Shown: piece after piece, positions 1 to 64,000 of the stretch
Layout of the letters: each line of letters begins with the position of its first letter
How positions within the stretch are numbered: the first letter of the stretch is position 1
Origin: Bugula neritina
Taxonomy: Eukaryota; Bryozoa; Gymnolaemata; Cheilostomatida; Bugulidae
DNA length: 64,000 nt
Assembly (NCBI GenBank): GCA_964035545.1
Contig: OZ037767.1
Span: forward strand, 15,681,498 to 15,745,497
Direction of reading: 5' to 3'
Notes under the pieces: generated by a model
Told to the model about the DNA's origin: nothing
The model's input: only the letters and a program-made list of their open reading frames with translations
The model's database searches: none
Position numbers and translations under genes: made by a program

Positions 1-729
1 TAGTACATGTTGAAAGCCCGAAGTCAAGACGGCCAACAACATTGCCTTCTTTACTAAGGGTCGTATCAGGGTCAGGAATTCTGGGTAGAGTTTAGCATCT
101 ACCACGTAATTCTCTCCGGAGAAACAGCCCGCCGCCCGGTGTCTGGTGACGGGGTAGAGGTAGACATCATTATATCCGCAGGGGCAGAATGTGAGTAATA
201 GGTGGGCGTTGACATGCAGCTTCAAGGAGCAGTGAGAGGCACACTCTTCGCCACAAATCTGGCACCGCGTCTTTCCTTTGGATCCCCAGGCTGTTTCTAT
301 CTGCTACTCCGTTTCCGGGGACACCCACCGCCAGCGGCGACGCAGTGGCTCAGGCCGGTCACCATTGGTGTACTCCTCAGGATGCGGAGCGGGACGTGCT
401 CTATCCCGTACCCTGGTTGTAACGGGTCGAGTGTAACCTGAAAGAGTTTCAACAGTGTTAGTATAATACACTGCAGTGTTGCCGGCTTGGACAGCCTGGC
501 AACTTCTCATTCAGTTAACACTCATAGAGATTTATGGTAGTGAATAGTTGGATAGAACACATATTGCAATGAGATTGCAAAATCTCTAAGTCAAACTGAG
601 TTCTTACCACAATAGTTCACTAACCTATCTCCAGCTCATTTGACTCGGTGAGTTGGAGCTGAGTGATGCAATCTAGTTTCCATATCAAAATATAGTTAAC
701 TCACCCAACGATCCGTTGTTGTAAGACAT
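1..729 (-). pseudogene. el1 third ORF (spliced zinc-finger ORF3), nonsense-mutated and truncated by the window edge
   Basis: Exon 1 is 729-705 (ATG, then eight codons plus one base) and ends at a GTGAGT donor. Intron 704-438 is 267 bases and ends CAG. Exon 2 starts at 437 in phase 1. It aligns with el2 ORF3, including the zinc-finger block near 250-110. A TAG near 304-306 replaces a GGG codon of el2, so this copy cannot make the full protein. It keeps a segment (YPEFLTLIRPLVKKA, near 90-50) that el2 has lost part of. The pol stop is 24 bases upstream of this ATG, the same spacing as in el2. Confidence 0.75.
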
Positions 730-753
730 ACTGAATTTCTGAAATGGTTTGGA

Positions 754-3700
754 CTATTGACTAGGAACACGTCTACTCTTGGCTGCATTAGCACACGAAA
801 AGATCGAGCAACGTGGTTGGGGTGCGTGACTAAGACTTTGCGCACCCGGCGGATGAATTTTGTTTCTAATTCCGCCGATACAAAAGTTGATATTTCCGTG
901 GTGTTGACAACTCCCACAATTGCTCGATACTTTTCCCGTATGGTTTTCCCCTAGACTTTCATACGCACCGCTTTGAATGCAGTCATATACGAAGTCTTTT
1001 AAGTATGCTGGGGGTTGCCTCGTACATTTTCCCCGCTCCAGGGGAGGTGACGCACTCGTCGGTGTATTAGTAGGGGCCTCTGGTAGCGCCTCTACTTCAC
1101 TGTTAGTGGTCACTTCTTCTTGTTCTCCGGATAGAGCCCCTCCCTCCGTGGGGGTTTGCACTTCGGGAACTGGCTCGGTTTTTGGAAGTGATGGATTCAG
1201 ACTTGGCGCAGGCGGTGGCGGACGTGCTTCTGCAGGCAAAAGCTGTCGCTCCTCTCTCACAATGACTTCTTCCCGCGAAATGACCACTTCAAATTTAGGT
1301 CCATGCCGCCGTCGCCCGCGCGTTGTCGTTTGCCTCCTGGGCTCTAACAACGGGGGGGGGGGGGGTTCTCCCACTGCGTCCGGGCTAGCCCAATACGGCT
1401 TCAAGCGAGCCTCATCCTGGATAGACACCTGTCCTGAGCGCTTGATCTTGTAAGTATGGTTGGGCATAGCCTCAGCAATCACGTAGAGTCCCACAAACTT
1501 AGGCTGTAACTTAGCCGCCTGTCCGCGACGCCTACGGTAATTGACCATCTACACCCTATCTCCTGTCTGGTAAAGGGGTGGTTCCTCGGAATTTTCGTAT
1601 CGCACCTTCCACTGCTGTTCGCGCAGTATTTCGTGTGCAACCTTTATCCGTTCCACTAGTTCACTGGCATACTCGCGAACCGAGTTGTCTTGCTCTGGAA
1701 CGTGGTAGGTAAGATGGTCAGGGACACGAGTCTCTCTCCCGAGCATCAAGAGGTTTGGGGTCTCACCAGTACTGGTGTGTGGGGTGCTACGGTATGTGCG
1801 CATGACTTGCGGCAACACCGTGTCCCATTCCTCCTGACTGCGTCCGAGGAGAAGACTCCGGAGCGCATCACCTAGCATCCGGTTGTTGCGCTCCACCACC
1901 CCATTACCTTGGGGATGGTAAGGGGTGGTTCTGCTCTGATTTACTCCCCAGAGGCGGCAAAGGTCGCTCTTCAGTTGGGACTAAAACTGAGCGCCTTGAT
2001 CAGAGTGTATCTGTTCGGGGAGCCCGAAATAACAGAATACATGTTGGTCTAGTGCCTGGCCACTATTTGGGCTGACGCATCTGGGATAGCCAGAGCGTCT
2101 GCCCACCTAGTAAAGTGGTCGGTCAGTACCAAGATCCTAACTATTGCCTCTGGGGGTCAGGGGCATGGGTCCGACCAGGTCAACAGCTACTACTTGCCAC
2201 GGCCTGCCAGCATATAGCCTCCGCCGTCCCGCTTTACCAGGAAGACGGCCATGCTTGCTGGCCTGGCAGATTTCACACTGTTTGGCTCTGAGCCGGACAT
2301 CTCGCCCCATTTTAGGGCAATACCACCGGAGTCGTAATTTAGAGATCACTCTCTTGACCTCTGCGTGGGCCTGTTTGTGAGCGTCCCAGATTAACTCCCA
2401 GCGTATGGCGCTGGGGCAGACCACCCTCTTCCTCTCCGGGTGTCTGCCGTTGGCAGCTAGAGAAATGGTCAGTAGACCATCCTGCCCGATCCTCAGCGAG
2501 TCCCAACGCTGGCAGAGCAGCCGGAACTCGGCGCATCCCTGCCGTATGCGTTCCTCGCTGAGTCGTCGCCCTTCCTTTTTAGCCCGATATATGTCTGCCA
2601 CTACCCCAGGCAGCTCTTCCTGGAGCTTGTTCAGCTTCCGGACATTATCGGCTAAAACAGGATTGGCGGGGAAGTTTTGTACAACCTCCGGGGACTCGTC
2701 AACCTCCTGCCTGAGTTGACCTTGGTCCCAATCAAACTGTCCTCCGTGGTGAGCCAGTGTCTCTAATTCACATTGCAGGGGACCTCCGTCCCTCCTCTCG
2801 ATGTTGAGACACTGTTTGCAACCTCCATTGGGTCGGCGGCTCAAACCATCCGCATTGCTGTGTCTCTTGCTCGGTCAATGTTCGATAAGGTACGAAAACT
2901 CAGCTAGAATTTCGAGCCACCGGGCGACCTGACTAGAGGGTTCCGCTCTCTTGCACAACCAGATCAGAGAGGCATAGTCCGTACGCAGCCGGAACTTCCT
3001 GCCGTATAGGTATGGTCTGAAGTGCTTCACTGACTTGATTACTGCCAGCAGTTCCTTGCGGGTAGTGCAGTAATTTCGTTCAGTGGGTGAGAGGCACTTA
3101 CTGTAGTAGGCTACAACTACTTCTTGGCCTTCCTACACTTGAGACAGCACAGCACCAACGTTCTGGTCACTGGCGTCAGTGTCGAGGATGTATTCCAGAG
3201 TGGGTTCTGGGTAGGCCAAGATGGGTGCCGTCAGTAGGCAACCCTTGAGGTGGTCGAACGCTCCTTGTTTGACCGGGGTCCACTGCCACGTCACTCCCTT
3301 TGCAGTGAGCTGGTTTAACGGCTGTGCTATGCCCGCAAAGTCTGGTATGTATTGCCTGTAATACCCTACCAGCTCCAAGAAAGCCCGGAGTCCGGTCAAG
3401 TTTTGGGGGGTGACCCAGTCTTCTATCGCCCGTACCTTTTCGGGATCCGTTGCCACGCCGTTTCGACTGACAACGTGTCCCAGGTACTTGACCTCCGGCT
3501 GCAATAGAGCGCACTTGGAAGGTTTGAGCTTAAGACCGGGACCTCGCAGTCTCTCGAAGACCTCCCGCAGACGACTGACGTGTGTCTCGAAGTCTGGGGA
3601 AATCACGATGACATCATCGAGGTAGATCAGCAGTGTCTTCCAATGGAGCCCGCTGAGGACTTGCTCCATCAGCCTCTGGAAGGTGGCTGGGGCGGAAGTT

Positions 3701-4698
3701 AACACAAAAGGCAACACCTTCCACTTCCAAGAACCGTCCCGTGTGATAAACGCCGCCTTCTCCTAGGCGTCGAGACTCAGAGGAACTTGCCAGTAACCGC
3801 TCATCAAGTCTAGCGTACTGAAGTACTTGCTGCTGGCTAAGGCGTCCAATGACTCGTCAATACGAGGTAGAGGGTAGGCGTCCTGTATGGTTACGCTATT
3901 GAGCTTGCGGTAATCCACACAGAACCGCCAACTGCCGTCTTTCTTCCGGACTAGTACGACCGGCGAGCTCCACGCACTATGGGCGGGCTCGATGAGGCCG
4001 CGGTCCAAAAGATCCCGGACCTTCTCCAGCCCTAGCCTGCGCCTGGGTTGCCGGATAGGGACCGTCCCTGCAGTCAGCGGTATTTCGTGTCTGACAACTC
4101 CAGTCAGTCCCACGTCATTATCTCCGCTGCTGAACACATCCCCGTAGTCGCATAGCAACTTCGCCATGGCTTGGCATTCCTTGAGCTGACTGACAATAAA
4201 CGTTTCTTGGATCGTTTGATCATGGACGCGTCCGGTCAGCTCAATTATACCGTAGAAGGGAAGACACGACCCGTCAGCCAGGGTGCCATACTCCCCCTCG
4301 TACGGTTCCATCTTGCCCCTGACCCTAGAACTGATGGTATCGAAGAGTTGGCGACTTATGAGGTTCGTGGTACAGCCCGAATCAATTAGGAAAGTAACAG
4401 CTTGGCCTTCCAATTTGCCGGGCAAGAAATAGCTGTTTCCATGGGGCTGCACCTGAACTCTCTCTTCGTGCCTGGCTCTCGCAGATAGTACCTCCCTCGC
4501 TTTAGGTTGTGAAGGAGGTCGCTTGGGATGGTGGTAAGTTGGCCTCGGAGGTGCAGAGGCTAGGTTTCCGGCTATCTTCACTGGCTCCCATTCAGATTCT
4601 TGGGCCGGTAGCCCGTCGAATCGATTGTGGAAGAGCATAGAGAAGGTGGCGGCGGGGCAGGGCGAGGCCTCTTGCTGGTCCGTCGTGGCTGTTGCCAA
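754..4698 (-). pseudogene. el1 pol (protease, RT, RNase H, integrase, C-terminal tail)
   Basis: Protease is recognised by FLIDSGCTTNL. Compared with el2, sequence between protease and RT is missing, joining the two near 4170. RT carries the YLDDV catalytic motif near 3620. RNase H carries DTDASDQN near 3170. Integrase keeps its H2C2 zinc-binding region (QCEICQASKHG near 2260), a catalytic-core block (VERNNRML near 1890), and a GPY/F-like C-terminal module near 1500-1400. In-frame stops interrupt it near 3765, 3134 and 2136 and after 1549, so no full polyprotein can be made. The last 754-1400 part is a Pro-rich linker and a tail with GSCQHHGNINFC, conserved in el2 and el3. Confidence 0.9.
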
Positions 4699-5264
4699 CC
4701 TCGGTTGTCAGCACGTGGTACCCGTCTGGGTGACCTACGTTTCTTCTTCCCTGGGGGTTTCATCATCAGCCCGCAGGAGGTGGGAACATCTGCGGGCCGC
4801 GGTAGTTTAAACCCGGTGTTAGGAAGGGACAGTACCTGCGGAAGTGTCCTTGATTTCTGTTTTCCCAGCAAAAATTGACCGTTTCTTCCGGTGGCGGCGC
4901 CGGTGGCCGTACTGGCTCAGGGGCGGTGCCTACAGGGGTTTGGGATGCCAGTGTTGCTATTAGTTTGACCAGCATTTCGATCAGTTGAGTGACTTTCGAT
5001 GCTGCCGTTAACTGGGCCACGGCAGCCGTCGCGGAGGGTTCCTCCTCTCGCACCTCTGCCGTGTCCGCGCGGTCTACCTCCACTTGACGGGAGCTCCCGC
5101 GACTTTTATGCATCTGGTTTGCCAGGAGATAAGCTTTCCCCTCTGTCAGGGCATCTTCAACGGTGGTGACTCCCCTAGCTAGAAACTGGTGGTGGAGACC
5201 CAGATCGTTGACAGATTGTAAAAAGGCGTCAAGGGTATACCTCTCACGGTTGGCTTGAGGCAAA

Positions 5265-7839
5265 CACAGTTGGTTTAAGGTCATTACTTTCCAGATTCAG
5301 GCACTGCTTTATGTTATATATAAACGGTTTCCAGGGGATAGCTCGAACAGTTTTTGTCTCACATTAACAAATTTTACATGAAAAGATAGCTCTTGCATTC
5401 CTCTTTCATATACTTTTTTAATTTTTGAATAAAAATTTTTTTGAGAAAGTTGTTGCATAATAAGTAAAATTTTACACCCTCCATGTTCCACTGCTGTAGC
5501 ACAGGGGATTCATTTTATAAAGTATAAAAGTTAAACTTGACATTCCTTGATATGTTTTCTCTAATATACTTTCTTTGTTTTTTGAAATTCTGTTTATGCT
5601 CTTCACAATTTGGTAAAAACATACACCATTTTGCAAGTTTCACTGCAATTTTCTAAATTCTTCATATGGTGGTTCTAGCTACGCTCCTGTGACTAATTAT
5701 AACATTCCTAGTACGTTTGCCGCTCTGCGCTATCACAATAACATATAGTACCCTCTCGCACAAATTGGCAGTCTATTGGATTTCTGCCAATATAATGTTC
5801 CCTGTTTTACATTAGCACTTAGCTGAATCATCTCACTATGTTACAATAATATATTGAAAATGCCTCAGCACAACATAATTCTTTGTTTGTTTGGCAGAGT
5901 TAATTTCAGCTAAATCACTTCACTTTGCAGTCTTGTCAGTAAAGGTCTGTCTATAGAGCAGCAGGTGTACTTTCAGTTTCTCTAATTCACATATGATTAT
6001 TTTAAGTACATTGTATTCTATAAGATCAATTTAAGGTTTAGTCCAGTGTTCAGTATCTAATTATTATGCATGTATGTTGTCTTACTGTTGAACAAAAGTT
6101 AAAAAAAACTTTACAATTATAGCCATATTTATTATACATGCGTAAGATTTGCATAAGTTTACAAAAAAATTTGTGACAAAACAGGGTTGAAGCATAACCT
6201 ACTAACTCCTCGCTGACGCCTCTAACCTCTAGACCACGCAGTCATAGTTAATAAAGTACGCACTATATGAGTAACTATGATTACATGAATATTTCGCGCG
6301 CAAATGGGTTATAATTATTAGGCTGTCAATTGATGCTGATAGCAGTCAACTGTTGCAATAGTCTCGGGTTACTAGCAAAGCTAATGGTTTTGAACAAATA
6401 ACCCAAAAGTTTAAAAATAAGTAGCTTGCGTATTACTAGCTACAAAAACAGGTCTGAAATAGACTGGTAAAGCAAGCTCTTATTGTAGAGTTTGCAGATG
6501 TGCTCTAAAATAAAACTTAAACTGTATGGTATTACATAAGTATTTGTATGCGAGAGATAAATGGACATTACTGAGTTTCTGGAAAACAACATACTTGAAG
6601 TTAACTTTGACAATGGTGTGTTATTTTCATCATACACTAGCACAGATAGGGCCTATAGCATAAATCTCTAATCATATGAATCTTTATGAAGCCCACAGCT
6701 CATGTAAGGGTGGCAATTGTAATTTGAAACTAAAAATTATGTTGCTGCATTTTGTCTAAGGTATATTAGAGAGCAGAATTTGGTTTTACTAGCCTGCCCC
6801 AACGGCATTCTACAATGCAGCTTATATGCTGGCAGTTGTAATAAGTACTGCCAATAGCAAGGTTACAATCACTGCTAGCTCTGTGCAGTATGTAACCTCT
6901 TGAATAATTGCGCCAATTTTAAACTCTTGGAAGTTGGCCAAGTTATCATATCGCAGCCAGCCACCGGAGACAAAGCATCAGAGCTATTCATATAATATTA
7001 TACTGATGCACTTGGTAGCAGAGTGGCTAATCTAATATAGTTCATAGTTCAACACCCTTTACTTTGGGAATACAGCCTCTTTTTTTAGGTTTACCTTACA
7101 AAGCATGAAAATATCTAAACTGATATTCTGATAATTTAGAGGTACATTTTGAAAACTAGGTTAATTGCACTTGTTTGCACAACAACAATAATAAATTAGA
7201 TATTATGCAGGATAATAAAAACACACATAATACTATATAATATATTATAATGATAATAATATAATATTATAAGTACCATTACTGCATTTTATAAATTACA
7301 TGGTTGCCAAAAAAATGTATCACAAATTTTGTAATTATACATCAAAAATAGAACTAGCTAGGCAGCAGGTTAGAATAGAGTAAATTTTTAAAACATGAAA
7401 TCATGATTTGACTATTGTTTTATTTAGGCCAACCAACCTAGGAATACAAGATTGGGTTTTAGCTGACAGTTTATAACATTTAGCTTTTGAGCCAGCAGCA
7501 CTGGCACTTGTGAAGTATAGGCAAAGTTAGTGAAGCGAGACTAACAAGCACTCAAATACAAGGCATATTGAGACACAATAACAAGTCAGGAGCGTATAAA
7601 TTTAAAAGAATGTGGAAGGGGGACTATGTTTTTCAACAAGCTATAACTTAAACATGAATTGGCTTTTGAAAAAAATAAAAAAGTATATTGGAGAACATAA
7701 GTTTCTTTATCTTTTTATATTTTTTTTGTTCCTGTGACATTCAACCTGTTCGAGCTATCAGTGGAACATTGTTCATATAGAACATAAAGCACCTGGCAAA
7801 GAGCCAGAAAATGAAAAGTATGACCTTAAACCAACTGTG
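5265..7839 (-). mobile_element. L copy A: 2.58-kb non-autonomous DNA transposon inserted in el1 gag
   Basis: It starts CACAGTTGGTTTAAGGTCAT and ends with the inverse. The two ends stay similar for roughly 200 bp, including an internal GATAGCTCGAACAG block, so the TIRs are long and imperfect. It interrupts gag between GGCAAA and AATCGC. Comparison with uninterrupted el2 gag gives a 2-bp target duplication AA. The interior is AT-rich with no transposase; the short open frames are not convincing. The ends CACAG...CTGTG with a 2-bp duplication resemble CACTA-like (CMC) elements, but I cannot assign a superfamily. Orientation is opposite to copies B and D. Confidence 0.88.
6182..6242 (-). other. 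tRNA-like segment inside L copy A
   Basis: On the minus strand this reads GGTCTAGAGGTTAGAGGCGT, like the D-arm/A-box of tRNA-Glu-type genes, followed by a decayed B-box (GCTTCAACCC). The same block in copies B and D has an intact GGTTCAACCC. It is probably a tRNA-derived pol III promoter captured by the ancestor, not a working tRNA. Confidence 0.5.
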
Positions 7840-8295
7840 AATCGCTGTACGCGATTTGTGCCAGCTTCATGACCGTGGCGGCATGTTCCTGTAGCGGGGT
7901 GTGAAGATCACGCCGCAGCCTCTGTAGTCGGGCCCGAGCATCTGTAGCAGAGATGCCGAAGCGGGCCCGCAGAGAAGCAAAGATACTATCGATGTTTGCG
8001 CCTAGCCCATAGGGCTTGACTTTGTCCATCAATGACATTCTGAGCTTCAGCAGGGCTGCCCTAGGGGGCCACTGGGCGACGTCTATTACGTCGCTAAACT
8101 CTTGGATAAATTGCTCCACCTCTTCTTCGCCCGTGAAGGTGGGCGCTTTTAACCGGTAGCGGTCCTCAGTCAGTTCTCGCGGAACCCTTCGCTCTTCTAC
8201 CACATGATTTACAGGCATAGCATTGTCTCTACGCTCACCTTCTACTGCCGGTTGATGCATTCCAGCGTTTTCAGTCTCTATCTTGGATGTGCACT

Positions 8296-8313
8296 ATCCC
8301 ACCGCTGCCACCA
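8296..8313 (-). other. el1 primer binding site (tRNA-Leu type)
   Basis: The minus strand reads TGGTGGCAGCGGTGGGAT one base after the LTR end. It is complementary to the 3' end of a tRNA-Leu acceptor/T-arm including CCA. The same 18 bases occur after the el2 LTR. Confidence 0.8.
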
Positions 8314-8314
8314 C

Positions 8315-8623
8315 TGTTATGATTTTCAGAATTAGGGTTAATATGCAATCCAGAGAGTCTATTTACTTGCTAGAGAACTTCACCAGGATAAGTCGAGTGA
8401 AACGAGTATATATTTTACACACAAGAACACATTACAAAAACTATACAAATACATTCGGTAATTCTATACATCTAGATCATTCAGTACTCTAACTTCGACT
8501 AACTAACAGCGGAAAACTAACTACTGCTACTAACTATAAAAGCCGCTAATTGGCTGTCCATTGTCCCGGGTCAATTACTAAACCCTGTGTAATTCGCTGC
8601 TGGTAGCTCCACGAGCCCCCACA
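8315..8623 (-). repeat. el1 5' LTR
   Basis: A 309-bp LTR in minus orientation. It starts TGTGGGGGCTCG and ends CATAACA, matching the 307-bp el2 LTRs at both ends and along most of its length. It is flanked outside by ATAT (8624-8627). It should carry the promoter of the element; I see no clear TATA box. Confidence 0.9.
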
Positions 8624-8907
8624 ATATTATAACTTTGCTAATCTATACTATTATGTTGAATATTTTAATAATTATAAAACAAGCAATTTATCAAATTATT
8701 TTATGTACTTTTCTGTGTTTAATTTGCTCTTATTCTATCATATTTTAATCATCTTGTTTTGTGAAAATTGTAGTTTCACGGTGTAAACAGTGTAAATGGT
8801 GTGAACAGTGTGAATAAAATAAACTATCTACACTAAAACATACACCCGTATGGAACTTTCATATCAACCTAGGAGGGCAGTTACAACTATTCAATGCTAG
8901 GTTTAAA

Positions 8908-9638
8908 TCACCAGCTTTCCATGGATCGATCTGAGAAATGTGCTCAGATCGATAGTTTTTCCGTGCCAATGTCAGATCGATCTCTCAGAGTTGCCTCCTC
9001 TTAAGTTAAGGGTTCTTTGATAGTATAATTTGTTCGCCTATTTGAGTGATTAAAGCTACTTACTATTGTTGAAAACAAGATTGTTGTGATCTAAAACTTA
9101 ATCCCAGGTATAAACTATACGCAGCAAAGGTTTTAGTGTAAAGCAATTTGGCCAATTTAAAATGATTAATTTTAATTTTTTAGCTTGACAGCTTATATAA
9201 AATTGATAGCTGTTTTGCAGATTATTATTAAACTTAAAGGACTGTTAGGCTTAAAATTACACAGCAAACGGCTAATGAAACTAAGTTTTATTAGTCTTTA
9301 AAATTCAATTTAAATGCTCCCATATTTTTTACCTTCTACTGCATATAATCGAGCTTTACTAATCATTGTACTAAAAGTCAAAGTTTTGGCATCTGAAAAG
9401 GTGGCTATCATAATTATTTAATACTTTGCTTAGTAATTATCAATAAGTTATCATTTTTATTAGCAGACAACATTGTAGCAACCAGTCTTTTTCTACTTCT
9501 CAGATAGAGCTGGCATCTTTTCACGCTGTTATTGCCTTGAGATTGATCTGAGTTTGATCTCCATAGACCGACCAGCTCAGATCGACTGAGATCGATCTTT
9601 GGCATCTTTACATGGATTGATCCATGGAAAGCTGGTGA
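8908..9638. mobile_element. 731-bp inverted-repeat element (MITE-like) with subterminal GATC motifs
   Basis: The ends are inverted copies of TCACCAGCTTTCCATGGAT (8908-8926 and 9638-9620, one mismatch). Just inside both ends there are several copies of AGATCGATCT/GATCTGAG-like words (near 8926, 8944, 8972, 9540, 9577), arranged in both orientations. Clustered subterminal motifs are typical transposase-binding sites of hAT-like or CACTA-like elements. There is no coding potential. I could not define a target duplication. Confidence 0.7.
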
Positions 9639-9728
9639 ATGACAGAAGTGAAATATTGTGATAGATTTTAGTGGTGCAATCATTATTGTTATTAATCGAA
9701 ACGGTTCACTCTATACTGTTTATTATAT

Positions 9729-10066
9729 TGTAAGTTCGACTACATCAGCATGTAGCTATGGACAGCAGTGGCACCACTAGTAACCACCAATCAGGACAGG
9801 CACACTAATTGATAGCAGATGGAGCTAGCTATTCGTAGTTGCAGTGCTCTGAGTAGCTAGCTGGCAGAGCAGCTTGGGACTTCATTTAGAGTGGTTGTGT
9901 ATTGAAGCTCACTAATTATGTAATCGTTTTCTATTCATGTTAGCAGTAAATAACCTTCTTGTATTCGTGTAAATAATAAAGTTATCTTAGCGTAAACAAC
10001 CTGGTGTAGTGGCTTTGTTTAAGTTGACCCACACATAATAATAGTGAACTGGCAAAATTCACTACA
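9729..10066 (+). mobile_element. Solo LTR of a Gypsy-like element
   Basis: The 338-bp segment begins TGTAAG, ends ACTACA, and is flanked by ATAT on both sides (9725-9728 and 10067-10070). It contains an AATAAA signal near 9976 followed by a TTATCTTAGCGTAAAC tract that resembles the same region of the el3 LTR (AATAAAGGTTATCGTACGC). No internal element sequence remains, which fits LTR-LTR recombination. Confidence 0.75.
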
Positions 10067-10070
10067 ATAT

Positions 10071-10436
10071 TCCTGAGTACACATTTAATCAAAGAGAGTG
10101 TCAATAATAGTTACTGCATGTAGACTTTGCTCCTGGTAAGTTGATTAGAATAATTTACATTACCGTTCTTTTTACTTAAGTGATGGAAAATTTTTATCTA
10201 GAGAGCAACCCTGATTGAAAACTGAATTTATCTAAAGTTTGTTACTTCAAGTACTATACAAATATTATTAGTAGGTTGGCATTTCTTATCTTACCTTATG
10301 TGTGTTTAATATAAATATAAAACTTGAGATAAACATTCTCATGTGATATAATGTAGTCTGGAGTTATATCACATGACTGGACGATTTCTTCTAGAGTTAG
10401 GGTGGGTTACCTGACAGCCCACACATATATAACCTA
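10071..10436. other. Unannotated spacer
   Basis: This is AT-rich sequence between the solo LTR and L copy B. I see no gene, repeat or regulatory element in it. Confidence 0.6.
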
Positions 10437-13011
10437 CACAGTTGGTTTAAGGTCATACTTTTCATTTTCTGGCTCTTTGCCAGGTGCTTTATGTTCTATA
10501 TGAACAATGTTCCACTGATAGCTCGAACAGGTTGAATGTCACAAGAACAAAAAAAATATGAAAAGATAAAAAAACTTATGTTCTCCAATATACTTTTTTA
10601 TTTTTTTCAAAAGCCAATTCATGTTTAAGTTATAGCTTGTTGAAAAACATAGTCCCCCTTCCACATTCTTTTCAATTTATACGCTCCTGACTTGTTATTG
10701 TGTCTCAATATGCCTTGTATTTGAGTGCTTGTTAGTCTCGCTTCACTAACTTTGCCTATACTTCACAAGTGCCAGTGCTGCTGGCTCAAAAGCTAAATGT
10801 TATAAACTGTCAGCTAAAACCCAATCTTGTATTCCTAGGTTGGTTGGCCTAAATAAAACAATAGTCAAATCATGATTTCATGTTTTAAAAATTTACTCTA
10901 TTCTAACCTGCTGCCTAGCTAGTTCTATTTTTGATGTATAATTACAAAATTTGTGATACATTTTTTTGGCAACCATGTAATTTATAAAATGCAGTAATGG
11001 TACTTATAATATTATATTATTATCACTATAATATATTATATAGTATTATGTGTGTTTTTATTATCCTGCATAGTATCTAATTTATTATTGTTGTTGTGCA
11101 AACAAGTGCAATTAACCTAGTTTTCAAAATGTACCTCTAAATTATCAGAATATCAGTTTAGATATTTTCATGCTTTGTAAGGTAAACCTAAAAAAAGAGG
11201 CTGTATTCCCAAAGTAAAGGGTGTTGAACTATGAACTATATTAGATTAGCCACTCTGCTACCAAGTGCATCAGTATAATATTATATGAATAGCTCTGATG
11301 CTTTGTCTCCGGTGGCTGGCTGCGATATGATAACTTGGCCAACTTCCAAGAGTTTAAAATTGGCGCAATTATTCAAGAGGTTACATACTGCACAGAGCTA
11401 GCAGTGATAGTAACCTTGCTATTGGCAGTACTTATTACAACTGCCAGCATATAAGCTGCATTGTAGAATGCCGTTGGGGCAGGCTAGTAAAACCAAATTC
11501 TGCTCTCTAATATACCTTAGACAAAATGCAGCAACATAATTTTTAGTTTCAAATTACATTTGCCACCCTTACATGAGCTGTGGGCTTCATAAAGATTCAT
11601 ATGATTAGAGATTTATGCTATAGGCCCTATCTGTGCTAGTGTATGATGAAAATAACACACCATTGTCAAAGTTAACTTCAAGTATGTTGTTTTCCAGAAA
11701 CTCAGTAATGTCCATTTATCTCTCGCATACAAATACTTATGTAATACCATACAGTTTAAGTTTTATTTTAGAGCACATCTGCAAACTCTACAATAAGAGC
11801 TTGCTTTACCAGTCTATTTCAGACCTGTTTTTGTAGCTAGTAATACGCAAGCTACTTATTTTTAAACTTTTGGGTTATTTGTTCAAAACCATTAGCTTTG
11901 CTAGTAACCCGATACTATTGCAACAGTTGACTGCTATCAACATGAATTGACAGCCTAATAATTATAACCCTTTTGCGCGCGAAATATTTATGTAATGATA
12001 GTTACTCATATAGTGCGCATGTTATTATCGATGACTGCGTGGTCTAGAGGTTAGAGGCGTCGGCGAGGAGTTAGTTGGTTATGGTTCAACCCTGTTTTGT
12101 TGCAATTTTTTTTGTCAACTTATGCAAATCCTACGCATGTATAATAAATATGGCTATAATTGTAAAGTTTTTTTTAACTTTTGTTCAACAGTAAGACAAC
12201 ATACATGCATAATAATTAAATACTGAACACTAGACTAAACCCTAAATTGATCTTATAGAATACAATGTACTTAAAATAATCATATGTGAATTAGAGAAAC
12301 TGAAAGTGCACCTGCTGCTCTATAGACAGACCTTTACTGACAAGACTGCAAAGTGAAGTGATTTAGCTGAAATTAACTCTGCCAAACAAACAAAGAATTA
12401 TGTTGTGCTGAGGCATTTTCAATATATTATTGTAACATAGTGAGATGATTCAGCTAAGTGCTAATGTAAAACAGGGAACATTATATTGGCAGAAATCCAA
12501 TAGACTGCCAATTTGTGCGAGAGGGTACTATATGTTATTGTGATAGCGCAGAGCGGCAAACGTACTAGGAATGTTATAATTAGTCACAGGAGCGTAGCTA
12601 GAACCACCATATGAAGAATTTAGAAAATTGCAGTGAAACTTGCAAAATGGTGTATGTTTTTACCAAATTGTGAAGAGCATAAACAGAATTTCAAAAAACA
12701 AAGAAAGTATATTAGAGAAAACATATCAAGGAATGTCAAGTTTAACTTTTATACTTTATAAAATGAATCCCCTGTGCTACAGCAGTGGAACATGGAGGGT
12801 GTAAAATTTTACTTATTATGCAACAACTTTCTCAAAAAATTTTTTATTGAAAAATTAAAAAAGTATATGAAAGAGGAATGCAAGAGCTATCTTTTCATGT
12901 AAAATTTGTTAATGTGAGACAAAAACTGTTCGAGCTATCCCCTGGAAACCGTTTATATATAACATAAAGCAGTGCCTGAATCTGGAAAGTAATGACCTTA
13001 AACCAACTGTG
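10437..13011 (+). mobile_element. L copy B: complete 2575-bp copy
   Basis: It is full length, from CACAGTTGGTTTAAGG to the inverse end, nearly identical to A (inverted) and D. No transposase is present. It joins directly to a second, rearranged copy at 13012. The base order there (element end followed by AATCTA) matches insertion into the internal site of another L element, giving a 2-bp AA duplication half. Confidence 0.88.
12033..12095 (+). other. tRNA-like segment inside L copy B
   Basis: The A-box-like TGGTCTAGAGG (12040-12050) and B-box-like GGTTCAACCC (12083-12092) have tRNA-like spacing. No acceptor stem pairing is evident, so this is a pol III promoter relic or a captured SINE head rather than a tRNA gene. 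Confidence 0.5.
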
Positions 13012-15174
13012 AATCTAATATAGTTCATAGTTCAACACCCTTTACTTTGGGGATACAGCCTCTTTTTTTAGGTTTACCTAACAAAGCATGAAAATATCTA
13101 AATTGATATTCTGATAATTTAGAGGTACATTTTGAAAACTAGGTTAGTTGCACTTGTTTGCACAACAACAATAATAAAATATATATTATGCAGTATAATA
13201 AAAACACACTTAATACTACATAATATATTATATTGATAATAATATAATATTATAAATACTATTACTGCATTTTATATCTCGGATGGTTTCCAAAAAAATG
13301 TATCACAAATTCTGTAATTATACATAAAAAAAACTAGCTAGGCAGCAGGTTAGAATTGAGTAAATTTTTAAAACATGAAATCATGATTTGAATATTGTTT
13401 TATTTAGATTTTAGGCCAACCAACCTAGGAATACTAGATCGGGTTTTAGCTGACAGTTTATAACATTTAGCTTTTGAGCCAGCAGCACCAGCACTTGTGA
13501 AGTATAGGCAGAGTTAGTGAAGCGAGACTAACGAGCACTCAAATACAAGGCATAATGAGATATACAATAACAAGTCAGGATCGTATAAATTACAAAGAAT
13601 GTGGAAGGGGGACTATGTTTTTCAACAAGCTATAACTTAAACATGAATTGGCTTTTGAAAAAAATAAAAAAGTATATTGGAGAACATAAGTTTCTTTACC
13701 TTTTCATATTTTTTTTGTTCTTGTGACATTCAACCTGTTCGAGCTATCAGTGGAACATTGTTCATATAGAACATAAAGCACCTGGCAAAGAGCCAGAAAC
13801 TGAAAAGCATGACCTTAAAGTAACTGTGTTAGCCACTCTGCTACCAAGTGCATCAGTATAATATTATACGAATAGCTTTGATGCTTTGTCTCCGGTGGCT
13901 GGCTGCAATATGATAACTTGGCCAACTTCCAAGAGTTTAAAATTGGCGCAATTATTCAAGAGGTTACATACTGCACAGAGCTAGCAGTGATAGTAACCTT
14001 GCTATTGACAGTACTTATTACAACTGCCAGCATATAAGCTGCATTGTAGAATGCCATTGGGGTAGGCTAGTAAAACCAAATTCTGCTCTCTAATATACCT
14101 TAGACACAATGCAGCAACATAATTTTTAGTTTCAAATTACATTGCCACCCTTACATGAGCTGTTGGCTTCATAAAGATTCATATGATTAGAGATTTATGC
14201 TATAGGGCATAGGCCCTACCTGTGCTAGTGTATGATGAAAATAACACACCGTTGTCAAAGTTAACTTCAAGTATGTTTGTCAACTTATGCAAATCCTACG
14301 CATGTATAATAAATATGGCTATAATTGTAAGTTTTTTTTAACTTTTGTTCAACAGTCAGACAACATACACGCATAATAATTAGATACTGAACACTGGGCT
14401 ATACCTTAAATTGATCTTGTAGAATACAATATACTTAAAATAATCATATGTGAATTAGAGAAACTGAAAGTACACCTGCTGCACTATAGACAGACCTTTA
14501 CTGACAAGACTGCAAAGTGAAGTGATTTAGCTGAAATTAACTCTGCCAAACAAACAAGGAATTATGTTGTGCTGAGGCATTTTCAATAGGTTGTAACATA
14601 GTGAGATGCTTCAGCTAAGTGCTAATGTAAAACAGGGAACATTATATTGGCAGAAATCCAATAGATTGCCAATTTGTGCGAGAGGGTACTATATGTTATT
14701 GTGATAGCGCGCAGAGTGGCAAACGTACTAGGAATGTTATAATTAGTCACAGGAGCGTAGCTAGAACCACCATATGAAGAATTTAGAAAATTGCAGTGAA
14801 ACTTGTAAAATGGTGTATGTTTTTACCAAATTGTGAAGAGCATAAACAGAATTTCAAAAAACAAAGAAAGTATATTAGAGAAAACATATCAAGGAACGTC
14901 AAGTTTAACTTTTAGACTTTATAAATTGAATCCCCTGTGCTACAGCAGTGGAACATGGAGGGTGTAAAATTTTACTTATCATGCAACAACTTTCTCAGAA
15001 ATTTTTTTATTGGAAAATCAAAAAAGTCTATGAAAGAGGAATGCAAGAGCTATCTTTTCATGTAAAATTTATTAGTGTGAGACAAAAACTGTTCGAGCTA
15101 TCCCCTGGAAACCGTTTATATATAACGTAAAGCAGTGCCTGAATCTGGAAAGTAATGACCTTAAACTAACTGTG
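13012..15174. mobile_element. L copy C: composite remnant of nested L elements
   Basis: Positions 13012-13828 are the first ~815 bp of the element in inverted orientation, ending in an element terminus (TAACTGTG). Positions 13829-15174 are the remainder in the direct orientation of B, with the tRNA-like region deleted near 14276 and ending CTAACTGTG. Both internal junctions fall at the same site of the element (TAGATT/AGCC). Each terminus is followed by the TT or AA expected from a 2-bp target duplication. Confidence 0.75.
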
Positions 15175-16966
15175 AAAGTTCAGAGCTTCTCAGCTCTATG
15201 TAGTGCTTTAATCAGCTATATACCACCTGAAAAAATAAAGCTGTTTGTATTTTGTAATTTAAGAATACAATATTCCACTATAAAATGAATAAAGTTTGTT
15301 ACTAACTTACTGTTGTAGCATTTACGAAGTGAACTTACTGAAAAAGCTTATAACAATGCCCACATACAACAAAATTTTTCATTTATAGATTTTTCCTCAT
15401 TATTCCCATGTTGAAAACTTTGTTCTTACAGTTCAAAGTGTCTGCAACTTAAGAGATATACTTATAATATTTACTTTGCAATTATTAAGTAACATGAAGT
15501 GTGTTATAGCAGCAAGATCGTCGGATATAGAAAACTGGTAAAGTGTATAACAAATAAATACGGAATACGAGGATAATTCATGCTATTTGTGTCATAAAAA
15601 GTATGAAAAATCTATATTCATGTTAATAGTGACAGTAAATATTTGAATGCCTGATAATGTTCAACTTTGTCAAATATTTCATGCTAATAGATGATAAAAA
15701 GTTGGTATCATAATTTCATTGTGATTCTCCAGCTGTTATGATAAACATGTTGTGTAACTGAGAGTGGGCGAATAATTTCAATGCATCTTGTCATAATAGA
15801 TATACCAAGTAATGAGAAACAACTAGAAACTTGATATCTTTATGTATTATTTGTTTCAACAATAATCTAAAATAATGTAAATATTTAATATTTATATTAT
15901 TTTATATGTCAATGTTATAACACGATTATAATAGTAATTATATATTGATAATCATAATAATATGTTTTGCTTATAAACACCACCTATAGCAAAAATATAG
16001 AAACTCCATTTTAAAGCAGCATATCCATACAATGTAGCACAATTTATCCCGATTCATTCTAAATTATAAACAGATCTTATTCAACAGAAACTAGTATACG
16101 AGTTGTTGAAATGTTACATAAAGTAACATATTGTTAAAAACATCAAAATATATCATTCATTATTATACATGTCGACTAAAATTAATTCATGAAAATATCT
16201 ATAAAAAATTATTTTGCTACAAAAACTTGTTTAAAATACTACCTGAAGTGAAATTAAAACTAATTATACAATTTATAATATTGTGCGACTTAAAGCTTGC
16301 AGTATATATTGGATGTAGGATGTTTGCGATTTGTAATCAATTAGATTTCTCCGTTTACTTTGCGATTCATTAACAATACGATCTATTTTTCCAAACAAGC
16401 TGCATCCTTATGTTTGAAAATAGATTCATAAAATAAACATATAGTCTAGGCCTTTTAGAATAAGGCTGGAGTAGTTTTGTATTTTGCATAGGCAAACCAA
16501 GTTGTGTATCTTACATATGTGCAAACTAATTAAAGTATTTTGCATTCTAAAATAAATCTTTACCCTAGAAATAAAGGTTATTACAAACTCAAAGCCAATC
16601 TACTGCATGGTTAAAGGTTGAATTGGCTAGACATAGTAATAATGAAATATTGCCAGCTAAGGCTTAGTAAGATATGCTTTGCTTCAAGTAGCTTCGTAAG
16701 ATTTGAAATATGAAAAACATGTTCGTTAACTTAAAAATTTTTAAAAGGTCAATTTCAATAGGCTATAGTTTATTATATCTGTTTTTTATATCTAAACTAA
16801 AAAGTTATGTTTTAAATCACAATGTGAATATTTTATATTTTTATATTTTGCTTTAATTTTATCTATTCAAAACTTTTTATTCTAAATATTATTTTTTTAA
16901 ATAGTTTTGTCTGTTATTTCAAACTTTTTTTTACAAAACATTGACTAATTTAGTTGTATAATTTAA
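15175..16966. repeat. Duplicated 5' flank of WSC gene W1 (paired with 47727-52110)
   Basis: Starting at AGTTCAGAGCTTC, this stretch matches the sequence upstream of W3 over its whole length. The only large difference is that the W3 copy is interrupted by L copy D. I see no coding region in it. The duplication continues through W1 exons 1-2 to about 17672. Confidence 0.8.
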
Positions 16967-18182
16967 GCGCTTCTGCAACTCTGGCTGTGTTGGCATCTGG
17001 TGGACACTCTCAACCAGCTGATTGTTTGTTACAAGGACTCTAGGAACAGAGCGTTACCCATAGCATTTTCAACTCATTTGATGACCGTAGAGCTTTGTAT
17101 TGGCTACTGCACTATACAAGGTAAATCTTTTTGTAACTGTTTTCAGAAATAACTACAGTATACCAAAATATTGTGTAAGAACCTATTATACCTGATAATG
17201 ATGTTGATTCTTTGAAAGCGTTTATTTTTAATTTTCATCGATTTCAGTATTCTTCCATTTTAACACGACAAAGGCATATATAAGCTTGAATCTGCCAATT
17301 GTAGCTGAACTATAAAGAATTTGTGTTTTGTGATTTAGCGTGTTGTTATATTTATGAAGATCGATTAGTAATTTACTAATTTCAGGGCAGCCATATGCAG
17401 GAGTACAATCTACTGACCAGTGTTACTGTGGTGTTGAATACAACAAACATGGTGAAGTAGGGGAAACTGAGTGTCGTAGAGCATGCAGAGGGACCAGTAG
17501 TCAAATGTGTGGTGGAACATGGAGGAACAGTATCTACAAGACTTTCCCAGGTATAATGTGATTGGTTTATAAACAGTTGTCCTTCAAATCAATTGTGATT
17601 GTTTCCATGTATAATAAACTATGATATACAGATTATTCAGCTATATATAATATATAAATCAATTATTTCTCTAAATGTATTAAAACCTGCGAAGCTAAAT
17701 CTCTAGTTCACAGAAACACCATCACTGTCAGCTTTGAGTGCAGCAACAATTGCATACCTGTTGTTGTGGATGGACAACAGCTGTTTGTAAACAACAGAAA
17801 ACTGAAGAAATTTAGAGCGAGTAGCGGCCATGTTGGATTAGTAGATGTTGTGGTGGCTGATCTGGACACTGACCTTGACCTCATATCCGCCACATCAACT
17901 GAGAATAATTTCATTGTCGACAGCATAACTTCTCAAACTTTTTACCACATGAGTCATCCAAAGCATAAAAGATTCTCAGCGTTATCTGATCGCATGTGTA
18001 GCAGTAAATCTGTTAAGGTTTTCAAACAGCTCTCAATAGAATCATGTGCCTACGCTTGCAGTGTGCAATATGAAGATTGTGCAGCATTTTCAATAACCTC
18101 TAAAGCTGAATGTTATATTCATAATGAGGTTTTAGTTGTGTTCAAAAATTATTCAAGTTCTACTTGCTATGTGCCCGTTTAG
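16967..18182 (+). pseudogene. W1: WSC/PAN secreted-protein gene copy, internally deleted
   Basis: Exon 1 (16967-17120, phase 1) encodes a hydrophobic start and the first half of a WSC domain (CYKD...LCIGYC). It has no ATG: the codon after the in-frame TAA is GCG. Exon 2 (17386-17550) encodes the second half (QCYCGVEY, SSQMCGGTWRN). The NHL-like exon seen in W3 and W2 is missing: about 2.3 kb is deleted between 17672 and 17690, removing the acceptor. The 3' part (about 17690-18182) is open and ends in a PAN/apple-like region with cysteines (ESCAYACSVQYEDC, ECYIHNE). WSC domains bind carbohydrate in other secreted proteins. This copy is probably non-functional. Confidence 0.75.
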
Positions 18183-18996
18183 AATTTATCTATAGATTTG
18201 AACCTAATTTTTACAGTAATATATTGAAATGTTCTTTTTAATATCTTCAAACAAAAGTTTCATTTTGTTCTTTTGTAATATCTTTTTATATACATTTGAG
18301 CTAACTGCGCATAACTCTAAATATTCAGCTATATAATATATAAATCTGATTTTGTATTCCAGTTATATTGGTAATCAACACTTGTCATACAACATTCAAA
18401 TTCAATAAATAGTATTATGTAATGCATCTGGCATGGAATATAAATATTATTCTGAATTTTGAGCTTTTTGTAAACTATCTGAATATTTTCTACTGATCTT
18501 TTTTATTAAAAAATAGAAATAGATTTGTTTGAGTAACAATGACGCATCTTTGGTTTAACAATGCACGTATATATCATACTATATATAGTCCCTTATGATC
18601 TTATTCAAGTAGGGTGCAGATTTAATTGTTGGCGAATAACTCATGTGAGAGATTCTTTTATTTATGTTTAATATAATGTAACAGCTAATACTATTCTACA
18701 AAATACAAAACTACACCCCTAAGACTAGCAAATAAACAGCTCTATAATATCTTCAGACATCCTTCACTAAATTAATAAAATCTACACACTTTACTATAGA
18801 GAGCCTTTAATCATTTTTTGTTTGTTTTTGATGTTTACTAAGCAAGGATTTAAAACAAAAAATAAAGGAAGTTTTACTTAAAACCGCTGGCTTAAAAAAA
18901 TTAAGTTTGGAAAAATATAGCAGCAAACAAAACAGCAAAATAAACAGAACAAGAGTAAACAACAATGAGACACTAAACATAACTTCCATATAAGAT
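18183..18996. other. Non-coding flank between W1 and el2
   Basis: AT-rich sequence without a supported gene. On the minus strand it was contiguous with the CPEB stop-codon region before el2 inserted, so it may contain the original CPEB 3' UTR and polyadenylation signal. Confidence 0.5.
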
Positions 18997-19000
18997 ATAT

Positions 19001-19307
19001 TGTGGTGGCTCGTGGAGCTACCAGCAGCACGGTACGCAGGGTCACATAATTGACTCGGAACAATGACAGCCAATTAGCGGCTTTAATAGTTAGTAGCAGT
19101 AGTAGTTTTCCCGCTGTTAGTCAGTCGAAGTTAGAGTGCTGAATAATCTAGATGTGTGAAATTATTAGATGTGTTTTTATAGTTTTTGTAATGTGTTATT
19201 GTGTTTAAAATATATACTCGTTCACTCGACTTATCCTGGTGAAGTTCTCTAGCAAGTAATTAGACTCTCTGAATTGCATATCAACCCTAATTCTGAAAAT
19301 CATAACA
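19001..19307 (+). repeat. el2 5' LTR
   Basis: It starts TGTGGTGGCTCG and ends CATAACA, 307 bp. It differs from the 3' LTR at three transition sites, near 19055, 19212 and 19272. Confidence 0.95.
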
Positions 19308-19308
19308 G

Positions 19309-19326
19309 TGGTGGCAGCGGTGGGAT
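19309..19326 (+). other. el2 primer binding site (tRNA-Leu type)
   Basis: TGGTGGCAGCGGTGGGAT lies one base after the 5' LTR and is the complement of a tRNA-Leu 3' end with CCA. Confidence 0.85.
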
Positions 19327-19340
19327 AGTGCACATCCAAG

Positions 19341-20294
19341 ATGGAGACTGAAAACGCTGGAATGCAACCACCTGCAGTAGAAGGTGAGCGTAGAGACAAT
19401 GCTGTAGGGACAATGCCTGTCAACCATGTAGTAGAAGAGCGAAGGGTTCCGCGGGAACTAACTGAAGACCGCTACCGGTTAAAGGCGCTCACCTTCATGG
19501 GTGAAGAAGAGGTGGAGCAATTCATCCAAGAGTTTAGCGACGTAATGGACGTCGCCCAGTGCCCCCCTAGGGTGGCCCTGCTGAAGCTTAGAATGGCATT
19601 GATGGACAAAGCCAAGCCTTATGGACTGGGAGTAGACATCGATAATATCTTTGCTTCTCTGCCGGCCCGCTTCGGCCTCTCTGCTACAGATGCCCGGGCC
19701 CGACTACAAAGGCTGCGGCGTGATCCCCGCACCCCGCTACGGGAACATGCCGCCGCGGTCATGAAGCTGGCACAGATCACGTACAGCGACTTGCCCCCAG
19801 CCAACTGCGAGAGGTATACCCTTGACGCTTTCATAGCATCTGTCGACGATCTGGGTCTCAACCACCAGTTTCTAGCTAGGGGAGTCACCACCGTTGAGGA
19901 TGCTCTGACAGAGGGGGAAGCTTACCTCCTAGCCAATCAGATGCATAAAAGTCGCGGGAACTCCCGTCAAGTGGAGGTAGACCGCGCGGACACGGCAGCG
20001 GGACGAGAGGAGGAAACCTCCGCGACGGCTGCCGTGGCTCAGTTAGCGACGGCATCGAAAGTCACTCAACTGACTGACATGCTGGCCAAACTGATAGCAA
20101 CACTGACACCCCAAGCCCCAGTAGGTACCGCCGCTGAGCCCGTACGGCCACCGGCGCCGCCACCGTGGGAAACGGTCAGTTTTTGCTGGGAATGCGGGAA
20201 TCAAGGACATTTCCGCAGGTACTGTCCCTTCCTAACTCCGGGGTTAAACTACCGCGGCCCGCAGATGTTCCCACCTTTTGCGGGCCGACGATGA
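19341..20294 (+). CDS. el2 Gag polyprotein
   Basis: The 317-residue open frame is intact. The ATG at 19341 lies 14 bases after the PBS, and the frame aligns with el1 and el3 gag from the region near residue 40. The capsid-like core is about residues 45-185. The C-terminus has a CCHC zinc knuckle, CWECGNQGHFRRYC (residues 282-295), which binds RNA in retroelement Gags. Gag forms the cytoplasmic particle that packages element RNA. The protease frame overlaps the gag 3' end at -1, so Pol is probably made by ribosomal frameshift, though I could not pick a convincing slippery heptamer. The donor-like site at nucleotide 43 is listed separately. Confidence 0.9.
   Translation: METENAGMQPPAVEGERRDNAVGTMPVNHVVEERRVPRELTEDRYRLKALTFMGEEEVEQFIQEFSDVMDVAQCPPRVALLKLRMALMDKAKPYGLGVDIDNIFASLPARFGLSATDARARLQRLRRDPRTPLREHAAAVMKLAQITYSDLPPANCERYTLDAFIASVDDLGLNHQFLARGVTTVEDALTEGEAYLLANQMHKSRGNSRQVEVDRADTAAGREEETSATAAVAQLATASKVTQLTDMLAKLIATLTPQAPVGTAAEPVRPPAPPPWETVSFCWECGNQGHFRRYCPFLTPGLNYRGPQMFPPFAGRR
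19380..19389 (+). promoter_or_regulatory. Candidate splice donor inside gag (D1)
   Basis: GAAG/GTGAGC matches the 5' splice-site consensus. The cut falls after nucleotide 43 of gag (14 codons plus one base, phase 1). A donor-like AAG/GTGAG occurs at exactly the same position and phase in el3 (39037/39038) and el1 (8239/8238). Joined to the ORF3 acceptor it keeps frame. Confidence 0.5.
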
Positions 20295-21388
20295 AACCTC
20301 CAGGGAAAAAGAAACGCAGGTCGCCCAGACGGGTGCCGGGTGCTGGTGACCCAAGATGGCAACAGCCGCGACGGATCAGCAAGGGGCTCCGCCCCGCCGC
20401 TACCTTTTCCATGCCCCTCCACAATCGATTCGACGGGCTACCAGCCCAAGAATCTATATGGGAGCCAGCAAAGGTAGCCGGAAATCTAGCCTCGGCACCT
20501 CCGAGGCCCACTTACCAACATCCCAAGAGGCCTCCCTCGCCATCCAAGGCGAGGGAGGTACTCCCTGCAAGAGTAAGGCCTGAAGAGAGAGTTCAGGTGC
20601 AGCCCCATGGGAACAGCTATTTCTTGCCCGGTAAATTGGAAGGCAAAGCTGTTACTTTTCTCATTGATTCGGGCTGTACCACGAACCTCCTAAGCCGCCA
20701 ACTCTTCGACACCCTCAGTACTAGGGTCAGGGGCGAGATGGAACCATACGAGGGGGAGTATGGCACCCTAGCTGACGGGTCATGCCTTCCCTTCTATGGT
20801 ATAATTGAGTTGACGGGACGAGTCCGTGATCAAACGATCCAAGAGACGTTTATCGTCAGTCAGCTCAAGGAGGACGCCATCCTCGGGATGCCATTCCTAA
20901 AACGGCACGGATGTCACATCGACTTTAGTAAATCTGCGATGGTGATGTCCGGGCGAGAACTCGCCTGCGTCGACAAGTTCGGCCGCCCTTTAGTAGGAGG
21001 TGTGCAGGTGGTACGTAACTGTACCATACCAGGCCGCTCCCAAGCTACCATTCACTGTAGGGTGAACAGTAGCCGGATCTTTGGACTCGGGGTAGTCGTG
21101 GGCACGCACGAAAGGGTCCAACTTGCCAGCAGTCTGAACCAACTGACTGAGCAAGGGGAGATTTTAGTGCAGTGTGTCAACCCCTTTACCGAGTCTGTCA
21201 AGCTTCCGGCTGGGTCTATGCTGGGCCGGTTTCACTTCGTTCAGGAGGAGGACGTGGGCCCGTCGCTGGGTGATGCGACGGAGGCACCCCCTCAACACCC
21301 TACTCAAAGGCGAGGAACAGTCCCAACACATATCCGAGAGTTATATGAAACAGCCTGTGGTGGCTGCGCGAGTAACAAGGAACGCCAA
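20295..21388 (+). CDS. el2 protease and following part of Pol, up to MITE S1
   Basis: The open frame starts upstream, overlapping gag in the -1 frame, and runs to the S1 insertion; it reads on into S1 and stops at 21451. A basic linker (KPPGKKKRR) is followed by a retroviral-type aspartic protease: FLIDSGCTTNLL with the catalytic Asp at 20666, and a flap/C-terminal region to about ILGMPFLKRHG (20881-20910). The rest is a connecting segment before RT. Because S1 separates it from RT, this copy cannot make full Pol. Confidence 0.85.
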
Positions 21389-22145
21389 CACAGGATAGTT
21401 AAGGGCATCTTCACGAAGAATATTATAAATTTCTCTCAAAATGTAGTTTAAGTTCTTGAATAATATGGCTTTGTGGGTGTCATGCGTGTTGCCTACTTGC
21501 AATTGTTTAGCCTAAGATCAAACTACAACCAATAAGCAGCAACCTTCATTAGGACTGCGTAATCTATCAACATTCCATTATGGGTGCTACATGAACAAAG
21601 TACAAAGCAAGCTATTCATTATAGCCTGCCAGCTAGTAAGCCTGTAATTAGTATGTACGCGCCAATATCTTCTCACCCCTACGTGCTCATTGAAGCGTGG
21701 AGTACTGCGCGCAGCTAATTTTCTATGAAAAAATATAGCATTTTCAGTGTATAAATCACTAATTTATGGGCAATCTAGAAGAGTTATCGGCAAAAGAAAA
21801 AAAACTTGCACTGGAGAAATATCTCAGGATTTCAGCAGTGCAATTTTTATTCAGATATCATGTTTTCCTGCTGAGATATTTTTTTGGTACTGAAAAGTCA
21901 GCTTTTCAGGCAAAATTGGCCAAAATTGGGCAGTTTTCTGTTTATAACTTTGCAACAAAAATGAAAATTGAAATTTCCAAAAAACTTACACTGGGGAAAA
22001 AGAAGATCTAAAACATAGTTTTTAAATTTTGACTCTAGCACAATTAGGTGAGATTTTATTTTACTGGTACTGAATTCTTATATGATTACAATGCAAACCT
22101 CAGCAAGGCAGTTGCAGCTAAAAGGTTGCCCTTAACTATCCTGTG
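21389..22145 (+). mobile_element. S1: 757-bp MITE inserted in el2 pol
   Basis: TIRs are CACAGGATAGTTAAGGGCA at both ends. Flanks are GCCAA and AAGCTATGG, and el1 pol has the uninterrupted site, so the target duplication is AA (2 bp). No transposase is encoded; the conserved short open frame inside is not convincing. It is nearly identical to S2 in opposite orientation. Confidence 0.92.
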
Positions 22146-22986
22146 AAGCTATGGCAAAGTTACTACGCGCTTACGGTGATGTGTTCAGCAGCGGAGATCA
22201 TGACGTGGGACTGACTGGAGTTGTCAGACACGAAATACCGCTGACTGCAGGGACGGCCCCTGTCCGGCAGCCCACACGCAGGCTGGGGCCGGAAAAAGAG
22301 AAGGAGGTTAGCCGACAAGTACGGGATTTTCTGGACCGCGGCCTCATAGAGCCCGCCCATAGTGCGTGGAGCTCGCCGGTCTCACTGGTCCAGAAAAAAG
22401 ACGGCAGTTGGCGGTTCTGTGTGGATTACCGCAAACTCAATAGCGTAACCATACAGAACGCCTGCCCTCTACCTCGTATTGACGAGTCACTGGATGCCCT
22501 AGCCGGCAGCAAGTACTTCAGTACGTTAGACTTGCTAAGTGGCTACTGGCAAGTTCCTCTGAGTCCCGACGCCCAGGAGAAAGCGGCGTTTATCACACGG
22601 GACGGCTTGTGAAAGTGGAAGGTGTTGCCTTTCGGGCTAACCTCCGCCCCAGCCACCTTCCAGAGGCTGATGGAGCAAGTCCTCAGCGGACTCCATTGGA
22701 AGACGCTGCTGATCTACCTCGATGATGTCATCGTTATCTCCCCAGACTTCGAGACGCATGTCAGTCGTCTGCGGGAGGTCTTTGAGAGAATCCGAGGTGC
22801 CGGTCTTAAGCTCAAACCTTCCAAGTGCGCTCTGTTGCAGCCGGAGGTCAAGTACCTGGGGCACATTGTCGGTCGAAACGGCGTGGCAACGGATCCCGAA
22901 AAGGTACGGGCGATAGAAGACTGGGTCACCCCCCAAGACTTGACCGGACTTCGGGCTTTCTTGGGGCTGGTAGCGTATTACATACA
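22146..22986 (+). pseudogene. el2 reverse transcriptase (one stop, one frameshift)
   Basis: All main RT blocks are present: the DGSWRFCVDYRKLN region near 22400-22440, the catalytic TLDLLSGYWQVPL near 22525, and YLDDV with the catalytic Asp pair at 22721-22726. A TGA at about 22610 replaces the Trp codon seen in el1 (DGSW). After the thumb region (AYY, near 22980) five bases present in el1 are missing, shifting the frame. RT copies element RNA inside the particle. This copy would need trans-complementation. Confidence 0.9.
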
Positions 22987-23376
22987 TACCAGACTTTGCG
23001 GGCATAGCACAGTCGTTAAACCGGCTCACCGCAAAAGGGGTGACGTGGCAGTGGACCCCGGTCGAACAAAGAGCGTTCGACCGCCTCAAGGGTTGCCTAC
23101 TAACGGCACCCATCTTGGCCTACCGAGACCCCGCTCTGGAGTACATCCTCGACACTGACGCCAGTGACCAGAATATTGGCGCTGTGCTGTCTCAAGTGCA
23201 GGAAGGTCGAGAAGTAGTAGTAGCCTACTACAGCAAGTCTCTCTCACCCACTGAACGAAATTACTGCACTACCCGCAAGGAACTGCTGGCAGTAATCAAG
23301 TAAGTGAAGCACTTCAGACCATACCTATACGGCAGGAAGTTCCTGGCTGCATACGGATCATGCCTCGCTGATCTGG
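22987..23376 (+). pseudogene. el2 RNase H
   Basis: The frame resumes around 23040 with the RNase H core: the DTDASDQNIGAVLSQ motif (about 23150-23195) gives the first catalytic Asp, and later blocks match el1 (NYCTTRKELLAVIK). A TAA at 23301 replaces TCA of el1, and an extra base near 23350 shifts the frame before integrase. RNase H degrades the RNA strand of the RNA:DNA hybrid. Confidence 0.85.
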
Positions 23377-25050
23377 TTGTGCAAGAGAGCAGAGCCCTCC
23401 AGTCAGGTCGCCCGGTGGCTCGAAATCCTAGCTGAGTTCTCGTACCGGATCGAACATCGACCGGGCAAGAGACACAGCAATGCGGATGGTTTGAGCCGCC
23501 GACCTGATAGAGGTTGCAAACAGTGTCTCAACATCAAGAGGAGGGACGGAGGTCCCCCGCGATGCGAGTTGGAGACATTGGCTCACCACGGAGCACCATT
23601 TGACTGGGACCAGGGTCAACTCAGGCAGGAGGTTGACGAGTCCCCGGAGGTTGTACAAAATCTCCGCGCCAATCCTGTACTGGCCGATAATGTCCAGGAG
23701 CTGAAGAAGCTCCAAGAAGAGTTGCCTGGGGTAGTGGCAGACATATATCGGGCCAAAAAGGACGGGCGACGACCCAGCGAGGAACGTATACGGCAGGGAT
23801 GCGCCGAGTTCTGGCTACTTTGCCAGCGTTGGGACTCGCTGAGGTTCGGGCAGGATGGTCTATTGACCAATTCTCTAGCTGCCAACGGCAGACACCCGGA
23901 AAGGAAGAGGGTGGTCTGCCCCAGTGTCATACGCCGCGAGTTAATTTGGGACACTCACAAACAGGCCCACGCAAGAGTCAAGAGAGTGATCTCCAAATTG
24001 CAACTCCGGTGGTATTGGCCCAAAATGGGGCGGGATGTCCGGCTCAGAGTAAAACAGCGCAAAATCTGCCAGGCCAGCAAGCATGGCCGTCTCCCTGGTG
24101 AAGCGGGACGGCGGAGGCTATATGCTGGCAGGCCTTGGCAAGTGGTAGCTGTTGACTTGGTCGGACCCATGCCCCTGACCCCCAGAGGCAATAGTTGGAT
24201 CTTAGTACTGACCGACCACTTTACTAGGTGGGCAGACGCTCTGGCTATCCCAGTTGCGTCAGCCCCAACCGTGGCCAGGGCGCTAGACCAACATGTATTC
24301 TGTTATTTCGGGCTTCCCGAACAGATACACTCTGATCAAGGCGCGCAGTTTCAGTCCCAACTGATGAGCGACCTTTGCTGCCTCTGGAGAGTAAATCAGA
24401 GCAGGACCACCCCTTACCACCCCCAAAGTAACGGGGGGGGGGGTGGAGCGCAATAACCGAATGCTAGGTGATGCACTCCGGAGTCTCCTCCTCGGATGCA
24501 GTCAAGAGGAATAGGACACGGTATTGCCGCAAGTCATGCGTGCATACCGTAGCACCCCACACACCAGTACTGGTGAGATCCCAAACCTCTTGATGCTCGG
24601 GAGAGAGACCCGGGTTCCTGACCAGCTCACCTACTATGTTCCAGAGCTAGACAACTCGATTCACGAGTATGCCAGTGAACTAGTGGAACGGATGAAGGTC
24701 GCACACGATATACTGCGCAAACAGCAGTGGAAGGTGCGACACAAAGAGTCCGAGGAACCACTCTTCTACCAGACGGGAGATAAGGTGTGGATGGTCAATT
24801 ACCATAGGCGTCGCGGACAGGCGGCTAAGCTACAGCCTAAGTTTGTGAGACCCTACGTGATCGTCGAGGCGATGCCCAACCATACGTACAATATTGAGCG
24901 CTCAGGACAGGTGTCTATTCAGAATGAGTCTTGCTTGAAGCCGTATTGGGCTAGCCCTGACGCAGTGGGAGAAGCCCCCCCCCCCCCGTTGTTGGAGCCC
25001 AGAAGGCAGACAACAATGCGTGGGCGGCGGCGGCAGGGACGTGAATATGA
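23377..25050 (+). pseudogene. el2 integrase
   Basis: The open frame 23377-24456 includes the end of RNase H, a linker, the H2C2 zinc-binding domain and the core with catalytic Asp residues in VDLVGPMP (near 24156) and HSDQGAQF (near 24332). The zinc site is damaged: the first Cys of CX2C is Arg (QRKIC; el1 has QCEIC). An 11-G run (24433-24443) shifts the frame just before the catalytic Glu block. The frame is open again 24524-25050 with the GPY/F-like C-terminal module (LQPKFVRPYVIVEAM). Integrase inserts the cDNA, here apparently with preference for ATAT. S2 interrupts the sequence after 25050. Confidence 0.9.
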
Positions 25051-25806
25051 CACAGGATAGTTAAGGGCAACCTTTTAGCTGCAACTGCCTTGCTGAGGTT
25101 TGCATTGTAATCATATAAGAATTCAGTACCAGTAAAATAAAATCTCACCTAATTGTGCTAGAGTCAAAATTTAAAAACTATGTTGTAGATCTTCTTTTTC
25201 CCCAGTGTAAGTTTTTTGGAAATTTCAATTTTCATTTTTGTTGCAAAGTTATAGACAGAAAACTGCCCAATTTTGGCCAATTTTGCCTGAAAAGCTGACT
25301 TTTCAGTACCAGTAAAATATCTCAGCAGCAAAACATGATATCTGAATAAAAATTGCACTGCTGGAATCCTGAGATATTTCTCCAGTGCAACTATTTTTCT
25401 TTTTCCAATAACTCTTCTAGGTTGCCCATAAATTGGTGATTTATACACTGAAAATGCTATATTTTTTCATAGAAAATTAGCAGCGCGCAGTGCTTCACGC
25501 TTCAATGAGCACGTAGGAATGAGAAGATATTGGCGCGTACATGCTAATTACAGGCTTACTAGCTGGCAGGCTATAATGAATAGCTTGCTTTGTACTTTGT
25601 TTATGTAGAGCCTATAATGGAATGTTGATAGATTTTGCAGCCCTAATAAAGGTTGCTGCTTATTGGTTGTAGTTTGATCTTAGGCTAAACATTTGCAAGT
25701 AGGCAACACGCATGCCACCCACAAAGCCATATTATTCAAGAACCTAAACTACATTTTGAGAGAAATTTATGATATTCTTAGTGAGGATGCCCTTAACTAT
25801 CCTGTG
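25051..25806 (-). mobile_element. S2: 756-bp MITE inserted in the el2 pol tail
   Basis: The same TIRs as S1, in the opposite orientation. Flanks are ATATGA and GAAGTGG, and el1 has the empty site, giving a 2-bp duplication GA. It is nearly identical to S1. Confidence 0.92.
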
Positions 25807-26337
25807 GAAGTGGTCATACCGCGGGAGGAAGATTTGGTGAGAGATGAGCGACCGCTTTTACCAACAGAAGCGCGTCTGCCACCGCCAAATCTGATTCCAT
25901 CACTTCCAGAAACCGAGCCGGTTCCGAAAGTGCAAACCCCCACGGAGGGAGGGGCTCCATCCGGAGAACAAGAAGAAGTGACCACTAACAGTGCAGTAGA
26001 GACGCCACCAGAGGCCCCTACTAACACACCGACGAGTGCGTCACCTCCCCTGGAGCGGGGACAATGTACGAGGCAACCCCCCGCATACTTGAAGGACTTT
26101 GTATGTGACTGCATTGAAAGCGGCGCCTATGAAAGTCTAGGGGAAAACCGTACGGGAAAAGTATCGAGCAAATGTGGGAGTTGTCAACACCACGGAAATA
26201 TCAACTTTTGTCTCGGCGGAAGTAGAAACAAAATTCATCCGCCGGGTGCACAAAGTCTTAATCACGCACCCCAACCACGTTGCTCGATCTTTTCATACGC
26301 TGATGCAGTCAAGAGTAGACGTGTTCCTAATCAGTAG
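25807..26337 (+). CDS. el2 Pol C-terminal tail: Pro-rich linker and Cys/His motif
   Basis: The open frame follows S2 and ends at TAG 26335-26337. It is rich in Pro, Glu and Thr and ends in a conserved block containing GSCQHHGNINFC and QPRCSIFSYADAVKSRR. El1 and el3 retain the same block in the same frame (el3 after a frameshift), so it is under some constraint. The Cys/His spacing could bind a metal, but I do not recognise a family. It lies immediately upstream of ORF3. Confidence 0.65.
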   Translation, partial: EVVIPREEDLVRDERPLLPTEARLPPPNLIPSLPETEPVPKVQTPTEGGAPSGEQEEVTTNSAVETPPEAPTNTPTSASPPLERGQCTRQPPAYLKDFVCDCIESGAYESLGENRTGKVSSKCGSCQHHGNINFCLGGSRNKIHPPGAQSLNHAPQPRCSIFSYADAVKSRRVPNQ

Positions 26338-26361
26338 TCCAAACCATTTCACAAATTCAGT

Positions 26362-27495
26362 ATGTCTTACGACAACAGATCGTGGGGTGAGTTAACTATA
26401 TCTTGATATGGAAACTAGATTGCATCGCTCAGCTCCGACTCACTGAGTCAAACGAGCTGGAGATAGGCTAGTGAACTACCGTGGTAAGAACTCAGTTTGA
26501 CTTAGAGATTTTACAATCTCATTGCATACGTGTTCTATCTGACTATTCACTACCATAAATCTCTACGAGGTAACTGAACGAGAAGTTGCCAGGCTGTTCA
26601 AGCTGACAACACTGCAGTATATTATACTAATGCTGTTGAAACTCTTTCAGGTTACACTCGACTCGTTACAACCAGGGTACGGGATAGAGCACTTCCCGCT
26701 CCGCATCCTGAGGAGTATACCAATGGTGACCGGCGGTGGGTGTCGCCGGAAACAGAGGGGCAGCTAGAAACAGCATGGGGATCCAAAGGAAGGACGCGGT
26801 GCCAGATTTGTGACGAGGAGTGCGCCTCTCACCGCTCCTTGAAGCTGCATGTCAATGCCCACCTCTTACTCACATTCTGCCCCTGTGGATATAATGATGT
26901 CTACCTCTACCCCGTCACCAGACACCGAGCGACGGGCTGTTTCTTCGGAGAGAATTACGTAGTGGATGCCAAACTCTATCCAGAATTCATAACTCTGTTG
27001 TTGGCCGTCTTGACCTCAGGTTTCCAGCGCGTACTAGACTATGCCAGGCAACAATCTCCATTGGTATCCGACCGCCCTCAGATTGTGTACACCCCCGAAG
27101 AGTTTGCCTATCCCGAAGAAGGAGAGGTCTCTCCTACCCCGACGAAAAGACGGACCCGGTCTCTAAGTCCCCCTCTTCGTCGCAGACGGACACCGTCCCC
27201 AGACCCCGCTCGCCTGGCTACTGTGGAGGAACGCCTCTTCCGACTGCAGGCTGAATTTACCCAGCTAGCACCGGATCTGCTTAATACCACGACGGGATTC
27301 TTTCAGTTAAAAGGCTCGGTTGGCCGGATCAAAAGCAAGTTACGTACATGCCAGGCCAAACATCGGCGTGCCCAACACTGCCTCTGGTTCTGCTGCCGGA
27401 ATGATCCACAAGCCTCGTCTTCTTGGGGATCCAAGACTATCATGCAAATGCTTGACTGCTCGACAGCTCGATTCCTTGTCCAATATTACAACTAA
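26362..27495 (+). CDS. el2 ORF3: spliced double zinc-finger protein of unknown function
   Basis: Exon 1 is 26362-26386 (ATG, eight codons, one base), intron 26387-26650 (GTGAGT...CTTTCAG, 264 bases), exon 2 26651-27495. The product would be 289 residues. Exon 2 encodes a Pro/Arg-rich start, then a classical C2H2 finger (C-x2-C-x12-H-x3-H from 26800), then a second finger C-x-C-x12-H-x4-C up to about 26940. After that come a YVVD-containing block, a basic Ser/Pro-rich region, and a predicted amphipathic segment (LATVEERLFRLQ...LKGSVGRIKSKL) that may form a coiled coil. No signal peptide or membrane segment is seen, so an envelope role is unlikely; nucleic-acid or particle binding is a guess. 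El2 lacks about nine residues after YPEF that el1 keeps. Exon 2 is open in el2. Confidence 0.7.
26387..26650 (+). other. ORF3 intron of el2
   Basis: 264 bases between GTGAGT and a pyrimidine-containing CTCTTTCAG acceptor, phase 1. El3 has an intron of exactly 264 bases at the same codon phase (42175-42438) and el1 one of 267 bases. Confidence 0.7.
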
Positions 27496-27644
27496 CCGGT
27501 ATTCCTTCTCTATAGCTGGCCAATTGTATGTAACCTGCTGTTATAATGACTCTGTCTGTTATTGTGTATCTTTATATATGTTATGTCTTTTCTTTTGGTC
27601 TACTGACGTACGTGGTTAATGATGAAATATTTTTCTCTATTAGA

Positions 27645-27671
27645 AAGAGGGCTTTCTGCTGGTGGGGGCGG
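27645..27671 (+). other. el2 polypurine-tract position
   Basis: Immediately before the 3' LTR lies CTGCTGGTGGGGGCGG. It is G-rich but broken by pyrimidines, unlike a typical tract. The same 23 bases precede the 3' LTR of el3 although the LTRs themselves differ. Confidence 0.65.
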
Positions 27672-27978
27672 TGTGGTGGCTCGTGGAGCTACCAGCAGCA
27701 CGGTACGCAGGGTCACATAATTGACCCGGAACAATGACAGCCAATTAGCGGCTTTAATAGTTAGTAGCAGTAGTAGTTTTCCCGCTGTTAGTCAGTCGAA
27801 GTTAGAGTGCTGAATAATCTAGATGTGTGAAATTATTAGATGTGTTTTTATAGTTTTTGTAATGTGTTATTGTGTTTAAAACATATACTCGTTCACTCGA
27901 CTTATCCTGGTGAAGTTCTCTAGCAAGTAATTAGACTCTCTGGATTGCATATCAACCCTAATTCTGAAAATCATAACA
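27672..27978 (+). repeat. el2 3' LTR
   Basis: A 307-bp copy of the 5' LTR with three transitions. It is followed by ATAT (27979-27982), the target duplication. Confidence 0.95.
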
Positions 27979-28052
27979 ATATGCAACAGTTTCGTATTTA
28001 AATGCCATTTCTAGCGTGTCTAGAGCCTCCTTCTGAGAAACCACGACTCTTT

Positions 28053-29236
28053 TTAGAGTTTCTGGTAAGAGGATGATGGGCCTGGGCTCCTTCCCCCATA
28101 GTCAGCGTGCTGCCAGCGCCAACAAAGTTCACAGAAGTACTGGGAGAATGAAATGAGATCAATCTTATTTATTAAAAATAGAATTGCATAATCAAAGTCA
28201 GTCAGGTCAGGCAAATGGTTAAAATAATACAAATTCTTTGATTGCAGATTTTGATTTATACTGGAGAATTAAAAAATTAATTGCTATGCAGTGTAATTTT
28301 CTTTCAAAATCTAATATGTTGAACAATCTTTGATAATATAAATGCGTTTATATGCTAATTGACTTTTAAAAACTTTGTACCTTATACTATTTTTTACAGT
28401 ATACTAAAAATTATATGTCAAAAGTATTTAAAAATTTAAAAATCCTGTCAACAGCTCCTATTTGTCATCCCTTGTAACTGTCAATTTATTATTCTCAGTT
28501 AAAATCCCAGTAAATATGTACTAAATGAGATTATCATAGCTCTCGGTAACATTTTTCATGAATTGCTTGAAGTAAATCTGGAACAGATTTTCTTAATGAG
28601 AAAGTCTATTCTCACCAACAGATAATGTATAATAGCATATTATTATAGTAACAATTATTTTAGCAGTTGAACTTTCATGATAATCAAATTAATTTTATGC
28701 GCAAATCCTAAACTGCTAAAAAGTTTTACAAAACTATATAGCATTAAATAATCAAATTAGATTAAATAATAAAAATAAATTAAATACTTATTCAAGTAAT
28801 TATACTTGTCAAATATATTTCTCTTGGTTTAGAAGCAAAGCAAATCTTTTTCAAGATAATCGAGGAATTGTGTTACCTTAGAGCACATTGGATGTTTGCA
28901 AAAGTATGGCCCCAAACTGATCCTGCACACGTAACAGATAGATTCCTCCAAGTAAGGGTCTAGTTGTACCTACACACCACTCAAGTAAAAGCACAATTTA
29001 GTTTTATAATTGCACTACAAGTTTGCAGAAATTCAAATATATAATATAATAATTTGAACCAAAAAATGCAAATAAATATATTATATCAATTTACATAAAA
29101 ACATGACTTTAAAAACTATAATAGTTGCAGAGCATAAATACCTTCTTAGTAAACTTTGGAGTGTCTATTTCCACAAAAGCAGCGCCAAGTGCATTCCTGT
29201 AGCTGTCATGGCAGCTGAAAGTCACACGATCAGAAC
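28053..29236 (-). CDS. cpeb1: CPEB-type cytoplasmic polyadenylation element binding protein, last three coding exons
   Basis: Exons on the minus strand are 29236-29142 (enters in phase 1, leaves in phase 0), 28969-28877 (31 codons, phase 0-0) and 28139-28053 (ends TAA); every junction has AG/GT. The first encodes the end of the second RRM (DRVTF...[14 protein letters not shown]). The next two encode the Cys/His-rich ZZ-type zinc domain ([11 protein letters not shown]...FCKHPMC, then [10 protein letters not shown]). CPEB proteins bind U-rich elements in 3' UTRs and control poly(A) length and translation in germ cells and neurons. The PYLE and short spacing resemble the CPEB1 rather than CPEB2-4 type. 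Upstream exons (RRM1, start of RRM2) are not found in the 1.3 kb to the ankyrin gene; they either lie beyond it or are lost. El2 sits 75 bp downstream of the stop. Confidence 0.88.
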
Positions 29237-30536
29237 CTACAACAGATACAACCATGTTCTGCTACTAAATTATTTACACTATGTAATATATCAATGTATC
29301 CTTAGAGTGTTGACTGCAGTATATAGATAGTAGAGATAGCATATATATCAATGTAGTTATAGGAAAACAACAAAATTGTATATATAGTACACAATTGTGT
29401 ATTATTATAGTAGAGTTATGTAAAGGTGATAATAATAAAATAGAGGAATTGTAAATGAGTTCACAGAAATACCTTTTTCCTTTATATATTATTTTTATGC
29501 GTATGGAAGTTTTCATTTTTTATTGGAAGCAAGTATTTTATAATTATATAATGAGTTACAATTGTGATGATTGTTAGAGAAATGTCATTTAGCTCATAGT
29601 AAATTTTTTGCAAGATATTTTGAATGGAGCCAACATATTATAAGCCACCGCAAAACTATGTTTTAAAAAATCTACTCTTACATATACTTGTTTGTTTGCA
29701 TTTGCAAAACTAAATTACTGATTAACATTCCATCATATATTATATAATAGTCTGAAACATAAATATCACAATGTTACAAATAACATAGGGCTGTAAATAT
29801 TCTAACTCTTCCATTAATTATTGCTTTTTATTTAGCGCCAAGACAATAGCTGACTTCAATCGGACTTTTATAACGCTTAATCCTAATTTCATGTAGGATA
29901 ACATTTATGGTACGAAAGTTCATATAGAAGTTGAAAGTTTATATTACTCCAAATATTATATTATGAACAGCTTATGTAAGCATGTTATAATTTTGTATAG
30001 CATGATTGTCTACAACCACTGCTTGGTAGTTGGTACAACATCAGATGCGTCATGCCGTATTATTTAAAGAATGCAACAGGCTGAGTAATATGAGTTGTGT
30101 TGTCCTATCAATAATTATAATGATTTCTAATAGTATTCCCCATACACTTCGACTTGGTAACGCAATTGTTTGTTGACAGGTCGATTTAAAATGAGTAATG
30201 GGAGTGAATGGAATTTCCCATCTATTTCCTCGTGCATTCCCTGTACTACGGAACTGCATATTGTACAGGCTAGTTATAGTTAGAGTTGATAGATAAGCGC
30301 TACACAAGCAGGCACGCCATATTGAGAGGATTCTACTTAGTAATTTACAGAAAGTTAACGACTACTGTTATACACGTCTGAAAGTTCAGAGCTCAAAATG
30401 AAAAAATAATTTATAAAATAGTATTATATACAGTCTGAGGATAGACATTGTGTATTGCGGAGTTTTCTAGTCTAGCATATTAGTCTATTTCAAGAGCTGC
30501 TAAAGATGGAGAGTTCTTACTAAAAGGTCAGTTGAA
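29237..30536. other. Spacer between CPEB exons and the ankyrin gene
   Basis: AT-rich. I found no CPEB RRM exon on the minus strand here. The part near 30400-30536 should hold the promoter and 5' UTR of the ankyrin gene, but no clear TATA box or initiator can be called. Confidence 0.5.
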
Positions 30537-33500
30537 ATGAATCAGAATGAAGTGCTAAAGTTCAGTCAAATACTCACTAGTATTAGAGATAGAGATGATG
30601 AGGGGAATATTCTGACTGAGCTGAAGAAGTGCCTTTCTTTCATATCATTAGAAGAGAGATATAGACTATTGTGTGAGGAATATAGAACAATACACTGGGC
30701 AGCTGAGAAAGGGTATACTGACACCATCAAATGTCTACTAGATGATGTATCAGTAGAACAGAAGGTAGAGCTACTCATGATACAGAACGGTGGAGATGAG
30801 ACAGCTATACACTGTTCAGCAAAGAGAGGACATACTGACATCATCAAATATCTACTAGATGGTGTATCAGCAGAACAGAAGGTAGAGCTACTCATGATAC
30901 AGAACAGTGAGGATGAGACAGCTATACACAGTGCAGCATGCAAAAGACATACTGACATCATCAAATGTCTACTAGATGGTGTATCAGTAGAACAGAAGGT
31001 AGAGCTACTCATGATACCTAATGGTAATGGGTGGACAGTTATAGAAATTGTAATAGGCAATGGGCATACTGACACCACCAAATGTCTACTAGATGGTATA
31101 TCAGTAGAACAGAAAGTAGAGTTACTCAAGGCAACTGAGTGTTATGCTATACACTCTGCAGCATACAGAGGACATACTGACATCATCAAATGTCTACTAG
31201 ATGGTGTATCAGTAGAACAGAAAGTAGAGCTACTCAAGATACAAGACGTGGGGGATGATAAGACAGCTATACACATTGCAGCATGCGGAGGACATACTGA
31301 CATCATCAAATGTCTACTAGATGGTGTATCAGTAGAACAGAAAGTAGAGCTACTCAAGATACAGAATGATGATAAGACAGCTATACACATTGCAGCATGC
31401 GGAGGACATACTGACATCATCAAATGTCTACTAGATGGTGTATCAGTAGAACAGAAGGTAGAGCTACTCATGATACCTAATGGTGATGGGTGTACAGTCA
31501 TAGAAATTGTAACAGATAATGGGCATACTGACACCATCAAATGTCTACTAGATGGTATATCAGTAGAACAGAAGGTAGAGTTACTCAAGGCAACTGAGTC
31601 TTATGCTATACACTTTGCAGCATACAGAGGACATACTGACATCATCAAATGTCTACTAGATGGTGTATCAGTAGAACAGAAGGTAGACCTACTCAAGATA
31701 CAAAACTGGGATGATAAGACAGCTATACACATTGCAGCATGCGGAGGACATACTGACATCATCAAATGTCTACTAGATGGTGTATCAGTAGAACAGAAGG
31801 TGGAGCTACTCATGATACTTAATGGTGATGGGTGGACAGTTATAGAAATTGTAATAGGCAATGGGCATACTGACACCACCAAATGTCTACTAGATGGTAT
31901 ATCAGTAGAACAGAAAGTAGAGTTACTCAAGGCAACTGAGTGTTGTGCTATACACTCTGCAGCATACGGAGGACATACTGACTTCATCAAATATCTACTA
32001 GATGGTGTATCAGTAGAACAGAAGGTTGACCTACTCAAGATACAAGACTTGTGGGATGATAAGACAGCTATACACAATGCAGCATGCGAAGGACATACTG
32101 ACATCATCAAATGTCTACTAGATGGTATATCAGTAGAACAGAAGGTAGAGCTACTCAAGATACAAAGCTCGGATGATAAGACAGCTATACACATTGCAGC
32201 AAAGAGAGGTCATACTGACACCATCAAATATCTACTAGATGGTGTATCAGTAGAACAGAAGGTAGAGCTGCTCAAGATACAGAATAGAGATGGTAATACA
32301 GTGATACAGGAAGCAGCTAAGACTAACCAAACACAGATTCTCACTCTTTTGATGAGTCAGCTGACAACAGAGCAGCAGCTAAAACTTTTTAATTTATCAA
32401 ACCATGAAGAACGAACATCTTTAGATGTTGGTGTAAATAATGAAATATTTGGACTCCAGAGAATTGCCTCTATAACGGAACAAAGAGATGATGCAACAAA
32501 CCAAGTTCCAGGTAAAATGACCAATTTCTAAACAGACTATTTTAATTAAGGTCAACTAATCTTAAAACAACATAACTGTGATATGTTAGCAGTACGAAGG
32601 AATATCATGCAATAATGAAAAGTAAATTCTAAAGTTTCAAAAGTCATGTTTATATTCTCCATCTATGATTCAGAGAACCTACTGTTTAGCCTCGGGTGAC
32701 AATTAGCGAATGAATGCCCTGGAAACCTTTAAAATACTACATAAATGTTTTCAATGACCAAAAAGCATAATTAAATAAAGACAGAAATTTGTTCATTATG
32801 CTTTGTCACAGGTAACAATAGATTGATCATTTTTTGAACTAAACACACAGGTCAATAAAAGAGTGCAATTTAATTATTTTTAAAACAAATACAGATGCGT
32901 TTTTGAAATTTAGCATTGCCAACTTTGGAATTTTGTAAATGATGAAAAATGCAAAAAAAGTGAAATTAGTATTTCATAATAAATAGGGGTGACTGGGGGG
33001 GGGGGGAGGGGACACAACGGGCTTCTTTTTAAGTTTTTTGCTCATTAGTCTGTCTTTTAAGTTACTAGTTCAATAATCTCTAGTCCAAATGCTACACCAG
33101 TTGTCTATTATAGGTATCAGTTGGTTGTTTTTATCTCTTTCACAACTTTTAGAATAATGAAATTTTCATGAGGAGAGAAATGGCCCATGGTGCCCCAATT
33201 CTAGTCATTATTGCAATACCTTTTTATTAAAAAAAATCACGATTCTAAGTCAATATTATGTTCTCTCACAATTTGACTGGTTTTTTTGTGCCCCTATATG
33301 ACCTTTGTGCACCCATTACCCCATACTAAAAAGTTGCTAATTTGACAAATTTTAAAAAATAAATTATATTATAATTATTCACCCCACAAACTGAAACATT
33401 TAATTGTATGTAACATTTTGCTGTAATTAATCCTTGTACTCATATTATTTAAGTGCCTATAACAATCATCTATAAATTTAAAAGCCCAACATAGCCCGTT

Positions 33501-36500
33501 CACATATTTTATATTATACACGTTTAACATTTTTTTAAACGCAGATTTCTGGAAAGAGCAGACACATCACCATCCTTTGCACAGTGGTGAGTTTCCACAT
33601 TCATCACCAGGTTTGCCACATCAACCAACATCTACACAGCACTGGCTGCAACCAACACACCTAAGACAACCATCTTATCTACAAACGGCGCCACAGTTGA
33701 TCCATCTTCAGCCACCTTGGTTTCAACTCCCTTCACAACACATGCATGCTGAGCCACTGAACAATACTGATGGTTCTTTTTCTATGCCGTACCTACCCAC
33801 ACCATCAAAACCACAGTGGTGTCCTAAATCAGAGAATTTCACAACCAGCTTACCATCTCAGCCTCTTCAATTGAATGCCCCATCTTTCAACCATTCAAAG
33901 GACTGGTCTCTATTCAACCCTCCATCTTTTAACATGCCATCTACAAACCCTTCTCATTTGAATGGTGACAGCAACATCCACAGAGAAGCAGACACTCAGT
34001 TCAAACAGCCACCACATTCAATCTCCAACTTTTCTAACAATGCTCCACCAGAAGTACAAATGCAGAAAAAAAGTTTTAGAAGCAGGGAAATAGAAAATGA
34101 ACACAAATCCGATTTGAAATTGAAAAGTAACACAAATTCTCCTGTTATTGACGTTGCACAAGAAAGCAATTCGTTTATTCAAGTTTTTGACTTGAAAAAG
34201 CAAACAAACAAAGTTTCACACAACAAAAGACCTGCAGAAACAGCTATGACAGTTTTACCCCCAAATAAATATCAAAGGACTGCATGTAAGTTATATAAGT
34301 TGGTAGTCTGCTAGTCTTTGCTGATTCTTGCAGCTTACTATAAAAATTTATTTGTCCTAAATGTTGAAAATTATAAAATAGTTAGTGAGTTGTTAAACAA
34401 ATGATAATTGACTGCCATATTTTAAGGTTTTTTACTAAATAAATTATTTTTATGAATCAATGTCCTCAACATTTATTATAGCTAAAATATTATTTGTATT
34501 ATCTTTACAGTTGAAGCACCAACTCAGTCGACTACTCTCTCACATGATTTAACGTCAGATACGGGATCATCACAACTGAGTCACTTAAACACTGTGGCAC
34601 CACACCAAGCTTTTTCAGGTCTTGAAGCGCCGCATGAACATGTGTCAGCAGAAAACACAATGGAGAACATGGCGCAGTCAACTGAGGTTCCTTCTTTGAT
34701 AGATGCCGCGGTTGCAGCACCACATCAAGATATACCTGCTTATACTGTAGCGGTACACCAAGCAGTTTCACTTCCTACTAGATCAGATGGGCCATTCAAG
34801 AGTAAGTTAATTGCGTATTTGCCTCGAAGCCTACATATTTGTTACATTGATGATGTGTAATTACACTAAGATTAAAGTTGGCTTTGTGATCATGTGACGG
34901 GTTTTTCATGCAGGTAAAGTGAAAAACTGTAAAGTAACTGTAAAAGTTCAGGGAGAGAACACAGTCTACTCATTTGAAGATCACATGACTATTGGAGATC
35001 TCAGGCGTTGCATAAAGGAAGACTGTGAAACTGGTGTATTGTGTCGTGTAGTTGATGAAGGTAATGTGCATATGTGTGATGGTATAGTAAAAAGATGAAA
35101 ATAAATAGCTTCATATTAAAAGAAATATAGTTAGATTTTAGACTTTTGAATTAAAAATATTTTATTATAATCTTCTAATAAACTAGCCTAGAAACTTAAT
35201 TAAAAATTGAAATACTGTAAAATAGTTTTGCTCCCACTGAGATTCAACCCGAGAACTCCAGCTTGCAAGCAGGCGTGCAACCACTATACACCACAGAGGG
35301 CCCTGAGTAAACTAGAGCGCTACTTCCCACTTTGTTCTCAAAAACTCCACTGGCCCTTCTTCTACACCTTCAGTCTTCAATTGCTCCTTTGGCTTTTTAA
35401 CTCCCTCGGAGTGCTACTATACTACAAAAAAGGCCGAAATCGCTTATAAAACTTTTGCCCTCAGTGGGATTCAAACCTGAGACATCCAATTTACAAGCAG
35501 ACTGTTACCATTACATCACAGGGGACTACTGGGTAAACCCAACACTGCAAATACTGCATAGTATCCGTGCTCAATATTTTAATATATATGGCTAAATCTC
35601 AATATCACCATATTATTCTGCTGTTGCATTACTCATTATTGTTTCATAACGTGTAAAAGTAAATAAATGAAGATCTTCAGTAGGTAATCCTTTGTTTGAA
35701 AGCTTTATATCATTTTAGATAAATCAAGATGCTCTGACTCTCTCAGACTTGGATTAGTAGATGTGCCATTCTCAATATTTGTTGAGAACCAAGAAACACT
35801 GGTTACAGGTTTGTTGATATAAATTATAAATTACAGTAATCATGAATAAAAATGTAACATTCTATTCACATTTTATTTTAACATGTGTTTATAAAGTTTC
35901 CTATATACCTCAAGGCTACCCATTACGATAGCATGCATGACTTTTGTGTATTTTGTAGAACGAGTCAGTGACAAGCAGGCTGGCCAAGATTTGTCAGCTC
36001 CTAATGCTGCAACAAGTTTTCAATATGGTATGACAACTCTTACTATATATAATGAGATAAGACAACCCTTACTATATATATATAATGAGCAAAGACAACT
36101 CTTACTATATATAATAAGATAGGACAACTCTTACTATATATAATAAGATAAGACAACTCTTACTATATATAATGAGATAAGACAACCCTTACTATATATA
36201 ATGAGATAAGACAAATCTTACTATATATAATAAGATAAGATAACTCTTACTATATATAATGAGATAAGACAACTCTTACTATATATAATGAGATGAGACA
36301 ACTCTTACTATATATAATGAAATAAGACAACTCTTACTATATATAATGAGATAAGACAACTCTTACTATATATAAGATGAAGAGGCAATTGTAGAGTTTG
36401 ATATATATGAACAGCTGTTATATTACACTCAGTAATATCTCCTATAGCTGAGATATAATACTAATACTTATATCTTCTCATAGCTTAATATGTAAATATT

Positions 36501-37399
36501 TTACCCTGTGTTCCTTGCAGTACAAACACCTGAACAGGCTATACAGTTGATGGAATACGTACATAACCAACTGGCTAGTAAAAGAGCCAAAACTATTAAT
36601 GATGCTCTTAAACCAACAGGGAAATGTCGTAAAACTATTGACAGATTCAGATACATCTACTACCTGAGTGTACTAGATAAAGATAAACTAGATGAGGTAG
36701 ACTTTTAACTTACATATCTTAGTGAGATAATAATAAAAGCAACATTCGTACTTTTGTTTATAGGCATTGATTTTTGTGATTTCTAGAAAGAGTATAAACC
36801 TAACATCTAAAGTTGTGCTGTTATAATGCCACAAAAATCTTCTATAAACAAAAAGTATTGTATTGAAAACTATGCAACTATCAGCATTAGGTTGACACCA
36901 CCTCACGGTGTTTATTTTGAACAGGCTCATATTTTGTGTCATGTTAAAAAGTTGAGTTGTATTAAGATATAAACATCTTCTTGTAATTGAAGTTTATAGC
37001 GTTATACATTTTTATATATAACATAGTATACAAAGTATAGAAACATGCAGAAATAATTTAATTTTTTTTGCCGAGTTTTTAAAAACTATAGCATAGAAAG
37101 CGTTTTTGCCAGTTGCTTAATAATTATGTTTCATTGAAGCCACAAAACAAGTGATAGTATTACAATCTTATATTATTTTTTCTATTATGATATATAAACA
37201 TTGGTACTATAATGCATTTTTATTTAAACTTCCCCCATAATATAAATTTCAGATAATTGGACAATGGATGGACAATGCAAAGAAAGGAGGCTTGTCTGCG
37301 CTTGGCGATTTATGTGAAGCAGTCACTGATGGGTCAAAAGTGAAAGAAGCAGCAAATGATGGAAAGCTTACCATTTTTGGAATGAAGAAAAACAAGTGA
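30537..37399 (+). CDS. Ankyrin-repeat protein with C-terminal ubiquitin-like and helical regions, eight exons
   Basis: The model joins 30537-32511, 33545-34285, 34511-34801, 34914-35060, 35719-35808, 35959-36027, 36521-36696 and 37253-37399, and reads through as 1211 residues. All junctions are GT/AG. Introns 1-6 are phase 1 and the last is phase 0. Residues 1-50 precede about 15 ankyrin units. Exons 2-3 encode a low-complexity Pro/His/Gln/Ser linker with a basic patch. Exons 4-5 (KVTVKV..., TIGDLRRCI, GLVDVPFSIFVE) look like a beta-grasp ubiquitin-like fold; exons 7-8 encode a charged helical region ending LTIFGMKKNK. I do not recognise the full architecture. Ankyrin arrays bind proteins, and a scaffold or innate-immune role is a guess. 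A possible AATAAA is at about 38106. Confidence 0.82.
30687..32410 (+). repeat. Tandem ankyrin array with higher-order repeats
   Basis: About 15 units of 35-40 codons share the core HTDIIKCLLDGVSVEQKVELL and are very similar at DNA level. Unit types recur in order: TAIHxAAC, TVIEIV, YAIHxAAY, TAIHIAAC. The order appears three times (from about 30919, 31376 and 31720), with 4, 3 and 4 units. The last units are diverged. This points to recent block duplication. Confidence 0.9.
32512..33544 (+). other. Ankyrin gene intron 1
   Basis: A 1033-base intron with a G-run (32995-33010) and otherwise unremarkable AT-rich sequence. No nested gene is seen. Confidence 0.6.
35226..35535 (-). repeat. Two tRNA-like SINE heads in ankyrin intron 4
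   Basis: On the minus strand two segments (35305-35226 and 35535-35455) carry A-box-like TGGTGTATAGTGG or TGATGTAATGG and B-box-like GGGTTGAATCTC or GGTTTGAATCCC, about 40 bases apart. They are similar to each other and about 230 bp apart, suggesting two tRNA-derived SINEs or one dimeric SINE. No acceptor stem supports a real tRNA. Confidence 0.55.
36028..36376 (+). repeat. 29-bp minisatellite in ankyrin intron 6
   Basis: About 12 copies of a unit close to GACAACTCTTACTATATATA plus AATGAGATAA. The first copy overlaps the splice donor of exon 6 (GTATGACAACTC), so the array begins exactly at the exon end. Confidence 0.9.
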
Positions 37400-38610
37400 A
37401 TAATTCTTCAACATGTCTTTACCTCACCTACGTTGACATTCTAACTGGTTGTATATGCTGCATGTACTATTAGCTTTAAGACGTTATGATCAAGTAAACT
37501 ATAACTGGTAATAGATTCTATTCATGCAGCCATGTACTATCATGATATAGCAAGGAAATATTATACTTTGTAATAGTTTTGTGCTGTATTTTGATAAACT
37601 TTTTTAGACTTTATTATTGTTTAGTTTTTACCTGATTTGGTTGATTATATATTATATTACTTTATATTATATATTATTAGTTTTTATTGTTTTATAAAAG
37701 TTGATACAGCATATCATTATTATATACAGTGTTTGTTTTTGCCATACAATTATCAAAGAAAGCATTTTGAATTACATAACGAATAGAAATATTATTATGT
37801 GTAACAATTAGGCTGTTATATGTTATAGAGCTTGATTGATTTATGAATATATTACATGCATTAGTTTTATTCTAAAATAGTTTTTACAGCCCACAATAAC
37901 AATATTTCTTACTATATAGCCTATATATCAATTATTATATTATACTATAATTCTGTTACTGCTTCACTACATTACTTCATCATATTTTTAAATTTTGCCT
38001 TATACATATTATTTGTTATCTTGCATGCATGGGTTTCAGTGATAAATTTACTACTTAGCATCTAAATATATATTATATAGAATGCGTTAAAGCTATACAA
38101 ATATCAAATAAAGCTGAGTGTAAAAAAGTTCACTATTTTGGTGCCTTAACGTTTTTCACTTAGTAATAATACAGTCAGAGATACCAATCACAGTTTATGC
38201 TGTCACATGTTACTAGAAGGACTTATGATTATCCTTTATAACATATTGGATGCTTCTTTGATGTTTTAAACTGACGAAATAATATAAAAAGTTAGTCAAG
38301 AAAATTGAATGTTATCTTAGCGAATATTTGATTGGCTGATTTAGTAAAACACAGGCATGGCTGTTGTTTATATTAAAAACGTAGTCATTGACTTTTTATT
38401 GGCTGATCAGACAAATAATATGTATTTGCAGTCAATAAGTGAAATTATCACTGGGATATTATGAACATCTAGAGTTTTCTACTTCTGCCCATTTCATATA
38501 ATATAGGTTTCTGTTGTGTTCTTTCAATTACCTTAATTGATTATGGTGTCCTTTTTTGATTAAAATGGTATATCTACTTATATTTTGAGATAAAATACAT
38601 TGTAGAATCG
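37400..38610. other. Ankyrin 3' flank
   Basis: AT-rich, non-coding. A polyadenylation signal AATAAA occurs near 38106. No other gene or repeat was recognised before the el3 LTR. Confidence 0.5.
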
Positions 38611-38614
38611 ATAT

Positions 38615-38960
38615 TGTAATGGGATTACGTAGCATAATAATGGGGTCGTCCCCTCCTGTGTGGAATACTTATAACTATGTTCTACTATCCAATCAGAGGG
38701 ACCGGAAGGCAAGGTTCCGGTCAAGTGACTGTGCGCGGGTTAGCTAGCAGAAACCATGTGTTGTTGAGAGCAGGGGCTCGTGGTAGTAACATGTGTTTAT
38801 AATTGATTGATGTATTGTGGTATTTTGATGTAATGTTATAATTATTATTATCGAGTTAAATAAAGGTTATCGTACGCAAGCTCTACTAGTGATTGCTAGT
38901 TAAATTGAAACTAAATACGCAGGCAATCCACGCTTGATAATTGTGCTAAAACTCACAACA
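38615..38960 (+). repeat. el3 5' LTR
   Basis: It starts TGTAATGGGATT and ends TCACAACA, 346 bp, with AATAAAGG near 38870. It is paired with 43464-43808. Confidence 0.93.
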
Positions 38961-38961
38961 G

Positions 38962-38980
38962 TGTTGGCAGCGGTGGGATT
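38962..38980 (+). other. el3 primer binding site
   Basis: TGTTGGCAGCGGTGGGATT matches the tRNA-Leu-type PBS of el2 with one mismatch at the third base. Confidence 0.75.
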
Positions 38981-38994
38981 TCGCGTATATCAAG

Positions 38995-39799
38995 ATGACA
39001 GATAGAGGCACAGAGCTACCCATTTGGAGGAATGAAGGTGAGGAAGATAACGTTGCTATACCTATAGAACCAGAAGTGAGGGTGCATAGGGAATGTTATG
39101 AGGAGAAGTACCGGCTGAGGGTGCCCACCTTCTCAGGTGAGGAGCCGGTGGAGCAATTCGTTCAAGAATTCCAAGATGTAATGGAGGTTGCACAGTGGCC
39201 ACCCAGAATAGCATTGCTCAAGCTCAGGATGGCACTGTCAGACAAGGCCAAGCCATACGGAGTGGGACCAGACATTGACGGAATCTTTGCTTCCCTGCGG
39301 GCCCGTTTTGGTATCTCCGCTGTAGATGCCCGGGCCCGTCTCCCGTCTCCGCAAGCAAACCGTGAGAGGTACACTTATGATGCCTTCGTGCAATCCATCA
39401 ACGACTTGGGACTCCATCACCAACTCCTGGCGAGGGGAGTCACCACGGTCGAAGGTGCGCTTGCAGAAGGGGAGGCTTACCTTCTGGCCAGTCAGCTGCT
39501 CCTACCGCTTCTACCGCGGATAACCCAGCGGTGGCCATGGTGACGCAGATGACGGTGGCATCGAAGGTCGCACAAATGACCGACATGCTAGCCGAACTGG
39601 TTTGCGCCTTGGCCCCTCTCAGCCAGCTAGACACCACCCGTGAGCTTGACGGGCCACCGGTGCAGTCGCCTAGTAGAGGACACCCCTCCTGCTAGGAGTG
39701 CGGAAAACCAGGACACTTCCAGAAACACTGTCCCCAACTTCAACCAGGGTTAAACTACGACAGCCCGCGGATGCTCCCACATCCGGCAAGCCGCCGATA
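38995..39799 (+). pseudogene. el3 gag relic
   Basis: Starts at ATG 38995 and is open to 39543 (182 residues). It aligns with el2 gag (VEQFVQEFQDVMEVAQ, KAKPYGVGPDIDGIFASL) but lacks about 28 residues after DARARL and stops early. Remnants continue to a zinc knuckle near 39691-39735 in which a TAG interrupts the CX2C. The donor-like AAG/GTGAGG at 39037/39038 is again 43 bases from the ATG. Confidence 0.85.
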
Positions 39800-40770
39800 A
39801 AATCCCAAGGGAGGACACAGTGGCGTCCGCCACGCCGGACACCCGTCTGGGACCTCGCGGAATGGCCACCAGGACGGCAAGCAGGCTGTACAAGCCGCTT
39901 GCCGACTGTGTTCTCAATGCCACCCCGCAACAGGTTCGACAAACGACGGATCGCAGAGTCTGCGAGGGAAAGGGCTCAAACGCCGCAAGGCGTGGCGCCA
40001 CCCCCTCTACAGCTGGTCTCCAGTCGTCGTCAAGAACCTAACCCCTCCGCCAGGGCGAGGGGGATGAGGTCACCCAAGATACCACTACACCCCCACGAGA
40101 GCAGCCTGTTTTTACCAAGACAGATAGCTGGCAAGCCTGCCAAATTCCTGTTAGACGCGGGCTGCACCACCAACCTCCTGGGTCGTTGATTCTTCGACAC
40201 AATCAGTGCTCAGATCCGAAGCAGGTTGGGACCGTATGAAGGCGATCATGGCACCCTGGCAGACGGGTCGGGCATCCCCTTCTACGGTATCATTGAACTC
40301 CCTGGGAGCGTCTGTGACCAGACCATCCAGGAGAGGTTCAGAGTCGGACAACTCCAGGAGGACGCCATCCTTGAGATGCCATTCTTACAACGACACGGGT
40401 GTCGCATCGATTTTGGCAAATCTGCGATGTTTATGGGCGGCCGGGACCCGCCTGTGTCGATAAGTTTGGCCATCCCCTAACAGGAGGAGAGCCGATAGTA
40501 CGTACCTGTACTATGCCCGGGCACTCCCGGGACACCGTCCACCGCCAGGTAGACGGTGGCCGTACCTCCAGGCCGGGAGCTGTAGAGAGCGCGCACCCGA
40601 ACGTCCCACCTGTCCGCAGCTCTAACCAGCTGACACGGAGAGGAAAGACCTCGGTGCCATGCCTCCACTCCCCCTCGGAGACAGTGAGTCTACCACCCAC
40701 CTCTCCACCAAGCTGTACTACTTCTGTTCAAGAAGATAACAGCCGGGCATCGCGAGAAACCACGACTTGA
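39800..40770 (+). pseudogene. el3 protease relic
   Basis: It contains a protease active-site region (FLLDAGCTTNLLGR, Ser to Ala beside the catalytic Asp) near 40144-40185, followed by a stop. A segment matching el2 (EDAILEMPFLQRHGCRIDF) lies near 40360-40420, and sequence matching the connecting region continues to about 40770. Several frameshifts and stops are present. RT and RNase H should follow but are missing. Confidence 0.8.
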
Positions 40771-40929
40771 AGTCCTCTAAAGTGCCCGTCTCCAGAGCGA
40801 AGGACTGCCTCACCCCACGCCCCACACAGCCAGGGGACTCGTGGGAGAGAATCAGACGGTTGTGCAGATAATGAGAAGCGTCAAGAGACGGCCACGTTAC
40901 TACACAAAACCGAGGCTACACCTCACCTT

Positions 40930-42123
40930 GGGGACCCTGACATGCCCCCAGAGGCGGCACAGGACCCCCATGCCGAACCCGTCTCAGCCGCTGGCATCAA
41001 GTAGCCACGACACCTCCAGGAACATATTCCGGGGGTGGTAGCCAACGTCTATCGAATCAAACTGGAAAGGCGACGACCCAGTGACAAACAGCGGAAGCAG
41101 GGCTGCCCCGAGTGACAGCTGTACTGCCGACGTTGGAACGCACTGCGGATCGGGCCGGATGGTCTATTAACCATATCTTTGGCCGCTAACAACAAACAAC
41201 CAGACTAACCAGGAGAAGACCCTCTGTCATGCTGCCATCCGCCGGGAGTTGATAGAAGAGGTATACCAACAGGCTCAAGGGGGAGCCCAACAGGTGCTCA
41301 CCGAACTACAACTCTGGTGGTATTGGCCTAACATGGAGCGTGAAGTACGACGCAGAGTTGGGCAGTGCAGAGTCTGCTGGGCCAGTAAGCATGGCCTCCC
41401 TCCTGACAAGGTGGGGCGGCGAAGGCAAAGTGCAGAAAGACCCGGGCAAACAGAGACTGCTGACCTGGTCGATAAACCGCCCAGGATGCAACCCAAAGCA
41501 GTGGAGAGGCAGGAAAAGCCACACCCGTTCAGGAAAGTGCGCTCACCGCCTTCAGCGTGCAAGCTGCCGCCACCACTTCCTAAGTCAGGAACCGACCTGG
41601 AAGTGCAAAACCTTCTCACGGGAGGGGCTCCGTACGGAAATGCTGGGGAAGCTCCATTTGTCACAAACTGGCTGGAAGCACCACCCGTGAGACGTGACCG
41701 TCCACGGGTGAGTAAACCGCCCTGGCTGAGGACGACACTTCCCCAGGCTCCGTATGGAGATGCTAGGAAAGCTCCATTTGTCACAAACTGGCTGGAAGCA
41801 CCACCCGTGAGACGTGACCGTCCACGGGTGAGTAAACCGCTTTGGTTGGTGATGACACCTCGGAAACGGTGTTCTAGACCAATCTCCGCGTATCTCAAGG
41901 ACTTACCACGTGCCGTTCAGGGCGCGGTCAAACGTCCTACGAGGCGCCGTACGGGAAGAGAGCAAGGCGTGGGAGTTGTGAACACCACGAGAATATCAAC
42001 TTTTGCTTTGGCAGAATCTCAAACGAGATTCATACGCCGGAAGTAATAAGTCCTAGCCACGTTTCACAACCACGCTGCTCGCTCTTTCATCACATTGATA
42101 CAGCTTTGAGTAGACGTACGTAG
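40930..42123 (+). pseudogene. el3 integrase N-terminal relic fused to Pol tail
   Basis: The open frame 41249-42046 begins in the H2C2 zinc domain (WYWPNMEREVRRRVG, CRVCWASKHG). The catalytic core is deleted, and it runs directly into the Pro-rich Pol tail. Upstream, 40930-41240 aligns with the region before the H2C2 domain with stops. The tail's Cys/His block (GSCEHHENINFC) is recognisable in another frame and ends at TAG 42121-42123. Confidence 0.8.
41627..41840 (+). repeat. In-frame 120-bp tandem duplication in the el3 Pol tail
   Basis: Units start at 41627 and 41747, exactly 40 codons apart, and share PFVTNWLEAPPVRRDRP. The second unit lacks the last part. Confidence 0.9.
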
Positions 42124-42152
42124 AAATCATAAACATACCACTCTCATTCACA

Positions 42153-43250
42153 ATGGCTTGCCAAGAATCGAGAGGTAAGTTAATTATGTTTTTGGTACGA
42201 AGGCTAAACTGTATTAATCAGCTTAACTGTAACAGAATAAGCTGGAGACTTGGTAATAATTTTTAGTGGTGGGAATTCACATTGACTCTAAGACTGAGCA
42301 GTCTGTTACAGCAGTGGGTGTTTTCGATCAACTATTCATTAACTGAGCCTCACGAGTGTCTAATTGAGTTAAGTACCCACCAGGCTGTATAGGCCGGTTG
42401 TACTCAGTGTACCCTCTTACACTGTTATACTCTTGCAGATCACACTCGATTGACCAACTCTGGGTCACAAGACCAACACCCCCTCTCCTCCTTGGATAAC
42501 GGACCGGAAATGGACAACGGATTGCCCGCGATACTGCGTCGAAGACACAGATGGGTGCCGCGACGGACGGAGCGGCAAATTTAAGAAGCCTGGGGACCGA
42601 GTAGGTCACAACGCACTTGCCATGTATGTTACGAAGAGCTTCCCTCACACCAAGGACTACGGCTGCATGTGATTGCACACTTCCTACTACGCTTCTGTCC
42701 GTGTGGATTCCACGACGTATACCCATACCCCGTCGTGGCACATATGATGGACTGTTTCACAGGCGAAGGCTATGTAGTGGACGTGGACAATTACGACCAG
42801 TATCTAGAAGCCATTAGACCAGTGATTAAGAAGGCTTTGACCTGAGCCGCATTATCCTTCGGGTTTTATACACTGCTAACAGCCGCCCGCCAGAAATCCC
42901 CTATGGTAAAAACGGTCGCTGCGATCATACCTCGGCCAGACAACACCCCCATGGAAGCATCAGACTCTTTAGAAGAAGTGACGCCAACTCCAACCAGGCC
43001 TAACCGACTAGCAACTGTTGAGGAAAGACTCCTACGACTGCAGGATGAATTCACCCAATTCACCCGGCTTATTCAGCACTTCAATGAGCCTTAGTGAACT
43101 AAAGGGCTCAGTGGGACGCCTTAAGCGTAGATTACATGCACGGCAAGAACGCCACCGGATCCAGTCCCTGCAAAACTAGGAGCTGGAAGTTGACAATTCC
43201 ACCCCGCATATCCCCGGGGTACTACATTGTGATCGTGTAAATGCTTGATC
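42153..43250 (+). pseudogene. el3 ORF3: spliced double zinc-finger ORF, with stops
   Basis: Exon 1 is 42153-42174 (ATG, seven codons, one base), intron 42175-42438 (GTAAGT...TCTTGCAG, 264 bases), exon 2 from 42439. The frame aligns with el2 ORF3: C2H2 finger C-x2-C-x12-H-x3-H from 42618, a second finger C-x-C-x12-H-x3-C to about 42752, GEGYVVD, then LATVEERLLRLQDEFTQ near 43010-43060 and LKGSVGRLKRRL near 43100. Two in-frame stops (near 42580 and 42843) and a frameshift near 43090 disable it. The protein is strongly diverged from el2 except at these motifs, so they are the constrained part. Confidence 0.72.
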
Positions 43251-43439
43251 TGCAAACGACCAATCTGTGTAACGATCCAGATCTCTCTCTCTCTGTAGCT
43301 GGCCAGCTGTGTGCTGGCCGTCTCCTTTATCTTATTTATATATATGTCGTACGTTTGATATTTCTTTTCTTTTTCTTTGTGGATTTTCCTTACTTATGTC
43401 ATTTTTGCATTATTATACTCTTTTATTTTATCAGAAAGT

Positions 43440-43463
43440 GGGGCTTTCTGCTGGTGGGGGCGG
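43440..43463 (+). other. el3 polypurine-tract position
   Basis: Same CTGCTGGTGGGGGCGG block as in el2, directly before the 3' LTR. Confidence 0.65.
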
Positions 43464-43808
43464 TGTAATGGGATTACGTAGCATAACAATGGGGTTGTCC
43501 CCATCTGTGTGGAATACTTATAACTATGTTTTACTATCCAATCAGAGGGACCGGAAGGCAAGGTTCCGGTCAAGTGACTGTGCGCGGGTTAGCTAGCAGA
43601 AACCATGTGTTGTTGAGAGCAGGGGCTCGTAGTAGTAACATGTGTTCATAATTGATTGATGTATTGTGGTATTTTGATGTGATGTTATAATTATGTTTAT
43701 CGAGTTAAATAAAGATATCGTACGCAAGCTCTACTAGTAATTGCTAGTTAAATTGAAACTAAATACGCAGGCAATCCACGCTTGATAATTGCGCTAAAAC
43801 TCACAACA
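43464..43808 (+). repeat. el3 3' LTR
   Basis: 345 bp, ends TCACAACA and is followed by ATAT (43809-43812). It differs from the 5' LTR by about a dozen substitutions and a one-base indel. Confidence 0.93.
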
Positions 43809-43943
43809 ATATTAATGTTTATTAAATTCACAACAGCTTATATAGCATAAATGTCAGCGTAACTAAAATATTGTATGAAACATAGATATTATACTGTAAA
43901 CATAAATATAATTGTAAATTTTACCTGCATCAGAAAGAAATTA

Positions 43944-44012
43944 CGTTCTTTGTCAGAAAACTCAATCAATAAGTTATTATTCTTTGTCAGAAAACTCATT
44001 CAATAAATTATT
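43944..44012 (+). repeat. Short tandem duplication
   Basis: Two copies of a ~35-base unit beginning TCTTTGTCAGAAAACTC, in non-coding sequence. Confidence 0.75.
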
Positions 44013-44088
44013 ATTTGTGTGATAACTTACTAAATTAAAATTGGGGTATAGTATCGTTGGTAAAAGAACCAACAGGTTGTTTAAACAT

Positions 44089-46929
44089 TTAAAATATATA
44101 ATTTAAAGATGTGTAACAGTAGAAACCTGGAGTAGTAATGAAACTAGTATTGCTGACCTCATTATGAATATAACAGAAGTTGTCTACACTATTAAATGAA
44201 AAGTAAACACAAAGGTCGCCATATTTAAACCAGACATAAGCACAAGATTCAGCTCCATTCACCTGTAACTTTTGTATAATAGACTGACTACACTGACTCT
44301 CACTAACTCTCTGATATTGAGAATATTTCTTTGTGAAATAAAATGTTTTCAGGCTTTGACTGTAGAGTATGAGAGAATCACGTGCTACAGTATACTGACT
44401 CAGTTTAGACTCTGCTTCCAGAGGAAGATTTAAAACTTGTATAGGTGGTATTAGTAGTATCTGACTAGTCTGATTGTAAATTAAATACCGAACTTCACCA
44501 TTGAATAATATTGTTGGTAAATCATTTAACACTCTGAGAACTTCTGAACTGATATTTGACTCACAAGTATAACTATAAATCTCAATTGATGTGCCAAAAT
44601 TATCCTCAATATGCAATTCTACTTTTGCTAAATCACTTTTGCCCTCCACACTGCTAAATCCTTGTGATTTCATCACTGGAAAATCAAAATAATTCAACAT
44701 GTCAGTTACATACCCAGGGTGTCCACTGTACTCATATGCCACAGTGTGAGTTGGATAGATACTAACAATAACAGAGTATACTTCAGTCAGTACACATTTA
44801 ACAACCAGTCTAATAGTCTCAGAGTCATGGTACAGAGAAAGATGTTTTGGGGTGTTCAGCATGATTGCTCGAGGTTCACTAAAGTGTCGAACTTTATCAG
44901 CTAACAAAGGGGATATATACTTGTGGAAGTCCACAATTGCCAATTTTGTAGGTTTGAAAATTAGAGAACAAAGATTTCTGTTGAAATTCAAAGAATTTAA
45001 TGCAATGGTCACCTTCATCAGCCACCAAAATGACAGACTTGTTAAACAGGAAGTGATGTATATTCAGATCAGTGAAGTGAGCATAAACAATATGACTGAT
45101 GGAAGCAAATGAAAGTAAGTTTTGCGTATGCAAACAACCTTGCAGCTGCACACCAGCTACTACTGTACAGTCTCCATAAGTTGTTTTGATGTAGCTGCCA
45201 TTATTTTAGTATAATCAGTTGGATGTTCAATAAAGGACATGATGTCATCAGTTAGTCCTCCAACTTCAATTTTGCCGACATAGCGAATGGGTCTTGGTAC
45301 ACTTTGGCTAGATTCATTCTTTTCTACAGTATATATTTAAACAAAATTCAGCTGTTTGATACATTGTTGAAGTGACTTTGAATCTAAGCATATTTTACGA
45401 TAAAAATCTTATTAAAATACAGGTGTACCTTTTCCAGATATTTTATAGACACTGTTTCTCCAGCCTCCACCACATATCTGACTAGTATTTCCTTTGCAAG
45501 GGTCTTTGCAGCTCGTTTCTTCACCGATTCCATACTTGTCGTACTCACTTCCACAGAAACAAGTGTCATCCGTCTGCAAACCAGCGTAGGGGTGACCTTG
45601 AAATACCAGCAGGGTTGATTAATATTCATGTCAATATTTTATTTGAATAAAAATTATGGTTTAATGAGCATATATATGTACTAGAAAATATATAAGTAGC
45701 AATTTTGCCATTATAACATAGTTACTTTTTCCTAAAATTATAGCAAATATATTATCGCTATATAGTGATAAAGAGCTGTGATTTCTAGTTAATGTGAATA
45801 AAACTTTGATTAATAAAATATTATTTGAGTATTCTTCAATTAATCCTAATATTCATAAATTTTTTTAGGACTATTCAAATAATTGCGTAATTAAATTTTC
45901 TTCTGATAATCCTAATATCATAGCATTTATATAAATAACAAAATGTTTATACTTGCTATTAATTAGGTAAACTTAAGCAAGCAGTTTCTGAACATGTATA
46001 ATATTTACACTTACTGAACAAATATTACAAGCAGCTAATTGCTTGTATACCTAATGTTTCTTTATTGATTTATTTACATTTGTTGAATCAGTTTACAACT
46101 AAGGCGATTATTAATATTAGTTGACTTTATGCTGGCTAACATATTAATTTGATATAATCAATTCACTTTAAATAATTTACTTTAATATGATACTCATAAC
46201 CAATGAAACAACTAGTTAGCCATGTATTTCAAAGTTATGTAGATATTTAATATATATTGCAACATGCAAATTTTCTTAAATATATTATGTGCACACATGC
46301 TAATATATACCAACTCACACAAGTTTATAGTCACCATACCTATGAGAAGATCCCTGATAGAAAGGGTTTTTGTTAAAGCGGGCTTCAGACTTATTCATAT
46401 GAGGCATAGGAGCAATTATGACTGGATGCTCTTCCTAACATCACCACTGGCTTATAATGGGGCTCAAACCCATTACTTTGTGCTTACTTGTAGGCAAACA
46501 CTCTGACCCCTATACCACTATGCTAGATACCGACTGCATGGCACAATTTAAATACTTGTAGCTCAGGTAAAATGTCTAAACTTTAAAGCAAGCACAATTA
46601 TTTTAAGTATAAGTATGTAGCAATCTTATTTCAGGATAATTGCAATTCCTTTGAAGTTTCAGGATATTGTGAGTTACTCCTGAAATGATTGCTAATTTAT
46701 TAGCTCTGCTTTATAGGTTATAATTTCACTATATTGTACAAAGTCAACTTCGTAAATGAATAGAATACTTACCTCTGTATATGCAGTAGCCAATACAAAG
46801 GTCGACTGTCATGTCATTGGAATCATACCTCAACGGTAGAGCTCTGGTTTGGGTGTCCTTGTAACAACCCATGTACACTGAACCATAAACTATAGGAACC
46901 AGTGCTATACACATCAGATATTGATGCAT
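44089..46929 (-). pseudogene. W2: secreted WSC / NHL-like / PAN-like protein gene with two frameshifts
   Basis: Exon 1 (46929-46773) starts with ATG and a signal peptide (MHQYLMCIALVPIVYG) and the first half of a WSC domain (GCYKDTQTRALPL). Exon 2 (45596-45429, phase 1-1) encodes the second half (TCFCGSEYDK, SQICGGGWRNSVYK). Exon 3 (45323-44089) encodes an NHL-like part (VILVADEGDHCIK), a long unassigned region and a C-terminal PAN/apple-like cysteine segment (ESCAYVWFKYGDLCVYF). Relative to W3, 16 bases are missing near 45180, and a further shift lies near 44900, so exon 3 needs three frames. Splice sites are otherwise good. If sequence errors explain the shifts, this would be the best intact member. 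Confidence 0.72.
46390..46545 (-). repeat. tRNA-derived SINE in W2 intron 1
   Basis: Minus strand shows TAGCATAGTGGTATAGGG (A-box-like) and GGGTTTGAGCCCC (B-box-like), followed by TTAGGAAGAGCATCCAGTC, similar to a conserved core of metazoan SINEs. No acceptor stem is visible. Confidence 0.5.
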
Positions 46930-47527
46930 CTTCTAGACAGCTGCTATAGTAATAAAAACAGTTTGTTTTTGTGTTATCCTAGCTAGACGCTTCTCAGTTA
47001 GACGCTACTAATTTATTTTGGTACAATATATATTTTATGTGCAATTTATTTTAATGTTATTGAAATATATATGTATAATTATTCTATATCTATATATTGT
47101 ACTATAAATATTCTTACAAGTATCAACACAAAGATAAAAATGTCTGTTTAACTTACTCTCTATAAGTATCAATAGTGAAAATAATATACTGATTTGGTTA
47201 TTACTCAATTTTTAATAAATAAGAAGTTTTTAATTCACAAATAACTGTGCTGCATTTTCTTGTGGGTCAAATAAATTTGATTGAAATAATACATATTATG
47301 TTCTTTAAAACAATGTCACCTAAAAATCATAATAAAACCATCTGTTATAAATATTATTTATAGATCAGTAATTACACAACCTACAAATATTTATAATAAA
47401 TTTCCAAATAAGCTTCAAATAAACAATATCTTTGATTTTTATTTTATTGAATTGTTGATACACAAATATAATATAGCAATCTACAGTCTGTAATAAATAC
47501 AGACTCTGTATATATATAGTAGTTTAT

Positions 47528-47620
<93 letters not shown>

Positions 47621-47726
47621 ATTTCAGAGTCTTTTTAAGAGTTATATGCACACATAGAATAAAGTACAGTCATTTACTAATATACACCCACAAACCATTT
47701 CTGATAATGAAATACTAATTTCACTA
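46930..47726. other. Spacer with AT/GT microsatellite
   Basis: Non-coding spacer upstream of W2 and W3. An (AT)n followed by (GT)n tract spans about 47525-47620. Confidence 0.8.
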
Positions 47727-48103
47727 AAGTTCAGAGCTTCCCAGCTCTATGTAGTCCTTTAATCAGCTATATACCACATGAAAAATAAAACTGTTCGTAT
47801 TTTGTAATTTAACAAAACAATATTCCACTATAAAATGAATAAAGTTTGTTACTAACTTACTGTTGTAGCATTTACGAAGTGAACTTATTGAAAAAGCTTA
47901 TAACAATGCCCACATACAACAAAAATTTTCATTTATAGATTTTTCCTTATTATTCCCATGTTGAAAATTTTGTTCTTACAGTTTAAAGTGCCGGCAACTT
48001 AAGAGATGTACTTATAATATTTACTTTGCAATTATTAAGTAACATGAAGTGTGTTATATAGCAGCAAGATCGTCGGATATAGAAAATTGGTAAAGTATAT
48101 GTA

Positions 48104-50669
48104 CACAGTTGGTTTAAGGTCATACTTTTCATTTTCTGGCTCTTTGCCAGGTGCTTTATGTTCTATATGAACAATGTTCCACTGATAGCTCGAACAGGTT
48201 GAATGTCACAAGAACAAAAAAAATATGAAAAGATAAAGAAACTTATGTTCTCCAATATACTTTTTTATTTTTTTCAAAAGCCAATTCATGTTTAAGTTAT
48301 AGCTTGTTGAAAAACATAGTCCCCCTTCCACATTCTTTTCAATTTATACGCTCCTGACTTGTTATTGTGTCTCAATATGCCTTGTATTTGAGTGCTTGTT
48401 AGTCTCGCTTCACTAACTTTGCCTATACTTCACAAGTGCCAGTGCTGCTCGCTCAAAAGCTAAATGCTATAAACTGATCAGCTAAAACCCAATCTTGTAT
48501 TCCTAGGTTGGTTGGCCTAAACAAAACGATAGTCAAATCATGATTTCATGTTTTAAAAATTTACTCTATTCTAACCTGCTGCCTAGCTAGTTCTATTTTT
48601 GATGTATAATTACAAAATTTGTGATACATTTTTTTGGCAACCATGTGATTTATAAAATGCAGTAATGGTACTTATAATATTATATTATTATCATTATAAT
48701 ATATTATATAGTATTATGTGTGTTTTTATTATACTGCATAATATCTATTTTATTATTGTTGTTGTGCAAACAAGTGCAATTAACCTAGTTTTCAAAATGT
48801 ACCTCTAAATTATCAGAATGTCAGTTTAGATATTTTCATGCTTTGTAAGGTAAACCTAAAAAAAGAGGCTGTATTCCCAAAGTAAAGGGTGTTGAACTAT
48901 GAACTATATTAGATTAGCCACTCTGCTACCAAGTGCATCAGTATAATATTATATGAATAGCTCTGATGCTTTGTCTCCGGTGACTGGCTGCGATATGATA
49001 ACTTGGCCAACTTCCAAGAGTTTAAAATTGGCGCAATTATTCAAGAGGTTACATACTGCACAAAGCTAGCAGTGATAGTAACCTTGCTATTGGCAGTACT
49101 TATTACAACTGCCAGCATATAAGCTGCATTGTAGAATGCCGTTGGGGTAGGCTAGTAAAACCAAATTCTGCTCTCTAATATACCTTAGACACAATGCAGC
49201 AACATAATTGTTCATTTCAAATTACATTGACACCCTTACATGAGCTGTGGGCTTCATAAAGATTCATATGATTAGAGATTTATGCTATAGGCTAGCTATT
49301 ATGAAAATAACACACCATTGTCAAAGTTAACTTCAAGTATGTTGTTTTCCAGAAACTCAGTAATGTCCATTTATCTCTCGCATACAAATACTTATGTAAT
49401 AGCATACAGTTTAAGTTTTATTTTAGAGCACATCTGCAAACTCTACAATAAGAGCTTGCTTTACCAGTCTATTTCAGACCTGTTTTTGTAGCTAGTAATA
49501 CGCAAGCTACTTATTTTTAAACTTTTGGGTTATTTGTTCAAAACCATTAGCTTTGCTAGTAACCCGAGACTATTGCAACAGTTGACTGCTATCAACATGA
49601 ATTGACAGCTTAATAATTATAACCCATTTGCGCGCCGAAATATTTATGTAATGATAGTCACTCATATAGTGCGCATCTTATTAACGATGATTGCGTGGTC
49701 CAGAGGTTAGTGGCGTCAGCGACGAGTTGGTTGGTCATGGTTCAACCCTGTTTTGTTGCATTTTTTTTTTGTCAACTTATGCAAATCCTACGCATGTATA
49801 ATAAATATGGCTATAATTGTAAAGTTTTTTTTTAACTTTTGTTCAACAGTAAGACAACATACATGCATAATAATTAGATACTGAACACTGGACTAAACCT
49901 TAAATTGATCTTATAGAATACAATGTACTTAAAATAATCATGTGAATTAGAGAAACTGAAAGTACACCTGCTGTGCTATAGACAGACCTTTACTGACAAG
50001 ACTGCAAAGTGAAGTGATTTAGCTGAAATTAACTCTGCCAAACAAACAAAGAATTATGTTGTGCTGAGGCATTTTCAATATATTATTGTAACATAGTGAG
50101 ATGATTCAGCTAAGTGCTAATGTAAAACAGGGAACATTATATTGGCAGAAATCCAATAGATTGCCAATTTGTGCGAGAGTGTACTATATGTTATTGTGAT
50201 AGCGCGCAGAGCGGCAAACGTACAAGGAATGCTATAATTAGTCACAGGAGCGTAGCTAGAACCACCATATGAAGAATTTAGAAAATTGCAGTGAAACTTG
50301 CAAAATGGTGTATGTTTTTACCAAATTGTGAAGAGCATAAACAGAATTTCAAAAAACAAAGAAAGTATATTAGAGAAAACATATCAAGGAATGTCAAGTT
50401 TAACTTTTAGACTTTATAAAATGAATCCCCTGTGCTACAGCAGTGGAACATGGAGGGTGTAAAATTTTACTTATTATGCAACAACTTTCTCAGAAAATTT
50501 TTTGTTGAAAAATTAAAAAAGTATATGAAAGAGGAATGCAAGAGCTATCTTTTCATGTAAAATTTGTTAATGTGAGACAAAAACTGTTCGAGCTATCCCC
50601 TGGAAACCGTTTATATATAACATAAAGCAGTGCCTGAATCTGGAAAGTAATGACCTTAAACCAACTGTG
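48104..50669 (+). mobile_element. L copy D: complete 2566-bp copy
   Basis: Same termini as A and B and the same orientation as B. The element is flanked by TA on both sides (2-bp duplication). The homologous W1 locus near 15540 has the empty site, so insertion came after the W1/W3 duplication, or was lost from W1. Confidence 0.9.
49693..49750 (+). other. tRNA-like segment inside L copy D
   Basis: A-box-like TGGTCCAGAGG and B-box GGTTCAACCC (49739-49748), as in copy B. Confidence 0.5.
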
Positions 50670-52437
50670 TATTATTTATAATAAATAAATACAGAATACA
50701 AAGATAATTCATGCTATTATAGTGTCATAAAAAGTATGAAAAATCTATATTCATGCTAATAGTGACAGTAAACATTTGAATGTCTGATAATTTTTAACTT
50801 TGTCAAATATTTCATGCTATTATAGATGATGAAATGTTGGTATCTTGTTTCATTAAGATTCTCTTGATGTTATAATAAAGTTGTTGTGTAACTGAGAGTG
50901 GGCGAATAATTTCAATGCATCTTGTCATAATAGATACACCAATTATTGAAAAACAACTATAAAAGTAATATCTTTACGTATAATCTTTGTTTCAACATTA
51001 ACCTAAAAAGATGTAAATAGTCAATATTTATATTATTTTATTTTATTTATATTATTTTATATATGTCAATGTTAGAACACCAATATAATAATAATTATAT
51101 TGATAATCATAATAATATGTTTTGCTTATAAGCACCACCTATATAGCAAAAATATAAAATTGCCATCTTAAAGCAGCATACCCATACAATGTAGCACAAT
51201 TTATCCCGATTCATTCTAAATTATAGACAGATCTAATAAACAAATACTAGTATATGCGAGTTGTTGATATGTTACATAAAGTAACATATTATTAAAAACA
51301 TCAAAATATATCATTCATTATAACACATGTTGACGAAAATTAATTTAAGAAAATGTCTATAAAAAATTATTTCGCTACAAAAAGTTGTTTAAACTATTAT
51401 CTAAAGTAAAGTTTAAAACTAATTATACAATTTATAATTGTGCGGCCTAAAGTGTGCAGTATATATTAGGTGTGGGATGTTTGCAATTTGTAATCAATTA
51501 TATTTACTTTGCGATTCATTAATAATATGATTTATTTTTCCAAACAAGCTGTATCCTTATATTTGAAAATAGATTCATAAAATAAATATATAGTCTAAGC
51601 CTTTTAGGATAAGGTTAGACTAGATTTGCAATTTCACAGGCAAACCAAGTTGTGTATCTTACATATGTGCAAACTAATTAAAGTATTTTGCATTCCAAAA
51701 TAAATCTCTACCCTAGAAATAAAAGTTATTACAAACTCAAAGCCAATTTACTGCATAGTTAAAGGCTGAACTGGCTAGACATAGTAATAATGAAATATTG
51801 CCAGCTAAGGCTTGGTAAGATATGCTTTGCTTCGGTTAGCTTCGTAAGATCTAAAATACGAAAAACATGTTCAATAACTTTAAAAATTTTCAAAGGTCAA
51901 TTTCAATATAGTTTATTATATCTGTTTTTATATCTAAACTAAAAAGTTATGTTTTGACTTACATTGTGAATATTTTATATTTTTATATTTTGCTTTAATT
52001 TTATCTATTCAAAACTTTTTATTATAGATTTTATTTTTTTTTAAATACTTGCGTCTGTTAGTTCAAACTTTTTTTTACAAAACATTGACTAATTTAGTTG
52101 TATAATTTAAGTGCTGCTGCAACTCTGGCTGTGTTGGCATCTGGTGTACACTCTCAACCAGCTGTTTAGTTGTTACAAGGACTGTGTTGAATACAACAAA
52201 CATGGTGAAGCAGAGGAAACTGAGTGTCGTAGAGCATGCAGAGGGAACAGTAGTCAAATGTGTGGTGGAACATGGAGGAACAGTATCTACAAGACTTTCC
52301 CAGGTAATGTGATTGGTTTATAAACAGTTGTCCTTCAAATTAATTGTTATTGTTTCTATGTATAATAAACTATGATATACTGATTATTCATCTATATATA
52401 ATATATAAATCAATTATTCTTATAGATATTATATTGT

Positions 52438-52800
52438 AAGTGATAGGACCAATGTTAGGGAGCCAGTTTAATAGAACCAGTACTATGGGACCAGCTTGTT
52501 ATAAGACCAGTATTGTAGTTCCAACACTGTAGGACCAGTTTATTATGTTATATAGGACCATGCAGTAATGTAGGGCTATAAGTAATATAGGACCAGCTTA
52601 CTATAGGCCTATTGTAGGTAATATAGGATCAGTATATTATAGGACCAGTATTATGGGACCAGCTTATTTTAAGAAGACCGGTATTATATAGGACTAGTAA
52701 TAAAGGAGGGGTTTAATAGGACCGGCTTTATAAGAACAGTAATATAGGACGGCTGTTATATAAAGCCAGTAATATAAGACTGGTGTTATATAAAACCAGT
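52438..52800 (+). repeat. Degenerate AGGACCAG minisatellite in W3 intron
   Basis: Irregular units of roughly 16-25 bases around TATAGGACCAGTATTAT recur over 360 bases. The W1 copy lacks it because of its deletion. Confidence 0.75.
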
Positions 52801-53124
52801 ATCAATGGACAAGCATATATAATGTATTCTAAAGGCAGTTATAATATATTTGTTCCTGCCATGCAAGTTAAATTCACAAACTGTGTAACTATAAAATTTT
52901 ACAGTTTAGATCATAGACTTGTAATCAGAGCATGTTACTATAATATTATAGAAGAAATTTGCTATTTCACTTCCTTTGAAAACGACCTGAACTAACAAAG
53001 CTGACAGCATAAAAGTGATAATTGGGAAAGCGTTGACAATATAAATATAAACCTATTGGAATGTCATCTATAGTCGCTCAAGTCATAACTAAATAATGAT
53101 GTTTACAAAGAGTTATTAATCCTT

Positions 53125-53260
53125 TTGATTGTTATTTTGAACTCGGCCGATTAAGTTTTTTTACGAGTGACTTTCATAATGCAATGCAACTTGAAGAAAT
53201 TTTAACTCTGCAACATTGAATTTCTGACTAGAAATTGTTAAAGTATAAAAAAAACTTAAC
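53125..53260 (+). repeat. Dispersed repeat (partner at 63820-63970)
   Basis: Shares GATTGTTATT, GATTAAGTT, GCAATGCAACT and TTGAATTTCT in the same order with 63820-63970, roughly two-thirds alike over ~130 bases. Family unknown. Confidence 0.55.
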
Positions 53261-54975
53261 TCATACAATACCTACCGCAGTCCATATAAGGTACCGCAAT
53301 TTAAATTAAATATTCTATATTGCAAAAGTGCTATCAAGGAAATGTTTATTGTTACAGTTTTTTAAAAATCAAATAAACTCATTTTCTCACGTTCGAAAGT
53401 TGCCATTTTGCTAAGAATGTAGTTATTGCATTATATAAGCGCTTTGTAGATATGATAAATATTGTTCGTTTACATTAGAGGCCAAAATGTTGGACTTGCA
53501 TGAAATCAAACAAGTTTTAAAATAATAAAACAAATTTGAACATACCATAGTACAATATTTAACACATAATTATAATTTAATTATTGAATTTGATCTTTGT
53601 CAAACAAGCCCTAAGCTAATTCATGTAGCGCTAATCAATATTCAAGTCATATATAATGTCTGTTTAAAGTATTATAAAAGTATTCAAAAAGATGAAGTTT
53701 CAACAAACTAACAAAACTTTTGGAGAATTACAGCAATACTGGATAAAATTCTTCAATTTGGTTTTTACATGAACAGTTTCATAAATTGCTAAATTGTTGA
53801 ATGGATGTTTTACTATATTATTATATATGAGTTAAACAGCAATTTTCTGTTATAAATGCCGTATTGGTAATATGTTAGTCATAATTGCCCTTGTGCCCTG
53901 ATTATAAAAAGCAAATATTTAGTCCGTTTAAAAAACCTTTCCATCAGTAGTTCTTACAGATATATAAAATCTACCTGAGTTTTATACAATGTGTACCTAT
54001 TTGTAGGTCAAAGGTTAATAATTGATTCAGCAGACGGTCCAATCAACACTCCTTACCAGGCCACTAGTCACACTGAGGTCAAGAAAATGACTAACCATTA
54101 CATCATATCCTTTATTGAACATCCAACTGATTCTACTAAAATAATAACAGCTACATCAAAACAGCTTGTAGAGATCAATCACCATGGAAACTGTACAGTA
54201 GTAGCTGGTGTGCAGCTACAAGGTTGTGCTTATTTGCAAAATTCCTACACATTCACCTTAATTAGTCATATTATATTTGCCAACCTGTCAAAATTCAACC
54301 TTTTACAATCTCACAAGAAACAGTTTATTTGTGTAGCCGACCAATCAGAGCACTGTATAAAAGCAGTAAATCTTGATGACCTACTAAATGTAAACTATGC
54401 TATGATTGGTCAATGCGGTGAAGCAGGTACTCTCATTGCATTTCAAACATACTCTCGCATCTCTGATATTAGACTTGATTCACCAACTCACATGGCAATT
54501 TTATACTTTGCAGACGTCACACTGCTAATCATAAATTGTGTGAAAAACAATAATGTCTACTCCGTAATTTTAAACATCTATCCCTCATATTGTGTTATAC
54601 ATGGGTACTACGGTGTTCAGTTTGGTTTTATAACTGGCTTTGCCAACAACTTTCATTATCCAACAGCTCATTCATTTGGAGTTGTTTCACTTACGGGTGA
54701 AATTAAAACATGTGAAGCTAAATCTCTAGTTCACAAAAACACCAACACTGTCAGCTTTGAGTGGAGCAACAATTGCATACCTAAATTGTTGTGGATAGAC
54801 AACAGCTGTTTGTAAACAAAGGAAAACTGAAAAGATTCAAAGTGAGTGGCAGCAATGTTGGACTAGTAGATGTTGTGGTGACTGGTCTGAACACTGACCT
54901 TGACCTCATATCCGCCACATCATCTGAGAGTAATTCAGTATATATTTTCCTAGAATGTTGTTTAGCAGCATAAAA

Positions 54976-57180
54976 AAACTGCCTATGCACAACATACTTT
55001 GCATCTGTTTAGTATCTCGTAATTAGACATAAAAAAGTCAAAGCCAATTATAAGGCAAAAGACCATAATACTGTACTATCATTGGATAGTTCTTCATCAA
55101 TAAACAGGTAGTCGCCAGTGGTGGATATGAACCCCTCCTAGATGTTTCTCGTACTTCTTCCTCAAAAAACATTTTCATTAAGCCAAAGAGAAATAATAAT
55201 ACACTTTTTTAGTTGACACTTTTTAATTTCTGACTGATATTTCACCTTATTTCCAATTATAATTAACTTTTAAACGGCACTTTTCTTTGTAGTAATTCCT
55301 ACCCTTTAGACTGTGTACTTTGAAATGAGTCTGTTTTACTCGTTACATAAAGTATAGTTGCACTGGCTACAGGTTGACACAAAAGCAAGCCTATCTTGAT
55401 AAAATCATGCGCAAATGTAGAAACTACCGAGGAGTTTGTTCCTCATAATTAGAAATTGACAAATTATTTTTTAATCCGTTTAAAAGCATCTGGTTAGGGA
55501 AGCATATGCCGTGTTCAATTTGTTATTCTAGCATTAACAATAACAGAATGCAATAATTATAAGTTTATGAAAGTAATTTGTTTTCTTTCTAATTACAAAT
55601 ATAATACTTTAGTATATATTATTGTAAATTTATAAGGCTTGCATTAGGAATAACGCAGCTAAAACATCATTTTCCTTAAAGTCTTAAAAATATATAAGTA
55701 TAACATAATACACTATGCCAATAAACTTATTAAAGTACCAAGCAAGTTTAGCTAGTTTAAGAAAAATTACACTAGGTAAATTACCATTATTTATAGAATG
55801 CTTGCTGATATTAGCTTTTGATGTAATTAAAGTAAATTATTATTTATCTTTCTAGCTAAGGATTTCTTGCGGTAAGTTTTGCTTTTATGCATGGAGAAAT
55901 GTCGTAACAAACGAGTTAAATTTTTATAGCACATAAAAATGTAATCTATAAGTCGAAGATATTTAAACTTAGCCATTAACTCATTTTAATTATAAATGTC
56001 TTGCAATGTAGCCTAAATCTAATACAATACAAAATATATACCAGTATATATAATATATTTTTACCATATGCTGTTAATTACAGTATTTGTAAAACAAATT
56101 TTATGCTCATTAATTAAATGCAACAAATAAAATTATAAAATACTAATAATGTTGAATAAATAAATTCAATAATTCCTTTTCTATTTAAATGGCTGCATAA
56201 TTTCTTGCAAGGTTGTATAAAGGAGTTGTGGCCTACAACTTATTATGTGTTCAATTGCCACATATGTCTTAGGAAGAAGAAAACTCCCCAAAAATTCTTA
56301 GTTTGAAAATTCTAGTATAATTAAAATCACTTAATATATGTCTTTGAAATGCATTTTGCCACTCTGCAAAATTGCAGGAACAAATATTGCATGAAGTAAT
56401 AAATGATTTATGAAGTAATTAACAAACCAATGTAAAAACTGTTGTTGTATATAGAACACAACATATTGATTTTCTTCAATTTCCACATCAAATCTATATA
56501 TTCATTTATATCTAACCAATGCTAATAAACTAAACATGCATGCATACAAATATTTGCATCATATGCAAGTAATATTAGCTAATTAGCAACTATAGCATTT
56601 TTTTCATTATCTTTATTGCTTGCATATGTCTGAGTATTATTAAAATAAGGTTTTTATTTGCAACTTTGCACCACAAATTACATAAAATCTAAAAACTTGA
56701 GTTGTGACATAGGGCTACCTATACACAAATAGACCTTCATAAAACTCTCCAATTACTATTTATTGGCATCAGCATATAAAAAGTAAGATCATTAGGAATA
56801 ATTATCATGAGGTATGATCTATGATTTGCATTATCCATATATAGTTTAATATCAATATGATATATTATTATTGCTGATAGTCTATGTTATAGTTAAATTT
56901 ATACTTATCTTTACAGTTACCTATAGTAGCACTTATTAGTTATTTGTGGTAGCCAAACTAATGTTTAATATTAATAAATTAAACTGAGTATCATAAAAGT
57001 GTTACTAAAAATTTTAATTATAATCGTAATGGTGATCATATTACTTTATTATAATTATTATATTTTATCATTAATGCTAAACTGAGTTAATGTATATACT
57101 TTGAGTTTTACTATTACTCATTATATTTACACTTATAGTAAAACTAAATATGTAAAAGTTATACTTATACTATTATTATT
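54976..57180. other. Non-coding AT-rich stretch
   Basis: No gene, RNA or convincing mobile element was recognised. Possible highly decayed SINE near 55090-55150. Confidence 0.55.
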
Positions 57181-60100
57181 CGTATTTCATTAGACTTACA
57201 TCTAAGATCGCAGTCCTATTACTACTACCACTGATACTAGTACTACAACTAGTACTAGTACTGCTACTAGTACTAGTACTACTACTACTACTACTAATAG
57301 TACTGTTACTACTACTACTACTACTAGTACTACTACTAGGTCTACTACTGTACTAGTACAACTAAAAACTTTGAAAAAAACTGCAAGAAAGGTATGACTT
57401 ACTCTTTTTCTTAGTCTTACTGTGACTCTCAGTCGTAATGTAAAATAAAATTGTGAACTGTAAAGTTAAACCCAAGGCTGAAATTTATTTAATTAAATTT
57501 AGACAATCTGAATCATTGGCTCAATCCTTGAGTTTGACTATTACTATTATTATTAGTGTTACGATTGTGATTATCATTGGCATTATGCCATTATCATTAT
57601 GATTGTAATTGTGGTAATTCTAACATTAATTATAATCATAAATTAAAAGGTAATGATTAATGATAATTGTTTTCATTTTGTAATCATAATGATAATCATG
57701 ATGATGTAAATTTTGATGTAAAACCAAAATACTAAAACTAAAAGTAAAAGTTATAAAATTAAATGATAAAATATTATAATGATAATTGTTATATTTATTA
57801 TATTATTATTGAATATATTATTTCATTAGAGAATAGGTTGCAGCTTAGCATGATTAAAATTCAGTAAAAATTAGTTTACCAACAGCAAACATGCATGCAT
57901 CTTGTCAACATTCAATTCGTAGTGCCATAGCGAAGCCAGATTACTGGTAGTACGACTACTAGAACTACTACTACTAGTGATGGATTACAGATCCTTGGCG
58001 ATTTTAGCTGTGAGTGACCTTCACCTCACATTCTCGTCATGTGCGCGGCATTAGACTAAGTAGAGGGTATAAAGCACTGAGCTGGAAAAGAAATAATATA
58101 TTTTAATTATAGGTAATACTAATAGTAATATAATTTATGGTGATATAATTATATAGGTAATATTATTGAGTTCATTGGTATGGAGTATAGACCTATCACT
58201 GATAGTATCAGTTTCAACTACCACTTACGTACTACTTCAACTTATCACTTACCTTCAACTCAAACTGCTTGGAATCATTTGTCTTTGATCATATTCATAT
58301 TGATATTGGCATTGTCAATGTCATTGTGATTGTAATAACTATTAATATTTTTAGTTCAACATCAATGCCGAACATATTGTAATAACTAATAAGATAATCA
58401 TAAGGTTGATATATTTTGCTAATACTAATACTAATAGTAATAGTTATAGTAATTCAGTGTCACTCTCACTCTGGTGGAGTGAGACTCAGACTTAGAGTTA
58501 GAGACAGAGTGAGTCCGAGTAAGTCTGAGTGTTGGTAATAGTAATAGTCATATAAATTTAAATTATATTTACTTATTTCTAGCAATTACAATGGCAATAG
58601 TTATAGTAACTTTCACTTACTCTTAAATCATTGAACCTGAACTAAAAGTAAAATTAAGCATTATGATTATGATTATCATTATGATTATACCTATGATTTT
58701 ATTATGTTTAAATTAAAAATTAATATCATGATAATATCATAGTGATAGACATATTATTGATGAATGATGATATAAAAGTAATTTGATAAATTATACATTG
58801 ATTTTGAATTAAGGTGATACTGATACTAGACCGGTACTGAAAGTGATAGTAATACTAATAATAATAGTAATAGTCATATAAATTTAAGTTATATTTACTC
58901 ATTACCGGCAATCACAATGGCAATAGTAACTTAAACTGTAACAGTACTGGTATGGGTATGTTTGAAATTGTCACTATCAATATTGCTATGAATCAAAATA
59001 TAATGCTATGATACCAATAATTTAAAATAGTATTACAAAGCTTCAGTAGCAACTTTTACTTGTACCAGTTTGGAATTTTGAATTATACATATTCTTAATT
59101 AAAGTCTTCAAGTTTATTGTCAAAATGAACTTGAAATTAAAAACTTAGTAGTAAAAATTAAACTAAGACTGACTGTAAGTGACTAAGATTAAAAATAAGT
59201 AATTTTAAATATCGATTTAGTATTTTTCTTACTCTTTGTCTTAAAATTGACTTTTATTTTGCACCTACTCCTGGTCAATGATTCTTTTTTCTATTTATAT
59301 TACTATTGCTATTAGTATAATTGACTTATATTTAATAATAGATATGATTATATCTTTATAAATGTGATATTTGATTTTATGAATAGTAATTCGAAAACTC
59401 TTTGGTATTATTTATTTTTGATCATTGTAGTTATTATCATTATATTTGTATAATAATTATGATTATCAAATTCAATATCGATATTTGTATTATGGTATGG
59501 ATATCTGCCTCCATCCCATGTTCTGTTTTGCAGTGCCTTTTTACATTCACGTCTAGGTTCACATTGCGATGGTCATACTGATAGCACTTGGGGACAGTGA
59601 TGAGCATAATGATTATCACTAATATTAAGATTACCGTTATTAGGATTTAGAATAATTTAATAAACAAGCAACTTAAAACAAATGTTTTTACTAATATACA
59701 TATTAATTACTAATATAAATATACTACTATGAATATTATAATTATTATACTTTACAATTCAAAGTAAGATAATCATAATACGAACTGGTAAAACTAAATA
59801 TAAAGTAAATGTAATAATACTAATAGTAGTTATCTATTCCCCTTTGGTTTCACATACTAATAATTGGAAACCTCTGTCCTAATATTATTTCTATTAATAT
59901 TGCTCAAAGTTTGATCCCTATTTAATTTTATAGTTCACTCACCAGCTACATAATTTTATTAAAATACATGTGGTATTGGTTATAGTACTAGTGAAACTTG
60001 AAGTTGAATAGCATGCTTATTACTCACTGCTCTTTGCTTACATTATTAGGGTTACTCTTTAGTCTTAGAGATACCCTAACATAAACTTGAAAGCTGGAGG

Positions 60101-60600
60101 TAGTACTAGTCTAGTGCTGTGTTAATCCTACACTGTTGACTTATCAACACTGTGACTATAATTATGACTCCTAAGTCAAAGTCATTTTCATATAGTAGTA
60201 ATCACTATGACAGACTGAAAGTCAGGAAGACTAAATATAATGGTAAAGTGTGTAAGAATAAATCATACTTAATCAATTACTTTTAGTTTTGTTACCAGTG
60301 TTGGGTCAACTTTCAGAATAAAGAATAAATATAATTATAAAGATAAATGGATAAAAATTCCAATCATGGTTTAATGTGCCTATTTTAAGCTGTTAATTTA
60401 ATTACTATAATATAAGTGCTCAAAATACAACTTTTGATTTTCATAATTATGTTTTAATTTAATACAGATACCATAGTATTATATACAGTAGAATCAGTTG
60501 TATCTTATTTAATAATGAAGTAACTTATTGGAGCTTTCACAGTTATTAATTATTCACTTGTTAGTCTTTGAACTAGGACAATGTTTGAAACTTGAAGTAG
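57181..60600. repeat. Cryptic simple-sequence region
   Basis: The region is rich in short imperfect motifs: ACTACT/ACTAGTACT (57220-57360), TCATTATGATTAT, AATAGTAATAG, and GAGTGAGTCC-like words (58460-58540). A ~80-base segment occurs twice (near 58540-58620 and 58860-58930). There is no coding signal. Confidence 0.65.
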
Positions 60601-61118
60601 AATGAAGTTTGATTTCAGTTACCGCAATGGTATCTGCAGTCACAATAGGAATACGCATATAACTATGTTTATATTTGTGAAAAATATATAGTCAAAACTA
60701 GATAAGGTAATAGTAATTATAATTGGTTCCACTTTTAATATATTCCTATAAACTGGAAAATAGACAGAAGCATTTAATCATGAAAGTAAACCTAGTGGAA
60801 GTAAATCAATTCACTAAGTATAGTAAAATATTTACTATTCAGTAAGTTTATTTACTTTAGTTAATTGTACTTGATTATTTCTGTCGGTTTTTCAGTTGAT
60901 TTTTCTACCTTTTGCTATAGCATATCAAACTACCACAAAGTCATGCTTCCGTATTACAATTATAAACATAGTGTTACTGTGTAATGTTATAGTAATGTAA
61001 TAGTAATATTTGAATCATTGTAAGTATTTCTGTTGTTGTACTGATTGATAAATATTTTTTAGCTTGCATGGATATTTGCAACGATCAAGATATCATTTGA
61101 ACCGGGACTGGAATAAAA

Positions 61119-62510
61119 ATGGCAAATCGAGAAGCTAGCTACAATTATTCTGCAGAAAGACACTTGGTAAGCAAAAATAAGCTGCAGCATTAAGCAGTAA
61201 GCAATATGACGATGAACTTTGCTTGATTTTGATTGACCTTAAAATATCTGGTCACCTTTCACCAACGTGGTCCTGCGCGGGTGGCGGGTGACCTTAAAAT
61301 GTCTATTGCACGTAAAATAAATTTTGTGACAGTCAAAAGTATGCTGATCTTTTTCGTATTTCAGTGCATCGGTGTCTTAGCTTAAGAGCTGAACCCAACA
61401 ATTATGATCTAAAGCTGTTTTTACTAGAAAGTGATTTTACTGTCTTTCTGATTATTCTTGGTTTTTCAGCTTGATGAATTGAATAAATGGATTTAATTTC
61501 GGGTATTAGGTAATGGATGAACGAAATTTTTCTTAAATTTGTACTGAGCAATTTTTGCTATTGCTATGATGTTTAGTGATAAAATTGCACCCTTAATAAC
61601 CCTGAAAACTTTCATTACTTGCATTTGTTTATGTTCATTTTTAGGAAATTAAAATGAAGACACAACTGACCGATGCTATCTCACTGTGCCTGCATGCAGT
61701 TTATCTAAAAAGGTACTCCTATTAGCTGGCTCTTGCCCAATACCTGGTTGTCTCTGTAACTATTTTTTGCTCGCAGATGAGTTTTTTGAACTTGACATTT
61801 TATTGATTTTGAAAGTTATAGTGAGCTTTGAACTTGCTAGCATTGTTTTTAAAGACTTGCTGCAGTTTTTATCAACATTTTTTAAGTCAATGGTGTTAGT
61901 TTGGAAGCTCTCTCACTCCTCTCTCTGTCTCTTTCTCCCACACCTTCCACTCAACCTCTCTCTCTTTCTCTCCCTCTCTCACACCCTCCCTCTCTCCCAC
62001 CCTCCCTCTCTCCCATCCTCCCTCTCTCCCACCCTCTGTCTCTCCCACCTTCTCCCTCTCTCTCCCACTCTCCCACCTTCTCCCTCTCTCTCCCACTCTC
62101 CGTCTCTCCCACCTTCTCTCTCTCCTAACCTTTCTCTCTTCCCTTTTTCCACTATCTCTCTGACTCTCTCCCTTTCTCTCTTCTACCTCATCTCTCTTCC
62201 ATCCTCTCTCCTAACCTTTCTCTCCCACCCCCCCTCTCCCACTCTCTTTCTCTCTCTAGTTTGCATGGCTTTACCCAGTTTTGGTTTATTTTTTTATTTT
62301 GTTTCAGAGTATCCAAAAGGAAAGCTAGAATTTATTTAATATATATTATACCAACTTGAGCTTTACATATAATATCAAATAAATGCTGTGTTTTGTTAAA
62401 ACAATGTTTGCAACTTTGTAGTATATTTAAATTCATAATTTATTTGTAGAGTCACACAACAAGACACTACTCTGACACACTCACAAGTTGCTACTGATCC
62501 AGCAGTATAG
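61119..62510 (+). CDS. Weak candidate: short three-exon gene or 5' part of a larger one
   Basis: Exon 1 61119-61166 (ATG, 16 codons, donor TTG/GTAAGC), exon 2 61645-61712 (TTAG/GAAATT... to AAAAAG/GTACTC), exon 3 62450-62510 (TTGTAG/A..., ends TAG). Frames connect through phases 0 and 2 to give 58 residues with no known domain. An alternative last exon near 62308 is followed by AATAAA near 62376. Splice sites are plausible but each exon is short, so this may be a non-coding transcript or chance. Confidence 0.25.
61905..62262 (+). repeat. CT-rich microsatellite tract
   Basis: CTCTCTCCCACC-like pyrimidine repeats for about 360 bases, within the second intron of the candidate above. It keeps frames open on both strands without coding. 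Confidence 0.9.
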
Positions 62511-63248
62511 ATGATTGTTTTCTCCACTGGCTATGCTGTCACGCTTTACTGTTGTGGTGTTTGAAACAAACCAATTGTTTGCCTACGCAGATTAGGGTGA
62601 GAAAAAAAGTGAGAAATGAAAGCTGTTTTTAATACCAACTACACTTAGTTTTTATTGAATGAAAAACAAAGTGAAATCATTAGTTATCAGTTAAATGACT
62701 AAATCACTGTTTATAAAGATGAAACATAAATAATCTTATAATATGCTAATGAAATTTGGCTTTCAAATAGCTTTTTTCTGTATATTTGTTGAGGAAGTTT
62801 ATCTTCAACAAAACTTCGTAGCTGTTGAATATGTGGAGAGTATTTTATATTGCATAAATTTATAGAGTAAAAGGTTCTCATCAAACTTTTACAACTTAGC
62901 TCATCGACGGTTTAAAAGTGTGAGTCACCCTTCACACTAGAGTTTTATAAAGTTTTAATGAATGTGCAGTATTTTATAAAATATTGTGTGTCTCCGTAAA
63001 TTTAGCTATTTCTACCTTTTCAGTGAGATTGGAGTAAACACACCTCAAAATTCACATCTGGTATCACATTGATTTATCGCAAGTCAAAGTACACCTACTA
63101 ACTCTTCCTTCCTTAATACCTGCTTGCTTTTTGCACTTCTACTCATTTCATATACCTAACATTTCTCTTGCAGATGAATTACATCTTTTAAGTTGTAAAA
63201 GCCTTAAATAGCATGAAATTAATGAGGTTTAAACCGTGGCCACACTAA
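62511..63248. other. Non-coding stretch
   Basis: AT-rich with no recognised feature. Confidence 0.5.
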
Positions 63249-63470
63249 CTATTGATGCGTTTTTTGATGGGTTAAATTACACGAAAATATTGTCTCTTTC
63301 TTTTTAGTTTCACCTAAAGTATTACATACTATTGATGGAGGCTTTGCTGAAGTTTTTGGGTGATGATTTGTCAATAATTTTCCAGAGAAGATGATGCCAC
63401 CGTGGCTGGCATCATTATGCAGTTTCCAAAATTCTTTCGGCTTTGCTCTAGTGAAAATGTTGGAAAACAA
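63249..63470 (-). pseudogene. Possible LINE ORF2 fragment
   Basis: A 73-codon open stretch with KPKEFWKLHN, GGIIFSGKLLTN and a following Lys/Pro-rich part resembles the linker between endonuclease and RT of non-LTR retrotransposons. No RT motif follows, so this is at best a small relic. Confidence 0.25.
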
Positions 63471-63819
63471 TCAACAAAAAGGTTTGTACCATAAACGAAG
63501 TTATTGTGTGCGTGTTGCCAAAGCATAAAGTGTGCTGGACATTTTTAGGTTTCTGTTGAGATGCGTTTTTTTTTTCTGCATGAAAAAAGTTCCAGTTTCA
63601 GTCAATATCACTAGGGAGTGCCCACCTATATTTTAAATCATATTGATGCATAAGTTCTTTTTGTAATATTAAAAGTATAACTTGCTTAATTGCTATTCAA
63701 TGCCCTTTGAAGTTTCCAACTGTAATTAACTAGTTGATTTGGCAGCATAGTATCGATGATTGATGAAGGCAGCCGATATAATTATAAGCATAAATATCTA
63801 TATCTACATGAAGATGTCA

Positions 63820-63970
63820 TTCCCAATGATTGTTATTCTGAAATCAGCTGATTAAGTTATCACAAACTAAACATTTTGACCAGCGGGTTGCAATGCAACT
63901 CGGTGAAATTTCAGACCTAGATAAATTGAATTTCTTACTGAAAATCGTGAAGGTATTAAAGTTTAAAGTG
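63820..63970 (+). repeat. Dispersed repeat (partner at 53125-53260)
   Basis: See the partner copy for shared words. It lies near the right edge and may continue beyond it. Confidence 0.55.
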
Positions 63971-64000
63971 AAAGTTTAAAGGGTCATCTCTCTGCGAATT

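Follow-up and report, generated by a model that had tools for sequence, protein, structure and literature searches.

In two related Gypsy families the third open reading frame behind pol (ORF3) is, in a reading that we hold with moderate confidence, a selected accessory gene whose RNA is alternatively spliced from either of two donors, D0 in gag and D1 after a short exon beside pol, to one common acceptor, A2, and whose product would regulate the RNA of its own element. The genome holds copies in which each of these two junctions is present to the base, ORF3 evolves under purifying selection, and the small intron between D1 and A2 is conserved in sequence from one family to the other.

The window, a stretch of 64 kb (G000:C3:15681498-15745497), contains three Gypsy copies, which we call el1, el2 and el3; the genome searched was the window's own 216-Mb assembly, the sole eukaryote genome scanned. 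The copy on the minus strand, el1, is interrupted by a nested repeat and cut by the window edge. In el2, Pfam recognizes Asp_protease_2, RVT_1, Integrase_H2C2 and rve in the Gypsy order, in separate frames of the copy; the order of protease, reverse transcriptase and integrase, the LTR pairs, the primer-binding site, and the 4-bp target duplication ATAT at the flanks, which recurs at the flanks of el3, assign these elements to the Ty3/Gypsy group. The el2 primer-binding site is presumably complementary to a tRNA-Leu-type 3′ end. About 750 bp of the pol region of el2 are present as an inverted duplication (21389-22145 and 25051-25806, arms 94-97% complementary), and el2 is for this reason an internally rearranged copy, although its two LTRs are nearly identical. 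The features of the three copies are collected in Table 1. Elsewhere the window carries one open frame that encodes 664 aa of ankyrin repeats (30537-32531; Pfam Ank_2, E 3.9e-97), which holds internal repeats of 117 nt and larger, a tandem array with a 29-base period and copies up to 93% alike (36019-36424), and a multi-copy long repeat, mostly 97-99% alike (5265-7839, 10437-13011, 48102-50670), one copy of which is inserted inside el1. Rfam at gathering thresholds gave no match.

Table 1. Positions in the window of the exons, introns, LTRs and primer-binding sites of the three Gypsy copies.
Feature	Position	Strand	Basis or remark
el1 ORF3 exon 2, cut by window edge	1..437	-	in-frame TAG at 306-304
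el1 small intron, 267 nt	438..704	-	
el1 alternative ORF3 exon 1	705..729	-	followed by donor GTGAGT
el2 5′ LTR	19001..19307	+	304/307 identical to 3′ LTR
el2 primer-binding site	19312..19326	+	sequence
el2 gag leader exon, 14 codons + 1 nt (phase 1)	19341..19383	+	donor D0 GTGAGC at 19384
el2 alternative ORF3 exon 1 (ATG + 7 more codons + 1 nt)	26362..26386	+	direct reading; followed by donor D1 GTGAGT
el2 small intron, 264 nt, conserved, possibly structured	26387..26650	+	acceptor CTCTTTCAG
el2 ORF3 exon 2, zinc fingers (C2H2, C2HC-like), basic C-terminus	26651..27495	+	
el2 3′ LTR	27672..27978	+	LTR pair comparison
el3 5′ LTR	38615..38960	+	332/345 aligned bases identical to 3′ LTR
el3 primer-binding site	38965..38979	+	sequence
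el3 gag leader exon, 14 codons + 1 nt (phase 1)	38995..39037	+	donor D0 GTGAGG at 39038; used in retrocopy L071
el3 alternative ORF3 exon 1 (7 codons + 1 nt)	42153..42174	+	followed by donor D1 GTAAGT
el3 small intron, 264 nt	42175..42438	+	
el3 ORF3 exon 2, broken in the el3 copy	42439..43179	+	
el3 3′ LTR	43464..43808	+	LTR pair comparison

A sequence-only reading of this DNA had described, behind pol in all three copies, a short ATG exon, a GTRAGT donor, introns of 264, 264 and 267 bases and a junction in the common phase 1. Direct reading confirms each of these, and the exon and intron coordinates given there are exact to the base in el1, el2 and el3; the residues TRL said to follow the junction are found in el2 and el3, while el1 has TRP. 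Because of the TAG in el1, and because exon 2 of el3 meets a TAA at 42582-42584 and then further stops, el2 has the sole open ORF3 among the three. Its frame lacks, without a shift, about 51 nt that are present in its relatives, and overruns their usual stop by 38 residues. Stops occur in many genomic copies of ORF3, el1 and el3 included, which argues against reading every copy as active.

The conservation of this arrangement was followed in 60 genomic copies, 30 el2-type and 30 el3-type, which are the best matches to intron-spanning queries; since such queries exclude intron-less copies by design, the set is uninformative on the frequency of intron loss. The intron measures 262-267 nt throughout. 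Its donor GT is kept in 58/60 copies (lost in L022 and L067), its acceptor AG in 59/60 (lost in L036), and the ATG of the short exon in 29/30 el2-type and 30/30 el3-type copies (lost in L012). The earlier claim that position, phase and length of the intron are conserved between the families is thus borne out, and its sequence proves to be conserved as well. Intact copies in which the donor was lost and exon 2 remained intact had been named as the observation that would speak against a function. Only L067 fits this description, with no stop over the compared codons, and we rejected it as an intact counter-example since it is an element fragment truncated at its 5′ side. The fragment starts at 42108, near an acceptor-like site before the short exon, and there abuts unrelated DNA; its D1 donor is mutated.

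Exon 2 encodes the pattern C-x2-C-x12-H-x3-H, followed by C-x-C ... H-x3/4-C, and the Cys and His expected to bind zinc are kept in 27-30 of the 30 copies of each family (one column, 29/29). The two families have a C-terminal motif in common, VEERL-RLQ-EFTQ ... LKGSVGRLKRRL, which a simple motif search matched in 46/60 copies, and their basic C-terminal 20-mers carry net charges of +8 and +10. The el2 protein also has strongly basic stretches, and an arginine/serine-proline stretch that is absent in el3. A protein search of the own genome gave 917 candidates, of which 138 were scored, and 138/138 matched. Pfam reports no family above its cut-off for ORF3 (the best, Zn_SUZ12, reaches 12.7 bits vs a cut-off of 28), the search of solved structures returned no relative (best E 0.64), and a fold model built from four pieces of the window has a pLDDT of 36, with a helical middle at very low confidence.

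The median pairwise dN/dS in the frame of ORF3 is 0.12 for the 30 el2-type and 0.15 for the 30 el3-type copies, as compared to 1.6-2.4 and 1.3-1.8, respectively, in the wrong frames, and 0.5-0.8 in the introns. The dN/dS comparison on exon 2 that had been proposed as a check therefore points to strong purifying selection, in agreement with the function that the sequence-only reading had inferred from conservation. Synonymous divergence of exon 2 among copies (26653-27378, 42441-43060) is about 0.24-0.39, two to three times the dS that these copies show at the pol end (0.12-0.13), an excess that may stem from mutation or from recombination with older lineages. Between el2-type and el3-type copies exon 2 is near saturation (median pS 0.74 over 900 pairs; for 413 pairs the distance is beyond correction).

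When single copies of el2 and el3 are compared, the introns align with a z of 12.8 over mononucleotide shuffles, the pol 3′ end with 11.2, exon 2 with 10.6, and the segment that precedes the short ATG with 7.7; the LTRs, which had been described as unrelated and come close to being so, reach 3.2, and the 3′ UTRs 3.1. Within families the introns diverge by 0.05-0.06 (p-distance), and most LTR and 3′ UTR windows by 0.09-0.12; lower values were met in a single LTR window of el3 (0.04) and a single window of el2 (0.06). An estimate based on the exon 2 dS of 0.27-0.32, set against this intron p-distance, put the conservation of the intron at five times the neutral level; it was toned down, as LTR/3′ UTR divergence and the dS of the pol end are also low: judging from these distances, the intron is only modestly more conserved within families, and the comparison between families is the stronger one.

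A consensus fold was derived from 50/60 introns; the other 10, including L067, had been removed manually to reduce the number of close copies. It contains 40 pairs, and 98.4% of its cells are paired vs 31-49% when it is slid. The covariation score of 0.214 is larger than in all 500 shuffles (mean 0.172), a score that is inflated by the presence of two families alone; doubly changed pairs number 7 vs 5.0 in the shuffles (48/500 as high), further pair types are no better than shuffles (476/500), and the folding of single sequences is weak (z −1.67 and −0.78). On these alignments we consider the conservation of the intron sequence to be firm, and its structure no more than suggestive.

These observations also bear on what ORF3 might act upon. 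C2H2 zinc fingers often bind DNA, and a protein directed at DNA or chromatin, whether it activates the LTR in the way of Tat, counteracts silencing or targets integration, would be consistent with the strongly basic stretches of el2 and with the ATAT target duplications of both el2 and el3. We take this alternative seriously but deem it unlikely: the conserved non-coding element sits in a transcribed intron, while the LTRs differ between the families, a combination that fits an RNA target better, if not decisively.

That the small intron is in fact removed by splicing, as had been proposed, is borne out by copies that lack it. Junction probes of 26 bases for el3 and 27 bases for el2, allowed up to 3 mismatches, identified in the own genome seven copies that are exactly intron-less, three el3-type and four el2-type, with 0 matches for the reversed-pattern control of either probe. 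All seven junctions were read: the intron is absent to the base, and the pol 3′ sequence continues into the short exon. In intron-spanning searches with DNA from the pol end to the 3′ UTR, the matches of some copies likewise break at donor and acceptor, give or take two bases shared between BLAST matches. At C4:19376399 and C6:6204730, two of the four el2-type junctions, a gag-start context is present 5.4 kb to the upstream side. Genomic copies of this kind are best read as reverse-transcribed spliced RNAs, and indicate that splicing takes place in the living host.

In trees built on the flanking exon sequence the intron-less copies are nested among intron-bearing ones. Well-supported branches of the el2 family tree (36 rows) force at least two intron changes, and at least two are also forced in the el3 family tree (36 rows, short pieces), so that at least four separate losses are counted across both families. 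Three of the four intron-less el2-family copies (L074, L075 and L077) form one clade; this intron-less lineage seems to have multiplied, and its amplification implies that an element has no absolute need of the intron in cis. Compared over approximately 270 nt with L021, L026, L037 and L038, the frame-shifted L034 being left aside, ORF3 of this clade shows pS of 0.23-0.35 and pN of 0.035-0.052, values for a branch on which the intron may have been lost early or late. The constraint on ORF3 in copies of this sort argues for a further use of the protein or for another route to its production. In another intron-less copy, L069 (G000:C6:4478500-4479100), the pol end upstream of ~42108 is far more diverged than the ORF3 side, which can be read as a chimera or as a distinct pol subfamily.

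The phase of the second donor, D0, matches that of A2 (both phase 1), and the D0-A2 junction was predicted before it was searched for. With 1 mismatch, the el3 probe matched at a single place in the genome, and its control at none. The copy found there (L071, L072) consists, in this order, of LTR, primer-binding site, gag start, ORF3 exon 2 and 3′ LTR; its LTRs are identical at 345/347 positions, its frame is open for 261 aa from the gag ATG, and its 4-bp flanks differ (CTGG/CTTG). It bypasses the short exon, joining the gag donor to the acceptor that is also used by D1. As D0 and A2 have AG in common, there is a small probability that this copy arose by deletion at a microhomology. For the el2 family neither the own-genome probe nor a degenerate pattern revealed a D0-A2 junction; a lone match with 3 mismatches (L073) was dropped as due to chance, as the surrounding DNA is without any element match. 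The el2 D0 probe has 160 genomic matches with up to 3 mismatches (74 forward, 86 reverse), and GT is kept, by visual count, in 99/100 among the matches listed, a figure to be read with the GT of the probe itself in mind. One el3-type copy, L052, has an altered D0 context, GGTGAA.

The proposal that the short ATG exon beside pol provides the start of ORF3 is not supported as it was stated, because removal of the D1-A2 intron alone leaves ORF3 behind pol, and because the lone copy of a message without gag-pol skips the short exon. With one acceptor and two donors, the D0-A2 message is devoid of gag-pol and the D1-A2 RNA keeps pol. Given the constrained ORF3 of the intron-less clade, the short ATG exon may still serve. 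It could do so in a doubly spliced message of the tat/rev type, with D0 joined to an acceptor-like site, A1, before the short ATG, and D1 then joined to A2: the AG of A1 is kept in 59/60 copies, as is the short ATG, and the fact that L074, L075 and L077 have lost A2 yet retain a constrained ORF3 suggests a route independent of A2. We nonetheless rate this route as rather improbable. The own-genome search for a D0-A1 junction returned 0 matches in el3 and, in el2, a single match with 3 mismatches that is the unspliced site; furthermore, the joined D0-A1 frame stops soon after A1, and ORF3 would consequently need re-initiation.

Finally, it might be argued that the intron-less and the gag-pol-less copies arose by template-switch deletion and that the splice signals are relics. 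Deletions at short microhomologies do occur in retroelements, and an AG is present at the junction in D0, D1 and A2 of el3 alike. Against this origin, which we judge very improbable, speak eight copies, spread over two families and several independent events, that end exactly at the donor and acceptor predicted, and reversed controls that gave 0.

In the alternative splicing scheme that we favour, RNA started in the 5′ LTR would carry D0, D1 and A2, and when unspliced would serve for gag-pol and for packaging. Joining of D0, after the 14th gag codon, to A2 would remove gag-pol and yield a subgenomic message for a gag-leader/ORF3 protein, whereas joining of D1 to A2 would take up the acceptor and spare gag-pol, removing only the conserved 264-nt intron and leaving pol in place; D1 probably competes with D0 for A2. 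The D0-A2 junction was seen once, in the el3 family, and the D1-A2 junction in seven copies from both families, which indicate that D1-A2 RNA is copied back into the genome. The protein predicted from these messages would most likely bind nucleic acid and regulate the RNA of its own element, in the manner of CERV (the corresponding protein of the Cer1 element) or of Rev. By analogy with CERV it may handle the intron-bearing genomic RNA, either in export or in use, with the conserved intron as candidate target.

Lentiviral Rev with its response element and deltaretroviral Rex are small spliced products with a basic motif. The likeness to these systems lies in a conserved, possibly structured intron element that is missing from the spliced RNA, ORF3 being a candidate for the protein side; unlike in these systems as compared, the intron-less copies of the Gypsy elements described here can amplify. 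A complete switch of the Rev/RRE kind, in which the donors compete, the structured 264-nt intron retained in genomic RNA is the response element, and the ORF3 protein translated from the spliced RNA binds this intron so that full-length RNA is exported or spared, is an extension that we put forward only tentatively and think doubtful; the intron-less clade would then have escaped the need for the switch by loss of the acceptor.

LTR retrotransposons frequently carry an additional ORF behind pol, and many such ORFs lack a known role; those of bdelloid rotifers are of other kinds than the present one (envelope-like, esterase, protease). The bdelloid ORF3s are described as captured behind pol and typically expressed from spliced messages, in a paper whose main text does not contain the words "intron" and "zinc" (PMC5408684). 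According to the sections consulted, spliced third ORFs occur also in plants (PMC7264820). The closest parallel is Cer1 of C. elegans, also of the Gypsy group. In the parts of its description used here, the ORF behind pol encodes the C-terminal portion of CERV, a protein that is made from spliced mRNA, shares the gag frame and is required for export of the genomic RNA (PMC10309623). Compared by description, the first exons of Cer1 share the gag frame as the gag leader does here, and the predicted protein of the one D0-A2 copy joins 14 gag codons to ORF3 in the same way; the last acceptor of Cer1, TTTCAG, is that of most el2-type copies; and CERV has a possible zinc finger and a candidate nuclear signal, which we list as a likeness to ORF3 (PMC10309623). 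CERV has five exons and 517 aa, as opposed to two exons, ~261 aa and only 14 gag codons here (PMC10309623, same sections), and, as far as these go, el2 and el3 differ from Cer1 by the second donor with its conserved 264-nt intron.

In gypsy of Drosophila and the other errantiviruses, as outlined in the part of the source that we draw on, the third ORF is likewise expressed from a spliced subgenomic mRNA without gag-pol (PMC4276936), and the one LTR-flanked copy of the el3 family corresponds, as DNA, to such an RNA. The errantivirus product is an envelope glycoprotein (PMC4276936), while ORF3 looks like a soluble zinc-finger protein and adjoins an extra intron. Despite the position after pol and the spliced subgenomic RNA as in gypsy env (PMC4276936, same part), we rejected an envelope as scarcely credible, since ORF3 has no clear membrane segment (its 19-residue hydropathy peaks at 1.44 and 0.97), conserves its zinc-finger ligands, and matches no envelope family in Pfam.

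Among the best literature matches, judged by titles and the starts of abstracts, we recognized no description of Gypsy elements whose ORF3 encodes zinc fingers and has an intron of its own. As far as the literature was searched, the combination of a zinc-finger ORF3, a minimal gag leader, and a second donor with a conserved 264-nt intron, together with genomic fossils of both spliced messages, seems to be new. Here the record of the spliced messages is preserved in the genome, a protein start in gag is indicated, and both protein and intron prove to be conserved; what was a vague ORF3 can now be framed as part of a well-delimited splicing switch with two donors and an RNA as candidate target, which makes a virus-style gene switch testable in these elements. 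If ORF3 is regulatory, this would suggest that Rev-like control arose outside the vertebrate retroviruses more often than Cer1 alone shows.
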